Below the pieces are notes generated by a model. The model did no database searches and had not been told where the DNA came from. It saw only the letters and a program-made list of their open reading frames with translations. A stretch of DNA of 64,000 bases, taken from positions 4,030,001-4,094,000 of the forward strand of contig NZ_CP053381.1 of assembly GCF_017868775.1 (NCBI RefSeq), in the 5' to 3' direction. Shown piece after piece: positions 1-64,000 of the stretch (its first letter is position 1; each line of letters starts with the position of its first letter). The position numbers and the translations under genes are program-made. Source of the DNA: Billgrantia sulfidoxydans (GTDB lineage Bacteria > Pseudomonadota > Gammaproteobacteria > Pseudomonadales > Halomonadaceae).

Positions 1-33
1 CAGCCAGCGAAGGGAACGCGGTAATGTGCTCAT
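1..33 (-). CDS. Start of an unidentified gene, cut by the window edge
   Basis: Only the first 11 codons are visible (MSTLPRSLRWL), reading off the left edge. An ATG at 33-31 follows a GGAG ribosome-binding sequence with five bases between. It lies 35 bases downstream of the secreted helical protein gene on the same strand, so it is probably the next gene of the xox operon. The basic residues followed by a hydrophobic turn could begin a signal peptide, but this is too little to identify a product. Confidence 0.4.
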   Translation of the reverse strand, partial: MSTLPRSLRWL

Positions 34-68
34 GCGTGCTCCTCAGGCAGCCTGCGCTGCTGCCGTTG

Positions 69-746
69 TCATGGGTTCTCACCACCTGGCTCGGGCATGT
101 GCGCCATGATCTCCCGGACCATGCGGGACAGCCGTTCTTCCAGCAGGTAGGGCTGGTCGCACATGGCCGGCAGCGCCTGCTGGCGATGCTGGAAGGTGCG
201 CTGCTCCCAGAACAGCGCCTCGGAGAGCCGCTCGGCCTCTGCTGCGTCGGCCCTCTCCTCGGCACGGCGCTGCTCCAGCTCGTCGACCATGTCCGAGATC
301 GCCTCCAGGCGTGCGAGCTGGGCGCGGGAGGCACGGCGAATCCCTTCGATGGTGCGCCGACGCTCACGGTTGGTGAGCTCGAACAGGCCGGCGAAGAGCA
401 GCGTCAGGCGCCGCTCCACCTCCTCGTCATTCGCGGCCTCCTCGTCCAGCGTTTCGACGAACTCACGTACCCGCGCCAGCGCCTGGTCCACCGGAGTCGA
501 GCGCGAGGTGGCGAAGCGCGCGACCCGGCCGACCTCCTCATCCTCCCACCAGGCCTGCTCCAGCTCGTCCGGCGATGGCCCGGTCCACAGAGTGCCCCAG
601 GCCAGCTCGGGAATCAGACGCTGCACGCAGGGCCAATCGGGCGGCCCCGCCGCGGCGCGCTGGGCCTCGACCGGGGCCACCCCCGCCAGGGCCAGGCCCA
701 CGGCGACGCCCAGCGACAGCAGGGACACACGATGCGCTCCCCTCAT
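69..746 (-). CDS. Secreted helical protein of the xox cluster, function unknown
   Basis: The 225-residue product begins with a Sec-type signal peptide (hydrophobic stretch at about residues 7-27, likely cut after VEA-Q). The mature part is rich in Glu, Arg and Ala, with a long predicted helix or coiled coil at about residues 100-195 and two Cys (about 40 and 196) that could form a disulfide. I do not recognise a named domain. Its start overlaps the stop of xoxJ by four bases, so it is translated with the methanol dehydrogenase module and probably acts in the periplasm beside it. An accessory or assembly role is an inference from context only. Confidence 0.75.
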   Translation of the reverse strand: MRGAHRVSLLSLGVAVGLALAGVAPVEAQRAAAGPPDWPCVQRLIPELAWGTLWTGPSPDELEQAWWEDEEVGRVARFATSRSTPVDQALARVREFVETLDEEAANDEEVERRLTLLFAGLFELTNRERRRTIEGIRRASRAQLARLEAISDMVDELEQRRAEERADAAEAERLSEALFWEQRTFQHRQQALPAMCDQPYLLEERLSRMVREIMAHMPEPGGENP

Positions 747-1585
747 GAACCCTCTCCCTGGCCAGCTTCGATCAATCGGCCACGCCGGTCGAGCAGCGGC
801 ACCCCGTAGTCGGCGAGGATGGCGTCGATCTCCGCCTGGTGGCGGTCAATGAAGTCGTTGATCCAGTCCTTCCAGTGGGGCTCGCCGTGCCTGACGCCCA
901 TGGTGATGCGGTAGTCGAGCTGGGCACCCGTGTCGTCGTCGACCAGCGGAATGACCTCGAGCGGCGGGTCCTGCCGGGCCGCGTAGTAGCCGGCCAGCGG
1001 CCCCCACAGCACGGCACCGTCGGTATGGCCGCTGACGACGTCCTCGATGGCGTCGCGCACCGGTGCGCGCACCCGGGTATCGACCATCAACGGGTAACCT
1101 TGTATCCGCGCCCCGCTGCGGCGCAGCGGCACCGCCGGCGGGGTCTCGGCCACCACGCCGATGCGCCGCCCCTCGAAGGCCGGGTCGCTCAGGCGGGTGA
1201 CGTCGAGCTCGGAATCCTCGGGCACCACCAGGGAGTACACCGAGCGGTAGTAGGGGTTGGTGTTCTGCACGAACTCGTAGCCGGCCGGCGTGCCCATGAT
1301 CAGGTCGCAGACGCGCAGCTCCAGGGTGTTGCGCACGAAACCCATCACCTGGGGCGCCCAGACGTAGGTCAGGGGCACCCCCAGGTCTTCTGCCATCATC
1401 TCGGCGATACGATTCTCGAAGCCCTCGCCGGCCTGGTTGCTGAAGGGGAGATTGTTGCCATCGGCACAGACCCGCAGGGCCTCGCGCTCCTGGCGTTCCG
1501 GGGGTTCGGCGACGGCGGTACTGGCAGCGACCAGGCCCAGGATCAGCATCGCGGTACGCACGCTTTGACGGCAGGCAGCTCTCAT
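743..1585 (-). CDS. xoxJ: XoxJ-like periplasmic binding protein of the methanol dehydrogenase system
   Basis: A 280-residue protein with a signal peptide (hydrophobic stretch residues 12-24, cut near AVA-EPP) followed by a type II solute-binding fold. It has the features of quinoprotein-associated substrate-binding-like proteins (MxaJ/XoxJ): LRVCADGNNLPFSN just after the signal peptide, then VCDLIMGTPAGYEFVQNTNPYYRS. XoxJ proteins are thought to help activate or mature XoxF rather than import a nutrient, and no permease is present here. I start at the ATG at 1585, preceded by GGAGG four bases away; longer in-frame extensions upstream read as basic low-complexity sequence. It follows xoxG by 43 bases and overlaps the next gene by four. 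Confidence 0.88.
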   Translation of the reverse strand: MRAACRQSVRTAMLILGLVAASTAVAEPPERQEREALRVCADGNNLPFSNQAGEGFENRIAEMMAEDLGVPLTYVWAPQVMGFVRNTLELRVCDLIMGTPAGYEFVQNTNPYYRSVYSLVVPEDSELDVTRLSDPAFEGRRIGVVAETPPAVPLRRSGARIQGYPLMVDTRVRAPVRDAIEDVVSGHTDGAVLWGPLAGYYAARQDPPLEVIPLVDDDTGAQLDYRITMGVRHGEPHWKDWINDFIDRHQAEIDAILADYGVPLLDRRGRLIEAGQGEGS

Positions 1586-1628
1586 GCATCCTCCGCTGGC
1601 GGAAATGACACGGCGAACGGAGCCCCGT

Positions 1629-2156
1629 TCACTCGGCGTTCGCTTCCTCGGCGGCCTCGGCCTCTTGCTCCCCTGCCACGCCGTTTGCGTCGCTCTTCGC
1701 GTCCGGCTCCTGCATCGATTCGATGATCTCGGGGCGACCTCGCCCCAGACCGCCCTCGCCGCGTGCGCGCAGGTAGCTGAATATCTTTGGAATATTGCCC
1801 ATGACGTTGGGATCGTCGGCAAAGGAGGGCATCACCTGGCCGGGCTGAACCTCACGCCCCGAGGCGATGGTGCCGGCGAAATTCTCCCAGCCACGCCGCT
1901 CCACGGCGCGAACAAGGTTGGGCGCAAAGGAGGAGCCCAGGCCATCCGGCCCGTGGCAGGCCATGCATACCCGGGTGTAGATGAGGTAGCCCTCGTAGGT
2001 GTCGGGGTCGACCTTGCCGTCCTCGACGACGAAGGCCCCGGGCGCCTCGCCGGTGACGCGATGCTCCTCGGCCAGGCCGGCCTGGACCAGCCCCAGCGTC
2101 AGCAGGGCGGCGAACGTGGGAAGAATACCGTGGCGGGCACGTGCGAATAGCGTCAT
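1629..2156 (-). CDS. xoxG: XoxG-like c-type cytochrome, electron acceptor of XoxF
   Basis: A 175-residue periplasmic cytochrome with one haem site, CMACH at about residues 65-69, after a signal peptide (about residues 8-29, cut near GLA-EEH). A GQVMPSFADDPNVMGNIPKIFSYLRAR stretch (split here by function: the Met is the likely axial ligand) precedes an acidic Glu/Ala-rich tail of about 35 residues. Placement between xoxF and xoxJ identifies it as the cytochrome taking electrons from PQQ in XoxF. The start is the ATG at 2156; upstream in-frame codons give Arg/Cys-rich sequence unlike a signal peptide. Confidence 0.88.
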   Translation of the reverse strand: MTLFARARHGILPTFAALLTLGLVQAGLAEEHRVTGEAPGAFVVEDGKVDPDTYEGYLIYTRVCMACHGPDGLGSSFAPNLVRAVERRGWENFAGTIASGREVQPGQVMPSFADDPNVMGNIPKIFSYLRARGEGGLGRGRPEIIESMQEPDAKSDANGVAGEQEAEAAEEANAE

Positions 2157-2214
2157 GCAGGTCTTCCTTCTACAGCGGACGCGCCGTAAGCGACGACGCC
2201 GGAAAGACGAGGTT

Positions 2215-2243
2215 GGGCAGGTATGGCAGCGCCATACCCGCCC
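2215..2243 (-). other. Intercistronic hairpin between xoxF and xoxG
   Basis: Thirteen-base arms with one mismatch (core GGTATGGC / GCCATACC, loop AGC) lie in the 101-base gap after the xoxF stop. No T-run follows in the direction of transcription, so an mRNA-stabilising or partial-attenuation role, giving more xoxF than xoxG, fits better than full termination. Confidence 0.6.
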
Positions 2244-2257
2244 GATCATGTACCGAC

Positions 2258-4081
2258 TCAATCCGGTAGCGCGAACACCGTCAGCACACCGCCGAGCTTG
2301 GTGTAGTCACCCAGCGCAGAGAAGGCACTCACCGCGCCGAGCCCGTCCTCGGGGTTCTCCAGACCGGCCGCCAGGCCGATGCCGGCCCAACCGCCGACCC
2401 CCGAGAGCACAGCCACGTACTGCTTGCCTTCGTGCATGAAGGTGTTGACGTTGCCGATGATCCCGGAGGGGGTCTTGAAGCGCCACAGCTCCTCGCCGCT
2501 CTCGATGTCGACGGCCTTCACGTGCCCTTCCAGCGTGCCGTAGAAGGCCAGGTCACCGGCGGTAGCCAGCGCCCCGCTCCACACGGCGAAGCGTTCATCG
2601 ATCTCCCACACGGTCTCGCCGGCGACCGGATCCCAGGCGATGAAGCTGCCCATGCGCCCTTCCATGCTGCCGTTCTGGGTCGGCGCCGGCATCATGGTCA
2701 GCGTCGCGCCCACGTAGGGCTGGCCGGCCACGTACTCGGCCTCGAAGGGCTCATAGTTCATGCAGATGCGGTTGATGCCGGCATAGATCAGCCCGGTGCG
2801 CGGCGAGTAGGCGCTCGGCTGCATGTTCTTGGCCCCCATGGCGGTGGGGCAGATGTCGGTGGTGTTGACGTTCACCCCCTGGCGGTAGGTGCTGTACTGC
2901 TCGTTGACGTTGGGTCGGCCGGTCTCCATGTCGTAGTCGTCGGCCCAGTTGGTCTCGGGCGCGAACTTCTCCGCCACCAGCAGCTCGCCGGTCTCGCGGT
3001 CGAGCAGGAAGCCGAAGCCGGTGCGGTCGATGATCGCCAGCCCCTTGCGCTGCTCGCCCTCGATCTCGACGTCGATCAGCTGGTTCTCGTTGACCCCGTC
3101 GTAGTCCCACTCGTCGAAGGGCACCTTCTGATAGACCCACTTGACCGAGCCGTCGTTGGGATCACGAGCGAACACGGTGATGGCCCACTTGTTGTCGGCC
3201 GGCTCGCCGTCCTTGGTACGCTGCTCGGGGTTCCAGGTCCCCGGGTTGCCGGTGCCGTAGTAGATCAGGTCGAGCTCGGGGTCGTAGGTGATCCAGCCCC
3301 AGGGCGCGCCGCCGCCGCGCTCCCACTCGCCCTCGGGCCAGGTGGAAACGCCGAGGTCGGCCTCGCCGATCGGCTCGCCCAGCATGGTGGTGGTCTCGGG
3401 ATCGATCAGCACCTCGTCGTCCGGCCCGGTGGAGTAGCCGCGCCACACCTGCTCGCCGGTCTCGACGTCGTAGGCGGTGAGGTGGCCGCGGATGCCGTAC
3501 TCGCCGCCGCTGACACCGATCAACACCTTGTCGTGCACCACCAGCGGCGACATCGTGTTGGTCTCGCCGACGGTGTGGTCGCCGTTGCTGACGTCCCACA
3601 GCAGCTCGCCGGTCTCGGCATCCAGCGCGATCAGGGTGTTGTCGGCCTGGCCGAGGAACAGGCGGCCATCGGCGTAGGCCAACCCGCGGTTGACCGTGTC
3701 GCAGCACATCACCGGTATGACACGGGAGTCCTGGTCCGGCTCGTAGCTCCAGATCACCCGGCCCTCGTCCTCCAGGTCGAGGGCGAAAATCTTGTTGGGG
3801 AAGGGGGTGTGTATGTACAGGCGGCCGTCGCCGACATAGAGGGGGCCACCCTCGTGGCCGCGCAACACCCCGGTGGAGAACTGCCAGACCGCGCGCAACT
3901 CATCAACGTTGTCGCGGTTGATCTGGTCCAGCTCACTGAAGCGATTGCCCTGATAGTTGCCCAGTTGGGTCGCCCAGTACTCCGGGTTCTGCTGGAGTTC
4001 GAGTTGATTCTGGTTGGCGTGCGCCACCGATATGGCCATCAACCCCATGGCCGCAATTGCATAACCTGTCTCCCTAAGCAT
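2258..4081 (-). CDS. xoxF: Lanthanide-dependent PQQ methanol dehydrogenase XoxF
   Basis: This 607-residue periplasmic eight-bladed propeller quinoprotein oxidises methanol, and possibly other primary alcohols or formaldehyde, with PQQ. Residues 1-22 are a signal peptide cut after AHA. The adjacent Cys pair that forms the ring disulfide over PQQ is at 126-127. Metal ligands are visible as Glu194 (GGEYGIRG), Asn279 (TGNPG) and Asp326, the catalytic Asp, in EWDYDGVNE. Asp328, two residues on, is the XoxF signature that coordinates a lanthanide; calcium MxaF enzymes have Ala there. No mxaI small subunit is present, as expected for XoxF. It heads the xoxF-xoxG-xoxJ operon, divergent from pqqABCDEF. 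A related PQQ alcohol dehydrogenase of ExaA/PedH type is less likely given the xoxG and xoxJ neighbours. Confidence 0.93.
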
Positions 4082-4416
4082 GGCGTGGTCTCCGTCTCAC
4101 TGAAGGTGTGCCTGGGGAAACGGCACATCTTGTATCGTTGTGTTTCAGCTATTGACACTGTGAAGGTCTAGCACAACTTTCCGCGGCCACAGGGAAAAAG
4201 GCGTAATTTGGGCATCGCTTAAAGCTCAAAAGACTATTGCCTCTTGGCAACAATCCCTTCGCTTCGCCAGGTAAGCCGCATCGCAGCGGCGTTTCAAAGG
4301 GTTTCCGTCGCCCTTCCGTCCGGACTTATTCGACTTAGGTCGAAAGGCAGTCGCGCCGTTCGCTGCTTTACTGGAAGTGCATGCCATCAAATCCACCCCA
4401 ATGTGGAGGGGCTCCT
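4082..4416. promoter_or_regulatory. Divergent control region between xoxF and pqqA
   Basis: This 335-base gene-free region separates the xox and pqq operons. Two perfect inverted repeats stand out. TTGCC-TCTT-GGCAA at 4237-4250 is followed by C, and recurs as TTGCC-AATG-GGCAAC before frmA. TTCGAC-TTAG-GTCGAA is at 4329-4344, 73 bases before pqqA. Both look like regulator sites. A TTGACA at 4152-4157 has no convincing -10 partner. I see no further gene here. Confidence 0.6.
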
Positions 4417-4488
4417 ATGTGGACCAAGCCTGCGTATACCGATCTCCGTCTCGGTTTCGAAGTCACGCTGTACATCTCCAACCGCTGA
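4417..4488 (+). CDS. pqqA: PqqA, precursor peptide of PQQ
   Basis: A 23-residue peptide, [20 protein letters not shown] preceded by Met and followed by Asn-Arg. Glu15 and Tyr19 (E-x3-Y) are the two residues that PqqE crosslinks and that become the PQQ skeleton. GGAGGGG at 4405-4411 sits five bases before the ATG. The sequence matches the PqqA family closely, and pqqBCDEF follow directly. It is short enough to be missed by routine gene calling. Confidence 0.97.
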
Positions 4489-4513
4489 ACTCAGGGCATG
4501 AGGCAGCATCGAC

Positions 4514-4542
4514 CGGCTGACGCTCTCCTCGGGCGTCAGCCG
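4514..4542 (+). other. Hairpin between pqqA and pqqB
   Basis: A perfect ten-base stem (CGGCTGACGC / GCGTCAGCCG) with a nine-base loop lies 25 bases after the pqqA stop and 31 bases before pqqB. A weak T-containing stretch follows. It probably causes partial termination or stabilises a short pqqA transcript so that the precursor exceeds the enzymes. Confidence 0.7.
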
Positions 4543-4573
4543 TCGTTCGTTTACACCGGCAACGGAGCCCTGC

Positions 4574-5500
4574 ATGCACGTACTGGTTCTGGGCGCGGCC
4601 GCCGGCGGCGGCTTTCCCCAGTGGAACTGCAACTGCTCGCTGTGCCGCGGCCTGCGCGAGGGCCGCATCGACGCGACACCCCGCACCCAATCGTCGATCG
4701 CCATCAGCAGCGACGGCGAGCGCTGGCTGCTGTGCAACGCCTCGCCCGACATCCGCGCCCAGCTGGCCGCCAACCCTGAACTCCATCCGCGCCGGATCCC
4801 CCGCGACAGCGGTATCAGCGGCGTGCTGCTGGTGGATGCCCAGATCGATCACGCCACCGGCCTCTTGTCGCTGCGCGAGGGCTGTCCCTTCGACGTGTGG
4901 TGCACGCCCAACGTGCACCAGGACCTGAGCAGCGGCTTTCCTCTGTTCACCATGCTGGAGCACTGGGGCGGCCTGGCCTGGCGTCCCATCGCCATCGACG
5001 AGGCCCATCAGGAGGCCGAGTTCGAAGTCCCGGCCTGCCCCGGTCTAGCCTTTACCGCCGTGGCGCTGACCAGCAACGCACCGCCCTACTCGCCACGCCG
5101 CGGCGCCCCCACACCGGGCGACAACATCGGCCTGCTGATCGAGGACCGCGCGCGCGGCACGCGGCTGTTCTACGCCCCCGGGCTCGGCCGGCTCGACGAG
5201 CGGGTGCGCGGTTTCCTGCGCCAGGCCAACTGCGTACTGGTCGACGGCACCCTGTGGCACGACGACGAGCTGATCCGTGCCGGCGTGGGACAGGCCACCG
5301 GCACCGACATGGGCCACCTGGCGCTGGCGGGCAGCGGTGGCTTGCTGGAGGCGCTGGGGGAACTGCCCCGGTCGACTCGCCGAGTGCTGATCCACATCAA
5401 CAACACCAACCCGCTCCTCGACGAGCGTTCGCCGGAGCGGGCCGTACTGGATGAGACCGGCATCGAGGTCGCCTTCGACGGCATGCGCCTGGAGATATGA
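4574..5500 (+). CDS. pqqB: PqqB, PQQ biosynthesis protein of metallo-beta-lactamase fold
   Basis: A 308-residue cytoplasmic protein with the family N-terminus [17 protein letters not shown] and the later [12 protein letters not shown] stretch. PqqB has a metallo-beta-lactamase fold and is assigned a hydroxylase role on the glutamate-tyrosine intermediate. Length is normal for the family. The ATG at 4574 has GGAG about eight bases upstream. It is the second gene of the pqq operon, separated from pqqA by a hairpin. Confidence 0.96.
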
Positions 5501-5567
5501 ACCGACCCCTGACTCCGACGTCACAACGATAACGATCACTCCGCCACGCAAGGGAAGGAAGCGCCTC

Positions 5568-6356
5568 ATGAGTTCCATCGCATCCCCTTTCGCTGCCTCG
5601 ACGAGCGAACTCGCCCCCCCGCCCCTCTCTGCCGAGGCCTTCCGCGACGCCCTGCTGGCCAAGGGGGCCTACTACCACATCCATCACCCCTACCAGGTCG
5701 ACATGGCCGAGGGGCGCGCCACGCCGGAACAGATCCGCGGCTGGGTCGCCAACCGCTTCTACTACCAGGTGATGATCCCGCAGAAGGATGCCGCGCTGCT
5801 GGCCAACTGCCCCGATGCCGCCACCCGCCGCCGCTGGATCCAGCGCCTGCTCGACCACGACGGTCGCGATGACGACGCCGGCGGCATCGAGGCATGGCTG
5901 ACCCTGGGCGAGGCGGTCGGGCTGACCCGCGATGAACTGTGGGCCCAGGAGCACGTGCTGCCCGGCGTGCGCTTCGCCGTCGACGCCTACGTCAACTTCG
6001 TGCGCCGGGCGAGCTGGCAGGAGGCGGCGATCTCGTCGCTGACCGAGCTGTTCGCCCCCCAGGCGCACCAGAGCCGGCTCGACACCTGGCCGGGTCACTA
6101 CCCCTGGATCGACGAGGCCGGTTACGGCTACTTCCGCAAGCGCCTCAAGGAGGCCCGACGCGACGTCGATCATGGCCTGGAGGTGGCGCTGGCGGTGTGC
6201 ACCACCGCCGCCGCCCAGCAGCGCGCCCTGGAGATCCTGCAGTTCAAGCTCGATGTGCTGTGGAGCATGCTCGACGCCATGACCCTGGCCTACCAGCTCG
6301 GGCGCCCGCCCTATCACAGCGTGACCGACCAGCGCGTTTACCACCGGGGGCTTTGA
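5568..6356 (+). CDS. pqqC: PqqC, pyrroloquinoline-quinone synthase
   Basis: A 262-residue cofactorless oxidase that performs the last ring closure and eight-electron oxidation to PQQ. Recognisable PqqC segments are [15 protein letters not shown] near residue 37, WVANRFYYQ, and [16 protein letters not shown] sequence further on. I start at the ATG at 5568, preceded by GGAAGGAAG; an earlier in-frame ATG would run into pqqB. The stop overlaps the pqqD start as TGATG. Confidence 0.96.
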
Positions 6357-6640
6357 TGGCTATGATCGACTCGACCAGCGTCTATCGCCTGCGCCCCGGC
6401 TGGCGCCTGCAGTGGGAACAGGCCCAGGGCCGCCACGTGCTGCTCTATCCCGAGGGCATGGTGCAGCTCAACGACAGCGCCGGGGCCATCCTGGCCCAGC
6501 TCGACGGCCGGCGCGACGTGGCCGACGTGGTGGCGAACCTGCAGGCCCGGTTTGCCGATGCCCCCGCCGCGGAGATCGAACGGGACGTGCACGACTTCCT
6601 GCTCGACGCCGCACGACAAGGGTGGATCCAACATGACTGA
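6356..6640 (+). CDS. pqqD: PqqD, peptide chaperone for PqqA
   Basis: A 94-residue RiPP recognition element that binds PqqA and presents it to PqqE. Family features are [12 protein letters not shown] near the N-terminus, [12 protein letters not shown] and a C-terminal helix with [10 protein letters not shown]. The ATG is in the TGATG overlap with pqqC, so translation is probably coupled. The 3' end overlaps pqqE by eight bases. Confidence 0.95.
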
Positions 6641-7784
6641 CCGTACCCACACCGCTGCCGTCAACGGTGCCACCGGCGCCCCGCTGTGGCTGCTCGCCGA
6701 GCTGACCTACCGCTGCCCGCTGCAGTGCGCCTACTGCTCCAATCCGCTCGACTTCGCCGCGGTGAAGGAGGAGCTCGCCACCGAGGAGTGGCTGGACGTG
6801 CTGGCCCAGGCCCGCGCCATGGGCGCGGTGCAGATGGGCTTCTCCGGCGGCGAGCCGCTGGTGCGCCAGGACCTCGAGACCCTGGTGGCCGAGGCGCGCC
6901 GGCTCGGCTTCTATACCAACCTGATCACCTCCGGGCTGGGGCTCGACGAGGCGCGCATCGCGGCGCTGCACGCGGCCGGCCTCGACCATATCCAGATCAG
7001 CCTGCAGGCCTCCGACCCGGACGTCGCCGCGGCGGTGGCCGGCTCGCCCAAGGCCCACGCCAGGAAACTCGCCATGGCCCGCGCGGTCAAGGCCGCCGGT
7101 TACCCGATGGTGCTCAACGTGGTGCTGCATCGTCACAACATCGACGAGCTCGACGCCATCATCGCCCTGTGCGACGAGCTGGGTGCCGACGCGTGGAGCT
7201 GGCCAAACTGCCAGATGTACGGCTGGGCGCAGCTCAATCGCGAGGGGCTGCTGCCGAGCCGCGAGCAGCTCGAAACGGCCGAGGCCACCACCGCGCGCTG
7301 GCGCGAGCGGCTGGCGGCGCAGGGGCGCGACATGCGCCTGCTGTTCGTGGTGCCCGACTACTACAACGACCGTCCCAAGGCGTGCATGGGCGGCTGGGGG
7401 GCGATCTTCATGACCGTGGCGCCCGACGGCGCGGTGCTGCCGTGCCACAGCGCACGGATACTGCCGATGACCTTTCCCAACGTGCGCGAGCGGCCGCTGC
7501 GCGAGATCTGGTACGACAGCGAGGCCTTCAACCGCTACCGCGGCGATGGCTGGATGCGCGAGCCGTGCCGCCGCTGCGACGAGCGCCACCGGGACGTCGG
7601 CGGCTGCCGCTGCCAGGCCTACCTGCTCACCGGTGACGCCGCCGCCACCGACCCGGTCTGTTCGCTGTCGCCGGAGCACCACCGGATCGAGGCCGCCCGC
7701 CATCAGGCCGAGGCCGGCGAGCGCTCCGTTACCGGCCTGACCCCGCGCAACGTGCACGAGTCACGGGTGTTCTGCCGCGCATGA
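6633..7784 (+). CDS. pqqE: PqqE, radical SAM enzyme crosslinking PqqA
   Basis: A 383-residue radical SAM/SPASM enzyme that forms the Glu-Tyr carbon-carbon bond in PqqA. The SAM cluster motif is C28-x3-C32-x2-C35 ([14 protein letters not shown]), followed by the glycine motif GFSGGEP. The C-terminal SPASM region carries several Cys for auxiliary clusters (CMGGWG, CHSAR and [16 protein letters not shown]). Start and stop overlap pqqD and pqqF, as expected for a tightly coupled operon. Confidence 0.96.
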
Positions 7785-10252
7785 ACGCCCCATTCCCCAT
7801 ACCCGACGACGAGGCTGCCCGGCGCGCGGGGCTGCCGCCGGGCAGCCGGCTGCACGAGGCCCGCCTGGCCAACGGCTTGGCGATCGCCGCCGCCGAAGTG
7901 CCCGACGCTCGCCAGCAGCGCCTGGTGGGTGTGGTGGACGTGGGCTATCTGGACGAACCCGACGACTGCCGCGGCCTGGCGCACCTGCTCGAGCATGCCC
8001 TGTTCCTGGGCTCGACGGGGTTTCCCCGGGCAGGCGAACTGGCCGGCTGGATCGGCGAGCGCGGCGGTCGCTACAACGCCCGCACCGACGAGACCGCGAC
8101 CGACATCCACCTGCACCTGTCGCCCGGCGATGCCGACGAGGGGCTGGCCCGACTGGTGGACATGCTGGCCCGCCCACGCTTCGATCCCGATCGCATCGCG
8201 CATGAGGTGGCGGTGATCGATGCCGAATTCCACGCCCGGCTGGCCGACCCGATGCTGCACCGGCTGGCGGCCCTCGGCCGGCTCTGCCGCGAGGGGCATC
8301 CCGCCCGGCTCTGCCACGCCGGCCATCGCGATACCCTCGACGACGACATGCCCCGACTAGTCGGCCGGCTCACCGACTTCCACCGCCGCCACTTCCATGC
8401 CGGGCGCATGGCGCTGGTAATGCTGGGCCCGCTGCCGCTCGAAGCACAGCTGGATCTGCTCACGCGGCATGGCGCAGCGCTACCGCCGGGCGACACGCCG
8501 CCGCCACAGCGGGCCTGGCGTTGGGGCCCGCCCGGCGGCGTGGCCTGGCATACCCCCGCGCCCAGGGCCGGCGCCTCGTCGCTCGAACTCATCTGGCCAC
8601 TGCCCGAGGAGACGGCCGCCCATGCCGACTGGCTCGCGGCCGTGACGGCCCGGCTGGCCGACGGCCGCCTCGCCGCCACCCTGCAGGCCGCCATCGAGCT
8701 CGACCGACTCGCGGTCACGCTCACGCCGGAGGGGATGGGCCGTGCACTGGCCCTGCGCCTGGCGCCGGCGCCCGACCTGGAGTCGGTGCAGGCGATGCTG
8801 AGCGCCTGTCGCAGCGCGATGGAGCACGCGCTGGCGACACCACTGCCCACCCCGCCCGCAGCGACCGCGGACCTCGACGCCTGGCCCCGGCGGCACGGCG
8901 TCCAGTTGGCTGCCGGCCACGATCTCACCCGCGCTGCGGCCGACACCCCTGTCGAGCCGCCGCGGGCCTGGCTGGCGCCCGGGCAGTGCCGGCTGCTGTG
9001 GCAGTCTCCCGCCACACCGCACCGCTGGTCGACGCTGGTGGAAACCGGCACCGCCTGGCGCATCCAACCACCGCCGAGCGAGAACGCGCCGCTGCCCTGG
9101 CGGGCACCGCCTGCGCTCAACGTGCGCCCGCTCGGCCCGGATACCGGCGACCCGGCCCCGCGCCGGCCGCGCCATGACGAACGGCTCAGCCTGTGGTGCG
9201 GTGAGCCGATACGCCTGGCGGACGCCCCGGCGGCCAGCCTCTGCCTGGGCTGGCCCGCACCCGCGGCGCACCAGGCCGCCCGGCTGGCCCAGTGGCGGCG
9301 GAACCTTCTGCCGCTGCGTCAGGCCGCCGCCAGCCAGGGCATGCGCATTCATTGTGCGGGAGATGTCCGCGGCGACTGGCTGATCGCCACGGGCACGGCC
9401 GAGCGCCTCGACGCCCTGGTGGAGCTGGCCGTGGCCTGCTGGCCGGAGCGGGCGAGCCCGCGCGCGGACGATCAACCCACGGGCCTGCTGGCCCAGCGCC
9501 TGCTGACCCTGCTCGAAGCCTCGACGCTGCAGGTGGCACGCGCCGACGCGATGCCGGTGCTGGGCTGGTTGAGCGGCCATGGCGACAGCGGGGCGACCGA
9601 GGCGATGATGCACCGCCTCGCCGAACGTCTGTCGGCGGGCCCGCCAGAGGCGGCCGAGCCGTCGCCCCAAGAAGCGAGCGACGACACCCTGCAGCTACCG
9701 CCCCAGGGCGGCGACCACGTCGCGATGCTGGAAGTCGCCGGCCCCGACGACTCGCCGCGCAGCCGATGGCTGCTGCGCCTGCTGGCGCAGTGCCACGATG
9801 CCGCCTTCCATCACGAGATGCGCCAGCAGCGCGGCCTGGGTTACGTGGCAGTGGTGCGCTATCGCGAAGCCTCGGGCTTCCCGCGGCTGGGCTACGTGGT
9901 GCAATCCCCGCACACCGAGCCGGGTGCGTTGCGTCAGGCCATTGCCGACTTCCTGACCCGGCAGGGCGAGGCGCTGGCGCGCCTCACCGCAGCGGAGATG
10001 GAGCGTCGCAGGCGCGGCCTGCTCGCCCACGCCGGCCGCCCCGAGACGCAGGCCGAAGCCATCGCCCAGCTGTGGCAGGCGCTGCGCCGCCAGGCCTCCC
10101 TGAGCCCTCCGCCGCTGCCTTGGCAGCCGCTGCCCTGGGAGGCCGAGGCGCAGGCGCTGGCCTCGCTCCCCGCCGAGGCGCTTCTCTCCCTGGCGAGCGA
10201 CCTCGCCGCGGGCCGCCTGGTGCAGCGCTGGTGGCTCCACACCCCCCAGTGA
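7781..10252 (+). CDS. pqqF: PqqF, M16 zinc peptidase of PQQ biosynthesis
   Basis: An 823-residue insulinase-family (M16) protease, thought to release the crosslinked Glu-Tyr from processed PqqA. The inverted zinc motif HLLEH is at residues 68-72, with Glu149 at the expected 77-residue spacing. A degenerate second M16 half follows (about residues 430-800), giving the two-lobed chamber. It overlaps pqqE by four bases (ATGA). PqqF is found mainly in gammaproteobacteria; many other PQQ producers lack it or place it elsewhere. The active-site residues are intact, so I expect it to be functional. Confidence 0.93.
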
Positions 10253-11512
<1,260 letters not shown>

Positions 11513-11620
11513 TAGGCGCCCGGCGCCGTGCCAAGGCGCAGGCGTCAGAAGCCAGGAGAGGAGCGATACACGTCCCAAGCTGTGCCAATGATAACAATGC
11601 CCAAGGGCAAGGAGGCACTC

Positions 11621-11788
11621 ATGAGCCTGATGGACATGATCCAGCGCTGGTTCGGCGGCAAGCCCGCCCCACCGAAGGCCGCGTCTGGCAGTGGAACGAG
11701 AACCACCTCGGCAACGAGCGCATCCCGTACGCCGCCTCCCGCGGCAGCAAGCCCCTCGACAACGACGACACAGGGGAGTCGATCCACC
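11621..11788 (+). other. Possible leader ORF or N-terminal extension of gfa
   Basis: An ATG at 11621 with a very good ribosome-binding sequence (AAGGAGG, five bases before it) opens a frame that runs without a stop into gfa. It encodes [18 protein letters not shown] and then a low-complexity Ser/Thr/Pro stretch. The family does not need these 56 residues, and gfa has its own ATG at 11789. Either a longer Gfa is made, or this is the remnant of a small gene that lost its stop or frame. The +1 frame from about 11675 also reads plausibly ([20 protein letters not shown]), which would fit a frameshifted small protein. Confidence 0.3.
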
Positions 11789-12364
11789 ATGAGCCACCAC
11801 AGCGTTCACATCCATCCCGCCGTCGACGACGGCGTCAAGCGCGGCAGCGAGAGTTTCACCGGCGGCAAGCTCTACTGCCACTGCAGCAGCAATCAGGTCG
11901 AGGTGACGGTCGACGCCCAGTGTGCCCACAACCATGTGTGCGGCTGCACCAAGTGCTGGAAGCCCGAAGGCGCGCTGTTCTCGATGGTGGCCGTAGTGCC
12001 CCGCGACAAGCTGCGGGTCACCGCTCACGAGGAGAAGCTCGAAGTGGTCGATCCGGCCGCCGCCATCCAGCGTCATGCCTGCAAGGAGTGCGGCGTACAC
12101 ATGTACGGCCGTATCGAGAACACCGGGCATCCTTTCCACGGGCTCGACTTCATTCACACCGAGCTCTCCTACGACGAGGGCTGGGCCGGCCCCGAGTTCG
12201 CCGCCTTCGTCTCGTCGATCATCGAGTCCGGCGCCGACCCGGAGAACATGGGCAACGTCCGTGCGCGGCTGCAGGAGCTGGGCCTGCCGCCCTACGACTG
12301 CCTCTCGCCGCCGCTGATGGATGCCATCGCCACGCATACCGCCAAGGCCAAGGGGGTGCTTTGA
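11789..12364 (+). CDS. gfa: S-(hydroxymethyl)glutathione synthase (formaldehyde-activating)
   Basis: A 191-residue zinc protein of the GFA family that condenses formaldehyde with glutathione, or binds glutathione near FrmA. Zinc-site Cys clusters are [21 protein letters not shown] and [12 protein letters not shown]. The length from this ATG matches the family; AGGGGAG lies about eleven bases upstream. It follows frmA by 276 bases that include a possible leader ORF. It converges on an M20 amidohydrolase gene. Confidence 0.9.
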
Positions 12365-12392
12365 GCGGGACAGGGCGCCATCTCACAGCCAC

Positions 12393-12427
12393 ACACCATG
12401 GGCTCGCCGAGTGCGGGCCCATGGTGT
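12393..12427. terminator. Hairpin between convergent gfa and the amidohydrolase gene
   Basis: Perfect 11-base arms, ACACCATGGGC and GCCCATGGTGT, with a 13-base loop in the 90-base convergent gap. T-runs are absent on both sides, so it may act with Rho or as a processing signal for both transcripts. Confidence 0.55.
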
Positions 12428-12454
12428 CGCGACGCCTACTGACTGGCTGGTAAC

Positions 12455-13759
12455 TCAGTCTCCCAAGTAGGAAAGTGCGCCTGCCACCATGGCCTCGATC
12501 CCGGTCCTGAGGGTTTTCCCGTTGCCGGGAAAGTAGTAGGGCGAGTGAGGCATCTCCAGGTGGCGCATCTTCTCCCCCACGCTGGTCCCCGGTGTCGATT
12601 GCCAGCGATCCTCCGGCGTGGCGCCGATGAACCAGTAAACGTAAGGGATGTCGCCGCCGCCGAATCCGCCGGCGTCGGCATTGCCGAAGAGCGGGAAGTC
12701 CTCGCTGCCGTTCAGACGCGGCATCACATAGAGGCACGCTTCGCCGAAGTGTTGCGCATGGGCCTGGCGTACATGGGCCACCGCCGTCGGGTCGTTGTGC
12801 ATGGCGATGGTCTCGTTGAGCACGCGGAACGTCGGCGGCTGCGGCGAGCGCCCGGCCTCGCACTCGGCGCGCACGATGCGCTCGATGGCGGCTACCACCT
12901 GGCGGTGCAGGGCGTCATCAAAGCTGCGGATATTGATCTCGAGCTCCGCGGAGTGCGGGATGATGTTGGCCTGGGTGCCGGCATGCAGCTTGCCGACCGT
13001 GACCACCACCGTCTCCTCGGGCGGCACCTCGCGGGCGACGATGGTCTGCAGGCGGGTCACCACGTGGGCGGCGATCACCACCGGGTCCACCGTCTGGGCG
13101 GGCATGGAACCGTGGCCGCCGGCGCCGTGCAGGGTCACCGCCAGGTTGGTGCACGCCGCCATGGCGCTGCCGGTGATATGCCCGACCGTTCCCGCCAGGG
13201 CCGGCATGTTGTGCTGCCCCAGGATCACGTCGGGGCGGGCGAAGCGCGCATAAAGGCCGTCGTCGAGCATGGCCCTGGCGCCGCCAAAGATCTCCTCGGC
13301 GGGCTGGCAGACCAGCATCAGGGTACCGCGCCAGTGCTCCCTGAGCGCCGCCATCACGCCGGCGGCACCGACCAGGCAGCTGCTGTGCAGGTCATGGCCG
13401 CAGGCGTGCATCAGCGGGACGGCATCGCCCCCCTCCGTGGTGGCGGTTTCCCGGCTGGCGAACTCCAGTCCAGTCTCCTCCCGGATGGGCAGTGCGTCCA
13501 TGTCGCCACGCAGCATCACGGTGGGCCCCTCACCGTTGCGCAGCAGCGCCACCACGCCGGTGCCGCCGACACCACGCGTCACTTCATAGCCCAGCCCCTC
13601 GAGGGCGGTCGCGAGTCGCTCGCCGGTGCGGTGCTCCTGGAAAGGCAGTTCTGGGTACTGATGCAACTGCCGATAGAGCGCCTGGAACTCCTCGAAGCCG
13701 GCCTCCACCTGGGCGCGCACGGCGCCCTTGAGATCTCGATCGGGGGTTAACGTCGTCAT
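12455..13759 (-). CDS. M20-family amidohydrolase, hippurate hydrolase-like
   Basis: A 434-residue M20D metallohydrolase that removes acyl groups from N-acyl amino acids. Metal-site motifs are RGDMDALPI, HACGHDLHS (Cys120, His122) and QPAEE (Glu155/156), then GGHGSMP in the dimerisation domain and a C-terminal NGSEDF. No signal peptide is seen, so it is cytoplasmic. Two adjacent ATGs (13762 and 13759) follow AGGAGG; the second has the better five-base spacing. The next gene upstream is a sodium symporter for the likely substrate. Hippurate (benzoylglycine) is an attractive but unproven substrate because the ben/cat genes are nearby. Confidence 0.85.
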   Translation of the reverse strand: MTTLTPDRDLKGAVRAQVEAGFEEFQALYRQLHQYPELPFQEHRTGERLATALEGLGYEVTRGVGGTGVVALLRNGEGPTVMLRGDMDALPIREETGLEFASRETATTEGGDAVPLMHACGHDLHSSCLVGAAGVMAALREHWRGTLMLVCQPAEEIFGGARAMLDDGLYARFARPDVILGQHNMPALAGTVGHITGSAMAACTNLAVTLHGAGGHGSMPAQTVDPVVIAAHVVTRLQTIVAREVPPEETVVVTVGKLHAGTQANIIPHSAELEINIRSFDDALHRQVVAAIERIVRAECEAGRSPQPPTFRVLNETIAMHNDPTAVAHVRQAHAQHFGEACLYVMPRLNGSEDFPLFGNADAGGFGGGDIPYVYWFIGATPEDRWQSTPGTSVGEKMRHLEMPHSPYYFPGNGKTLRTGIEAMVAGALSYLGD

Positions 13760-13775
13760 CATGGCCTCCTGGCGG

Positions 13776-15239
13776 TTAGTGACTGGGGGTGCTGGACACT
13801 GGGTGGCCATTGCGCGAGGCGTGGCCGAGCCCCTGCCATGCCGCCACCACGCCCACGTTGAGCAGCATGGCCCAGACGCCGGCATGCCAGCCCAGCGGCG
13901 AGCTCCAGGCGAACTCCATCAGCAGGTAGGCCACGCTTCCCGCCAGGGCGCCGGCCATCACGCTGGCACGGCGCAGGCTCGGCAGGAACAGCGCGCCGAT
14001 GACCATCGGGAAGAGCTGCACGATCAGCCCGTAGGCGCCGAGCAGCAGCAGCACCAGCGAGGCGGGATTGGCCAGAGCGAACAGGTAGGCCACCAGCGAC
14101 AGGCCCAGCACGCTCCAGCGCGTCACGCTCACCGTGGTGTGCTCGCTGGCATGTTTCATCACGGTGGGCCCCAGCACGTCGCGCACCAGCACGATGGCGG
14201 CGGTATGCGCCAGATTGGCACCGGTGGACATCGCCGCCGCCAGCGCGCCGGAGAGCATCAGGCCGATGACCCAGGGCGAGAAGTCGGCCACGTCGATGAC
14301 CATACGCAGCAGCACGGTGTCGGCACGTGTCAACGGCTCGTCGGCAAACACCAGGATGCCGGCGAAGCCGATGAACAGAAGAGGCACCAGCAGGTAGGCG
14401 TAGAGCGGGTAGAAGACGCTGACCTTGCGCAGCGTCCGGCCGCTGTCGGCGGAATAGAACTTCATGAACAAATGCGGCCACATGGCACCACCGAAGGCGC
14501 TCACCAGCACCGCCGTGCTGAAATAGCCCCAGTGCATACCGGTGGCCCCCGGCATGGTGAGGTACTCCGGCGCCGCCTGCTGTAGCTGGGCAAACATCTC
14601 ACCCACCCCGCCATAGAGGCGCTCCGGAATCGCCAGCCCCAGGAACCAGGCGATGGCGATCATCATGATGCCCTGAACCAGGTTGGTCCAACCGATGCCG
14701 CTCAGACCGCTGCAGAACACGTAGGCCGCCACTACCACGAAGGCCAGCAGGGCGCCGAGCCAGAAGGGGATCAGTCCGCCGGTGGCGGCCTGGAACAGAA
14801 GGCCGGCCCCGGCGATCTGGATGGTCAGGTAGGGCACCAGGGCCAGAACGCCGATCCCCCCTGCGAGCATGCCCAGCGACTTGCTCCGGTAGTGGTCGGC
14901 GATCATGTCACCCTGGGTCAGGTAGCCCTTTTCACGGCCGAGCTCCGCCACCCGCGGCCCCAGCGCCCATATGGTGATCGGAATCAGCGCCAGGTAGGCG
15001 AGGATGTAGAAGGCCGGCGAACCGTGCTGGTAGGCCCAGCCCGGCGCGCCGAGGAAGGCAAAGGCGGAAAAGATCTCGGCCCCGAGGATGAAGAACAGGA
15101 TCACCACGCCGACGTGTCGACCGCCGGCCACGTAGCCCTCCAGGCTGGAATCCGACTGGCCGCGCGCCCGCAGCCCCACCCACAGCACCATGGCGAGATA
15201 GGCCAGGGTGATACCGACCACGATCAGGGAATCAGTCAT
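13776..15239 (-). CDS. Sodium:solute symporter (SSS family, MctP-like)
   Basis: A 487-residue inner-membrane protein with about 13 hydrophobic segments and SSS-family features (FILGAEIFSAFAFLGAPGWAY, and the long GSPAFYILAYLALIPI region). Related symporters with an upstream DUF3311 protein move monocarboxylates or similar small organic acids with sodium. Its start overlaps the DUF3311 gene by eight bases and it is followed after 16 bases by the amidohydrolase, so the three genes form an uptake-and-cleavage operon. The substrate cannot be read from sequence. Confidence 0.88.
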   Translation of the reverse strand: MTDSLIVVGITLAYLAMVLWVGLRARGQSDSSLEGYVAGGRHVGVVILFFILGAEIFSAFAFLGAPGWAYQHGSPAFYILAYLALIPITIWALGPRVAELGREKGYLTQGDMIADHYRSKSLGMLAGGIGVLALVPYLTIQIAGAGLLFQAATGGLIPFWLGALLAFVVVAAYVFCSGLSGIGWTNLVQGIMMIAIAWFLGLAIPERLYGGVGEMFAQLQQAAPEYLTMPGATGMHWGYFSTAVLVSAFGGAMWPHLFMKFYSADSGRTLRKVSVFYPLYAYLLVPLLFIGFAGILVFADEPLTRADTVLLRMVIDVADFSPWVIGLMLSGALAAAMSTGANLAHTAAIVLVRDVLGPTVMKHASEHTTVSVTRWSVLGLSLVAYLFALANPASLVLLLLGAYGLIVQLFPMVIGALFLPSLRRASVMAGALAGSVAYLLMEFAWSSPLGWHAGVWAMLLNVGVVAAWQGLGHASRNGHPVSSTPSH

Positions 15240-15444
15240 GGCGGTTCCCTCCATGGCGCACCACGAAAGCCACCCACATGCCGGCGAACAGCACCAGCAT
15301 CCACAGGGCATACCAGAAGAACAGGAAAGGAAGCCCCAGCACGGTGGGCTCGATGCGATTGGCAATCAGGGCGCCGGGCCAGATCATGGCCAGGGTACAC
15401 AATGAGAAGTGCAGGCCCGTCAGGCGTTGGTAGGTCTTGGTCAT
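15232..15444 (-). CDS. DUF3311 small membrane protein, symporter partner
   Basis: A 70-residue protein with two membrane segments (about residues 10-30 and 36-60) separated by NRIEPTVLGLPFLFFWY, the hallmark of DUF3311. Genes of this family sit directly upstream of SSS symporters and probably encode a small subunit or stabiliser. The start is the ATG at 15444; the ribosome-binding sequence is weak. It is the first gene of the operon and is divergent from a LysR regulator. Confidence 0.85.
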   Translation of the reverse strand: MTKTYQRLTGLHFSLCTLAMIWPGALIANRIEPTVLGLPFLFFWYALWMLVLFAGMWVAFVVRHGGNRHD

Positions 15445-15510
15445 GGGATCGTCCAGCTCGCCGCAGCGAGTCTTGTTATGGGTTGTACCTTGACTATGGG
15501 CCAGGCCAAG

Positions 15511-15559
15511 CGATAGAAAAAATATCGATAGTGAATCCCAGCCATATCGTTTTGGTATG
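15511..15559. promoter_or_regulatory. LysR-type sites between the symporter operon and its regulator
   Basis: Two inverted repeats lie in the 134-base divergent gap: CGATA-N7-TATCG at 15511-15527 and CATA-N9-TATG at 15543-15559. The second contains a T-N11-A core as expected for LysR proteins and ends 19 bases before the regulator start. They fit a recognition site and an autoregulatory site. Confidence 0.5.
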
Positions 15560-15578
15560 AGCTTACTGGAGCCCGCCC

Positions 15579-16487
15579 ATGGAATTCCGTCAGCTCCATT
15601 ATTTCGTCGCCGTGGTGGAAGAAGGCTCGATTTCGGCGGCGAGCCGCCGGGTGCATGTCGCCCAACCTGCGCTGACCCGCCAGATCCGTCTGCTGGAGGA
15701 AGATCTCGAGACGCGCCTATTCGATCGCCATGCCCGGGGCATGCGCCTGACGGTAGCCGGCCAGGCACTCTACGAGGAAGCGCAGGAACTGCTCGACCGG
15801 CGCACTCGGCTCAGGGCGCGCCTCTCTGCGCTTGGACAGGGCGTAATCGGCAAAGTCAGCCTGGGCGTGACGGTGACGCACCTGTGGGTGCCTGAGGTGG
15901 CAGGACTGCTAGGACGCTATCGCGACCGCTATCCACAGGTGGCCTTCGAGGTCTTCCCGCTGCTCTCGGGGCCGCAGCTCGATCGGCTGCGGGAAGGTAG
16001 CCTGGATGCCGGCATTCTCTACCTCGATGAAAGCGGCCCGCCGGGGCTCGAGACCCGCCTGCTGCAGCACGACCACCTGATCCTCGCCGTTCCGGAAGCC
16101 TCGCGTTGGGCGCGCAAGCCGCCGGCAACACTCCCCGAGCTGGCCGATGCCGACTTCGTGTGGGGCTTCCGCAGCGCCTCACCGATCTACTTCGACCGCA
16201 TCCAGGCCCACTTCCAGCGCCTCGACTTTCACCCCCGGGTCGTGCAGTACGGCGCGGACAATATCGCCATCCTCAGCATGGTGGCCGCAGGGCTGGGCAT
16301 CGCCATCCTGCCGGCGGCCAGCAGCTGCCACCCCATGCCCGGCATTCGTTTCGTGAGCCTGCCGGAGCTCGACGCCTGCGCCATGCCGCTTTGGTTCGCC
16401 TGGCGACCGGACAACGACTCGCCGGCGCTCGACAACCTGATCGCGCTGGTCGAGAGCTTCGACGCGCCCGCCGGGATGGCCGATTAG
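15579..16487 (+). CDS. LysR-family transcription regulator
   Basis: A 302-residue LysR regulator: an N-terminal winged helix (residues 1-65, with SISAASRRVHVAQPALTRQIRLLE) followed by a two-lobed effector domain from about residue 90. It is divergent from the DUF3311-symporter-amidohydrolase operon and probably activates it in response to the imported compound or its product. It resembles CatR/NodD-like members broadly, but its effector is unknown. Its 3' end meets the zeta-like gene head-on with a six-base gap. Confidence 0.88.
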   Translation: MEFRQLHYFVAVVEEGSISAASRRVHVAQPALTRQIRLLEEDLETRLFDRHARGMRLTVAGQALYEEAQELLDRRTRLRARLSALGQGVIGKVSLGVTVTHLWVPEVAGLLGRYRDRYPQVAFEVFPLLSGPQLDRLREGSLDAGILYLDESGPPGLETRLLQHDHLILAVPEASRWARKPPATLPELADADFVWGFRSASPIYFDRIQAHFQRLDFHPRVVQYGADNIAILSMVAAGLGIAILPAASSCHPMPGIRFVSLPELDACAMPLWFAWRPDNDSPALDNLIALVESFDAPAGMAD

Positions 16488-16493
16488 GGCCCG

Positions 16494-18209
16494 TCAATCC
16501 GGCACCCCCAGCGCGGCAAACAGCTCGGCGAGTTCCGCCTCCTGGCGCCTGGCCTGCAGCAATTCGGCGTCCTCCACCGCGAAACGGCCCGAGCCGGCGC
16601 GCAGGTACGTCTTGCCGCTCGTGGCGTCGACGAAGCGGACCTCCGGTACCCTGGCGAGGCACTGCTTGAGGAAGGTGCAGTTGTTGGCCACCGCAAGCAC
16701 GTCGCCGCCGGGATAGACCTCCGCCGGGCACGTCGCCGCGGTGTTGATCTTCTTGTAGCGCTCGATGTCGACCAGGCCCAGCGGGTCCAGGATGTGGAGT
16801 ACCTCACGGGTGCCGTGGGCGATGACCTCGGGCGGGGTATGCCTGGGCACGCTGTTGTCGAGAAACACGTACTTGAAGCGCGGTCGCGGGCTTTCCAGCC
16901 ACTTGAAGAACACCCTGGGCATGCCGTCGTAGGCCTCCACGCAGTGTCCCAGGAAGTCCGACACCGCCTTGTAGCGCCCGCGCTCCAGCCCCCGCTGCCA
17001 GCCCCGCTCCACCGTGGCCTCCGGCGGGGTGATGACGAAGTACATGTGCATGGTGGAGACATACTTGGCATAGGTGCCATCCAGCAATTGCGGCACCGTC
17101 TCCGACGAGAAGCTGTCGAAGCGAAAGCGGTCGATCAGCAGATGGGGAATGGTGCGATCCCGCTGCGCCTTGTCGCGGATGTAGCGATCGAGCTTGGCAT
17201 CGATCAGCTTGACCTCCTTGCCCGCCAGGCGGCCGGCATACTTGTAGGCTTCCCCTAGCGCCTCATAGTCGAGCAGCAGGCGGCGCCAGATATCGGGAGT
17301 GATGGTGCCGTACCGATCCGGTGGCAGGCCCAGGTCCTGCAGCGTATGTCTCAGCAGGTGGCGCAGGGAGCTCTTGCCGGCCGCCGAGGCGCCCTTGAGG
17401 CTGACCAGGATCGGCTCGTCGGCAAGCGGCACCCGATCGTAGCCCTCCTGCTCGATGGCCCGCTCGACGTGCGGTGCCACCAGCTGGCCAATCAAGCGGC
17501 TGCCGTAGTCGTTGCCGGCATGCCGGGTGATCAAGCGCGCCAGCACCTCGCGGTCCATCCCGATATGGCCCTGGGCCGCGGCAATCGAACTCAGCACCCG
17601 ATAGGCGCTCTTGTAGACGGCCTGCTCCAGCTCATCCTGGGCCGCCAGCCCCCTCTGCTTGATGGCCTGGATGGCATCGTGGTGGCGCTCCTCCAGCGAG
17701 CGGCGATCCGGTGGCCGCGGCTGGGCAGGCCGCCTGCCCAGCCAACGCGCCAGCAAGGAGACGGGTTCGGGATCACCCGCCTCCGGTTCCGGGGCGAAAG
17801 CCTCCGCCAGGATCTCCTCCGCCCTGCCCCGTATCGACGCGCAGAGTCGGTCGAATGCCTGCTGGAACGCCGGCAGCTGGGGAGTGAGGTAGTCGGCCAG
17901 GATCTTGAGCACGATGCGGCGGAAGTTGTGCCCCAGCACCTCTTCCTGCTCGCCCTCGTGCACCAGGATGTCGGCGGTGACCCGCACGATCAGCTCGTGC
18001 AGCACCAGGCGCTCGGCGCGGAACGCGACCAGCTCCTCCTCCTCGAGCCCGGTGAGCACCCGCAGCTCGGGGATCTCGGCCAGGTCGGAAGAGACGTTGG
18101 CCGTGCGATGAATGGTCTCCAGGGGCCGGTAGCGCCTGGGCAGGTCGGCCTCGAGGCCGGGGTTCCACGCCGAGTACTCGGCAGCAGCTCGATCAAGCAT
18201 AGGCGCCAC
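16494..18209 (-). CDS. Solitary zeta-toxin-like P-loop kinase with a novel N-terminal domain
   Basis: A 571-residue cytoplasmic protein. Residues 1-255 are a helical, charged region I do not recognise. Residues 265-480 look like a zeta/PezT-type nucleotide kinase: Walker A GASAAGKSS at 273-281, then TPDIWRRLLLDYEALGEAYKYAG, HLLIDRFRFDSFSSE, and ITPPEATVERGWQRGLERGRY near residue 410, which resembles the zeta lid region. A C-terminal segment (480-571) follows. No epsilon-type antitoxin gene is adjacent. Translation starts at GTG 18209, or at the ATG at 18200; neither has a clear ribosome-binding sequence. Whether it acts as a toxin, a sugar-nucleotide kinase or a regulatory kinase is open. Confidence 0.7.
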   Translation of the reverse strand: MAPMLDRAAAEYSAWNPGLEADLPRRYRPLETIHRTANVSSDLAEIPELRVLTGLEEEELVAFRAERLVLHELIVRVTADILVHEGEQEEVLGHNFRRIVLKILADYLTPQLPAFQQAFDRLCASIRGRAEEILAEAFAPEPEAGDPEPVSLLARWLGRRPAQPRPPDRRSLEERHHDAIQAIKQRGLAAQDELEQAVYKSAYRVLSSIAAAQGHIGMDREVLARLITRHAGNDYGSRLIGQLVAPHVERAIEQEGYDRVPLADEPILVSLKGASAAGKSSLRHLLRHTLQDLGLPPDRYGTITPDIWRRLLLDYEALGEAYKYAGRLAGKEVKLIDAKLDRYIRDKAQRDRTIPHLLIDRFRFDSFSSETVPQLLDGTYAKYVSTMHMYFVITPPEATVERGWQRGLERGRYKAVSDFLGHCVEAYDGMPRVFFKWLESPRPRFKYVFLDNSVPRHTPPEVIAHGTREVLHILDPLGLVDIERYKKINTAATCPAEVYPGGDVLAVANNCTFLKQCLARVPEVRFVDATSGKTYLRAGSGRFAVEDAELLQARRQEAELAELFAALGVPD

Positions 18210-18293
18210 GCACGTGCGGAGGTGTCAGGCCGATAGCCGGCGGTCATGCCTCGACATTGGCCGAATTTCTCATGCGGGGCAATCACGGCTCGA

Positions 18294-19502
18294 TCACGGC
18301 TTCTCCTCGGCGGCAGCCGCCGCCCGCCGTACCGGCAACGCCAGGGGCCGGTGCAGCACCAGGTAGGCCGCGCCGCCGATCGCCACGCCCCAGAAGGCCG
18401 AGCCCAGGCCGAACAGGCTCATGCCCGAGGCGGTGGCCAGGAAGGTGATGATCGAGGCCTCGAGATGCTCCTTCTCGGCGGCCGCCGCGCTGAGGTTGCC
18501 GGCGATGGCGCCGATCAGCGCCAGCCCCGCCAGCAGGGCGACGAAGGTCACCGGCAGCGAGGTGAACAGCAGCACGATGCTGCCCGAGAACAGCGCGCCG
18601 AGCAGGTAGAAGAGACCATTGGCCACGCCGGCCACGTAGCGTTTGCCGGGGTCGGGGTGGGCCGCCTTGCCGGTGCACAGCGCCGCGGTGATGGCTGCCA
18701 CCACGGTGGTGATGCCGCCGAACAGCGCCATCGGCAGCGACACCAGGCTCGTCACGGTGAGGATCGGCCGGGCCTGGGTGTCGTAGCCGGCGCCGCGCAG
18801 GATCGCCATGCCCGGCAGGAACTGGCCGGTAAGGCTGACCAGCGCCAGCGGCAGGGCCAGGCTCAGGGTCGCGCCCAGCGTCCACTCGGGGCGAATCGGC
18901 TCGGGCGACGCCAGCCGCCACGAGACACCCGCCAGGCTGGCGCCCTCCAGCCCCACCGCCAGCACGATCCCGACCAGCAGCAACAGCACCAGAAAGTAGC
19001 GCGGGAAGAGCCGCTTGAACCCCAGGTAGGCGGCGAGCATGCCCAGCGCCAGCAGCGGTGCCTCCTCCAGCGAGGTGAACACGCCGACGCCGAACTGGAA
19101 CAGGATGCCGGCCATCATCGCCGCGGCGATGCCGGGCGGGATCAGCGCGACGATGCGGTCGAAGGCGCCGCTCACGCCGACCACGAAGACGATCAGCGCC
19201 GCGGTGAGATAAGCGCCCACGGCCTCGTTCAGCGACAGCTCGGGAAACAGCGTGACCAGCAGCGCCGTGCCCGGCGCCGACCAGGCGGTAACCACCGGCA
19301 CCCTGAGCCACAGGCTCAGGCCGATGCCCGACACCGCGGCGCCGATGGAGATCGCCCACACCCAGGAACTCATCATCTGGGGGGAGATATCCGCGCTCTG
19401 GGCGGCCTGGAAGAAGATCGCCAGCGGGCCGGCGTAGGAGATCAGCACCGCCACGAAGCCGGCCGTCACGGCCGACAGCGACCAGTCCTGGCGCAATGAC
19501 AT
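18294..19502 (-). CDS. benE: BenE-family benzoate transporter, first copy
   Basis: A 402-residue inner-membrane permease with about 12 membrane segments and BenE features (WSAPGTALLVTLFPELS and GQFLPGMAILRGAGYDTQARP). BenE proteins are proton symporters for benzoate. It is last in the minus-strand ben series, 100 bases after a terminator that follows the other benE copy, so it probably has its own promoter or depends on read-through. Confidence 0.9.
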   Translation of the reverse strand: MSLRQDWSLSAVTAGFVAVLISYAGPLAIFFQAAQSADISPQMMSSWVWAISIGAAVSGIGLSLWLRVPVVTAWSAPGTALLVTLFPELSLNEAVGAYLTAALIVFVVGVSGAFDRIVALIPPGIAAAMMAGILFQFGVGVFTSLEEAPLLALGMLAAYLGFKRLFPRYFLVLLLLVGIVLAVGLEGASLAGVSWRLASPEPIRPEWTLGATLSLALPLALVSLTGQFLPGMAILRGAGYDTQARPILTVTSLVSLPMALFGGITTVVAAITAALCTGKAAHPDPGKRYVAGVANGLFYLLGALFSGSIVLLFTSLPVTFVALLAGLALIGAIAGNLSAAAAEKEHLEASIITFLATASGMSLFGLGSAFWGVAIGGAAYLVLHRPLALPVRRAAAAAEEKP

Positions 19503-19542
19503 GTTTCACCTCGCATGGCAGAAAGAGGGGATTTCGAACGGA

Positions 19543-19578
19543 TAAAAAAGGCCCGTAGCGAGGGATCGACCACGGGCC
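19543..19578 (-). terminator. Rho-independent terminator after the second benE
   Basis: On the minus strand GGCCCGT and ACGGGCC form a seven-base stem with a 15-base loop, followed by six T. It lies 24 bases beyond the stop at 19603 and closes the cat-ben transcript before the other benE. Confidence 0.85.
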
Positions 19579-19602
19579 AACGGAGGAAGGTCTGACCGCC
19601 CG

Positions 19603-20856
19603 CTAGCGCGCCGTGGCGGTCTCCCCCTGCGAGCCGCGAGACTCGCGGGAGAAGTCGAAGTCGCGGAACTCCACCAGCATGGAGAGGCCCGCCCCCAGCA
19701 CCAGCGCCCAGAAGGAGGAGCCGATGCCAAGGATCTGGATCCCCGAGACGGCGATCAGGAAGGAGAACATCGCCCCCACCTCATGCTTGCCGGAGAAGGT
19801 CATGTGCATGGCCGAGCTGATCACCCGCAGCAGCGCCAGCCCGGCGACGATGGCGATGAAGTAGCTCGGCATCGCCTCGATCAGGCTGAACACGAAGCCG
19901 TAGAAGGGCGCCGCCGTGACGAAGATGATGCCGACGATCACCGCCGCCACCCAGCGCTTGTCGTGGCTGCCGGCCTCGGGGCCCGAGCAGATCCCGGTCA
20001 TCGGCGCGGCGATGCAGGTGCTGTGCAGGTTGAAGAAGGCCGAGACCATGGTACCGAAGCCCCCCAGCGCGGTGATCGCATTGGCCGGCGCGCTCTTGTA
20101 GCCCATGCCCTTGACCAGCCCCACCCCGGCAGGCGTCTCCATGCCGACCAGGATCAGCGCCAGCGGCAGGCCGTAGGCCAGGAAGGCCTCCAGGGTGAAG
20201 GCCGGCATGATGAACTCGGGCAGCTTGAAGGAGAACGTCACGCTCGAGAAATCGGCGCCGGAGAGGGCCATGTAGCCGACGCCCACCAGCAGCGTGACCA
20301 CCAGCGGCGGCACCCGGCGCAGGTAGCGCGCGGCGAAGAAGAAGGAGAGGATCATGATCGTCGCCGGCACCAAGGCATTCTGCAGCGGCATCACCATGTT
20401 GGTGCCGAACTTGAGCAGGATGCCCGCCACCATGCCCATGACGATGGGCATCGGAATCAAGCGCATGACCAGGCTCATCCACCCCGCCAGCCCCACCACC
20501 AGCGCAATGGCGCCCGCGATCAGCGTGGCGCCCAGCGCCTCGTTGAGGCCCACCAGGGGAATGACGGCGGCGAACAGCAGCGCGCCGGGGATGGAATTGG
20601 CCATCGGCAGCGGCAGCCGGTAGTAGGCCGGCAGGAACAGCCCGAACAGGCCGTTGATCATCAGGTAGCTGATCACCCACAGCAGGGTGAACTCCTGGGG
20701 GAGCCCCGCCGCGGTGCCGGCGCTGATGTGGATGACGCCGGCGCTGAGGCCGAAGATCCCGGCCACCACGCCGGCACTCAGGTTGTCGGCGTTGAGGTCA
20801 CGGAGGAAGTCGCGTGGCGCCGTGGCGAGTCCGGCGCCCTTCTCGATATGTTTCAC
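19603..20856 (-). CDS. benE: BenE-family benzoate transporter, second copy
   Basis: A 417-residue permease of the same family as its downstream neighbour but clearly diverged. Family features are YRLPLPMANSIPGALLF, a GMETPAGVGLVKGMGYK stretch and STCIAAPMTGICSGPEA. About 12 membrane segments are visible. It lies 69 bases after benD on the same strand and ahead of a terminator, so it is the last gene of the main ben transcript and imports benzoate for BenABCD. Confidence 0.9.
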   Translation of the reverse strand: MKHIEKGAGLATAPRDFLRDLNADNLSAGVVAGIFGLSAGVIHISAGTAAGLPQEFTLLWVISYLMINGLFGLFLPAYYRLPLPMANSIPGALLFAAVIPLVGLNEALGATLIAGAIALVVGLAGWMSLVMRLIPMPIVMGMVAGILLKFGTNMVMPLQNALVPATIMILSFFFAARYLRRVPPLVVTLLVGVGYMALSGADFSSVTFSFKLPEFIMPAFTLEAFLAYGLPLALILVGMETPAGVGLVKGMGYKSAPANAITALGGFGTMVSAFFNLHSTCIAAPMTGICSGPEAGSHDKRWVAAVIVGIIFVTAAPFYGFVFSLIEAMPSYFIAIVAGLALLRVISSAMHMTFSGKHEVGAMFSFLIAVSGIQILGIGSSFWALVLGAGLSMLVEFRDFDFSRESRGSQGETATAR

Positions 20857-20925
20857 GTTGTGCTCCAGGGGTTTTTTTATGATTGAAGTGTTGGTGCGAG
20901 TAGTGAACGTGTCGCGTGCGGCCGG

Positions 20926-21708
20926 TCAGCCGCTGTCACCTCCCGCCACCGGCACCACGCTGCCGGTGATGTAGCTGGCGTCGCGGGAGGCCAGGAACAG
21001 GATCGGGGCCGCCATCTCGTCCAGGGTGCCGTAGCGCCCCATCAGACAGCTGTTCTTGGTCTGGTCGATGTGGGCCTGGAACCAGGCTTGCTCCTGCTCG
21101 TTGCGTGGCTCGGGAGTACCGCGCGAGATCCGCCGGGGTGGCGCCTCGGTCCCGCCGGGGGCAGTGGCCACCACGCGAATGCCATGCTCGGCATATTCGA
21201 AGGCCAGGGAAGCGGTCAAGGCGTTGACGCCCCCCTTGGCCGCCGAGTAAGGAATCCGGTGGATACCGCGAGTCGCCGCTGACGACACGTTGACGATGAC
21301 GCCGCCACCCTGCTCCACCATGGGGGGCAGCGCCGCACGACAGCACCACAGGGTGGGCATCAGCGAGCGGGTAATCTCGGCCGAGATCTGGCTTTCGGTG
21401 AACTCGGTGAAGGGTTTGAAGTTGATCGCTCCCCCCACGTTGTTGATCAGGATGTCGAGACATCCGTAGTGCTCGACGGTCCTACGCATCACTTCCTCGG
21501 CACCCTGCCAGGTCTCCAGGTCGGCCTGCAGCGCAATGGCCTCGACGCACTGCTCGCACAGTCCCGCCACCACTTCATGGATAAGGTCGGAACGATCCAC
21601 CAGCGCCAGCCGGGCGCCCTCGGCCCCGGCGCGCTCGGCGACGCGCCGGCCGATACCCTGGGCGGCGCCGGTGATCACCATCGTCTGGTCCTGGAATCGG
21701 GCGCTCAT
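20926..21708 (-). CDS. benD: Benzoate diol dehydrogenase (1,6-dihydroxycyclohexa-2,4-diene-1-carboxylate dehydrogenase)
   Basis: A 260-residue SDR that oxidises and decarboxylates the benzoate cis-diol to catechol with NAD. The Rossmann motif is TGAAQGIG (residues 13-20), NNVGG is at 89-93, and the active site is Ser142, Tyr154 and Lys158. The start at 21708 overlaps the end of benC by four bases. Confidence 0.95.
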   Translation of the reverse strand: MSARFQDQTMVITGAAQGIGRRVAERAGAEGARLALVDRSDLIHEVVAGLCEQCVEAIALQADLETWQGAEEVMRRTVEHYGCLDILINNVGGAINFKPFTEFTESQISAEITRSLMPTLWCCRAALPPMVEQGGGVIVNVSSAATRGIHRIPYSAAKGGVNALTASLAFEYAEHGIRVVATAPGGTEAPPRRISRGTPEPRNEQEQAWFQAHIDQTKNSCLMGRYGTLDEMAAPILFLASRDASYITGSVVPVAGGDSG

Positions 21709-22748
21709 GCCACCGCCTCCTTCTTCGCCTCTTCTGGCGCCAGGCTCGGGGTGAACTTCTCGTAGTGGAAGCTGGCCGGCGAGATGCCCTGCTCGCGGAA
21801 GTGGGTGAGTACCGCATCGACCATCGGCGGCGGCCCGCACAGGTAGACGTCGACCTCGCCGTCGTGGAGCAGCTCGGGGGCCATGTGGTGGGTCACGTAG
21901 CCCTTGCGAGGGTGCTCGCTGGCCGCGTCGGCCACCACCGTGGTGTAGGCGAAGTCGGGCAGCGCCTCGACGAAGGCGTCGAGCTCGTCGAGCTTGACCA
22001 GGTGGTCGTCGACGTTCACGCCGTAGAGCAGGCGCACCGGCTGGTCGCAGCCGCGCGCCTGCAACTGGCGCAGCATGGAGAGGAACGGCGCCAGCCCGGT
22101 GCCGCCGGCCAGCATCAGCACGGGGCGCTCGACCTCGCGCAGGTAGAAGCTGCCCATCGGCCCGGTCAGGGTCAGGTCGTCCTCGGGCTTGGCCGCCCCG
22201 GTCAGGTAGCCGCTCATCAGGCCATTCGGCACGTTGCGGATGAGGAAGCTGGCGCGGCGCTCGCCGGGCAGCGAGCTGAACGAGTAGGAGCGGGTCTCGT
22301 CGCTGCCCGGCACCTGGATGTTGACGTACTGCCCCGGCAGGAAAGTGAGCCCCTCGCCTTCGTCGAGATCGACAACGAGCTCGAAGCTGTCCTCGGAGAG
22401 GCGCTCGACTTCGGCGACCCGGCCGGGGAACTCGCCGACGCCGGTCTTGCACAGGGTCGAGGCTACCGGCACCTGCACCACGCAGTCCGACGACGGCACC
22501 ATCTGGCAGGTCAGCACCTTGCCTTCGGCGGCCTCCTCGTCGGAGAGCGCCTCGTCGAGGTACTCGTCGCCCAGGTCGAACGCACCCTGCTCGCAGGTGC
22601 CCTTGCAGGTGCCGCAGACACCGTCGGAGCAGTCCATCGGCAGATTGACCTTGTGGCGATAGGCGGCGTCGAGCACCGTCTCGCCTTCCTTGCAGCTGAT
22701 GAAGCGGGTCACGCCGTCTTCGAAGTTGAGGGCTATGGTGTAGCTCAT
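21705..22748 (-). CDS. benC: Benzoate 1,2-dioxygenase reductase
   Basis: A 347-residue iron-sulfur flavoprotein that passes electrons from NADH to the BenAB oxygenase. A plant-type [2Fe-2S] domain comes first (Cys40, Cys45, Cys48 and Cys81), then an FAD domain (RSYSFSS) and an NAD domain (AGGTGLAPFLSML, YLCGPPPMVDAV). Domain order is the standard one for BenC. It is coupled to benD by an ATGA overlap. Confidence 0.96.
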   Translation of the reverse strand: MSYTIALNFEDGVTRFISCKEGETVLDAAYRHKVNLPMDCSDGVCGTCKGTCEQGAFDLGDEYLDEALSDEEAAEGKVLTCQMVPSSDCVVQVPVASTLCKTGVGEFPGRVAEVERLSEDSFELVVDLDEGEGLTFLPGQYVNIQVPGSDETRSYSFSSLPGERRASFLIRNVPNGLMSGYLTGAAKPEDDLTLTGPMGSFYLREVERPVLMLAGGTGLAPFLSMLRQLQARGCDQPVRLLYGVNVDDHLVKLDELDAFVEALPDFAYTTVVADAASEHPRKGYVTHHMAPELLHDGEVDVYLCGPPPMVDAVLTHFREQGISPASFHYEKFTPSLAPEEAKKEAVA

Positions 22749-22779
22749 GCTCGTCTCCTCCCACCGGGATCGCGGTCGC

Positions 22780-23265
22780 TCAGACGTGGTAGACGTCGAT
22801 GACCTGGTGGATGTAGTCGTTGTTCAGCACCACCTTCTTGTAGGTGATCAGCGGCGCGTCGCCGGACACGTCCAGGGTGTAGAACGACGTGCCGAAGTAG
22901 GCGTTGGTCTGCTGGTAGCGGTGGCTCAGGGTGTGCCAGTTGAAGCGCAGCTCGACCGTGTCGCCCTCCTGCGAGAGCACCTCCAGGTTGGAGACCTGGT
23001 GGGTGGTGCGCGGCTCGGGGATGCTGGTCGCCCCGGAGCGCTCGGTCTTGATGCGGTAGACGCGGTCCTCGAGCCCCTCGCGGTTGGGGTAGTAGATCAG
23101 CGAGATCTCGCTCTGCGGGTCCTCGGTCAGCCGGTCGTCGTCGTCCCAGGCCGGCATCCAGAACACCGCGTCCTTGTGGTAGCAGGTCAGCCACTCGTCC
23201 CACTGGCGGTCGTCGAGCAGCCGGGCCTCGCGATAGACAAAGGCCTGAATATCGAGATAAGTCAT
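22780..23265 (-). CDS. benB: Benzoate 1,2-dioxygenase beta subunit
   Basis: A 161-residue small subunit of the Rieske dioxygenase with the cystatin-like fold of its family. Recognisable parts are FVYREARLLDDRQWDEWL near residue 9 and YYPNREGLEDRVYRI. It is structural and supports BenA. It is 14 bases from benA and 31 from benC. Confidence 0.96.
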   Translation of the reverse strand: MTYLDIQAFVYREARLLDDRQWDEWLTCYHKDAVFWMPAWDDDDRLTEDPQSEISLIYYPNREGLEDRVYRIKTERSGATSIPEPRTTHQVSNLEVLSQEGDTVELRFNWHTLSHRYQQTNAYFGTSFYTLDVSGDAPLITYKKVVLNNDYIHQVIDVYHV

Positions 23266-23279
23266 GACGGTGCCCTCCC

Positions 23280-24647
23280 TCAGGCCGACGCGGTGGCAAT
23301 GAACTGGCTGCGCTCTTTCTCGATGGCGCGCAGCATCTCCTCGACCCAGTGCTTGTGATGCATCACGTAGAGACCCTCGTCCTCGGGCGAGGCGCCGCTG
23401 AGCAGCGGCTTCATGTCGATGGCGCGGGCGTTGTCGTCAGCGCCCTCGATCCACTGCCTGGCACCGCGGGAGAGATCGTTCCACTCGGCGTCGAGGCCGG
23501 CGTAGCCGTTCTGGCAGGCGCGGAACTCCTCCAGGTCGTCCGGCGTGCCCATGCCGCTGACGTTGAAGAAGTCCTCATACTGGCGGATGCGCAGGGCGCG
23601 GTTCTCGGCCGATTCGCCCTTGGGCGCGAAGCAGTAGATGGTGACCTCGCTCTTGTCCACGGCGATGGGCCGGATCACGCGGATCTGGGTGGAGAATTGG
23701 TCCATCAGGTAGACGTTGGGGTAGAGGCAGAGATTGCGGGTCTGGTTGACGATGGAATCGGCGCGCGCCTCGCCGAGCTCCTGCTCGATGCGCTCGCGCT
23801 GGGAGTAGACCGGGCGCACCTCGGGGTTGAGCAGGCGCGTCCACAGCATCATGTGGCCGTTCTCATAGGAGTAGAAGCCGCCCATGCTCTTCGACCAGCC
23901 GTTGGCGTCCACCGCCTTGGTGCCGCCAGCATCGTAGTTGCGCCGCTCCATGGTCGAGGCGTAGTTCCAGTGCACGGTGCTGACGTGGTAGCCGTCGGCC
24001 CCGTTCTCGGCGCCCAGCTTCCAGTTACCGTTGAAGGTGTAGGAGGAGGTGCCGCGCAGGATCTCGATGCCCTCCGGCGCCTGGTCGACGATGTTGTCGA
24101 TGATCTTGGTGGTCTCGCCGAGGTACTCGGTGAGCGGGGCGACGTCGGCACTCAGGCTGCCGAACAGGAAGCCGCGATAGCTCTCGAAGCGCGCCACGCG
24201 CTTGAGGTCATGGGAGCCTTCCTGCTTGAAGCCCTCGGGGTAGGCGCCGGTCTTCTCGTTCTTGGCCTTGAGCAGCTTGCCGTCGTTCTTGAACGACCAG
24301 CCGTGGAACGGGCAGGTGAAAGTGCCCTTGTTGCCACGCTTCTTGCGGCACAGGGTGGCGCCGCGGTGGGCGCAGGCGTTGATCAGCGCGTGCAGCTCGC
24401 CCTGCTTGTCGCGGGTGATGATTACCGGCTGGCGGCCCATGGTGACGGTCATGTAGTCGCCCGGCTCGGCGATCTGGCTCTCGTGGGCCAGGAACAGCCA
24501 GTTGCCTTCGAAGATGTGCTTCATCTCCAGCTCGAAGAAGGCCGGGTCGGTGAACATGCTGCGGTGGCAGCGGAAGATGCCGTTCTCGGGGTCGTCGACG
24601 ACGGCGCCGCGGACGCGTTTCTCGAGACGATCAAGCTGTGCGGTCAT
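23280..24647 (-). CDS. benA: Benzoate 1,2-dioxygenase alpha subunit
   Basis: A 455-residue catalytic subunit that adds O2 to benzoate to form the cis-1,2-diol. The Rieske cluster ligands are Cys92, His94, Cys112 and His115. The mononuclear iron site lies near [14 protein letters not shown] (about residues 215-228). Length and order benABCD match known operons. A strong hairpin separates it from catA upstream. Confidence 0.97.
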
Positions 24648-24683
24648 GGCTCCAACTCCTCGTTGCTCTTGTCAGGTCGTGAG

Positions 24684-24720
24684 GCTCCCCTACCCACCGG
24701 CCCGGGGCCGGCGGGGGAGC
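24684..24720 (-). other. Strong hairpin between catA and benA
   Basis: Outer arms GCTCCCC / GGGGAGC enclose an inner GC-rich stem centred on CCCCGGG in the 110-base gap. No T-run follows, so it more likely protects the cat mRNA or attenuates transcription into benABCD than terminates it. Confidence 0.6.
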
Positions 24721-24757
24721 GCTGCATATTGGGATGGGGTCGGGACGCGGCGGGCGC

Positions 24758-25732
24758 TCAGACCTCGGCGGTGCCGGCCAGTTGGCTGGCCTGATCCTCG
24801 GCGTCTTCCAGGGCCCGCGGGCGCTTGTGGCGAACCTGCAGCTCGGGGGCCTCGGTGCGCGCCAGCTCGACATCGAAGACCACCTCGGAGAACGGGCCGT
24901 CCAGTTCGCGCCGGGCGATCTCGGCCGGGTCCTCGATGCGGTTCGCCGGAACGACCAGCTCCTCACGGGTGGCGAAGGCGAAGTCGTCGAAGGTGTAGGG
25001 GTCGCCGGCCAGGTTGATCTGGGTGGTCAGGTGGCGATGCCCCGGCGCGGAAATGAAGAAGTGGATGTGCGCCGGACGCTGGCCGTGGCGGCCCAGGGCC
25101 TTGAGCACCTGGTCGGTGGGAGCGCCTTCCGGCACGCCGTAGCCGGAGGGGATGATGCTGCGCGCGGTATAGCGGCCCTGCGCATCGGTGACGATGGTGC
25201 GGCGCAGGTTGTATTCGCTCTGGGTCTTGTCGAAGAAGGAGTAGCCGCCCTTGGGGTCGGCGTGCCAGATCTCGACCTTGGCGCCGGCCACCGGCTTGCC
25301 GTCGACGTCACGCACCTGACCGGTCAGCCACATGGTTTCACCGTCCGGGTCCTGGCCGTCGTCCATGCGCGCGAAGCCCTCGGCCTCGGGGGCACCGGCG
25401 ACATAGAGCGGGCCCTCGATGGTGCGCGGCGTACCGCCGTTGCGCTTGGCCTCGGCGTCGATGGCGTCCTGGCGCATGTCGAGGTAGTGGTCGAAGCCGA
25501 GCCCCGGCGAGAGCAGGCCGAACTGGGTCTGGCCGCCCAGCGCATTGAGCAGGCTGATGGTCGACCAGTACTCCTCCGGGGTGACGTCGAAGTCGTCGAT
25601 CAGCCGGTACAGGTCGGAGAGCAGGCGATGCATGATCTGCTTGGCGCGGTGGCTGCCGCCCTGCTCGTCGAAGCCGGAGACGGCCTTCAGGAAGTTCTGC
25701 ACCTCGGGGGTATCGAAGATCTTCACGGTCAT
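24758..25732 (-). CDS. catA: Catechol 1,2-dioxygenase
   Basis: A 324-residue intradiol dioxygenase cleaving catechol to cis,cis-muconate. The Fe(III) ligands are Tyr164, Tyr198, His222 and His224 (RPAHIHFF). The N-terminal 100 residues are the helical dimerisation and lipid-binding domain typical of CatA. The product is slightly longer than common 300-311-residue CatA because of a charged C-terminal tail. It lies between catC and benA on one strand, joining the ben and cat pathways in a single unit. Confidence 0.96.
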   Translation of the reverse strand: MTVKIFDTPEVQNFLKAVSGFDEQGGSHRAKQIMHRLLSDLYRLIDDFDVTPEEYWSTISLLNALGGQTQFGLLSPGLGFDHYLDMRQDAIDAEAKRNGGTPRTIEGPLYVAGAPEAEGFARMDDGQDPDGETMWLTGQVRDVDGKPVAGAKVEIWHADPKGGYSFFDKTQSEYNLRRTIVTDAQGRYTARSIIPSGYGVPEGAPTDQVLKALGRHGQRPAHIHFFISAPGHRHLTTQINLAGDPYTFDDFAFATREELVVPANRIEDPAEIARRELDGPFSEVVFDVELARTEAPELQVRHKRPRALEDAEDQASQLAGTAEV

Positions 25733-25788
25733 GGGTCATTCCTCGTTGTCGTTGGTTGCCCTACGGGGCTGGCGTGATGCGTCGTGGC

Positions 25789-26079
25789 TCAGCTGTCGTC
25801 GTCGCGGATGGAGGACGGATGGCGGCACAGCGGCTTGACGCCGATCTCCATCCACGGGAAGAGCGGCAGGCCCGCGACGATCTCCTGCAGCTCGGCGTTG
25901 TCGCGCACGTCGAAGATGCTGACGTTGGCGTAGCTGCCGGCGACCCGCCACAGGTGGCGCCACTTGCCGGCGTGCTGAAGCTCCTGGGCGTACGCCTTCT
26001 CGCGCGCCTTGATCGCGGCGGCCTCTTCGGCCGGCATCGACGGCGGCAGCTTGACGGTCATTTCCACCTGGAAAAGCAT
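25789..26079 (-). CDS. catC: Muconolactone delta-isomerase
   Basis: A 96-residue protein matching the family closely (MLFQVEMTVKLPPSMPAEEA at the start, WRVAGSYANVSIFDV in the middle). It converts muconolactone to beta-ketoadipate enol-lactone. It lies 15 bases after catB and 56 bases before catA. Confidence 0.96.
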   Translation of the reverse strand: MLFQVEMTVKLPPSMPAEEAAAIKAREKAYAQELQHAGKWRHLWRVAGSYANVSIFDVRDNAELQEIVAGLPLFPWMEIGVKPLCRHPSSIRDDDS

Positions 26080-26094
26080 GCGTGAGTCCTCCGG

Positions 26095-27213
26095 TTACTT
26101 GCGGGTGAAATGGGCGAGCTTGTCCTCATCCAGGGCGATGCCCAGCCCCGGCCCTTTCGGCAGCTCCACGCCGAACTCGCCGTAGGCGAGCGGCTCGGCG
26201 ACGATGTCGTCCCTGAGCAGCAGCGGACCGAACATCTCGCTGCCCCAGGCCAGCTCGGGCAGCGTCGCCCAGGCGTGCAGCGAGGCGGCGGTGCCGATGG
26301 TGCCCTCGAGCAGGGTGCCGCCGTAGAGGCCGATGCCGGCCGCCTGGGCGACCTGGGCCAGCGCCAGGGCGCCGCGCGGGCCGCCGGCCTTGGCGATCTT
26401 CAGCGCATAGGCGCCATTGAAGCCGGCCGCGGCCAGGGCGAAGCCGTCGTGAGCGTCGGCCACCGCCTCGTCGGCCAGCATCGGCACCTCGAAGCGGTTG
26501 GCCAGGCGCACCAGGCCGGCATGCTCGCGGGCGGGAATCGGCTGCTCGATCAGGTCGATGCCGGCGGCCTGCAGCGCGGCGATGCCGCGCACGGCGGTGC
26601 TCTCGTCCCAGGCCTGGTTGACGTCGACCCTGACGCTTGCCCGCTCGCCCAGCGCCTCCTTGATCGCGGCCACGTGGCGCACGTCGTCGTCCACGGCGTT
26701 GGCGCCAATCTTGAGCTTGAAGTCGCAATGGCGGCGCTGCTCCAGGCGCTGGAAGGCCTCGTCGATGTCGCGGGCGGTATCGCCGCTGGCCAGGGTCCAC
26801 AGCACCGGCAGGTGGTCGTGGCGCGCGCCGCCGAGCAGCTCGGCCACGGGCAGGCCCAGGCGCTTGCCCTGGGCGTCGAGCAGCGCGGTTTCCAGCGCCG
26901 ACTTGGCGATGGCGTTGCCGCGGGCATGGCGGTCGAGGCGAGCCCGCAGCGCGGCGACGGCGCCCGCCGGCTGGCCGATCAGCAGCGGCGCCAGGTAGGC
27001 GTCGATGTTGCGCTTGATGCTCTCGGGGCTCTCGGGGCCGTAGGCGAGCCCGCCGATGGTGGTGCCCTCGCCCAGCCCCTCGATGCCGTCGGAGTCGCGC
27101 AGACGCACGATGACCAGCGTCTGGCAGGCCATGGTGGTCATGGAGAGCTTGTGGGGGCGGATGGTCGGCAGGTCGACCAGCAGCGTTTCGATGGACTCGA
27201 TGACAGATGACAT
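26095..27213 (-). CDS. catB: Muconate cycloisomerase
   Basis: A 372-residue enolase-superfamily enzyme converting cis,cis-muconate to muconolactone. The catalytic Lys pair is in DFKLKIG (about residues 166-171). Metal ligands fall in RVDVNQAWDE, LIEQPIP and MLADEAV. I start at the ATG at 27213; a longer frame upstream would run into the catR control region. It is first in the cat-ben transcript, divergent from catR. Confidence 0.95.
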   Translation of the reverse strand: MSSVIESIETLLVDLPTIRPHKLSMTTMACQTLVIVRLRDSDGIEGLGEGTTIGGLAYGPESPESIKRNIDAYLAPLLIGQPAGAVAALRARLDRHARGNAIAKSALETALLDAQGKRLGLPVAELLGGARHDHLPVLWTLASGDTARDIDEAFQRLEQRRHCDFKLKIGANAVDDDVRHVAAIKEALGERASVRVDVNQAWDESTAVRGIAALQAAGIDLIEQPIPAREHAGLVRLANRFEVPMLADEAVADAHDGFALAAAGFNGAYALKIAKAGGPRGALALAQVAQAAGIGLYGGTLLEGTIGTAASLHAWATLPELAWGSEMFGPLLLRDDIVAEPLAYGEFGVELPKGPGLGIALDEDKLAHFTRK

Positions 27214-27239
27214 GCGCACTCCGGCGGTTCGGTGTTTCG

Positions 27240-27314
27240 ATACCATGGCAGTCTGCTTGCCCCGGCGCGGCCGAACCAATATCGTTTAGGTCGTCAGCCA
27301 TACCCTGGAGGTAT
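27240..27314. promoter_or_regulatory. Two CatR/BenM-type operator sites
   Basis: ATAC-N7-GTAT, the classical CatM/BenM recognition pattern with a T-N11-A core, is at 27300-27314 and overlaps the catR ribosome-binding sequence, which suggests autorepression. A near copy, ATAC-N7-GTCT, is at 27240-27254, close to the catB start. Their centres are 60 bases apart. Confidence 0.65.
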
Positions 27315-27315
27315 C

Positions 27316-28218
27316 ATGGAGCTGCGTCATCTGCGCTATTTCTGCGTCGTGGCAGAGGAGCTGAACCTGACCCGGGCGGCCGCCAGGCTGCACATGGCAC
27401 AGCCGCCATTGTCACGCCAGATCAAGCAGTTGGAGGGAGAGATCGGCGCCGAGCTGTTCGAGCGGAGTGCCCGTGGGCTGCGCCTGACGCCGGCGGGCCA
27501 GCTCTTCCATGAGCATACCCTGCAGATAATGGAGAAGCTCGACACCACCATTGCCGCGACCCAGCGCCTGGCCCGCAGCAAGCGCGTGATGTTCGGCATC
27601 GGCTTCGTTCCTTCGGTGTTCTACGGGCAGTTGCCGCTGCTGGTGCGGGAATTACGACAAAAGGATAACGTCGAGCTGGTGCTGGCCGAGCTGACCACGG
27701 TGCAGCAGGTGAAGGCGCTCAAGAGCGGGCGCATCGACATGGGCTTCGGCCGCATGCGCATCGACGACCCCGACGTGGAGCAGGAGAACCTGTTCGACGA
27801 GCCGCTGATGGCGGCGCTGCCCGACGGCCATCCGCTGGCCGATACCGTGCCGACCCTGGCCCAGCTCGCCGAGTATCCGCTGGTGTTGTTCCCGGCCCAG
27901 CCGCGCCCCAGCCTGGCGGATATCACCCTGGGGCTGTTCCGCCGCCGCGGGCTCAAGGTCACCGTGGCGCAGGAGGCCAACGAGCTGCAGACTGCGCTCG
28001 GCCTGGTCGCCTCGGAGATCGGCATCACCCTGGTGCCGGAGCAGGTCAAGCGCGTCCGCCGCGACGGCATCGTCTACGTCTACCTCGCCGACCCGGGCCT
28101 GACCTCGCCGGTGATCTGCAGCCGGCGCAAGGGCGAGGCGCCCTCGCCGATCATGCAGGAGGCCAATGCCATTCTCGAGGTACTGGTGGAGAACCGCCGC
28201 AGCGGACGCTATCCCTAG
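27316..28218 (+). CDS. catR: LysR-type regulator of the cat-ben genes
   Basis: A 300-residue LysR protein of the CatR/CatM/BenM group: MELRHLRYFCVVAEELNLTR at the start, winged helix to about residue 60, and a two-lobed muconate- or benzoate-binding domain after residue 90. It is divergent from catB with matching operator sites between them. It probably activates catBCA-benABCD with cis,cis-muconate. Whether it is functionally CatR or BenM cannot be settled by sequence alone; it is the only regulator in the cluster. Confidence 0.9.
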   Translation: MELRHLRYFCVVAEELNLTRAAARLHMAQPPLSRQIKQLEGEIGAELFERSARGLRLTPAGQLFHEHTLQIMEKLDTTIAATQRLARSKRVMFGIGFVPSVFYGQLPLLVRELRQKDNVELVLAELTTVQQVKALKSGRIDMGFGRMRIDDPDVEQENLFDEPLMAALPDGHPLADTVPTLAQLAEYPLVLFPAQPRPSLADITLGLFRRRGLKVTVAQEANELQTALGLVASEIGITLVPEQVKRVRRDGIVYVYLADPGLTSPVICSRRKGEAPSPIMQEANAILEVLVENRRSGRYP

Positions 28219-28278
28219 GCGTCCCCCTGGGGCGCCGGCCGCGCTGGTGCCTGCACACGCCGCCGCCCCGCGAAAAAG

Positions 28279-28893
28279 CTACTGGGGCGTGGCCACGGCC
28301 AGGCACGACGCCCGGTTGCCGTGGCGCGACAGCACCCGGAACTCATCCAGCGCCAGGTCGGCGGCGTCGAGCTGCGCCTTGAAGACGTCCTCGTAGGTCA
28401 CGCGGCCGAAGTCGATGCTGGTAAACCGCTTGAGCAGGGGCTTGAGGCGCTCCATCGTGGGCGAAGGGCGCAGTTGGATCGTCTGGGTGAAATAGAGCTG
28501 CCCGCCCGGCGCCAGCAGCCCGGCGCTGTGGCGCAAGGCCCGCTCGGGCTCGGGCAGCAGCATGAAGCTGGCGGAGAAATAGACCGCCTGATAGGGCCCG
28601 CCGCGATGATCGTAGACCGATTCGAGCCGCACCTCGGCGCGCTCTGCCAGAGCAGAGTCGTGCAGCCGCTTGCGGGCGCGCGCGACGTAATCGGCGTCGA
28701 TGTCGATGCCAACGATGCGCAGCTCCTTGCGCTCGACCGCCTCGGCGTTGGCCAGCAGCGCGCCGGCGGTGCCGATACCGACGTCGAGCAGTGCGGCCCC
28801 CGCGGGCAGCCGCGCGAGCACTTCGGCGTACCAGCGGGCGGTGAGCCTGAGGATGAAGGTGTCGTAGAGCAGGCTTCGGAGCATGGTCCGCAT
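28279..28893 (-). CDS. Class I SAM-dependent methyltransferase, substrate unknown
   Basis: A 204-residue cytoplasmic protein with the SAM-binding motif LLDVGIGTAG at about residues 35-44, an acidic residue in GIDIDADYV (the ribose-binding position) and FMLLPEPERAL later. It lies 55 bases downstream of the VOC gene on the same strand and may be the last gene of the Liv-CoA operon. It converges on catR. Nothing in the sequence fixes its substrate. Confidence 0.75.
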   Translation of the reverse strand: MRTMLRSLLYDTFILRLTARWYAEVLARLPAGAALLDVGIGTAGALLANAEAVERKELRIVGIDIDADYVARARKRLHDSALAERAEVRLESVYDHRGGPYQAVYFSASFMLLPEPERALRHSAGLLAPGGQLYFTQTIQLRPSPTMERLKPLLKRFTSIDFGRVTYEDVFKAQLDAADLALDEFRVLSRHGNRASCLAVATPQ

Positions 28894-28948
28894 CTCAGCA
28901 GAAGCGAGACCGGAAGATCAAGTCTTCAGCGCAGGCCCTTCGCTGGGC

Positions 28949-29356
28949 TCAGTGCCCTTCAGCAAGCTCTGCCAGCTCTATCAGCACATTGCCGGTCGAG
29001 GCCGGGTCGAGGAAGACGACGCGGCTTCCGCCATGACCGGGCTTAGGCGCCTCGTTCAGCAGTTGGATTCCCTTGCTCTTGAGCTCCACCACGGCGCCCT
29101 CGATATCCTCCACCTCGAAGCAGAGATGCCAGAGGCTTTCCCCGGCTTCGTCCATCCAGGCGTGCACCGGGGAGTCCGGCCCGACGGCCTGCAGCAGCTC
29201 GATATAGGTCTCGCCGACGGGCAGCATGGCCAGCCGGGTGCCCTGGATCTCCTCCTCGTACTCCTGAGCGATCCCCAGTACGTCGACCCAGGTCTCCCGG
29301 GCCCTGTCCATGTCCTTGACCGTGATGGCGACATGCTCCAGTCGTTTGATCTTCAA
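28949..29356 (-). CDS. VOC-family protein, methylmalonyl-CoA epimerase-like
   Basis: A 135-residue protein with two beta-alpha-beta-beta-beta modules. Likely metal ligands are His8 (LEHVAI), Glu53 (YIELL), His77 (LWHLCFEV) and Glu127 (LIELAE). It resembles methylmalonyl-CoA epimerase, but no methylmalonyl-CoA mutase is in the window. Given its place in an operon with an acyl-CoA synthetase and MaoC hydratases, it may epimerise a different 2-substituted acyl-CoA. Confidence 0.75.
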   Translation of the reverse strand: MKIKRLEHVAITVKDMDRARETWVDVLGIAQEYEEEIQGTRLAMLPVGETYIELLQAVGPDSPVHAWMDEAGESLWHLCFEVEDIEGAVVELKSKGIQLLNEAPKPGHGGSRVVFLDPASTGNVLIELAELAEGH

Positions 29357-29396
29357 GGCTCACCTCCATTGTCCTGGGCGCGGGAAGACGCCGGGC

Positions 29397-30431
29397 TCAG
29401 TGCGGAAACTCGAGACCCACCTTGCCCATCCGGTCATCCGCCCCCAGGCGATCAAGCGCTTGGTGAATCGCCTCCAGCGGATAGATGCTGTCGATCACCG
29501 GGGTGATGCCATGGCGTTCGACGTAGGCCAGCAGCTCGCCGAACTCGGCCAGGGTGCCGCTAGTGGAGCCGATGATCTGCAGCTGACGGATGAAGATGCG
29601 CTTGATGTCCGCCGGGGGCTGGTCCCCCGAGGTCGCCCCGCAGGTCACCAGCCGTCCGCCGCGCACCAGCGACTTCAGGGCCGACGACCAGACGGCCTCG
29701 CCGACGTTTTCCACCACCACGTCCACGCCGCGGCCGCCGGTGAGCGCCATGACGCTCCTGGCCACGTCCTGGGTGCGGCCGTTGATCGCCTCATGGGCGC
29801 CCAGGGCCAGGGCCTTCTCGAGCTTGCCATCCTCGCGGGAGGTCACGATCACCCTGGCACCGACGCTCCTCGCCAGCTGCATGGCGGCCAGCGATACCCC
29901 ACCGCCGACGCCGAATACCAGCACCGTCTCCCAGGGCTTCAACCGGGCCCGGGTGAAGAGCATCCGCCAGGCGGTCAGGTAGTTCACCCCCATGGCCGCC
30001 GCCTGGACATCGTCGAGATGGCTCGGCAGGGGGAAGACGTTCTGCGCAGGCACGCTGATCCATTCGGCGAAGGTGCCGTCGATATGCTCGCCCAGCAGCT
30101 TCATGCGCGTGCAGAGCACATCGTCGCCCCGCCGACAGAACTCGCAGTGACCACAGGCGACCCCGGGATGGATGACCACGCGCTGCCCGACGGCGAGTCG
30201 CGTCTCCTCGGCATCGATCTCCTCCACCACGCCGGCACCATCGAGCCCCATGACCAGCGGCAGCTCATGGGTGATACCCGCCCCGCTGTTGCGCATGTAG
30301 AGGTCCACCTGGTTGAGGGTGCCGGCACGCAGGCGTAACAGCGCCTCGCCCGGCCGGCGGCGCGGGCGCTCGACCTCCCTGACCTCGACCACCTCGTTGC
30401 CACCGTGCCCGACGATCACGACTTGCTTCAT
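29397..30431 (-). CDS. MDR-family dehydrogenase or reductase lacking catalytic zinc ligands
   Basis: A 344-residue medium-chain dehydrogenase/reductase with NAD(P) fold (VFGVGGGVSLAAMQLA). The structural zinc loop is intact (CGHCEFCRRGDDVLC, about residues 93-107). The usual catalytic ligands are replaced: the Cys of GxCHTD becomes Asn (GTLNQVDLY) and His-Glu of GHExxG becomes Leu-Asp (GLDGAG). It is therefore more likely a quinone-oxidoreductase-like or enoyl-type reductase than an alcohol dehydrogenase. The start at 30431 follows GGAGGGA. It is 101 bases downstream of the MaoC gene. Confidence 0.78.
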   Translation of the reverse strand: MKQVVIVGHGGNEVVEVREVERPRRRPGEALLRLRAGTLNQVDLYMRNSGAGITHELPLVMGLDGAGVVEEIDAEETRLAVGQRVVIHPGVACGHCEFCRRGDDVLCTRMKLLGEHIDGTFAEWISVPAQNVFPLPSHLDDVQAAAMGVNYLTAWRMLFTRARLKPWETVLVFGVGGGVSLAAMQLARSVGARVIVTSREDGKLEKALALGAHEAINGRTQDVARSVMALTGGRGVDVVVENVGEAVWSSALKSLVRGGRLVTCGATSGDQPPADIKRIFIRQLQIIGSTSGTLAEFGELLAYVERHGITPVIDSIYPLEAIHQALDRLGADDRMGKVGLEFPH

Positions 30432-30532
30432 GTGTCCCTCCTTTTCCGCTGTGTCCCAGGCCCGAGGCGCTGCCAAATGACGTGGCGCCGTGGCGCGCAG
30501 CGCTCACCGGCGGGCATGGGGTGGATGACGAT

Positions 30533-30943
30533 TCAGCGCGGGTCCACCCGAGACCTCTCGAAGTCGGCCCGGCCCGTGACCCTGATGATGCCCTCGGCGT
30601 CCCGGGCGACGAGCTCGACGCCGACCCGCACAAGGCCATCCTCCTGCTGCGGCTCGCCACCACAGGCCGTGACCTGCAGGCGAGTGCCGACGGCCATCGG
30701 CGCCACGAAGCGGCAGGCATAATCAACCAGCCGCCAGCCGGCCATGGCATGCGTCAGCCAGCCGCCGATATCGGTCATGGCCAGCATGCCATGGCAGATG
30801 AGGCCCGGGTGTCCGGCCCGGATGGCCTGCTCCCGGTCAAGATGAATGGGGTTCAGGTCACCGGAGAGTGCCGCATAGGTCCGAAGGGCGGCCTGGTCCA
30901 TCTCTCTCAGCCGGGCCGGCCGCAGCTCGGGAACGCCTAGCAT
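30533..30943 (-). CDS. MaoC-like hydratase, catalytic half
   Basis: A 136-residue hot-dog protein with the hydratase motif YAALSGDLNPIHLDREQA (Asp29 and His34 as likely catalytic pair) followed by GLICHGM. It lies directly after, and overlaps by seven bases, a gene for the other half of a double hot-dog hydratase. The pair probably forms a heteromeric (R)-specific enoyl-CoA hydratase acting on the product of the neighbouring synthetase. Confidence 0.82.
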   Translation of the reverse strand: MLGVPELRPARLREMDQAALRTYAALSGDLNPIHLDREQAIRAGHPGLICHGMLAMTDIGGWLTHAMAGWRLVDYACRFVAPMAVGTRLQVTACGGEPQQEDGLVRVGVELVARDAEGIIRVTGRADFERSRVDPR

Positions 30944-31395
30944 GCTGTCTCCCCCTCGCGTGCCTTGATCGCGTAGACGCTCCGGCTGCTGACCGCTAGC
31001 CGCCCCGATACCAGGAAGCGACTCGCCTTGGTGAAGAAGCAGACCTGGCGTCGAGGCTTCCAGCTCACGCCCTCGAGGTGGGATGTGACGCTGACGAGAT
31101 CGCCGCAGCGCAGCGGGCCATGGCAGGTAAAGGCCTGCTCCGCGTGGAGCAGGCGATTGGCATCGACCACCAGCAGCTGCGCCAGTTGGGCGACGATGCC
31201 GGCATCCATCTCCAGCGCAAAGGGCAGGGTCGGCAAGGCCGGCCCGATATCCTCGCAGGCGCCTCGCTCTTCCCCCTCGCCCCGCGTCTCCAGGAAGTCG
31301 AGATAGCGGGCCACCCGCTCGCGCTCGATACGCGCCTGGAAGCGTGGGAATTCGTACCCCTCCAGCGCCAGCCAACGTCGATGAAATCGCAGCAT
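30937..31395 (-). CDS. MaoC-like hydratase, N-terminal non-catalytic half
   Basis: A 152-residue protein resembling the MaoC N-terminal dehydratase domain: a substrate-binding hot-dog fold without the Asp-His motif. The FTCHGPLRCGDLVSVTSHL stretch is typical of this half. Its coupling to the catalytic half by a seven-base overlap supports a two-subunit enzyme, as in actinobacterial steroid side-chain hydratases. It follows the acyl-CoA synthetase gene by 16 bases. Confidence 0.78.
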   Translation of the reverse strand: MLRFHRRWLALEGYEFPRFQARIERERVARYLDFLETRGEGEERGACEDIGPALPTLPFALEMDAGIVAQLAQLLVVDANRLLHAEQAFTCHGPLRCGDLVSVTSHLEGVSWKPRRQVCFFTKASRFLVSGRLAVSSRSVYAIKAREGETAC

Positions 31396-31411
31396 GATTC
31401 ACCCGGCCCGA

Positions 31412-33382
31412 TTACGGCGTTTTGGTCGAAGCGTCGCCGCGCGAGCCCAGGCGGGCGATGCTCTCCACCGCCGAATAGCTCTCTAGCGCCGAGAGGTCGC
31501 CCACGTCGTTGCCGAGGTAGGCGTTCTTCACCACCCGCCGCAGCAGCTTGCCGTTCTTGGTCTTGGGCAGTTCGTCGACGACGAATACCTCGCGCGGGGC
31601 GAAGGCCTTGCCCAGCCTCTCGGCGACTAGGGCCTTGAGGGTCGAGGCGACGCCTTCGCGCTCGGCCTCCGGCTTGAGCACCACGAAGCACAGCGGCACT
31701 TCCCCTTTCAGGGGGTCGGCGACGCCGACGACGGCAACCTCCGCCACCGCGGGGGACGACACCACGATGCTCTCGATCTCCGCCGGCCCCACGCGCTTGC
31801 CGGCCACGTTCATGGTGTCGTCCGAGCGTCCGCGGATCTCCAGTTGGCCGTCGGGATAGGCGATCGCCATGTCGCCGTGCACCCAGCGTCCCGGCCAGCG
31901 GGAGAAATATTCACCCTCGTACTTGGCGTCGTCGTGCCAGAAGCTCCTGGTCATGCCGACCCAGGGCCTGTCGATCACCAGTTCGCCGAGCTCGTCGACG
32001 ACTCGCTCGCCGTCAGGATTGACGACGCCGGCGGCCATGCCGGGAACGGGGCTGTTGAAACAGGAGGGACCGATCGGCCTGAGCAGCACGTTAACCAGAA
32101 TCCCGCCGCCGATCTCGGTGCCGCCGGCGTAGTTGATGATCGGGATGCGGCGCTCTCCCACCGTCTCGAACAGCCAGTGCCAGCTCTCGTCATCCCAGGG
32201 CTCGCCGGTGGAAAGGAACAGCCGGACCCGTTCGCCCAGCTGCTTGGGGGCGATGTCGCTCTTCATCAGGCTGCGGGTGAAGGTCGGCGAGATGCCCACG
32301 TGGGTGGCACCGAACGCCTCGACCAGCGTCCACAGGCGATCCTCCTGCGGATGGTTCGGCGCACCGTCGTAGATCGCTAGGGTCGCGCCGTTCATGAATG
32401 CCCCGAACACCGCCACCGGCGCGGTCAGCCAGCCCATGTCGGTAATCCAGAAGAGCGCATCGCCCTCGCCGAGATCCATGCACAGGCCCAGGTCAAGGGC
32501 GGCCTTGAGCGGCAGGCCCGCATGGGTATGCACCGCGCCTTTGGGCTTGCCCGAAGTCCCCGAGGTATAGATCAGCAGCAGCGGGTCGTCGCTGGCCATT
32601 TCGCAGGGCAGCTCTCGTTCCTCACGCGCCGGCACGGCGGCCATCAGCGCTTCCCAGTCGTGCTCGTGGGCGGCCAGCCGGGAGGGATCGGAGCCGGCGT
32701 TGTTGACCACGACGACGGTCTCGACGGCACTGCCAGCGGCAATCGCCTCGTCGGCCTTGGCCTTCATCTCGATGAAGCGCCCACGGCGGTAGTAGCCGTC
32801 GGCCGTGATCAGAAAGCGCGAGCCGGAGTCCGCGAGGCGCACCGCCAGCGCCTCGGCGTTATAGCCGGAGAAGCTCGGCGCATAGATCGCACCAAGGCGA
32901 ATCACCGCCAGCATGGCGATGATCGCCTGGGGAATCATCGGCAGGTAGAGCGATACCACATCGCCTCGCTTGACGCCCAGCCCGCGCAGCGCCTCGGCGC
33001 AACGCGCCACCTCCCCGGCCAGCTCGCCGTAGCTATAGCGGACCTGGCGGCCATCCTCGGCCTGGGACACCAGCGCCTGCCTGGCGCCGGTCTCGGGCTC
33101 GCGCGCCCAGCGCTCCAGCAGGGAGTCGATGATGTTGAGTCGCCCCTCGGTGAACCAACGCGGGTGCATGATCTCCTGCGGGTCCTCGATGACAGCGGCA
33201 TAGGAGGAGCGCCACTCGACGCCTAGCTTCTTCTCCACGGCCCCCCAGAACCAGGCGGTGTCTTCCACGCTCCGCTCCAGGAGCCGGTCATAGTCGTTGA
33301 GCTCCAGTTCCCCGATCCACTGCTGCAGCCGGGTGCGTTGGCGGGTCTCTCGGTCGGGTGTCCAGACGGCTTGCTTGGTCAT
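31412..33382 (-). CDS. Acyl-CoA synthetase of the acetyl/acetoacetyl-CoA synthetase type
   Basis: A 656-residue adenylate-forming enzyme with an N-terminal ACS cap (WFWGAVEKKLGVEW), AMP motif YTSGTSGKPKGAVHTH, YAGGTEIGGG, GRSDDTMNVAGKRVGPAEIE and the C-terminal catalytic Lys in TKNGKLLRR. The layout resembles acetoacetyl-CoA and acetyl-CoA synthetases, which suits a short or compact acid. It sits between the Liv importer genes and the MaoC pair, so it should activate the imported acid. I start at the ATG at 33382 (GGAGA upstream) rather than the GTG at 33406. Confidence 0.88.
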   Translation of the reverse strand: MTKQAVWTPDRETRQRTRLQQWIGELELNDYDRLLERSVEDTAWFWGAVEKKLGVEWRSSYAAVIEDPQEIMHPRWFTEGRLNIIDSLLERWAREPETGARQALVSQAEDGRQVRYSYGELAGEVARCAEALRGLGVKRGDVVSLYLPMIPQAIIAMLAVIRLGAIYAPSFSGYNAEALAVRLADSGSRFLITADGYYRRGRFIEMKAKADEAIAAGSAVETVVVVNNAGSDPSRLAAHEHDWEALMAAVPAREERELPCEMASDDPLLLIYTSGTSGKPKGAVHTHAGLPLKAALDLGLCMDLGEGDALFWITDMGWLTAPVAVFGAFMNGATLAIYDGAPNHPQEDRLWTLVEAFGATHVGISPTFTRSLMKSDIAPKQLGERVRLFLSTGEPWDDESWHWLFETVGERRIPIINYAGGTEIGGGILVNVLLRPIGPSCFNSPVPGMAAGVVNPDGERVVDELGELVIDRPWVGMTRSFWHDDAKYEGEYFSRWPGRWVHGDMAIAYPDGQLEIRGRSDDTMNVAGKRVGPAEIESIVVSSPAVAEVAVVGVADPLKGEVPLCFVVLKPEAEREGVASTLKALVAERLGKAFAPREVFVVDELPKTKNGKLLRRVVKNAYLGNDVGDLSALESYSAVESIARLGSRGDASTKTP

Positions 33383-33420
33383 GCGCTTGTTCTCCGATAC
33401 ATCCACATTGCTGGCGTGGC

Positions 33421-34404
33421 TTACTTGAAGTTCTTCTTCACCAGCCTCTGTATTTCGCCGACGATGCCGCTGCGGAAGCTCAGCACGCAGAGCACGAAGA
33501 TGGCACCAAGGACCACGCTCACCCAGTTGCCCAGCGGCGACTGCGCCAGCTGGGTCTGCAGACTGACCACCACCCCGGCCCCCACCAGCGGACCGAACAG
33601 GGTGCCCACCCCGCCCAGCAGCGTCATCAGGATCACCTCACCGGACATGTGCCAGTGGGCATCGGTGAGCGACGCGAGCTGGAAGACCAGGGTCTTGGTC
33701 GCACCGGCCAGGCCGGCCAGGCCGGCGGAGAGCACGAAGGCCAGCAGCTTGTAGGCGTCGACGTTGTAGCCCAGCGAGACGGCGCGCGGCTCGTTTTCGC
33801 GGATCGCCTTGAGCACCTGGCCGTAGGGCGAGTGCACAGCGCGCTGGATGATCGCGAAGCCGATCAGGAAGATGGCGAACACGAAGTAGTACATCGCCAG
33901 GTTGCTGCCCAGGCTGACCAGCCCGAACAGCTCGCCGCGCGGCACGCCGTGCAGCCCGTCTTCGCCGCCGGTGAAGGGCGACTGCAGAAAGAGGAAATAG
34001 ACCAGTTGCGACAGCGCCAGGGTGATCATGGCGAAGTAGATACCCTGGCGGCGGATCGCCAGGGCACCGAACAGGGCACCCAGCAGCACGGCGGAGAAGG
34101 TACCGGCCAGGATGCCCAGCTCCGGCGACAGCCCCGGATAGCTGGCCAGCAGGTAGCCGGTGACGTAGCCGCCGGAGGCCAGGAAGGCGGCGTGGCCGAA
34201 GGAGAGTAACCCCGCATAGCCAAGCAGCAGGTTGAAGGCACAGGCGAACAGCGCGAAGCACAGCACCTTCATCAGGAACACGGGATAAATGACGAGGGGC
34301 GCGACAAGGGCGATGGCGATCAGCGCCAGATAGAGGGCGTGGCGTCGCCGTGTGGCACGCCGCTGCAGCTTCATCGCCGGGGACAGGGCGGTGGTGGTGG
34401 ACAT
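33421..34404 (-). CDS. livM: Liv-type ABC transporter permease, LivM
   Basis: A 327-residue inner-membrane permease with about nine to ten hydrophobic segments and LivM features (LLLGYAGLLSFGHAAFLASGG, IRENEPRAVSLGYN). Together with LivH it forms the channel of a branched-chain amino-acid-type (HAAT) importer. The ATG at 34404 has GGAGG seven bases upstream. It is three bases from livH and precedes the acyl-CoA synthetase, pointing to import of an organic acid rather than leucine. Confidence 0.92.
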   Translation of the reverse strand: MSTTTALSPAMKLQRRATRRRHALYLALIAIALVAPLVIYPVFLMKVLCFALFACAFNLLLGYAGLLSFGHAAFLASGGYVTGYLLASYPGLSPELGILAGTFSAVLLGALFGALAIRRQGIYFAMITLALSQLVYFLFLQSPFTGGEDGLHGVPRGELFGLVSLGSNLAMYYFVFAIFLIGFAIIQRAVHSPYGQVLKAIRENEPRAVSLGYNVDAYKLLAFVLSAGLAGLAGATKTLVFQLASLTDAHWHMSGEVILMTLLGGVGTLFGPLVGAGVVVSLQTQLAQSPLGNWVSVVLGAIFVLCVLSFRSGIVGEIQRLVKKNFK

Positions 34405-34406
34405 GC

Positions 34407-35294
34407 TCAAGCCTCCTTGCCGAACAGGCCGGCGGGACGCAGCATCAGCACCAGGATCATCACCAGGAAGATCACGGTGTTGGCCGCCTCGGGATAATAG
34501 ACCTTGGTCAGGCCTTCGATCAGCCCCATGGAGAGCCCGGTGGCCACAGCGCCGAGGATCGAGCCCATGCCGCCGATCACTACCACGGCGAAGACCACGA
34601 TCAGCAGGTTGGCCCCCATGGTCGGGGACACCGGGTAGAGCGGCGCGGCCAGCACCCCGGCGAAGGCGGCCAGCGCCACGCCGAAGCCATAGGTCAGGGT
34701 GATCAGCTGGGGCACATTGACCCCGAAGGCCTGCATCAGCGCCGGGTTCTCGGTGCCGGCACGCAGGTAGGCCCCGAGACGCGTGCGCTCGATGATGTAC
34801 CAGGTGGCCAGGCAGACCACCAGCGCCGCCACCAGCACCCAGCCGCGGTAGGTGGGCAGGAACATGAAGCCCAGGTTCATCCCGCCCTGCAGGGCCGCAG
34901 GCGTCGGGTAGCTCGAGCCCGAGACGCCGAAGAAGTTGATCAGGGTGCCCTCGAAGATCAGCGCCAGGCCGAAGGTGAGCAGCAGCCCGTAGAGGTGGTC
35001 GAGATGGGCAATGCGGCGCAGCAGGACGCGCTCGATCAGCATGCCCACCCCGGCGACCAGCAGGGGGGCGATCAGCAGCGCCGCCCAGTAGTTGAGCCCC
35101 AGGTGCTGCAGCCCCAGCAGGGCGCTAAAGGCGCCCAGCATGTACATGGCACCGTGGGCGAAGTTGACGATCTTCAGCAGGCCGAAGATCACCGCCAGCC
35201 CCAGGCTGAGCAGGGCGTAGAAGGCACCGTTGATAAGGCCCAGCATCAACTGGCCCATGAACACAGCCAACGGCACCCCGAATATCATCGTCAT
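34407..35294 (-). CDS. livH: Liv-type ABC transporter permease, LivH
   Basis: A 295-residue permease with about eight membrane segments and LivH features (LINGAFYALLSLGLAVIFGLL, KIVNFAHGAMYMLGAF, GAYLRAGTENPALMQAFGVN). It follows the binding-protein gene after a hairpin. The ATG at 35294 is used, with GGGAGG upstream; another ATG at 35299 is out of frame. Confidence 0.92.
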   Translation of the reverse strand: MTMIFGVPLAVFMGQLMLGLINGAFYALLSLGLAVIFGLLKIVNFAHGAMYMLGAFSALLGLQHLGLNYWAALLIAPLLVAGVGMLIERVLLRRIAHLDHLYGLLLTFGLALIFEGTLINFFGVSGSSYPTPAALQGGMNLGFMFLPTYRGWVLVAALVVCLATWYIIERTRLGAYLRAGTENPALMQAFGVNVPQLITLTYGFGVALAAFAGVLAAPLYPVSPTMGANLLIVVFAVVVIGGMGSILGAVATGLSMGLIEGLTKVYYPEAANTVIFLVMILVLMLRPAGLFGKEA

Positions 35295-35315
35295 GACATG
35301 GACCTCCCATCAGAG

Positions 35316-35339
35316 TGGCGGCTGCCATGACAGCCGCCA
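35316..35339 (-). other. Hairpin between the binding-protein gene and livH
   Basis: Perfect nine-base arms TGGCGGCTG / CAGCCGCCA with a six-base loop. The position after a binding-protein gene and before a permease gene is where mRNA-stabilising hairpins raise binding-protein levels over membrane subunits. Confidence 0.65.
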
Positions 35340-35352
35340 GTTCCGCATCGGC

Positions 35353-36591
35353 TCAGTTGCTAACCAGGTCGCACCGGCTCTCCTCGAGCGGACGGAAGGC
35401 CTCCTCGGCGGGGATGGTGGCGAGGATCTCGAACAGATCCCACTCACCGGTCGAGTCGGTAGGCGCCTTGACCTGTGCCAGGTACATGTCGTGGACCATG
35501 CGGCCGTCCTCACGCAGGCGACCATTGCGAGAGAAGAAGTCCTCGATGGGGTTCTCCAGCAGATAGGCACGTACCTCGGCCGGGTCATCGCTGCCGGTGG
35601 CCTCGATCGCCTTGAGGTAGTGGGTCACGGCGGAGTAGTCGCCCGCCTGCACCATGGTGGGCATGCGGCCTACCCGCTGCTGGAAGCGCTCGGCCCACTC
35701 ACGGGACTGCTCATCCATGTTCCAGTACCAGCCGGTCACGAACTGGGTGCCCTGGGCGACGTCCAGGCCGATGGACTTCATGTCGGTGATGAAGACCATC
35801 AGGCTCGCCAGGGTCTGTCCGCCCTGGGGAACGCCGAACTGGTAGGCGGTGTTGATGGCATTGACCAGGTCCTTCCCGGCGCTGGCCAGGCCGATGATCT
35901 GGGCGCCGGAGCCCTGGGCCTGCAGCATATAGGAGGAGAAGTCATCGGTCGGGAAGGGGTGGCGAATCTTGCCGGCGATGGTTCCGCCGCTCTCGACCAC
36001 GGCATTCTCGACCGCCGCCTCCATGGCGTGACCGAAGGCGTAGTCCGAGCTCATCAGGAACCAGGACTCGCCGCCCTGCTCCACCATCGCGCGCGCTGCC
36101 GCATCCGAAACGGCGAAGGTGTCATACACCCAGTGGACGTGATTCGGCGTGCAGTGCTCGCCGGTAATGCTGTCCGCCGCCGCGGTAGTGACCATGGCAA
36201 ACTTGTTGCTCTGCTCGACTAGCTTGGAAACCGCGATGGCCACCGAGGAGGCGTTGAGCCCGGTGATCATGTCGACCGAGTCCTGATCCATCCACTCCCG
36301 GGCCAGGTTCGAGGCCACGGCCGGATCGTTGCGATGGTCGGCGCTGATCAGCTCGATCGGCACGCCGTTCACCTCGCCACCGAAGTCCTCGATCGCCATC
36401 TCGATGGCCGTGAGGCCGCCGGGGCCGGCGAGGTCGCTGTAGGTACCGTTCATGTCGTCCATGTAGCCGATGACGATCTTGTCGTCGCTGACGGCCGCCT
36501 GGGCCGCCTGGGCCGCCTGGGCCGCCAGCGGCGCCAGGCTGGCGGCGGCGAGGGCGATGCTCGAGGCAAGGATCTTGCGATTGACGTTCAT
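35353..36591 (-). CDS. Liv-type ABC transporter substrate-binding protein
   Basis: A 412-residue periplasmic protein (Peripla_BP_6 type) with a signal peptide (about residues 1-24, with repeated Ala-Gln-Ala at the cut region). The mature start KIVIGYMDDMNGTYSDLAGP and the DHRNDPAVASNLAREWMDQD stretch are typical. It determines which compound is imported. Members of this branch next to CoA-ligase genes usually bind aromatic or alicyclic acids rather than branched amino acids, which fits the context but is an inference. Confidence 0.9.
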   Translation of the reverse strand: MNVNRKILASSIALAAASLAPLAAQAAQAAQAAVSDDKIVIGYMDDMNGTYSDLAGPGGLTAIEMAIEDFGGEVNGVPIELISADHRNDPAVASNLAREWMDQDSVDMITGLNASSVAIAVSKLVEQSNKFAMVTTAAADSITGEHCTPNHVHWVYDTFAVSDAAARAMVEQGGESWFLMSSDYAFGHAMEAAVENAVVESGGTIAGKIRHPFPTDDFSSYMLQAQGSGAQIIGLASAGKDLVNAINTAYQFGVPQGGQTLASLMVFITDMKSIGLDVAQGTQFVTGWYWNMDEQSREWAERFQQRVGRMPTMVQAGDYSAVTHYLKAIEATGSDDPAEVRAYLLENPIEDFFSRNGRLREDGRMVHDMYLAQVKAPTDSTGEWDLFEILATIPAEEAFRPLEESRCDLVSN

Positions 36592-36653
36592 GGTCTGCTC
36601 CGTGGCCCCCGCGGGGGCGGCTTGTTGTTGTGATACCGAATCAATGACGTGGG

Positions 36654-37412
36654 TCATACCCCCAGCAGGGAGTTGAGGTGCTCGCGCCGCGACGGCAGCT
36701 CGGCGGCACCGATCTCCTCGACGATGCGTCCGTGCTCCATCACGAAGTGACGGTCGGCCAGCGGTGCGGCGAAGCGGAAGTTCTGCTCCACCAGCACGAT
36801 GGTCATGCCGTGCGCCTTGAGCTTGACCAGCACCTCGCCGAGCGCCTGGACGATGACCGGCGCCAGCCCCTCGGTGATCTCGTCGAGCAGCAGCAGCCGT
36901 GCCCCGGTGCGCAGGATGCGCGCCATGGCCAGCATCTGCTGCTCGCCGCCGGAGAGCCGGGTTCCCTGGCTGCGGCGCCGCTCGTAGAGGTTGGGGAACA
37001 TCGCGTAGATCTCGTCGATCGACATGCCCCCGGAGCGCACCGTGGGCGGCAGCAGCAGGTTCTCCTCGACGTCGAGGCTGGCGAAGATCCCGCGCTCCTC
37101 GGGGCAGTAGCCGATACCCAGGCGCGGGATGCGGTGGGGCTTCATGCCCAGGGTCTCGTTGCCGTTGATCGTGATTGAGCCGGTACGTCGGCCGACCATG
37201 TTCATGATCGACTTGAGGGTGGTGCTGCGCCCGGCGCCGTTGCGGCCGAGCAGCGTCACCAGCTCGCCGCGCTTCACGTCGAAGTCGACGCCGTGAAGGA
37301 TGTGCGACTCGCCGTAGAAGGCGTGCAGGTCGCTGACCCGTAGCATCTCGGCGCCGTCGCTGTTCCGGTGCTCAGGCACGCTCATCTCGCGCGCTGCTGC
37401 TGGCTGGTTCAT
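36654..37412 (-). CDS. livF: Liv-type ABC transporter ATPase, LivF, with Arg in Walker A
   Basis: A 252-residue cytoplasmic ATPase. Walker A reads GRNGAGRST at residues 56-64, with Arg62 in place of the invariant Lys (codon at 37229-37227). The ABC signature LSGGEQQ, Walker B LLLLDE and the switch His region follow normally. The start overlaps the livG stop as ATGA. LivG has a normal Walker A, so the heterodimer could still hydrolyse ATP at one site. Confidence 0.9.
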   Translation of the reverse strand: MNQPAAAREMSVPEHRNSDGAEMLRVSDLHAFYGESHILHGVDFDVKRGELVTLLGRNGAGRSTTLKSIMNMVGRRTGSITINGNETLGMKPHRIPRLGIGYCPEERGIFASLDVEENLLLPPTVRSGGMSIDEIYAMFPNLYERRRSQGTRLSGGEQQMLAMARILRTGARLLLLDEITEGLAPVIVQALGEVLVKLKAHGMTIVLVEQNFRFAAPLADRHFVMEHGRIVEEIGAAELPSRREHLNSLLGV

Positions 37413-38176
37413 GCCGTGGCCTCCCCTGTCGCCTCGCTGCCCATGTAGGCCTCGCGCACCTGCGGGTCATGCGCCACTTGCTGATAGCCGCCCTCGGCCA
37501 GCACGGCGCCGCGGGCCAGTACGGTGATGCGGTCGCACAGCCGGCTGACCACGCGGAGGTTGTGCTCCACCATCAGCACGGTGCGCCCCGTCGCGACGCG
37601 CCGGATCAATTCGACGATGCGGTCGACGTCCTCGGCGCCCATGCCCTGGGTCGGCTCGTCGAGCAGCATCAGCGTGGGCTCCAGGGCGAGGGTGGTGGCC
37701 ACCTCCAGCGCGCGCTTGCGCCCGTAGGGCATCTCCACGGTGAGTACATCGGCGTACTCGGCGAGGCCCACCTCGTCGAGGAGCTCCAGAGCGCGGTCGT
37801 TGAGGTGGTCGAGGCTGCTCTCGGGCTTCCAGAAGTGAAAGGAGGTACCCAGCTTGCGCTGCAGGGCCACCCGCACGTTCTCCAGCGCAGTCATGTGGCC
37901 GAACACCGCGGATATCTGGAAGGAGCGCACCAGGCCGAGGCGCGCGATCTCGTTGGCCTTCATGCCGGTGATCGGCTTGCCACGGTAGAGGATCTCGCCG
38001 CGGGTCGGCGGCAGGAATTTGGTCAGCAGGTTGAAGACGGTGGTTTTGCCGGCCCCGTTGGGGCCGATCAGGGCATGGATGTGCCCTTCCTGAACCTGCA
38101 GGTTGACGTCGTCCACGGCGGTGAAGCCGCGGAACTGCTTGGTCAGGTTGCGTGCTTCGAGTATCGCACTGCTCAT
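37409..38176 (-). CDS. livG: Liv-type ABC transporter ATPase, LivG
   Basis: A 255-residue ATPase with Walker A GPNGAGKTT, Walker B LMLLDEP and the LivG insertion (TGMKANEIARLGLVRSFQ). The signature is degenerate (MPYGRKRALEVA), as is common in LivG. It is the first gene of the ten- or eleven-gene minus-strand operon reading down to 28949 or 28279. I start at the ATG at 38176, after AAGGTGG; a longer frame upstream crosses the promoter. Confidence 0.92.
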   Translation of the reverse strand: MSSAILEARNLTKQFRGFTAVDDVNLQVQEGHIHALIGPNGAGKTTVFNLLTKFLPPTRGEILYRGKPITGMKANEIARLGLVRSFQISAVFGHMTALENVRVALQRKLGTSFHFWKPESSLDHLNDRALELLDEVGLAEYADVLTVEMPYGRKRALEVATTLALEPTLMLLDEPTQGMGAEDVDRIVELIRRVATGRTVLMVEHNLRVVSRLCDRITVLARGAVLAEGGYQQVAHDPQVREAYMGSEATGEATA

Positions 38177-38449
38177 CGTGCCACCTTTGTGATTGTCGCT
38201 AGCTCGGCAGGACTGTTCACTGAGTCTAGTTGCGCCGGGATTTATGTCAATATATATACGTATATTATTTTGACAACTCTCGTTCTCATGAGACATGACA
38301 GCACAGAAAACCACATAAACGTCATGCACATGACATATATAGCGGCAGCAACGCATCCACCCCGCTGCGGCCCGGCACGAACAGCTCGCCGACCAGGCCG
38401 CTGGCCGTCGAGCGCGTCTTGCCAGAGCCTTCGGGAAGATCCGGCCTTC
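38177..38449 (-). promoter_or_regulatory. Promoter and AT-rich operator of the Liv-CoA operon
   Basis: This 273-base gap is far more AT-rich than its surroundings around 38240-38275. A -35 TTGACA (38250-38245, minus strand) and -10 TAGACT (38228-38223) are 16 bases apart. Overlapping the -35 is an inverted repeat with TGTCAA (38245-38250) and TTGACA (38270-38275) as arms around ATATACGTATAT, a perfect 12-base palindrome at 38254-38265. This looks like a MarR-type operator; BadR is the candidate. I see no gene in the rest of the gap. Confidence 0.6.
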
Positions 38450-39376
38450 CTACAGCTTGCTCTCCAGCTCCGGCAGGATCTCGAACAGGTCACCGACCAG
38501 GCCGTAATCGGCCACCTGGAAGATCGGCGCCTCCTCGTCCTTGTTGATCGCCACGATCACCTTGGAGTCCTTCATGCCGGCCAGGTGCTGGATCGCCCCG
38601 GAAATGCCCACGGCGATGTAGAGCTCCGGCGCGACGATCTTGCCGGTCTGGCCGACCTGCATGTCGTTGGGCACGAAGCCGGCGTCCACCGCGGCACGCG
38701 AGGCACCGATGGCCGCGCCCAGCTTGTCGGCGATACCCTCGAGCAGCTTGAAGTTCTCGCCGCTGCCCATGCCGCGACCGCCGGAGATGACCACCCGCGC
38801 CCCGCCCAGTTCGGGACGGTCGCTCTGGGCCAGCTCCTGCTTGAGGAAGGTGGACTGGCTATTCTCGGCCACGAACTCGACGCTCTCGACGCTGGCACTG
38901 CCGCCCTCTGCCACCGCATCGAACGCCGTGGTGCGCACGGTGATCACCTTGAGCGCGTCGGCGCTCTTGACCGTGGCAATGGCATTGCCGGCATAGATGG
39001 GGCGCTTGAAGGTGTCGCCATCAACCACTTCGACGATCTCGGAGATCTGGCTGACGTCCTTCAGGGCGGCGACGCGCGGCAGCACGTTCTTGCCGGTGGT
39101 GGAGGCGGCGGCCAGCACGTGGCGGTAGTCGCCGGCGAGCTCGACCAGCAGCGCGCCCAGGGGCTCGGCGAGCTGGTGGGCATAGGCGGCGTGGTCGGCC
39201 ACCCGCACCTTGCTCACGCCGTCGAGCCTGGCGGCGGCCTCGGCCACGGCACCGACGTTCTCGCCGGCCACCAGCACGTCGATGTCGCCGCCAATCGCCT
39301 GGGCCGCCGCGACCACATGGGCGGTGGCGCCGGCGAGCTGGCCGTCGTGATGTTCTGCAAGTACCAGGATGCTCAT
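38450..39376 (-). CDS. etfA: Electron transfer flavoprotein alpha subunit
   Basis: A 308-residue FAD-binding subunit with the C-terminal FAD domain signature ([31 protein letters not shown]). It receives electrons from the acyl-CoA dehydrogenases encoded just upstream and passes them to ETF:quinone oxidoreductase. I start at ATG 39376 ([10 protein letters not shown]), as usual for EtfA. It is last in its operon, 15 bases from etfB. Confidence 0.95.
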
Positions 39377-39390
39377 GAAATCGGCTCCCC

Positions 39391-40140
39391 TCAAAGCACT
39401 TTGGCTTCGTTCTTGAGTTTGTCCACGAGCTCGTCGACGGAGCCCACCTTGATGCCGCCCTTGCGCTCGGCCGGTGACTCGACCTTCTCCAGCGTCAGCC
39501 GGCTTGTCACCTCGACGCCGAGGTCCGCCGGCGACTTGACGTCGAGCGGCTTCTTCTTGGCCTTCATGATGTCGGGCAGCTTGGCGTAGCGCGGCTCGTT
39601 GAGGCGCAGGTCGGTGGTGATCACCGCCGGCAGGGTCAGCTCGACGGTCTGCAGGCCGCCGTCGACCTCACGCGTGACCTGGACCTTGTCGTTCTCGACC
39701 TTCACTTCCGAGGCGAAGGTGCCCTGGGGCAGGCCGGCCAGGGCGGCAAGCATCTGCCCGGTCTGGTTGTTGTCGGTGTCGATGGCCTGCTTGCCGAGAA
39801 TGACGAGACCGGGCTGCTCCTCTTCCACCACCTTGGCCAGCAGCTTGGCCGCGGCCAGCGACTCGACGCGCTCTTCGGTCTCGACATGCACGGCGCGGTC
39901 GGCACCCAGCGCCAGCGCGGTGCGCAGCTGCTCCTGGGCGGCCTTGGGGCCGACGGTCACGGCGACCACCTCGGTGGCGACCCCTCGCTCCTTCAGCCGC
40001 ACCGCCTCTTCCACGGCGATCTCGCAGAAGGGGTTCATGGCCATCTTGACGTTGGTGAGGTCGACGTCGGAGTGATCCGGCTTGACGCGGATCTTGACGT
40101 TGTAGTCGATGACGCGTTTGACCGCGACGAGGATCTTCAT
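39391..40140 (-). CDS. etfB: Electron transfer flavoprotein beta subunit
   Basis: A 249-residue AMP-binding partner of Etf[21 protein letters not shown] at the start and [21 protein letters not shown] are family hallmarks. Its location directly after two acyl-CoA dehydrogenase genes indicates an Etf dedicated to this pathway, although it may serve general beta-oxidation as well. Confidence 0.95.
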
Positions 40141-40186
40141 AGCAAATTCTCTCTTGTCCTTGGATGGGCAGGGCTGCGGCGACGCC

Positions 40187-41329
40187 TCAGTTGGCCTCGA
40201 GAAGGTCGGCATAGACCCTGAGGTGGCGGTCGTCATCGCCGAAGCGGTGGCCGAGCATCACCAGATGGCGGGCATGATGGGCGAGGCTGTACTCCCAGGT
40301 CATGCCGATACCGCCGTGAAGCTGCACCGCCTGCTCGGCGATGAACTGGGCCGCGCGCTTGACCACGTGCTGGGCGGCGACCAGTTGACGGCTGCGCTCG
40401 GCGCTTGCCGGTTCGTCGGCCACGCAGGCGGCGAGGATCGCCATCGAGGTGGCCAGCTCCAGCTCGGTGGTCATGTCCACCATGCGGTGCTGGAGCACCT
40501 GGAAGCGGCCAATGGGCTGGCCGAACTGCCGGCGGGTCTTGAGGTACTCGAGGGTCAGCTCGCAGGCCTGCTGCATGCTGCCCACCGCCTCTGCGCACTG
40601 GGCCGCCATGGCGCGCCCCAGTTGATGGTCCAGCGCCTCGAAGGCCGCTCCGGCGCAGCCCAGCAGGGCGTCGTCGGCCAGGGTCACGCCAACGAGGACG
40701 AGATCGCAGGCCCAAGGGCCCGCCATGGTCGGATAGGCGCGGCGCTGGACGCCCTCCGCGGCCGGGTCGACCCGGAACAGCGAAAGGCCGTTGCGCTCGC
40801 CGGGTTCGCCCGCCGTGCGCGCCACCACCAGTATCTCGTCGGCGGCCTGGCCGCCGAACACCACCGACTTGCGGCCCGACAACTGCCAGCCGTCGCCGAT
40901 GCGCTCGGCGCGGGTCTCGCTCCACTCGGGCCGATAGTGGGTGCGCGGCTCCTCGCTGGCCACCGCCAGCAGCAGCTCGCCGGCCGCCAGGACCGGGAGC
41001 AGCGCCTCGCGCTGGGCTTCGCTGCCCAGCGCCTGGACCAGGCCGCCGCCGAGGATCTGCGACTCGAGGAAGGGCTCCAGGCAGAGCCCGCGCCCCAACT
41101 CCTGCATCACCACCAGGTTTTCTACCCCGCCGCCGCCCATGCCGCCATGGGCCTCATCGATGGGCATCGCCAGCACGCCAAGCTCAGCCAGCTGGGTCCG
41201 GAAGGTCTCGCTGAAACCCGGCGCGCGGCGCTGCACCCGGTCGCGTTGCTCGAAGCCATAGTGCTCCCTGATCAGCCGGGCCAGCATGTCCTGCAGCATC
41301 TGTTGCTCGTCACTCAGTGCAAAGTCCAT
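40187..41329 (-). CDS. pimD: Acyl-CoA dehydrogenase, PimD-like (pimeloyl-CoA dehydrogenase small subunit)
   Basis: A 380-residue flavoprotein. The opening [29 protein letters not shown] and [21 protein letters not shown] segments resemble the small subunit of pimeloyl-CoA dehydrogenase of Rhodopseudomonas. It pairs with the downstream-coded partner type at 41339, as pimC and pimD do. It should introduce the first double bond in pimeloyl-CoA or another dicarboxyl-CoA. AGGAGG precedes the ATG. The general name acyl-CoA dehydrogenase is certain; the substrate is inferred. Confidence 0.85.
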
Positions 41330-41338
41330 GGCGGCCTC

Positions 41339-42535
41339 CTATAAGCCCAGTTGGGCCTTCGCCAGGATGTTCTTCTGGATCTCGTTGGAGCCGCCGTAGA
41401 TCGATAGCTTGCGCAGGTTCAGGTACTGGGCGGCCGGAGTCACGCTGTAGTCGGCGTGCAGTGGCTCGCCCTCATGCTCGAGCACCATCTCGTCGGCCAG
41501 GAACGGCAGGGCGTGGGGCCCCAGCACCCGTCGGGCCAGATCGCTGATCGCCTGGCGTATCTCGGAGCCGGTGATCTTGAGGATCGAGCTCTCCGTCCCC
41601 GGCGTCCCGCCGGCCTGGGCGCGGGCAAGGATACGCAGGGTGCTCATCTCCACCGCCATCAGTCGCATCTCCACTTCGGCGATGCGTTGGCGCAGCAAGG
41701 GATCTTCCAGCGCCGGGCGGCCGTCGATCACCTCGTGGCGGGCGATGGCCTTGAGATGGGCCAGCGCCGCCTTGGAGATGCCGACCCCGGCCTGCCCGGT
41801 GCGCTCGTGGGTCAACAGGTACTTGGCGCAGGTCCAGCCGTCGTTCTCCTCGCCTACCCGGTTCTCCAACGGCACCCGCACGTCGTCGAAGAACACCTCG
41901 TTGACCTCGTGGGCACCGTCCAGGGTGATGATCGGTCGCACCGAGATCCCCGGGGAGTCCATGTCGATGAGCAGAAAGGAGATGCCCGCCTGTGGCTTGG
42001 CCTCGGGATCGGTGCGCACCAGGCAGAAGATGCGGTTGGCGTACTGGCCCAGGGTGGTCCAGGTCTTCTGGCCGTTGACGACGTAGTGGTTGCCGTCACG
42101 CACCGCGCGGGTCTTCACCGAGGCCAGATCGGAGCCGGCGCCCGGCTCGGAGTAGCCCTGGCACCACCAGTCGCTGCCGTCGAGGATGCGCGGAAGGTAG
42201 TGGGCCTGCTGCTCGGGCGTGCCGAACCTGATGATCACCGGCGCCACCATGTTGACGCCGAAGGAGATCAGCCGCGGCGCCCCCGCCGCCGCACACTCCT
42301 CCTCGAAGAGATGCTTCTCCACCACGCCCCAACCGGTGCCGCCGTGCTCCAGCGGCCAGTTGGCGGCGTACCAGCCGCGGCGGTGGAGGATCGCCTGCCA
42401 GCGCTGATGGTCCTGCTTGGTGAGCTTCTTGCCCAGCCGTACCTTGGCGGCAATGTCGGCAGGCAGCTCGGCCTTCAGGAAAGCCCTGACCTCCTCGCGG
42501 AAGGCCAGCTCCTGCTCGGTGAAGTGGATGTTCAT
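41339..42535 (-). CDS. pimC: Acyl-CoA dehydrogenase, PimC-like (pimeloyl-CoA dehydrogenase large subunit)
   Basis: A 398-residue acyl-CoA dehydrogenase with family motifs WWCQGYSEPGAGSDLAS, NGQKTWTTLGQYA and the C-terminal SIYGGSNEIQKNIL. The pattern, including LTKQDHQRWQAILHRRGW near the N-terminus, is that of PimC. It probably forms a heteromer with the 380-residue partner encoded nine bases downstream. The start at 42535 overlaps the hydratase stop as ATGA. Confidence 0.86.
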   Translation of the reverse strand: MNIHFTEQELAFREEVRAFLKAELPADIAAKVRLGKKLTKQDHQRWQAILHRRGWYAANWPLEHGGTGWGVVEKHLFEEECAAAGAPRLISFGVNMVAPVIIRFGTPEQQAHYLPRILDGSDWWCQGYSEPGAGSDLASVKTRAVRDGNHYVVNGQKTWTTLGQYANRIFCLVRTDPEAKPQAGISFLLIDMDSPGISVRPIITLDGAHEVNEVFFDDVRVPLENRVGEENDGWTCAKYLLTHERTGQAGVGISKAALAHLKAIARHEVIDGRPALEDPLLRQRIAEVEMRLMAVEMSTLRILARAQAGGTPGTESSILKITGSEIRQAISDLARRVLGPHALPFLADEMVLEHEGEPLHADYSVTPAAQYLNLRKLSIYGGSNEIQKNILAKAQLGL

Positions 42536-43425
42536 GCGGTGATCCCTCTTGTGGCGTCTCTGGCGCCTGCCGCGAACGAGCGGCTGTCGCGGCCGCGCGC
42601 CAGGAAGGCCTCGACCTTGGCCTGACGCTGGGGCGAGGCCAGGCACTCCAGGAAGAGTTCGCGCTCGCGGGCAAGCGCCGCGGTGAAGGGGCGGCTCACG
42701 GCCGCCTCCAGGGCCTCGACGGCCTTGAGGGGGGCCAGGTCGCCCGAGGCCGGCAGCGCTACCCCCTTGCGCTGAGCAGCCAGCCACGCGAGCGGCGCCT
42801 CGCTAGCAGCGACGAGTTCACGCTCCCGCGTCGGCCGCACGCCCCGACGGGCCAGCTCCGCGCCCATGGCGACCCGCACCTCCTCCGAGGCATGGCCTCG
42901 CTCGATGATCCCATCCACCAGTCCCCGTTCCCGGGCCTGGCCGGCACCGACGGGCTCGCCGGAGAGAATCATCACGAGTGCGGACTCCAGGCCGATGAGC
43001 CGCGGCAGGCGCTGGGTGCCACCGGCGCCGGGAATCAACCCCAGCTTGACCTCGGGCAGGCCGAAGCGCGCCTCCGGGGCGGCGAGGCGGTAATGGCAGG
43101 CCATGGCCAACTCCAGCCCGCCGCCCAGGGAGACGCCGTGGAGCCAGGCCACCACGGGCTTGGGCGAGCTCTCGATGGCATCGATCACCTCGGGCAGCAG
43201 CGGTGCCCGGGACACCTTGCCGAACTCCTTGATGTCGGCGCCGGCGGAGAAGCAGCGACCCCCGGATTGCAGCAGGATCCACGTCACCCGCGGGTCGTCG
43301 AGCGCCTTGGCCAGGGCCTTCAGTAGGCCCGACCGAACGGACTGGCCCAGGGCGTTCACCGGCGGACTGAACAGGGTAATCAGGCCGCAGCGACCGTTGC
43401 GGGTCAGAGTGACGGGGTGACTCAT
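42532..43425 (-). CDS. Enoyl-CoA hydratase, resembling the front part of a FadJ/PimF-type protein
   Basis: A 297-residue crotonase. The oxyanion and acid-base residues are present: [18 protein letters not shown] and [20 protein letters not shown] carry the two catalytic Glu. The C-terminal third ([33 protein letters not shown]) is the linker that, in FadJ/PimF multifunctional enzymes, leads into the 3-hydroxyacyl-CoA dehydrogenase domain. That domain is absent. It could hydrate the enoyl product of PimCD, or serve as the otherwise missing cyclohex-1-ene-1-carboxyl-CoA hydratase (BadK role). It is first in the pim-etf operon. Confidence 0.83.
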
Positions 43426-43674
43426 GGCGGGCTCCTCCCGTGTCGTCGTGCTCGGCCAACCGGTGACTGCAGGCAGGCCTCATGTCAACTGGATGTCATA
43501 ATTCCCGGCCGAATTCGGCCCTCTCTGGGATCGAGTCTAGACACGCTTCGGAAAAAAGACAATGTGTTGACATAAATTATATCGTAGCCTAGCTTTCAAC
43601 CCAGGCACACGAAGATGCCGGCACCACGGCAACATACGAGCCATGACAAAGAACAAACATGTTCAGGAGCTTAT
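43426..43674. promoter_or_regulatory. Divergent promoter region between the pim-etf and ali-bad operons
   Basis: Back-to-back sigma70-like promoters are visible. Minus strand: -35 TTGTCT (43562-43557) and -10 TAGACT (43539-43534), spacing 17. Plus strand: TTGACA (43567-43572) and TAGCTT (43590-43595), spacing 17. A perfect 14-base palindrome, GGCCGAATTCGGCC, at 43507-43520 lies just downstream of the minus promoter. ATAA-A-TTAT lies in the plus spacer. TTGACAT also recurs on the minus strand near 43484. BadR is the likely regulator. Confidence 0.6.
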
Positions 43675-45327
43675 ATGACAATCCAGACCAACCTGACGCC
43701 CGAGCGCAGAGTCGCCATGGTCGAGCTGGGGGCATGGAACGACAAGATCATTACAGATTATCTCGATGAGGCGGTGGCCTCGGCCGGGCAGCGGACCGCC
43801 ATCGTCACCTACCGGATGGCCGACGGCAGCCGTACCGAACTGAGCTACAAGGAACTGAACGACAAGGTCACCCGCATCGCGGCAGGGCTGGCGGGGCTCG
43901 GCGTGGCAAAGGGCGACATCGTCTCCTGCCAGCTGCCCAACTGGTGGCAGATGACCACCCTGCACTTGGCCTGCGTGCGCATCGGCGCCGTGCTCAACCC
44001 GCTGATGCCGATCTTCCGCGAGCACGAGCTGGCGTACATGCTCGGCATGGCCGAGAGCAAGGTGCTGGTGGTGCCCCAGACCTTCCGCAAGTTCGATCAC
44101 GCCGCCATGGCCCATGAACTCAAGGGCACACTGCCCAAGCTGGACCATTTGCTGGTGATCGACGGCCAGGGCGAGGAAAGCTTCGAGCGGCGACTGCTGG
44201 AGCGCGCCTGGGAAACGGAGATCGACACCGAAACCCTGTTCCGCGAACGCCGCCCGTCGGGCGACGACGTCGTCCAGGTGCTCTACACCTCGGGCACCAC
44301 CGGCAAGCCGAAGGGCGTGATGCACACCTCCAATACCCTGTTCAGTAATATCCGGCCCTTCGCCGAGCGCCTGGACCTGGGCGAGACGGACACCGTCTTC
44401 ATGCCCTCCCCGCTGGCTCATCAGCTGGGCTTTCTCTACGGCCTGATGCTGCCGGTCTATCTCAAGACCGCGGTGGTCCTGCAGGATACCTGGCTGCCCG
44501 AGGCGTCGACCGGCATCCTGCGCGCCGAGCAACCCCGGCTGATGCTCGGTTCCACGCCCTTCCTGGCCGATATCGCCGACCAGGCCAGCACCCACGGCCC
44601 CGACCTGCAGTCGCTCAAGCTCTTCCTGTGCGCCGGCGCACCGATTCCGAGCCCGCTGGTGGAGAAGGCAGCCAGGAACCTGCCGACCCGCATCCTCTCG
44701 GCCTGGGGCATGACCGAGAACGGCGCGGTGACCACCACCCTGCCCGAGGACGCCCCCTCGCGGGCCGTTCATACCGATGGCGTTCCGTTGCCTTACGTCG
44801 AGCTCAAGGTCACCGACATGGAGGGCAACCCCCTGCCCGCCGGCGAGGAGGGCCCCCTCCACATGCGCGGCGCCAGCCTGTTCGTCGGCTACTTCAAGCA
44901 GCCCGAACTCTACGGCGTGGACGACGCGGGCTGGTTCCCCACCGGCGACCTGGCGCGCCTCGACGCGCAGGGCTACGTGCGCATCACCGGCCGCTCCAAG
45001 GACGTGGTGATCCGCGGCGGCGAGAACATTCCCATCGTCGATATCGAGAACACTCTCTACCAGCACCCCAAGGTCCAGGCCCTGGCCCTGGTCGGCAAGC
45101 CCGACGAGCGCCTCGGCGAACGGCTGTGTGCCTACGTCACCCTCAAGGAGGGCGAGACGTCGCTGACCCTCGAGGAGGCCTGCGCCTTCCTCTCCGAGCG
45201 CAAGGTGACCCGCCAGTACCACCCCGAGTTCCTGGTAGTGCTCGACGAACTGCCGCGCACCCCCTCCGGCAAGATCCAGAAGTTCAAGCTGCGTGAGCAA
45301 GCCAGGCAGGAGTCCCTGGACCGCTGA
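43675..45327 (+). CDS. aliA: Cyclohexanecarboxylate-CoA ligase (AliA-like)
   Basis: A 550-residue adenylate-forming ligase activating an alicyclic acid to its CoA ester. AMP motif YTSGTTGKPKGVMHT starts at residue 204; WFPTGDLARLD, GRSKDVVIRGGENIP and the catalytic Lys in TPSGKIQKFK follow. Its neighbours are badH, badI and aliB homologues, the set around aliA in Rhodopseudomonas palustris, which supports cyclohexanecarboxylate as substrate. I start at the ATG at 43675, with AGGAG eight bases upstream; an earlier in-frame ATG at 43615 lies closer to the promoter and lacks a site. Confidence 0.87.
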   Translation: MTIQTNLTPERRVAMVELGAWNDKIITDYLDEAVASAGQRTAIVTYRMADGSRTELSYKELNDKVTRIAAGLAGLGVAKGDIVSCQLPNWWQMTTLHLACVRIGAVLNPLMPIFREHELAYMLGMAESKVLVVPQTFRKFDHAAMAHELKGTLPKLDHLLVIDGQGEESFERRLLERAWETEIDTETLFRERRPSGDDVVQVLYTSGTTGKPKGVMHTSNTLFSNIRPFAERLDLGETDTVFMPSPLAHQLGFLYGLMLPVYLKTAVVLQDTWLPEASTGILRAEQPRLMLGSTPFLADIADQASTHGPDLQSLKLFLCAGAPIPSPLVEKAARNLPTRILSAWGMTENGAVTTTLPEDAPSRAVHTDGVPLPYVELKVTDMEGNPLPAGEEGPLHMRGASLFVGYFKQPELYGVDDAGWFPTGDLARLDAQGYVRITGRSKDVVIRGGENIPIVDIENTLYQHPKVQALALVGKPDERLGERLCAYVTLKEGETSLTLEEACAFLSERKVTRQYHPEFLVVLDELPRTPSGKIQKFKLREQARQESLDR

Positions 45328-45383
45328 GGCAGCCCTCGGCACGCGACGCGAACTCATCACACCCAGCAGATTGGAGACCGACC

Positions 45384-46151
45384 ATGAAAGGATTGAAGGA
45401 CAAAACCGTTATCGTGACCGGCGGCGGTGGCGGCATCGGCAAGGCCGTGTGCGCACGCTTCGCCGAGCATGGCGCCAAGGTGGCGGTGCTCGACCGCGAC
45501 GAGGCGGCGGCCCGGGCTACCGTCGACGTGATCACGGAGGCCGGCGGTGAGGCACGCGCCTATGGCGCCGATATCACCGACTACGCGGCCATCGTCACCA
45601 CCGTGGCGCGCATCGAGCAGGATTTCGGCACCCCCACCGTGCTGGTCAATAACGCTGGCTTCGACCGCTTCATGCCGTTCCTCAAGACCGAACCGGCGCT
45701 GTGGGAGTCGCTGATCGCGGTCAACCTCACCGGTGCACTCAACATGCACCACGTGGTGCTGCCCAAGATGATCGAAGCCGGCGGCGGCAAGGTGATCAAC
45801 ATCGCCTCCGACGCCGCCCGGGTCGGCTCCTCCGGCGAGGCCGTCTACGCCGCCTGCAAGGCCGGCCTGCTGGGACTGAGCAAGACACTGGCCCGCGAAC
45901 TCGCCACCAAGGGCATCACCCTCAACGTGGTCTGCCCCGGCCCTACCGACACCGCGCTGCTGCAGGGCTTCGCCGAGACCTCCCGCGATCCCGACAAGCT
46001 GCTCGAGGCGTTCCGCAATGCCGTACCCATGCGCCGCATCGGCCAGCCCGAGGACTATCCCGGCATCATCACCCTGCTCGCCAGCGACGAAGCCAGTTTC
46101 ATCACCGGTCAAGTAATCAGTGTTTCCGGCGGCCTGACCATGGCCGGCTAG
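45384..46151 (+). CDS. badH: 2-hydroxycyclohexanecarboxyl-CoA dehydrogenase (BadH-like)
   Basis: A 255-residue SDR oxidising 2-hydroxycyclohexane-1-carboxyl-CoA to the 2-keto ester with NAD. TGGGGGIG (residues 12-19), Ser142, Tyr155 and Lys159 form the cofactor and active sites. From memory of the R. palustris protein, whole stretches agree (NIASDAARVGSSGEAVYAAC, VVCPGPTDTALL, GFITGQVLSVSGGLTM with small changes). It lies 56 bases after aliA and 95 before badI. Confidence 0.92.
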   Translation: MKGLKDKTVIVTGGGGGIGKAVCARFAEHGAKVAVLDRDEAAARATVDVITEAGGEARAYGADITDYAAIVTTVARIEQDFGTPTVLVNNAGFDRFMPFLKTEPALWESLIAVNLTGALNMHHVVLPKMIEAGGGKVINIASDAARVGSSGEAVYAACKAGLLGLSKTLARELATKGITLNVVCPGPTDTALLQGFAETSRDPDKLLEAFRNAVPMRRIGQPEDYPGIITLLASDEASFITGQVISVSGGLTMAG

Positions 46152-46246
46152 CAAATGCTGGTTCACGGCGGCGCTCGCGACATGACGCAGCCGCTTCCCA
46201 CGTCTTGACGAACGCTTTACCTACCTCGAATTCCAGGAGCTCAGCG

Positions 46247-47044
46247 ATGAACCATTCAGCGACCAGCTATGAAGACATCCTCTACGACGTCACCGACGGG
46301 GTGGCCACCATCACCATCAACCGCCCGGAGCGCTACAACGCCTTTCGCGGCCAGACCTGCATGGAGCTGCTCGACGCCTTCAACCGCGCCGGCTGGGACA
46401 AGTCGATCGGCGTGATCGTGCTGACGGGCGCCGGCGACAAGGCGTTCTGCACCGGCGGCGACCAGGGCGCCCACGAGGGTCAATACGACGGTCGCGGCAT
46501 CATCGGCCTGCCGGTGGAAGAGCTGCAGACCCTGATCCGCCAGGTGCCCAAGCCGGTCATCGCCCGGGTCAACGGTTTCGCCATCGGCGGCGGCCACGTG
46601 CTGCACGTGGTGTGCGACCTCTCCATCGCCTCCGAGACCGCCATCTTCGGCCAGGTGGGCCCCAAGGTGGGCTCCGTGGACCCGGGCTTCGGCACCGCCT
46701 ACCTCAGCCGCGTGATCGGCGAGAAGCGCGCCCGCGAGATCTGGTACCTGTGCCGCAAGTACAGCGCCGCCCAGGCGCTGGAGTGGGGCCTGGTCAACGC
46801 CGTGGTGCCGCCCGAGCAGCTCGACGAGGAGGTGCGCCAGTGGTGCGACGAGATCCTCGAGAAGAGCCCCACGGCGCTCTCCATCGCCAAGCGTTCGTTC
46901 AATGCCGACAGCGAGAACATCGCCGGCATCGGCGCATTGGGCATGCAGGCGCTGAGCCTCTACTACGAGACCGAGGAGTCGAAGGAGGGGGTCTCCGCCT
47001 TCAAGGAGAAGCGCAAGCCTCAGTTCCGCAAATACTACCAGTGA
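46247..47044 (+). CDS. badI: 2-ketocyclohexanecarboxyl-CoA hydrolase (BadI-like), ring opening
   Basis: A 265-residue crotonase-family hydrolase opening the ring of 2-ketocyclohexane-1-carboxyl-CoA to pimeloyl-CoA. Distinctive segments are AFCTGGDQGAHEGQYDGRG (residues 67-85), IFGQVGPKVGSVDPGFGTA and the C-terminal EKRKPQFRKY, which match BadI and differ from ordinary hydratases or DHNA synthase MenB. AGGAG precedes the ATG at 46247. A strong hairpin follows the gene. Confidence 0.93.
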   Translation: MNHSATSYEDILYDVTDGVATITINRPERYNAFRGQTCMELLDAFNRAGWDKSIGVIVLTGAGDKAFCTGGDQGAHEGQYDGRGIIGLPVEELQTLIRQVPKPVIARVNGFAIGGGHVLHVVCDLSIASETAIFGQVGPKVGSVDPGFGTAYLSRVIGEKRAREIWYLCRKYSAAQALEWGLVNAVVPPEQLDEEVRQWCDEILEKSPTALSIAKRSFNADSENIAGIGALGMQALSLYYETEESKEGVSAFKEKRKPQFRKYYQ

Positions 47045-47059
47045 CGCCACTGTGGCCAC

Positions 47060-47094
47060 GGGGGACCGTCGCTCCTGTGGAGCGACGGTCCCCC
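47060..47094 (+). other. Perfect 16-base hairpin between badI and aliB
   Basis: Arms GGGGGACCGTCGCTCC and GGAGCGACGGTCCCCC enclose a TGT loop, 24 bases before aliB. No T-run follows. It may stabilise the upstream mRNA, or be a REP-like palindromic element. Confidence 0.65.
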
Positions 47095-47117
47095 GGCGAG
47101 GATGGAGAACGCATGTC

Positions 47118-48257
47118 ATGAACTTTGCCTTTACCGAACAACAGGATGCCATCCGCGAGAGTGTGGCACGGCTGGCCGCCGAGGTGCTGGCACCGCGCTA
47201 CCGTGCCCGCGAGCAGGAGGCACGCATCGAGCGCGAGATCGTCGAGATGCTCGGCGAGGTGGGCTGCTTGGGCGGCGAGCTACCCGAGGAATACGGCGGC
47301 AGCGGCCTGGATTGCGTGACCAGCGGCATCATCGTCGAGGAAATAGCCCGCGGCGATTTCAATGTCGGCTACCTGCCGCTGCTGGCCTCGCTCAACGGTC
47401 AGATCATCGCCCGCTACGCCCGCCCCGAGCTGGCGCGGGAGTGGCTCTCCGGCATCACCTCCGGCAAGAAGATCTGCTGCATCGCCCTGACCGAGCCCCA
47501 CGGCGGATCCGACGCCGCCAACCTCAAGCTCAAGGCCAACCGCGACGGCGAGCGCTTCCTGCTCAACGGCGAGAAGACATCGATCTCCATGGCCGACCAG
47601 GCCGACGTGGCGGTGGTGTTCGCTCGCACCGGCACCCAGGAGCAGCGCGCCTCCGGCATCAGCGCCTTCCTGGTGCCGATGGACTTGCCCGGCATCTCCA
47701 CCAGTCGTTTCGAGGATTCCGGGCAGCGCGCCATTGGCCGCGGCTCGATTTTCTTCGACAATGTCGCGGTACCGGCCGATCACATGCTCGGCGACGAGGG
47801 CCAGGGCTTCAAGCAGGTGATGCAGGGCTTCGACTACAGCCGCGCACTGATCGGCCTGCAGTGCCTGGCGGTGGCGCAGCAGTCGCTGGACGAAACTTGG
47901 CAGTGGCTCACCGAACGCGAGGCCTTTGGCCACAAGCTTTCCGCCTTCCAGGGCCTGACCCATCCGCTGGCGGAGTACCAGACCTACGTTCAGGCCGCCC
48001 GCCTGCAGTGCTACTACGCACTGTGGCTGAAGGACAACGAACTGCCCCACACCAGCGAGGCGGCGATGAACAAGTGGTGGGGGCCGAAGCTTGCCTTCGA
48101 CGTGATCAAGCAGTGCATGCTGGCCCACGGCCACACCGGCTGGGGCGAGGACATGCCGTTTTCTCAGCGCATGCGCGACGTGCTGGGGCTGCAGATCGGC
48201 GACGGTACCGCGCAGATCATGAAAAACATCATCGCCCGCCAGGCGGTGCCCAGATGA
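47118..48257 (+). CDS. aliB: Cyclohexanecarboxyl-CoA dehydrogenase (AliB-like) with Asp as catalytic base
   Basis: A 379-residue flavin acyl-CoA dehydrogenase, forming cyclohex-1-ene-1-carboxyl-CoA. FAD/substrate motifs are ALTEPHGGSDAAN and NGEKTSIS. At the position of the catalytic Glu of medium-chain enzymes (EGT), Asp362 appears in IGDGTAQI (codon 48201-48203). Alicyclic acyl-CoA dehydrogenases are reported to use Asp here, which supports the assignment. The start at 47118 gives the usual N-terminus MNFAFTEQQDAIRES. Electrons probably go to EtfAB encoded nearby. Confidence 0.88.
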   Translation: MNFAFTEQQDAIRESVARLAAEVLAPRYRAREQEARIEREIVEMLGEVGCLGGELPEEYGGSGLDCVTSGIIVEEIARGDFNVGYLPLLASLNGQIIARYARPELAREWLSGITSGKKICCIALTEPHGGSDAANLKLKANRDGERFLLNGEKTSISMADQADVAVVFARTGTQEQRASGISAFLVPMDLPGISTSRFEDSGQRAIGRGSIFFDNVAVPADHMLGDEGQGFKQVMQGFDYSRALIGLQCLAVAQQSLDETWQWLTEREAFGHKLSAFQGLTHPLAEYQTYVQAARLQCYYALWLKDNELPHTSEAAMNKWWGPKLAFDVIKQCMLAHGHTGWGEDMPFSQRMRDVLGLQIGDGTAQIMKNIIARQAVPR

Positions 48258-48325
48258 CCCACCTCATCGCGACCGGATGCCCTGATTCCCGCCTGGCGGC
48301 GCTGCTCGACAAAGGAGTGCCATCG

Positions 48326-48808
48326 ATGGCGATTCAGGACGACAAGAGCGTGGCCAACCGGCTGTTCTTCCGTCTCTTCCAGGCCAGCAACATCCTGCAG
48401 AAGCAGACGGTAAGCGCCGTGGGGCTGACCACGGTGCAGTGGGCCGTGCTGGGGGCGCTCTCCCGTCGCGGCTATGAACAAGGCATCGCCTTTAATGATC
48501 TGATCGAGTACCTGATCGTCAGCCGCCAGAACCTCGACGGCGTGCTCAAGCGGCTGGAGCGGGAGGGTCACGTTAAGCGGACTCCCCACCCCGACGACGG
48601 TCGCGCCCGCCTGATCCTGCTCACCGAGCAGGGTCGCGCCTACTGGGAGAGCCTGCAGCCGAAGATTCACGAGTTCTACGCCCAAGGGCTTTCCCACCTC
48701 ACCTTCGACGAGACGGTGAGCCTGCTGCACTACCTCAACAAGTTTCAGAAAGACCTGCAGGCCATCGCCATGCAGGAGACACCCACCGCCGAGCGCGAAG
48801 AGAGCTGA
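48326..48808 (+). CDS. badR: MarR-family regulator, BadR-like
   Basis: A 160-residue winged-helix repressor: helices around TTVQWAVLGALSRRGY, recognition region IEYLIVSRQNLDGVLKRLEREG, wing HPDDGRARLILLTEQG. In R. palustris BadR represses the ali-bad genes and is released by 2-ketocyclohexane-1-carboxyl-CoA. Its position as the gene after aliB supports the same role here. AAAGGAG precedes the ATG at 48326. Candidate operators lie at 43507-43595 and 38245-38275. Confidence 0.85.
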   Translation: MAIQDDKSVANRLFFRLFQASNILQKQTVSAVGLTTVQWAVLGALSRRGYEQGIAFNDLIEYLIVSRQNLDGVLKRLEREGHVKRTPHPDDGRARLILLTEQGRAYWESLQPKIHEFYAQGLSHLTFDETVSLLHYLNKFQKDLQAIAMQETPTAEREES

Positions 48809-48882
48809 GTTGCCGAAGATCCAAACCATCCCCGGCCCAGACCAAGGTCGGGTTGCGGCGCGAGGTCGGGAAGGCAAACATG

Positions 48883-48891
48883 TTAGCGAAC
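48883..48891 (+). promoter_or_regulatory. TTAGCGAAC motif before the SDR gene
   Basis: TTAGCGAAC lies 50 bases before the SDR start and is preceded by ACATG. The same nine bases, in the same orientation relative to the gene, lie before tctC (54066-54058), next to TACATGT-like sequence. This may be a shared regulator site for the SDR and the TTT operon. Confidence 0.35.
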
Positions 48892-48940
48892 GCAAGTACG
48901 CCATGCGTACACACGCCATCCGCCCGAACAAGGTCCCGAC

Positions 48941-49654
48941 ATGAGTGAACCCTGCGCAATCGTCACCGGCGGCGCTCGCAACATTGGTCAAGCGATCGCG
49001 CTGCGCCTGCAACAGGACGGCTATCGCACCATCGTGCTGGATATCGTCGAGCCCGAGGCCGAATCGCTGAGGGCCGATGCCCGCCTGGTCGACCTCGCCG
49101 AGGTGGAAGCCACCCAGGCGGCGCTCGCGGAGATCGTCGAGAGCCACAGCGTGGATTGCCTGGTCAATAACGTGGGAATCGTCGCACCCGCGCTGCTCGA
49201 CGAGACGCGAGTGGAGGACTTCGACCGCCTGATGCACCTCAATGTGCGCTCGGCCCTGGTCTGCACCCAGGCACTGCTGCCGGGTATGCGCGAACGGCGC
49301 CACGGCCGTATCGTCATCAACGCCAGCCGCGTGGTGCTGGGCAAGGAGGCGCGCAGCCTCTACAGCGCGACCAAGGGCGCGTTGCAGTCCATGGCCCGCA
49401 CTTGGGCGCTGGAGCTGGCCGGCGACGGCATCACCGTCAACTGCGTCGCCCCCGGCCCCATCGCCACCAGCGCCTTCTGGGAGAACAACCCGCCGGACTC
49501 CGAACGCGCGCGGCGCATCATCGACAACATCCCGGCGCGGCGCATGGGCCAGCCCGAGGACGTGGCCCAGGCGGTGAGCTTCTTCTGCGACGCGCGCAGC
49601 GGCTTCGTTACCGGCCAGACCCTGTTCGTCTGCGGTGGCGTCAGCGTCGGCTGA
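48941..49654 (+). CDS. Short-chain dehydrogenase/reductase, substrate unknown
   Basis: A 237-residue classical SDR with TGGARNIGQ cofactor motif near residue 9, NNVG, and active site Ser, Tyr and Lys in LYSATKGAL (Tyr about residue 147). It resembles 3-oxoacyl-ACP reductases and BadH-like enzymes. It lies 132 bases after badR on the same strand and converges with six bases' gap on the CoA-transferase gene. A shared upstream motif links it to the tct operon, so it may act on the same compound. Confidence 0.8.
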   Translation: MSEPCAIVTGGARNIGQAIALRLQQDGYRTIVLDIVEPEAESLRADARLVDLAEVEATQAALAEIVESHSVDCLVNNVGIVAPALLDETRVEDFDRLMHLNVRSALVCTQALLPGMRERRHGRIVINASRVVLGKEARSLYSATKGALQSMARTWALELAGDGITVNCVAPGPIATSAFWENNPPDSERARRIIDNIPARRMGQPEDVAQAVSFFCDARSGFVTGQTLFVCGGVSVG

Positions 49655-49660
49655 TGCGCG

Positions 49661-50884
49661 CTAAATAGCGCCGCGCCGGCGCAGCGCCTCGATCTCCTCC
49701 GGCGCCTTGCCGAGCAGCCGCGCCAGCACGGCGTCGGTGTCCTCGCCCAGCGCCGGCGGTGCCTTGCAATACTCGATCGGGGTGCGCGAATACTTGATCG
49801 GGTTGGCCACACCGGGCACCGGTCCGTGGCGCGACTCGAGCTCGATCTTCATCTCGCGCGCCTTGACCTGGGGGTCGTCGAAGACCTGGGCGATGTTCTG
49901 GATCGGTCCGCAGGGCACCGCGATCTCGCGCAGCAGTGCCATCCACTCGGTGCTGCTTCGGGTGCGGGTAATCTCGACCATGATCGGCACCAGCTCGAGG
50001 CGATGCCGGACCCGCTCGGGATTGGTCGCGAAGCGCGGATCCTCGGCCAGTTCGGGCCGCCCCACCGCCCGGCAGAAACGCTGGAACTGGCCGTCGTTGC
50101 CGATGGCGATGATCACCTTCTCGCCGTCGGCGGTGGGAAACGGCTGGTAGGGCACCAGGTTGGGGTGGTATTCGCCGGTGCGGGTAGGCGGCGTACCGCT
50201 GCAGAAGTAGTTCTGCGCCTGGTTGGCCAGCCAGCTCACCTGCACGTCGAGCAGGGCCATGTCGATGTACTGCCCTTCGCCGGTCAGGTGACGATGATGC
50301 AGCGCGCCGAGAATGGCAATGGTGGCGTTCATGCCGGTGGTCAGGTCCGCTACTGCCATGCCGACACGCTGAGGTCCCGCGCCGGGCTCGCCGTCAGCGG
50401 CTCCGGTGATGCTCATCAGGCCGCCCTGGGCCTGGATCAGGTAGTCGTAGCCGGCCATGGCGGCCATCGGCCCGGTCTGGCCGAAGCCGGTGATGGAACA
50501 GTAGATCAGCCCCGGGTTGATAGCCTCGAGGGTGACGTAGTCCAGGCCCTTGCGCGCCAGCCCGCCGCTCTTGAAGTTCTCGACCAGGATATCACTCTCG
50601 GCAGCCAGCTCGCGGATCAGCGCCTGGCCCTCGGGCTTGCCCATGTCGACGGTGACGGAGTGCTTGCCGCGGTTGGCCGAGAGGTAATAGGCCGACTCGC
50701 GGGTTGCGTTTCCCTCATGATCCGCGAGCCAGGGCGGCCCCCAGTGGCGCGTGTCGTCGCCGCTCGTCGGGCGCTCGATCTTGATCACCTCCGCACCCAT
50801 GTCGGCGAGCATCTGGGTGCACCAGGGCCCGGCCATGACCCGGCTCAGGTCGAGCACACGCAGGCCTGTCAGTGGTCCCGCCAT
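49661..50884 (-). CDS. CaiB/BaiF-family (class III) CoA-transferase
   Basis: A 407-residue CoA-transferase. The catalytic Asp is Asp180 in VGMAVADLTTGM, and family segments DLSRVMAGPWCTQMLADMGAEVIK and NRGKHSVTVDM are clear. It moves CoA to a carboxylic acid, usually from succinyl-CoA or acetyl-CoA. It is last in the tctC-tctB-tctA operon, so it probably activates the acid imported by that system. The substrate is unknown. Confidence 0.9.
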   Translation of the reverse strand: MAGPLTGLRVLDLSRVMAGPWCTQMLADMGAEVIKIERPTSGDDTRHWGPPWLADHEGNATRESAYYLSANRGKHSVTVDMGKPEGQALIRELAAESDILVENFKSGGLARKGLDYVTLEAINPGLIYCSITGFGQTGPMAAMAGYDYLIQAQGGLMSITGAADGEPGAGPQRVGMAVADLTTGMNATIAILGALHHRHLTGEGQYIDMALLDVQVSWLANQAQNYFCSGTPPTRTGEYHPNLVPYQPFPTADGEKVIIAIGNDGQFQRFCRAVGRPELAEDPRFATNPERVRHRLELVPIMVEITRTRSSTEWMALLREIAVPCGPIQNIAQVFDDPQVKAREMKIELESRHGPVPGVANPIKYSRTPIEYCKAPPALGEDTDAVLARLLGKAPEEIEALRRRGAI

Positions 50885-50926
50885 GTCAACGCCTCCCCGG
50901 GCTTGCGTTCCGTTCGTGGCCGGTGC

Positions 50927-52432
50927 TCATGGCGTCTCCTGTGTCGAAGCGGTGCGGGCGGACTGGCGGCGCGCCACGAAATAGCGATAGAGCGCCAGCA
51001 CGATCGAGCCCAGCGTCAAGGCGATGAAGAACCAGGTGATCGGACCGCGCGCGAAGATCGCCAGGTCGTTGCCGCCGATCAGCAGTGAGCGGCGCAAGTT
51101 GTCCTCGAACATCGGCCCCAGGATGAAGCCGATCAGAAACGGGGCAGCGGGGATCGCCGCGCGGTTGAAGACATAGCCGAGCACACCGAAGCCCAGCATC
51201 AGCCACACGTCGAAGGTATCGTTGTTGACCGCGTAGGCGCCGTAGACGCAGAACATCAACACGATGGGGAAGAGGATCTCCTTGGGAATGTCGGCGATCA
51301 GCGAGAAATACTTGATCGCGCCGTTGCCCACCACCAGCAGCACCAGCGAACTGAACATGATGCCCATGAACAGGGCGTAGATCAGCGGCAGATTCTCCTG
51401 GAACAGGATCGGTCCCGGCGTCAGGCCGTGCACCATGAAGGCACCGAGGATGATCGCGGTGATCACGTCGCCGGGAATGCCCAGTGACAGCAGCGGAATC
51501 ATGGTCGCACCCGCCACGCCGTTGTTGCCCGCCTCCGAGGCGGCTACGCCTTCCACTTCGCCTTTGCCGAAGTTGTCGCCCCGCGGCGAGCGGCGCCGGG
51601 CGTCGCTGTAGGAGATGAAGGCCGCGGCGGTCGCACCAGTACCGGGGATGGCACCGATGATCACGCCGATCAGGCTGCCGCGGATGATGCTCTTCATGCA
51701 GCGCTTGAGTTCGGCCAGTGAGAGGCCGGCCCCGCTGGCCTTGGCCTTGATGTGCGGCAGCGCCTTCTTGCGGTAGAACTCGATGATCTCGGGGATGGCG
51801 AACAGCCCGATCAGCAGCGGAATGAACGAGATCGAGTCCATCAGGTTGTAGTTGCCGAAGGTGAGCCGCTGGGAGCCGTAGACCTCGTCCAGCCCCACCA
51901 GCGAGAGCAGGATGCCCATCAGCGCCGCCAGCAGCCCCTTGATCATCGAGCCGCTGGCCAGTGAGATGATGATGGTCAACGAGAAGCAGATCAGCCAGAA
52001 GAACTCCGGGGCGCCGAAGTTCAGGGCGATCTTGGCCAGGTAGGCGGCGAAGAAGATCAACGCGATATTGGAGATGAAATCGGCGATCACCGACGAGTAG
52101 AGGGCTGTCTTCAGCGCCTTCTTGGCGTGCCCCTGCTGGGCCATGGGGTAGCCGTCGAGAAGGGTGCAGGCCGAGGCGGGCGAGCCCGGCGTACGGATCA
52201 GGATGGCGGTGATCGAGCCGCCGTACATGCCGCCCTTGTAGATGCCGACCAGCAGCAGAATGGCCGCCACCGGCTGCATGGAGAAGGTGAACGGCAGGGC
52301 CAGTGCCACCGCCATGGTGGCAGTCAGGCCGGGGATGGAGCCTACCACCACGCCGATGACGACGCCCAGCGCGATGGCCAGGAAATTCTCCGGATGGAGG
52401 AAGAGCTGCAGGACTTCCGAAACGATTTCCAT
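50927..52432 (-). CDS. tctA: Tripartite tricarboxylate transporter large permease, TctA
   Basis: A 501-residue membrane protein with about 12 segments and TctA signatures (GVVVGSIPGLTATMAVALALP, IPGTGATAAAFISYSDARRR, TMIPLLSLGIPGD). It forms the channel of a proton- or sodium-driven TTT importer with TctB and the binding protein TctC. It lies 42 bases before the CoA-transferase gene. Confidence 0.94.
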   Translation of the reverse strand: MEIVSEVLQLFLHPENFLAIALGVVIGVVVGSIPGLTATMAVALALPFTFSMQPVAAILLLVGIYKGGMYGGSITAILIRTPGSPASACTLLDGYPMAQQGHAKKALKTALYSSVIADFISNIALIFFAAYLAKIALNFGAPEFFWLICFSLTIIISLASGSMIKGLLAALMGILLSLVGLDEVYGSQRLTFGNYNLMDSISFIPLLIGLFAIPEIIEFYRKKALPHIKAKASGAGLSLAELKRCMKSIIRGSLIGVIIGAIPGTGATAAAFISYSDARRRSPRGDNFGKGEVEGVAASEAGNNGVAGATMIPLLSLGIPGDVITAIILGAFMVHGLTPGPILFQENLPLIYALFMGIMFSSLVLLVVGNGAIKYFSLIADIPKEILFPIVLMFCVYGAYAVNNDTFDVWLMLGFGVLGYVFNRAAIPAAPFLIGFILGPMFEDNLRRSLLIGGNDLAIFARGPITWFFIALTLGSIVLALYRYFVARRQSARTASTQETP

Positions 52433-52465
52433 ACGTCACCTAGTAGCAGGTTGTGCGATCTGCCA

Positions 52466-52966
52466 TCAGAAAGGCATCACCGGTAGCGGCACGTTCATGA
52501 CCTTGACGAAAAGAAAGGTGACGACGACGGGAAAGACAATGGCCAACCCATAGACCCACCAGGTGCGCACCGGATGGGCGACGAACAGGATCAGGGTGGC
52601 CAGGATACCGCTGATCACCGCACCCAGCGCCTCGAACAGGGCCACGTAGACCACCAGCGCCACGACCATCAGGGCAAAGCGGCGTCGCGGCCCCTTCTCG
52701 ATGCGGCGACCGTCCTCCTTGCCAGTGCTATCGACCATCAATCCCTGCACGATCAGCAGAAGAGAGAAGCCGAGCAGCAGCCCGCCCACGATGCGCGGCA
52801 GCCAGCGCGGCGACATCATGGGGTTCTGCAGGATGGGCGGCTCATTGATGTAGTTGGGCACCAGATAGAACAGCAGTATCACGGAAGCAATCAGCAGCAC
52901 GCTCCCTGCCAGGACGTCGCCTGGATCGCGGATCGGCCCACCGCGCTTGTAAACGGGTGTCGACAT
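52466..52966 (-). CDS. tctB: Tripartite tricarboxylate transporter small permease, TctB
   Basis: A 166-residue protein with four membrane segments (about residues 20-40, 58-78, 95-120 and 135-160), as in TctB. The ATG at 52966 is preferred over the GTG at 52972 because GAGGTGG lies just upstream. It is 33 bases from tctA. Confidence 0.88.
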   Translation of the reverse strand: MSTPVYKRGGPIRDPGDVLAGSVLLIASVILLFYLVPNYINEPPILQNPMMSPRWLPRIVGGLLLGFSLLLIVQGLMVDSTGKEDGRRIEKGPRRRFALMVVALVVYVALFEALGAVISGILATLILFVAHPVRTWWVYGLAIVFPVVVTFLFVKVMNVPLPVMPF

Positions 52967-52990
52967 AACCACCTCGCTGGAGAAACAGGT

Positions 52991-53015
52991 GAGGCGAGGA
53001 CAAAGCCCTCGCCTC
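52991..53015 (-). other. Hairpin between tctC and tctB
   Basis: Perfect nine-base arms GAGGCGAGG / CCTCGCCTC with a seven-base loop, 25 bases after the tctC stop. No T-run follows. It probably gives more binding protein than permease, as at 35316-35339. Confidence 0.65.
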
Positions 53016-53040
53016 GACGATCGCTGGGTCGTTTCCAGTG

Positions 53041-54027
53041 TTACTGGCTGATGCCGGCCTGCTCGGCCACGTCCTGCCAGCGCTCCACCTCTTGGGCGAT
53101 GAACTGCTTGAACTCCTCGCCGGCCACCTGGCCCGGCTCGGCGCCCAGCTGATCGGCGAAGTTGACGAACTCCTCGCGCTGCATCACGGCGCCGAGCGCT
53201 TCATGCATGGCATCCTGCGCTTCCTCGGGGAACGACTCGTGGGCGATCAGGCCGAACCAGGCGGTGGTGACGAACTGGTCGAGGTTGTAATCGCCCACTT
53301 CGCGCAGGGTCGGCACGTCGGGCAGATGTTCGGAGCGCTCGGCGGAGGTGACGGCCAGGGCCTTCAGGTCGCCGGACTGGATGTGCGAGAGCACGGTCGG
53401 CATGTTTTCGAACGACACGTCGACATCGCCGCCCAGCAGGGCCGGCAGGGCCGCGCCGCTGCCGGCGAACGGCACCGCCGTCATGTTGGTCTCGGTCAGG
53501 GTCTTGAACAGCTCGCCGGACATATGGATGGAGCTGCCCACGCCGCTGTGGCTGAAGGTCATGTTCTGCTCCTTGGCCGCCTCGACGAACTCGGCCACGC
53601 TGTCGTAAGGGCTGTCGGCCGGCACAACCATGACATTGGGAATGTCGATCAGGTTCTGCAGGAAGACGAAGTCCTCGACCGGATCGTAGGCCAGGTCCGG
53701 GTAGATCGCCGCGCCGATGGTGTGGCCTGGGGAGGCCATCAGGATCGTGTGGTCGACATCGCGGCCACCCCGCGCCAGGCGCCCGGTGGCCACGGTGGAA
53801 CCCGCGCCGGGGCGATTCTCGACCACTACGTTGGCATCCAGCTCCTCTTGCAGCAGGTCGGCGACGCGGCGCGAGAGAACGTCGGTGGTACCACCCGGCG
53901 CATAGGGAACGACCAGACGCACGTCGTCGGTCGGCCACTCATTGGCATGGACCGCCGAGACGGATACTGCCATTGCCAGACCACTACCGCATGCCGCCAG
54001 GCACGCCTTTTTCAGGAAGTCTCTCAT
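53041..54027 (-). CDS. tctC: TctC/Bug-family periplasmic binding protein
   Basis: A 328-residue binding protein with a signal peptide (about residues 1-28, cut after VHA). Bug-family segments are RLVVPYAPGGTTDVLSR, VENRPGAGST and VPFAGSGAALPALLGGDVD. It captures a carboxylate and delivers it to TctAB. It heads the operon ending in the CoA-transferase. AAGGTGG precedes the ATG at 54027. Confidence 0.93.
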   Translation of the reverse strand: MRDFLKKACLAACGSGLAMAVSVSAVHANEWPTDDVRLVVPYAPGGTTDVLSRRVADLLQEELDANVVVENRPGAGSTVATGRLARGGRDVDHTILMASPGHTIGAAIYPDLAYDPVEDFVFLQNLIDIPNVMVVPADSPYDSVAEFVEAAKEQNMTFSHSGVGSSIHMSGELFKTLTETNMTAVPFAGSGAALPALLGGDVDVSFENMPTVLSHIQSGDLKALAVTSAERSEHLPDVPTLREVGDYNLDQFVTTAWFGLIAHESFPEEAQDAMHEALGAVMQREEFVNFADQLGAEPGQVAGEEFKQFIAQEVERWQDVAEQAGISQ

Positions 54028-54057
54028 TACGCCACCTTCGTTGTCGTCAACCGGATT

Positions 54058-54066
54058 GTTCGCTAA
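54058..54066 (-). promoter_or_regulatory. TTAGCGAAC motif before tctC
   Basis: The minus strand reads TACGCTTAGCGAAC 31 bases before the tctC start; TTAGCGAAC recurs before the SDR gene at 48883-48891 in the same gene-relative orientation. A co-regulation site is possible. Confidence 0.35.
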
Positions 54067-54156
54067 GCGTACATGTATTCGCGATGACAACGAGAGTACT
54101 TTGTTAGCCCACCCCCCCAAACCCGACCTTAGTCTTACCTTGCCCCCTCCTCGCCC

Positions 54157-54190
54157 AAGAAAAACCCGGGCCAGCCATCAGCGCCCGGGT
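54157..54190 (-). terminator. Rho-independent terminator after pobA
   Basis: On the minus strand ACCCGGGC and GCCCGGGT form an eight-base stem with an 11-base loop, followed by TTTTTCTT. It begins 29 bases beyond the pobA stop and separates it from tctC. Confidence 0.88.
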
Positions 54191-54219
54191 CAAGGAGGGG
54201 ATCAGGAAGGAAGACGCCG

Positions 54220-55553
<1,334 letters not shown>

Positions 55554-56471
55554 ATGTCCCAGCCAACGAAGACACCCGTTCCGATCTTCAAGCTCTACGG
55601 CGAGACCCGCCACTGGCCGACGCCGGACCTGCTCCACTGCGAGTCGATCCCCGAGCGCAGCCGGCTGCACGACTGGCATATCCGCCCTCATCGGCATGCC
55701 GACCTGGTGCATGTGCTGCACGTTGCCCACGGCCAGGTCGAACTCGAGCTGGAGGGCATTCGCCATGCGCTTCGAGGGCCATTGGTCATCGTGGTGCCGG
55801 CGCTGGCCATTCATGGCTTTCGCTTTTCGCAGGACATCGAAGGGCATATCGTCACCCTGGCGCAGCCGCTGGCCGAGCGGCTGGGGCAGCGGCTCGGGGA
55901 GCAGGCCAAGGTGCTGCGCCATGCCGACTATCACCCTCTGGCGCGCTCGCCCCAGGCCCGGCGCCTGGCCACCCTGGTCGAACAGATCGATGCCGAGTAT
56001 CGCCAGCCCGCGCCGGGGCGCGACCGTATGCTGGGCGCGCTGGTCGAGGCCCTGGCGGTGGCGCTGGCGCGACTGGCCGAACCCCACGGACCGTCCGCGA
56101 CCCCCACGGGGGTGCGCCAGCGCGACCGTGGACACGAGCACCTGGCGAGCTTCCAGGCGCTGATCGAGGCGCAGTACCGCCAGCAGCCGAGCATCGAGCG
56201 GTTTGCCGAACAGCTCGGCATGAGCAGCGCGCACCTCAACGCCCTGTGCCGCCGCCTGGCCGATCGCAGTGCGCTGCAGCTGCTTCACGAACGCCTGCTG
56301 CTCGAAGCCAAGCGTCAGCTCACCTACACCAACATGACCATCAGCCAGGTTGCCGATAGCCTGGGCTTCTCCGAACCGGCCTATTTCACCCGTTTCTTCA
56401 AGCGCAATACAGGCTTCTCGCCGCGTGACTTCCGGCTGCGCCAGCACGCAAGCGAAGCCTCGAAAACGTGA
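55554..56471 (+). CDS. pobR: AraC-family activator of pobA
   Basis: A 305-residue regulator with an N-terminal cupin effector domain (HIRPHRHADLVHVLHVAHGQ) and a C-terminal double helix-turn-helix of about 100 residues (IERFAEQLGMSSAHLNALCRR, ISQVADSLGFSEPAYFTRFF, FKRNTGFSPRDFR). It resembles the AraC-type PobR/PobC proteins and should respond to 4-hydroxybenzoate. It is divergent from pobA. Its stop codon lies inside the hairpin at 56467-56509. Confidence 0.9.
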   Translation: MSQPTKTPVPIFKLYGETRHWPTPDLLHCESIPERSRLHDWHIRPHRHADLVHVLHVAHGQVELELEGIRHALRGPLVIVVPALAIHGFRFSQDIEGHIVTLAQPLAERLGQRLGEQAKVLRHADYHPLARSPQARRLATLVEQIDAEYRQPAPGRDRMLGALVEALAVALARLAEPHGPSATPTGVRQRDRGHEHLASFQALIEAQYRQQPSIERFAEQLGMSSAHLNALCRRLADRSALQLLHERLLLEAKRQLTYTNMTISQVADSLGFSEPAYFTRFFKRNTGFSPRDFRLRQHASEASKT

Positions 56472-56509
56472 CGCCCCCGGCTCGGGCATGCCGAGCCGGG
56501 GGCGTCACG
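56467..56509 (-). terminator. Perfect 19-base hairpin between pobR and dctM
   Basis: Nineteen-base arms without mismatch (core CCCCCGGCTCGG / CCGAGCCGGGGG) with loop GCATG. On the minus strand TTTT follows, giving a terminator for the dctPQM operon. On the plus strand it contains the pobR stop codon and could also end that transcript. Confidence 0.8.
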
Positions 56510-56520
56510 CGTCGCCGCGC

Positions 56521-57810
56521 TCAGATCAGGAACAGCGTCGTGAGCACGGGGAACGCCACCAGCAGCGCCAGGCGGATGAAATCCGAGACGATGAAGGGCG
56601 CCACGCCGCGGAAGATCTCGCCCAGCCCCACGTGGGGGGCCATTGCCTTGATCACGAAGACGTTCATCCCCACCGGCGGAGTGATCAGCCCCAGCTCCAC
56701 GGTCAGCACCGTGATGATGCCGAACCATACCGGGTCGATGCCCAGGGACTGGATGATCGGGTACACCACCGGCACGGTGATCACCAGCATGGCGATGGAA
56801 TCCATGAACATCCCCAGCACGAAGTAGAGCAGCAGGATGCACAGCACCACCACCATCGGGGTCAGGTCCGCGCCGTAGAGAAAGTCGCTGATCGAGAACG
56901 AGATCCGCGACACCGAGATGAAGTAGCCCAGGGTCTCGGCCCCCACCAGCATGAAGAACACCACCGCGGAGAGCGCCAGGGTCTCCTGCACGCTGTGCCA
57001 CAGCCCGCTCCAGCGCATGCCCTTGGCCAGGGCGTAGAGCAGCGTGGCGAAGGCGCCCACGCTGGCCCCTTCGGTGGGGGTGAAGGCGCCGAAGTAGATG
57101 CCCAGGATCATCACCAGGAACACGGCGAAGAAGGGCACCAGCCCGCCCATCGAGAGCAGCTTCTCCTTCCACGGTGTCGGCTCGCCGGCCACCGCCAGCG
57201 AGGGGCGCAGGCGCATCACCACGCTGACCGTCAGCGCGTACATCACCAGCCCCATCAGCCCCGGCACCAGCCCGGCCATGAACATGTCGCCCACCGACTG
57301 CTCGGTGAGGATGGCGTAGATCAGCAGCGCGATGGAGGGCGGAATCATGATGCCGAGCGTGCCGCCGGCGGCCAGGGCGCCGGTGGCGAGGCCGCGGTGG
57401 TAGCCGTAGCGCTCCATCTCCGGCAGCGCGACCCGGGTCATGGTGCTGGCCGTGGCCAGCGACGAGCCGGAGATCGCCGAGAAGATGCCGCACGAGCCCA
57501 CCGCGGCGATCGCCAGGCCGCCCTTCCAGCCGCCGCAGATCACGCGGGTCGAGTGGAACAGCTTGCCGGCCATGCCGGAGTGCGCCGCCAGCACGCCCAT
57601 CAGGATGAACATCGGCACGGCGCTGAAGCTGTAGTTGGAGAGGACTTCCACCGGCACCGTCTTGAGCTGGGCAATCGCCGCTCCCCAGCTGATCACCTGG
57701 GCGAAGCCCACCACCCCGACCGCCAGCATGGTCAGCGCCACCGGCACGCGCAGCACCATCAGCACCAGCAGCATGCAAAGCCCAATGGCTCCGATCATCT
57801 CACTCCCCAT
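56521..57810 (-). CDS. dctM: TRAP transporter large permease, DctM
   Basis: A 429-residue membrane protein with about 12 segments and DctM signatures ([74 protein letters not shown]). It forms the ion-coupled channel of a TRAP importer. It overlaps dctQ by 11 bases. The neighbouring pob and van genes suggest an aromatic acid as cargo. Confidence 0.94.
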   Translation of the reverse strand: MGSEMIGAIGLCMLLVLMVLRVPVALTMLAVGVVGFAQVISWGAAIAQLKTVPVEVLSNYSFSAVPMFILMGVLAAHSGMAGKLFHSTRVICGGWKGGLAIAAVGSCGIFSAISGSSLATASTMTRVALPEMERYGYHRGLATGALAAGGTLGIMIPPSIALLIYAILTEQSVGDMFMAGLVPGLMGLVMYALTVSVVMRLRPSLAVAGEPTPWKEKLLSMGGLVPFFAVFLVMILGIYFGAFTPTEGASVGAFATLLYALAKGMRWSGLWHSVQETLALSAVVFFMLVGAETLGYFISVSRISFSISDFLYGADLTPMVVVLCILLLYFVLGMFMDSIAMLVITVPVVYPIIQSLGIDPVWFGIITVLTVELGLITPPVGMNVFVIKAMAPHVGLGEIFRGVAPFIVSDFIRLALLVAFPVLTTLFLI

Positions 57811-58327
57811 GGGAGACCTCCTGTTCGGCGCCGAACATCGCGCCGAGCAGCGCGTGAATCAGGCTGCGCAGCCCCAGCAGCAGGCTGAGTGCCGCGGCCG
57901 CCCAGTAGATGGGCCCCATCGGCAGGCGCAGATCCTGGGTGACCTCGCCATGGCGGGTCGCCGCCGCGGCCGAGTCGAGCAGGCCGAGAAACAGCACCAG
58001 GCCGAGGGCGGCGAAGCCCAGCAGGTAGACACCGTGCAGGCGCGCCTTGATGGCAGGCGAGAGGCCATGAGAAAAGGCCTCCACCACCACCTGACTCTTC
58101 TCCACGCTGGCCGCCATGGCCGCCAGCAGCGCACAGAGCATCAGATAGCTCACCAGTTCCACGCTGCCGGAGACGCGCAGGGCAATGGCGCCCTCGGTGA
58201 GACGGTAGAGATAGCGCGTGCCGACGTCGGCGATGGTCACCGTCAGCAGGGCCAGCAGGGCCACACCGGCGACGACACGACAGACGAGGGCCAGCCAGTG
58301 GCTGGCCCGTTCGAGGAGCGCCTGCAT
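57800..58327 (-). CDS. dctQ: TRAP transporter small permease, DctQ
   Basis: A 175-residue protein with four membrane segments (about residues 10-30, 52-72, 92-112 and 132-152), as in DctQ. It scaffolds DctM. It is four bases from dctP. Confidence 0.9.
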   Translation of the reverse strand: MQALLERASHWLALVCRVVAGVALLALLTVTIADVGTRYLYRLTEGAIALRVSGSVELVSYLMLCALLAAMAASVEKSQVVVEAFSHGLSPAIKARLHGVYLLGFAALGLVLFLGLLDSAAAATRHGEVTQDLRLPMGPIYWAAAALSLLLGLRSLIHALLGAMFGAEQEVSHGE

Positions 58328-58330
58328 GGC

Positions 58331-59359
58331 TTACCCCTGGTCGCCCGCGCAGGACTCGCTGGCGGCGAGCGCCGCCTCGTAGACCTCTCGGGCCGGCAGG
58401 CCGCGCTCCTCGACCTGGGCCAGGTAGCTCTCGATACCCTGCTGCAGCGGCGCCTGCCAGTCCGGGTTCTCCAGCGGGTTCTCGATCTCGCGGATGGTGT
58501 GGCCGGCGTCCCTGGCCTCCTGCTTGCCCTCGACGTCGAGCCGGTCGAAGACGGCACCGGCGTTCTCGGCCCACTTCATGCCGGAGTTGGCGTCGATCAC
58601 CGCCTGCTGTTCGGGGCTCAGGCCGTCATAGGTGCGCTGACTCATGGTGGCGACGAAGATCAGCGTGTAGAACGGCACCTCGGTGTGGTACTCGACCAGC
58701 TCGTTGATGCGGAAGCCCTTGAGGCCTTCCCACGGGAAGCTCAGGCCGTCGACCACGCCGCGCTGCATGGCGGTATAGATCTCCGGCGCCGGCATGCCCA
58801 CCGGGTTGGCACCCATGGCCTCGAGCATCTCGCCGGCCACAGCGGTGGGCCGGCGAATGCGCAACCCCTCGAGGTCGGACGGCACCTGCACGTCGGTGTC
58901 GATGGTGTGGATCCCACCCGGCCCGGTGGTGAACATGAACAGCGGCCGCGTGTCGCCATACTCCTCGTCGAGGTGGCCTTCGTCGTAGAGCGTCTGCAGC
59001 ACGCAGGCGCCCTGGGTCGCGTTGGTCGCCACCCCCGGCAGCTCGACGATCTGCGACAGCGGGAAGCGCCCGGCGGTATAGCCCTGGGCCGTGGCCCCGA
59101 TGTCGGCGATGCCGTTGCCTACCGCCTCGTAGATGGCGTCGGGCTTGGCCAGGGTACCGGAGGGGAACATCTCGACGCGCAGCTCGCCGCCGGACTCCTC
59201 CTCGATGGTCTTGGCCCAGGCCTCGAAGATCTCCTGGTTGATGCCCGAAGCGCCCGGCCAGAAGTGGGCCATGCGCAGGGTGGTCGCGGCTTGGGCCGAG
59301 GCAACGGTGAGGCTGGCAATGGATGCCGCCAGCAGACAGCGCGTCAGGATACGGTTCAT
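58331..59359 (-). CDS. dctP: TRAP transporter substrate-binding protein, DctP
   Basis: A 342-residue periplasmic binding protein with a signal peptide cut after AQA (about residue 24). DctP features include GLRIRRPTAVAGEMLEAMG with the Arg that usually pairs with a carboxylate, and NPVGMPAPEIYTAMQRGVVDG. It begins the dctPQM operon. The protein at 62491 is a close paralogue. Confidence 0.93.
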   Translation of the reverse strand: MNRILTRCLLAASIASLTVASAQAATTLRMAHFWPGASGINQEIFEAWAKTIEEESGGELRVEMFPSGTLAKPDAIYEAVGNGIADIGATAQGYTAGRFPLSQIVELPGVATNATQGACVLQTLYDEGHLDEEYGDTRPLFMFTTGPGGIHTIDTDVQVPSDLEGLRIRRPTAVAGEMLEAMGANPVGMPAPEIYTAMQRGVVDGLSFPWEGLKGFRINELVEYHTEVPFYTLIFVATMSQRTYDGLSPEQQAVIDANSGMKWAENAGAVFDRLDVEGKQEARDAGHTIREIENPLENPDWQAPLQQGIESYLAQVEERGLPAREVYEAALAASESCAGDQG

Positions 59360-59405
59360 GGGGTGCCTCCGGGTATCGTTATAATGATCAGCGCATTTGT
59401 TCGGC

Positions 59406-59425
59406 ATCCGAATATACGTTCGGAT
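59406..59425. promoter_or_regulatory. Inverted repeat before dctP
   Basis: ATCCGAA-N6-TTCGGAT is a perfect seven-base inverted repeat, 46 bases before the dctP start, within the 209-base gap below the GntR gene. CAACTAGTTG, a perfect ten-base palindrome, lies at 59502-59511. Either could bind the GntR regulator or an unlinked one. Confidence 0.45.
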
Positions 59426-59568
59426 TTAGGGATAAGCTACCCCACCAATACGCATTCCGATAATCGACATTAGTCTAGGGTGCTTGGATTTTTCACTTAT
59501 CCAACTAGTTGATTCAAAGCATAAGGTTTGCTTCAACAAGGATTATTCCCAGCCTCTTCTTGGACTTT

Positions 59569-60240
59569 TCACGCACCCAACAACTCCCCGTAGCGCAGTC
59601 CAATGAAGGCGTGCTCGCGCATCAGCATCTCGGCTCGGGCACCCTCGCCGTGGCGCAGTGCCTGGACCACCAGCTCATGCTGGGTCTGGGCCAGCTGCAG
59701 CTTGCGGTATTCGCGATCGAGCGCCTCGCTGTCGATGACGATGGAGTCGGCGGCCGCGAAAGGGAGATGATTATTGCGGGCAATGGCGTCGCCGATCACC
59801 GGGCTGCCGGACGAACCGACGATGGTTTGGTGAAAGTGGCGGTTGAGTTCGCTCCAGACGTCGACGTCGCGCTCCTCGAGGTAGCCCTTGGCCAGCAGCT
59901 CCCGCCCTCGTTGGATCCAAACCAGCAGCTCGGCCTCCAGCGCGCCGGACAAGCCCTGTTCGGCCACGCGCCGCGCCGCCAGCCCCTCGAGCACCCCTCG
60001 CACTTCCACCGCACAGAGCACGTCGGCCTCGGTGAACTCCCGCACCATGAAGCCGCGCTTGCCGGCCCGCTGCAGCAACCCCTCCTGCTCCAGGGTGCGG
60101 AAAGCCAGGCGCACCGGCGTCCGTGAGACGCCCAGTTGCTCCGATACGGCCACCTCGCCGAGACGCTCACCCGGCCCGTAGGCGCCCTCGCCGATCAGCT
60201 TGCGCAGCCGGCTCACCACGCTCTTGTCGGTGTTGCTCAC
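59569..60240 (-). CDS. vanR: GntR-family repressor, VanR-like (FCD type)
   Basis: A 223-residue regulator: GntR winged helix at residues 1-70 (LGVSRTPVRLAFRTLEQEGLL) and an FCD effector domain with metal-binding His/Asp residues (WSELNRHFHQTIV). It starts at GTG 60240 after GGGGAG. It is divergent from vanA, with two TGGATCCA palindromes between, which resemble the VanR operator of other bacteria. It probably represses vanAB until vanillate is present and may also control dctPQM downstream. Confidence 0.88.
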   Translation of the reverse strand: MSNTDKSVVSRLRKLIGEGAYGPGERLGEVAVSEQLGVSRTPVRLAFRTLEQEGLLQRAGKRGFMVREFTEADVLCAVEVRGVLEGLAARRVAEQGLSGALEAELLVWIQRGRELLAKGYLEERDVDVWSELNRHFHQTIVGSSGSPVIGDAIARNNHLPFAAADSIVIDSEALDREYRKLQLAQTQHELVVQALRHGEGARAEMLMREHAFIGLRYGELLGA

Positions 60241-60282
60241 AGGTGCTCCCCGTTATCTCTGCGATTTTCGCCACGAAACAAA

Positions 60283-60344
60283 TGGATCCAACTAAAGCAT
60301 AAGTTGACCAATTGCATGCCTCAGGTCTCTACTTTGGATCCAAA
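60283..60344. promoter_or_regulatory. VanR-type operators and the vanA promoter
   Basis: TGGATCCA at 60283-60290 and TTTGGATCCAAA at 60333-60344 match the ATTGGATCCAAT-type site of VanR. A -35 TTGACC (60304-60309) and -10 TCTACT (60328-60333) lie between and against them, so bound repressor would block vanA. The first site is also near the vanR start. Confidence 0.75.
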
Positions 60345-60380
60345 CATAACATTTTCGACCCAAGAGGGTAAGGCGGTTCC

Positions 60381-61487
60381 ATGTCGAGTGCAGGAACCCG
60401 AGACCCCGAGGAGAGCACCGTGACACTCCAAGCCCCCTTCCCCAAGAATACCTGGTACGTCGCCTGCACCCCGGACGAGATCGAGGAGAAGCCGCTGGGG
60501 CGCACCATCTGCAACGAGCCGATCGTTTTCTTCCGCGGCGATGAGGGCCGCGTGGCCGCGGTGGAGGACTTCTGCCCCCACCGTGGCGCCCCGCTGTCGC
60601 TGGGCTTCGTGCGCGACGGCAAGCTGGTGTGCGGCTACCACGGCCTCGAGATGGGCTGCGACGGCAAGTGCGCCAGCATGCCGGGCCAGCGCGTGCGTGG
60701 CTTCCCGAGCATCCGCGCCTACCCGGTGGAGGAGCGCCACGGCTTCGTGTGGCTCTGGCCGGGCGATCCGGAGAAGGCCGACCCGAGCCTGATCCCCGAG
60801 CTGCTCTGGGCCAATAGTCCCGACTGGGCCTATGGCGGCGGGCTCTACCACGTCCGCTGCGAATATCGCCTGATGATCGACAATCTCATGGACCTGACCC
60901 ATGAGACCTACGTGCACGCCTCCAGCATCGGCCAGCCGGAGATCGAGGAGGCAGCGCCCGAGACCTCCGTCAACGGCGAAGAAGTCATCACCAGCCGCCA
61001 CATGGAGAACATACCGGCGCCGCCGTTCTGGCAAGCCGCCCTGCGCGGCTGCGGCCTGGCCGATGACGTGCCGGTGGATCGCTGGCAGATCTGCCGCTTC
61101 ACCCCGCCAAGCCACGTGCACATCGACGTGGGCGTGGCCCATGCCGGCCACGGCGGCTATGACGCCCCGGCGGAGGTCAAGGCCTCGAGCATCGTGGTCG
61201 ATTTCATCACTCCCGAGACCGACACCTCGATCTGGTACTTCTGGGGCATGGCACGCAACTTCAAACCCGAGGACAGCGAGCTCACCGCCAAGATCCGCGA
61301 GGGCCAGGGCAAGATTTTCGCCGAGGACCTGGAGATGCTCGAGGCGCAGCAGCGCAACCTGCTGCGCTATCCCGAGCGCCAGCTGCTCAAGCTCAACATC
61401 GACGGCGGCGGCGTGCAGGCCAGGCGCATCATCGATCGCATTCTCACTGAGGAGCGCGAAGACAGCCAAGCGGGAGCGACAGTATGA
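60381..61487 (+). CDS. vanA: Vanillate O-demethylase oxygenase subunit
   Basis: A 368-residue Rieske oxygenase removing the methyl group of vanillate to give protocatechuate and formaldehyde. Rieske ligands are Cys65, His67, Cys84 and His87. The iron site lies in NLMDLTHETYVH. FPKNTWYVACTPDEI is the family N-terminus. Translation may instead begin at GTG 60420, which has the better ribosome-binding sequence (GAGGAGAG) and gives a more usual 355 residues. The formaldehyde released could feed FrmA/Gfa encoded at 10-12 kb. Confidence 0.94.
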   Translation: MSSAGTRDPEESTVTLQAPFPKNTWYVACTPDEIEEKPLGRTICNEPIVFFRGDEGRVAAVEDFCPHRGAPLSLGFVRDGKLVCGYHGLEMGCDGKCASMPGQRVRGFPSIRAYPVEERHGFVWLWPGDPEKADPSLIPELLWANSPDWAYGGGLYHVRCEYRLMIDNLMDLTHETYVHASSIGQPEIEEAAPETSVNGEEVITSRHMENIPAPPFWQAALRGCGLADDVPVDRWQICRFTPPSHVHIDVGVAHAGHGGYDAPAEVKASSIVVDFITPETDTSIWYFWGMARNFKPEDSELTAKIREGQGKIFAEDLEMLEAQQRNLLRYPERQLLKLNIDGGGVQARRIIDRILTEEREDSQAGATV

Positions 61488-62455
61488 GCAGCAGCGTTCC
61501 CCTTTCGCTGATCGTCGAGGTCAAGGCGCGTCACGACGAAGCCCGGGATATCGTCACCTTCGAGCTGGCCGACCCCCACGGTCGGCCGCTGCCCGCGTTC
61601 AGCGCGGGGGCGCATATCGACGTGCGGGTGAAAGAGGGAATCATCCGCCAGTATTCGCTGTGCAATCACCCGGAGGAGAGCGACCGCTACCTGATCGGCG
61701 TGCTGCGTGACCCCACTTCCCGGGGCGGCTCGATAGCCATGCACGAGGAGATCCAGGTGGGCGATCTGGTCCAGATCAGTGCGCCCAAGAACCACTTCGC
61801 GCTCAAACCGGCCGGGCGCACCCTGCTGCTGGCCGGCGGCATCGGCATCACCCCCCTGCTGTGCATGGCCGAGCGCCTGGCTCATACCCAGGCCGAGTTC
61901 GAGCTGCACTACTGCACCCGTTCGCCCGAGCGCACCGCCTTTCGCCAGCGTATCGCCGCCTCCGGCTTCGCCGAACGCGTCCACTTCCACTTCGATGATG
62001 GCGAGCCGGACCAGCGGCTGGATCTCGAGGCGCTGGTCGCCACCCCGGATCCCGACGCCCGGGTCTATGTCTGCGGCCCAACTGGTTTCATCGAGGCGGT
62101 GCTGACGGCCTGCAAGGCGGCAGGCTGGCCCAGCGAGCGGCTGCACACCGAGTACTTCGCCGGCGCCGTGGCCGACACCGCCGACGACGACAGCTTCGAG
62201 GTCAGGATCGCCAGTAGCGGCGCCAGCTTCGCCGTGCCCGCCGACAAGACGGTGCATCAGGTGCTGGCCGAGAACGGCATCGAGATCATGGTCTCCTGCG
62301 AACAGGGGGTCTGCGGCACCTGCCTGACCCGGGTGCTGGAGGGTGAACCCGACCACCGCGACCTCTACCTGGACGACGACGAGCACGCCGCCAACGATCA
62401 GTTCACCCCCTGCTGCTCGCGGGCCAAGAGCCAGGTGCTGGTGCTGGACCTGTAA
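61484..62455 (+). CDS. vanB: Vanillate O-demethylase reductase subunit
   Basis: A 323-residue reductase of the phthalate dioxygenase reductase type: FMN and NAD domains first (RQYSLCNHPEE with Ile before it, LLAGGIGITPLL, VYVCGPTGF), then a C-terminal plant-type [2Fe-2S] domain (CEQGVCGTC). It overlaps vanA by four bases and passes NADH electrons to VanA. Confidence 0.95.
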   Translation: MSSSVPLSLIVEVKARHDEARDIVTFELADPHGRPLPAFSAGAHIDVRVKEGIIRQYSLCNHPEESDRYLIGVLRDPTSRGGSIAMHEEIQVGDLVQISAPKNHFALKPAGRTLLLAGGIGITPLLCMAERLAHTQAEFELHYCTRSPERTAFRQRIAASGFAERVHFHFDDGEPDQRLDLEALVATPDPDARVYVCGPTGFIEAVLTACKAAGWPSERLHTEYFAGAVADTADDDSFEVRIASSGASFAVPADKTVHQVLAENGIEIMVSCEQGVCGTCLTRVLEGEPDHRDLYLDDDEHAANDQFTPCCSRAKSQVLVLDL

Positions 62456-62490
62456 GCGTTTCAACAACATAACGACAAGAGGAAGACCCC

Positions 62491-63513
62491 ATGACACCCA
62501 GCAAGACCGTGAACCGTATCGCCCTTTCCAGCGCACTGGCCGCCGCACTCGTCGCCATGCCCTCCCTGGCCGAGGCGACCACCCTGCGCATCGCCCATGT
62601 CTGGCCCGGCGGATCGTTGATCGACCGCGAGCTGTTCCAGGCCTGGGCGGAGAGCGTCGAGGCAGCCTCCGAAGGACGCCTCGAGGTGGAGGTCTACCCC
62701 AGCCAGACCCTGGCCAAATCCGACAAGACCTACGAGAGCGCCGTCACCGGCGTCGCCGACATCGGGGCCTCGGCGCAGGGCTACAACGCCGGGCGCTTTC
62801 CGCTGACCCAGGTGGCCGAACTTCCCGGCGTCTCGGCCAGCAGCCGCCAGGGCTCCTGCATCCTGCAATCGCTCTACGACCAGGGGCACTTCGACGAGGA
62901 GTACTCCGACACCCGGCCGCTGTTCCTGTTCACCACCGGCCCCGGCTACCTGCATACCAAGGAGCGCCTGATCGAGACACCTCAGGACCTGGAGGGGCTG
63001 CGCCTGCGCCGTCCCACGCCGGTGGTCGGCGATATGTTCAACCGCCTCGGCGCCCAGGCCGTGGGCATGCCGGCCCCGGATGTCTTCACCGCCATGCAGC
63101 GTGGCGTGGTGGATGGCCTGAGCTTCAACTGGGAGGGCATGAAGACCTTCCGCCTCAACGAGCTGGCCAACTACCACACCGAGGTGCCGCTCTACGACCT
63201 GTCGCTGTTCGCCACCATGAGTCAGCGTACCTACGACAGCCTGCCCACGGACCTGCAGCAGGTGATCGACGACCATAGCGGCCTGGAGTGGTCGCTGCGC
63301 GCGGCGGCGGTCTACGACGAGCTGATTCGCCAGGGGCGCCAGGACGCCGAGCAGGCCGGCCACGAGTTCCTGGTCATCGACGACGCGCTTGAGCATCCCG
63401 AGTGGGGCCCGGTACTGCAGCAAACCATCGACGGCTACCTGGAGGAAGTCGGCGGCGAGGCCGGCAATATCTACGAGGCGGCAATGGCCCTGCGGGCCGA
63501 GTGTGCTGCCTGA
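62491..63513 (+). CDS. dctP: Second TRAP substrate-binding protein, DctP paralogue
   Basis: A 340-residue periplasmic binding protein with a signal peptide (cut near AEA, residue 26). It closely parallels the DctP at 58331 over its whole length (for example AQGYNAGRFPLTQVAELPGV versus AQGYTAGRFPLSQIVELPGV). It is third in the vanAB operon and has no permease genes of its own, so it probably works with DctQM from the divergent operon and broadens the substrate range to vanillate-type acids. Confidence 0.92.
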   Translation: MTPSKTVNRIALSSALAAALVAMPSLAEATTLRIAHVWPGGSLIDRELFQAWAESVEAASEGRLEVEVYPSQTLAKSDKTYESAVTGVADIGASAQGYNAGRFPLTQVAELPGVSASSRQGSCILQSLYDQGHFDEEYSDTRPLFLFTTGPGYLHTKERLIETPQDLEGLRLRRPTPVVGDMFNRLGAQAVGMPAPDVFTAMQRGVVDGLSFNWEGMKTFRLNELANYHTEVPLYDLSLFATMSQRTYDSLPTDLQQVIDDHSGLEWSLRAAAVYDELIRQGRQDAEQAGHEFLVIDDALEHPEWGPVLQQTIDGYLEEVGGEAGNIYEAAMALRAECAA

Positions 63514-63544
63514 CTGTCACGTCGAACGTCTTATCCCTCCCATT

Positions 63545-63574
63545 ACGGCGGCCCTCGGGCCGCCGTTTTTCGTT
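63545..63574 (+). terminator. Rho-independent terminator of the van operon
   Basis: ACGGCGGCC / GGCCGCCGT arms with a four-base loop, followed by TTTTTCGTTT, 31 bases after the dctP paralogue stop. Confidence 0.9.
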
Positions 63575-63654
63575 TCGTCCCACGCCGAAGCTCACACTAG
63601 ACCAAAGGCGTATCAACCAGAGAATGATCCGCCGGGGGTAGTGCTGCAGCCTCT

Positions 63655-63679
63655 ATACTGTTTATACTCACAACAGTAT
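63655..63679. promoter_or_regulatory. Inverted repeat ATACTGT-N11-ACAGTAT before the crotonase gene
   Basis: Perfect seven-base arms with 11 bases between, overlapping two TATACT hexamers that could be -10 boxes. It resembles a MarR-type operator. It lies 48 bases before the ATG at 63727. Confidence 0.5.
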
Positions 63680-63726
63680 TTAAGGACAACAAGCGCTCAG
63701 CCTGCCGAATGACTGCCGAGGCCCTC

Positions 63727-64000
63727 ATGACCGAAACACTCGTCAAGACGACTCTGGACGACACCATCTACACCATCACCCTGGCGCGGCCCGAAAAGCG
63801 TAACGCCATCAGCGACCGCCTGCTCGGCGCTCTGGAAGAGGCACTGAGTGCCATCCCCAAGGAGACCCGGGTCATCATCCTTGCCGCCGAAGGCAAGCAC
63901 TTCTGTTCCGGCCTCGACCTGGCGGAGCACCAGCATCGCGAGCCCTTCGGCGTGGTGCAGCACTCCCGCAGCTGGCATCGCATCTTCGATCGGTTGCAGC
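63727..64000 (+). CDS. Enoyl-CoA hydratase/isomerase family protein, cut by the window end
   Basis: The first 91 codons of a crotonase-family protein are visible. ITLARPEKRNAISDRLLGAL and HFCSGLDLAEHQ (the CoA-binding and first oxyanion regions) are typical; the catalytic Glu region lies beyond the edge. An in-frame ATG at 63709 is an alternative start. Next to vanAB a role in side-chain shortening of ferulate-like acids is possible, but the visible part does not resemble the usual feruloyl-CoA hydratase-lyase N-terminus. Confidence 0.85.
   Translation, partial: MTETLVKTTLDDTIYTITLARPEKRNAISDRLLGALEEALSAIPKETRVIILAAEGKHFCSGLDLAEHQHREPFGVVQHSRSWHRIFDRLQ

Follow-up and report, generated by a model that had tools for sequence, protein, structure and literature searches.

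A bad-ali gene cluster, probably for cyclohexanecarboxylate, in a Billgrantia sulfidoxydans genome that holds no BadK orthologue

Introduction

In Rhodopseudomonas palustris, the bad-ali genes are shared with a benzoate breakdown based on benzoyl-CoA reductase (as described in PMC9795900). What, then, does such a gene set do in Billgrantia sulfidoxydans, where no such reductase was detected, which enzyme hydrates the ring, and is oxygen the electron acceptor? The locus lies in a 64,000-nucleotide stretch of contig NZ_CP053381.1 (the window), the single 4.49-Mb contig of a host of the Halomonas/Billgrantia group. Its gene content points to a bad-ali cluster for the breakdown of cyclohexanecarboxylate (CHC) and related acids, with a probability of about 0.86. 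The find is largely ordinary, since many oxygen-breathing bacteria are known to carry such gene sets. Added here are the operator motif in the divergent gap, the aspartate of AliB, a genome without a BadK orthologue, unlinked thiolase and dehydrogenase candidates and a 13.6-kb block.

Gene order and its conservation

Positions 38450-48808 hold two divergent gene groups, aliA-badH-badI-aliB-badR and, on the other strand, a crotonase gene followed by pimC-like, pimD-like, etfB and etfA (Table 1). All genes named in the first-pass annotation were recovered as open frames in the arrangement that it described.

Table 1. Features of the locus and its surroundings (window positions; NCBIfam scores in bits)
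Feature	Position	Strand	Basis
ben-cat genes (benzoate dioxygenase, catechol)	21705-26079		
Muconate-cycloisomerase-type gene	26095-27279		directly after ben-cat genes
livM, livH, livK, livF, livG, branched-chain-type ABC transporter	33421..38356	-	Pfam; left of 38450-48808
etfA, electron transfer flavoprotein alpha	38450..39394	-	PF01012, PF00766; true start maybe a few codons later
etfB, electron transfer flavoprotein beta	39391..40140	-	PF01012; start from profile
pimD-like, acyl-CoA dehydrogenase small subunit	40187..41329	-	TIGR03203 325.6, cut-off 652.7
pimC-like, acyl-CoA dehydrogenase large subunit	41339..42535	-	TIGR03204 463.5, cut-off 623.85; start from profile
ech297, crotonase similar to the PimF/FadB hydratase half and lacking a 3-hydroxyacyl-CoA dehydrogenase half	42532..43425	-	ECH domains only
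Predicted BadR operator, CAAN4TTG type	43560..43569	.	in divergent gap, upstream of aliA
aliA, cyclohexanecarboxylate-CoA ligase	43675..45327	+	TIGR03208 731.0, cut-off 792.3
badH, 2-hydroxycyclohexanecarboxyl-CoA dehydrogenase	45384..46151	+	TIGR03206 367.8, cut-off 431.2
badI, 2-ketocyclohexanecarboxyl-CoA hydrolase	46247..47044	+	TIGR03210 462.0, cut-off 467.6 (5.6 short)
aliB, cyclohexanecarboxyl-CoA dehydrogenase	47118..48257	+	TIGR03207 601.1, above cut-off 575.35
badR, MarR-type regulator	48254..48808	+	PF12802; collinear in 13/13 Halomonadaceae loci (L130-L142)

The order aliA-badH-badI-aliB-badR was found in all 32 compared loci (L030-L048 and L130-L142; 31 distinct, L130 lying inside L030) of Halomonadaceae, Marinobacter, Pseudomonas and Azotobacter, so the grouping is no chance; in L037, L038 and L044 transporter genes are inserted 5' of badR. 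The BadI relatives from which loci were drawn are the best 80 of 587 and therefore lean to near relatives, and gene absences in compared loci hold for the fetched flank. Four Pseudomonas and Azotobacter loci (L040, L041, L043, L046) share the whole arrangement, etfA-etfB-pimD-pimC-ech being divergent from aliA-badH-badI-aliB-badR, but in them badK stands between ech and aliA, whereas the window has none. The Figure 6 legend of PMC9795900 names both genera.

The cluster probably extends further left over the liv genes, because liv-type genes are also neighbours of bad-ali in three other loci, two of Marinobacter and one of Pseudomonas (a full set in L038, L044 and L048). In addition, a livK relative lies 3' of badR in 9 of 13 Halomonadaceae loci. 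The transporter may possibly serve alicyclic acid uptake. A 13.6-kb block comprising the transporter, etfAB and pimCD is absent at the corresponding place in four congeners, and DNA similarity to congeners ends at window position 42932, within ech297. An origin of ech297 as a two-gene recombinant was considered and rejected: protein identity falls past residue 165 against the other relatives compared too, including alpha-proteobacterial ones (the L137 row being uninformative for residues 231-297), so the C-terminal drop is read as ordinary faster change.

Assignment of the pathway proteins

Only AliB scores above its curated NCBIfam cut-off, the other five of the six scored pathway proteins (AliA, BadH, BadI, PimC and PimD) falling below; for all six, the family concerned is the protein's top family by a wide margin. 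An equivalog cut-off is a naming rule and no biochemical trait. BadI was distinguished from MenB, its profile scoring 462.0 as against 367.9 and 324.0 for the two best MenB models, with bimodal scores across the family. Among 201 Halomonadaceae genomes, 14 had BadI matches at 1e-162 to 1e-165, 18 matched only at 5e-98 to 4e-104 and the rest had none at 1e-60; identity to two Halomonas loci is 94 and 93%.

CHC-CoA dehydrogenases are reported to use aspartate as base. At the acyl-CoA dehydrogenase base position, Asp was found in AliB and in 52 of 52 AliB relatives, while Glu is present in 21 of 27 other dehydrogenases; a limited literature search, in the parts of the sources available, found no paper confirming the aspartate base. 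The PimCD-type pair is present as genes for both subunits, and the pimD-like protein lacks the C-terminal motif of Glu-Gly-Thr type. A PimCD-like pair of a beta-proteobacterium matters for growth on a C12 dicarboxylic acid, according to the available part of that report (PMC12543098).

A MarR-type BadR and a predicted CAAN4TTG operator in the divergent gap are both present. Such an operator lies within 250 bp upstream of aliA in all 31 usable loci (of 33), against 3.1 expected. Over the whole window the motif occurs 7 times against 5.6 expected, which is uninformative alone; position and conservation carry the signal.

Proposed pathway

Carbon flux would begin with AliA, converting CHC to CHC-CoA, which AliB, using the local EtfAB or another ETF, would oxidise to cyclohexene-carboxyl-CoA. 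A crotonase would hydrate this product, BadH would oxidise the resulting alcohol and BadI would open the ring to give pimeloyl-CoA. Heteromeric PimCD and EtfAB may then begin beta-oxidation, ech297 hydrating dehydropimeloyl-CoA, and an unlinked 3-hydroxyacyl-CoA dehydrogenase and thiolase would yield glutaryl-CoA and acetyl-CoA. BadR, bound at 43560, is predicted to keep both divergent groups repressed as long as CHC-CoA is absent.

Counted in favour of this reading were the family matches, the conserved order, the BadI/MenB split, the operator, the AliB aspartate, the thiolase/dehydrogenase pair and published function; the five scores below cut-off and the absence of a BadK orthologue from the genome were counted against it. 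Function has been proven for the same gene set, but with badK included (PMC9795900). That the substrate is another ring acid, substituted naphthenic or terpene-derived, and not CHC itself is improbable. AliA and BadH do miss their curated cut-offs by 61 and 63 bits, and badKHI sets have been suggested for monoterpenes in two Aromatoleum strains; those terpene sets, however, are without aliAB and badR (PMC9795900), whereas aliA, aliB and badR are present here with an operator of the published type in the gap. No Halomonas paper on CHC was among the matches listed in a limited literature search. The Halomonas/Billgrantia group is thereby documented as carrying a nearly complete predicted route for naphthenic acids of the cyclohexane type.

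The ring-hydration step

The absence of BadK from the window, noted in the first-pass annotation, extends to the genome: none of its 13 PF00378 crotonases is a BadK orthologue (best identity 46%), and none falls in the BadK clade, which is named by position beside bad-ali genes and not by comparison with the R. palustris protein, in a tree of 12 of the 80 loci, five congener crotonases and all 13 of the host with a long-branch warning on the host rows. Two crotonases of L049 also fall outside this clade. BadK is present in one Halomonadaceae genome (G002), and proteins with 75% identity to it are recorded for a Halomonas and a Modicisalibacter. Some published bad-ali clusters are likewise without badK (PMC9795900). 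The missing ring hydratase could be narrowed to two named candidates, ech297 and a crotonase at 1294860.

At slightly under even odds, the ring is hydrated by an unlinked housekeeping short-chain crotonase, for which 1294860-1295603 is the best candidate. This is the one gene of the genome that reaches 1e-40 or better against cluster BadK (46%), and it adjoins a 3-hydroxybutyryl-CoA dehydrogenase; moreover, where published clusters are without badK, a badK-like gene is mostly found elsewhere (PMC9795900). Nevertheless, it sits outside the BadK clade, and nothing links it to CHC because it is core to the genus, being present in 59 of 61 genomes (the two without it are 85 and 72% complete).

More tentatively, ech297 may have replaced BadK, acting on ring and open-chain substrates alike. 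The hydratase half of 6ium aligns with its residues 14-277, both crotonase-type Glu residues are kept, and its clade (99/98) includes bifunctional proteins of L071 and L086 with ECH_1 and 3HCDH domains. In 13 of 14 badI-bearing Halomonadaceae no crotonase exceeds 49% identity to cluster BadK, and four congeners (L133, L134, L137, L140) have an ech297-clade crotonase divergent from aliA, pimCD and badK being absent in the fetched flank. Against this, the gene of Halomonas cerina (L030, one draft assembly) has lost its catalytic part through an in-frame internal deletion, although aliA, badH, badI, aliB, badR and pimCD are kept, and the fetched flanks of five other Halomonadaceae loci (L132, L136, L138, L139, L141) show no gene of this kind. 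The same crotonase type adjoins badK in Pseudomonas and Azotobacter loci, so its older role lies elsewhere in the pathway. It is unlikely that, as a wider reading would have it, this dehydrogenase-less PimF is the ring hydratase (for cyclohexene and open-chain C7 substrates) of a BadK-less pathway in the genus and that the cluster forms with ben-cat one island for alicyclic and aromatic acids. If true, the island would explain why, in an old report, benzoate use was induced along with CHC use.

Benzoate, oxygen and nitrate

Handling of benzoate by an oxygenase, as proposed earlier, agrees with the ben-cat genes in the window; BenA scores 745.2, below its cut-off of 780.95, and the other four ben-cat proteins pass. 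No benzoyl-CoA reductase had been seen either, and genome-wide searches with two models, PF01869 (class I) and PF01314 (class II-type), gave no match over cut-off, with one sub-threshold PF01869 match and none to PF01314. The B model TIGR02260 matched in none of 50 badI-bearing genomes (from 50 of the 80 loci, some being MAGs of unknown completeness; the 14 controls held no over-cut-off positive).

This last result and Aromatoleum sp. CIB speak against the idea that a setting outside anaerobiosis is unusual. There, mutation showed that the bad-ali genes are used for growth on CHC with nitrate as well as under oxic conditions, a badHI mutant failing on CHC with oxygen (Sanz and Diaz 2022, PMC9795900). 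Bad-ali clusters are widely reported, including from bacteria unable to degrade aromatics anaerobically (PMC9795900). Use for alicyclic acids fits a host without detected benzoyl-CoA reductase, but its description as aerobic may not hold here: none of the pathway's own steps consumes oxygen, and the genome encodes a full-length NarG (2332 bits), so that nitrate-linked use is possible.

The CIB system, which works with oxygen and with nitrate, is alike in aliA, aliB, badH, badI, a MarR-type badR, divergent groups, a CAAN4TTG-type operator and a linked pimeloyl-CoA dehydrogenase gene. It differs in that the host groups aliA with badH, badI, aliB and badR, lacks badK, pairs pimCD with its own etfAB and does not hold hydratase, dehydrogenase and thiolase as one aab set. 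R. palustris, compared by description (PMC9795900), converts CHC to pimeloyl-CoA by the same enzymes and also has a dehydrogenase of PimCD type; unlike in the host, its genes form one operon with badR divergent and badK present.

Completing beta-oxidation

No thiolase lies in 38450-48808, in line with the first-pass annotation, the nearest thiolase-family match being weak and about 5 kb beyond the window end. The search elsewhere that it had called for gave candidates for the thiolase and the 3-hydroxyacyl-CoA dehydrogenase, but not for a BadK orthologue. The best ones lie at 2.2175-2.2202 Mb, 1.85 Mb from the cluster, where the candidate thiolase exceeds a 3-oxoadipyl-CoA thiolase cut-off and adjoins a 3-hydroxyacyl-CoA dehydrogenase above its own cut-off.

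A further dehydrogenase in the H. cerina, Marinobacter and Pseudomonas loci was considered as a possible glutaryl-CoA dehydrogenase, but no listed model passed its cut-off. The host has a 71% relative at 2063493.

Gene set and nearest relatives

The gene set named in the first-pass annotation is real and had been well read from the sequence: aliA-badH-badI-aliB-badR are divergent from a crotonase-pimC-pimD-etfB-etfA group (table). The host genome consists of a single contig (4,491,948 bases), of which the window covers 4030001-4094000. As BadI is a member of the MenB superfamily, it was checked against MenB models and gave 462.0 bits with TIGR03210, whereas the top two MenB models reached 367.9 and 324.0. 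Among its best 80 of 587 relatives, it shares 94% identity with Halomonas cerina and 93% with a Halomonas MAG; a Billgrantia aerodenitrificans protein is 89% identical. G092, a genome of the host's genus, and H. cerina represent the same stretch, locus L130 lying entirely within L030 (H. cerina). A search of 201 Halomonadaceae genomes with the BadI alignment gave 32 that match with E no higher than 1e-60, split into an upper group of 14 including the host (1e-162 to 1e-165) and a lower group of 18 whose best matches reach only 5e-98 to 4e-104.

AliB carries Asp at a position that is Glu in most acyl-CoA dehydrogenases. All 52 relatives of AliB with an identity of at least 55% have the Asp, and the 27 dehydrogenases below 40% have Glu (21), Gly (3), Ala (1) or are unaligned there (2), rows between 40 and 55% being left out of the count. 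We take this Asp at the base position to be a mark of cyclohexanecarboxylate (CHC)-CoA dehydrogenases, for which a limited literature search found no published confirmation.

Features of the bad-ali region and of related loci (nucleotide positions in the window unless stated)
Feature	Location	Strand	Remarks
ben-cat genes	21705-27279		
13.6-kb block	28890-42530		epimerase-like, zinc dehydrogenase, MaoC-like, acyl-CoA synthetase, liv transporter, etfAB, pimDC
Methylmalonyl-CoA epimerase-like, zinc dehydrogenase, MaoC-like, acyl-CoA synthetase	28949-33406		between ben-cat and transporter
ech297, pimC-like, pimD-like, etfB, etfA	ech297: 42532-43425	minus	divergent across the same 250-bp gap
CAAN4TTG site	43560-43569		in divergent gap, 115 bp before aliA
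aliA, badH, badI, aliB, badR		plus	
Best host BadK match	genome 1294860		crotonase
3-Oxoadipyl-CoA thiolase	genome 2.2175-2.2202 Mb		NF006001 651.2 bits (cut-off 622); TIGR02430 554.3, under its 597
Two-domain 3-hydroxyacyl-CoA dehydrogenase	genome 2.2175-2.2202 Mb		NF006124 689.7 (cut-off 508); TIGR02279 412.7, under its 669.4
Second PimF-type protein	L110:17080-18507 (genome 2.225-2.2265 Mb)		hydratase half and C-terminal stretch kept
FadB	genome 3.0265 Mb		
ech297 counterpart, H. cerina	L030:3899-4327		in-frame internal deletion
Acyl-CoA dehydrogenase, H. cerina	L030:331-1512		

Oxic or anoxic setting

The first-pass annotation had benzoate handled by an oxygenase and saw no benzoyl-CoA reductase genes, and none was detected above cut-off with the models used here. 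benABC, catA and catC within the window serve benzoate, BenA scoring 36 bits under its cut-off. The host genome has no class II-type AFOR match and a single, sub-threshold PF01869 match, so that neither reductase type is supported by these models. None of 50 badI-bearing genomes (50 of the 80 loci found) matched TIGR02260, a model with no over-cut-off positive among the controls, which argues that a bad-ali cluster without that reductase subunit is the rule among the badI-bearing relatives searched. Host NarG scores 2332 bits, and nitrate could thus also serve as acceptor.

The genes behind the headline, an anaerobe-type pathway in an aerobic setting, are real, but such aerobic use had already been published in 2022. 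In that paper, an Aromatoleum sp. CIB badHI mutant did not grow on CHC with nitrate or with oxygen, and strains incapable of anaerobic aromatics degradation also bear clusters (Sanz and Diaz 2022, PMC9795900). Earlier proposals exist for Cupriavidus gilardii and, as cited in PMC9795900, for Rhodococcus.

Candidates for the ring hydratase

A clear BadK was said to be missing from the window, and it is. Of the 19 loci L030-L048, 14 carry an additional crotonase that adjoins aliA in the divergent group. The seven of these placed in a tree form one clade (11 rows, support 100/100) together with crotonases beside bad-ali from one beta-proteobacterial locus and three alpha-proteobacterial ones, and all 13 host crotonases fall outside it. 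Among the 14 badI-bearing Halomonadaceae, G002 is the sole close BadK carrier (76%), and the best match of the other 13, host included, is 44-49%. The host's best match is a housekeeping gene, since 59 of the 61 genomes in the genus carry it.

PimF holds both hydratase and 3-hydroxyacyl-CoA dehydrogenase domains. The 297-residue crotonase ech297 lacks a dehydrogenase domain; its residues 14-277 match the hydratase portion of an enzyme of the FadB type, and both Glu of the motifs that we take to form the crotonase active site are kept. Its clade (13 rows, 99/98) includes two-domain members beside bad-ali in L071 and L086 and hydratase-only members in L041, L042 and L133. ech297 groups (100/99) with crotonases of four congeners. 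These too are divergent from aliA, with pimCD and badK both missing from the fetched flanks, which favours a part for ech297 in the pathway. That it is required is spoken against by H. cerina, whose counterpart lost the catalytic part, yet whose other genes are kept.

Lower pathway outside the interval

Candidates were found for the 3-hydroxyacyl-CoA dehydrogenase and thiolase that the first-pass annotation proposed to seek elsewhere. The two genes adjoin each other and would act on C7 substrates, FadB being a possible back-up. The second PimF-type crotonase, in which Pfam detects the hydratase domain only, lies about 5 kb away.

BadR operator

The sequence CAAN4TTG is reported as BadR operator in PMC9795900. 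The window has one such site in the divergent gap. The survey covered 33 loci (window, L030-L048, L130-L142), L032 and L131 having no usable upstream stretch. A site lies within 250 bp of aliA in 31 of 31 usable loci, against 3.1 predicted by first-order Markov shuffles; since L030 and L130 come from one record, and all loci are related, this recurrence reflects conservation and not 31 independent events. The closest site is 86 to 139 bp upstream of aliA. Over the entire window the motif is not commoner than chance (7 found, 5.6 expected).

Neighbourhood of the cluster

The ben-cat genes neighbour the bad-ali cluster. In the same way, ben or cat genes occur in the fetched flank of five of the 13 other Halomonadaceae loci (L133, L134, L137, L141, L142); L139 has one catB-like match (68%), and none was found in the flanks of L030-L048. 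A 1978 paper, by its title, describes CHC beta-oxidation with simultaneously induced benzoate use.

The 13.6-kb block, bounded by a methyltransferase-type gene and ech297, is extra relative to the same place in L133, L134, L137 and L140, the four congener loci compared. Parts of it recur beside bad-ali: liv genes and zinc dehydrogenase sit between aliB and badR in Marinobacter (L038, L044), and liv genes with acyl-CoA synthetase follow badR in Pseudomonas (L048). This absence and recurrence suggest that the block is a movable addition to the pathway. Its G+C is flat, its pimDC part is common to H. cerina at 87% DNA identity, and a livK relative follows badR in L134, L137 and L140.

The acyl-CoA dehydrogenase of H. 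cerina shares about 89-91% identity with those of five Marinobacter or Pseudomonas loci, in which identity of the neighbouring pimD to the window pimD is only about 59-61%. L034 also has this type (90%); the window cluster does not.

Finally, a livK-type binding protein follows badR in nine of the 13 Halomonadaceae loci (L132, L134, L136-L142), unaccompanied by recognised relatives of the remaining liv genes. These proteins are 57-60% identical to the window livK, itself part of a full transporter set.
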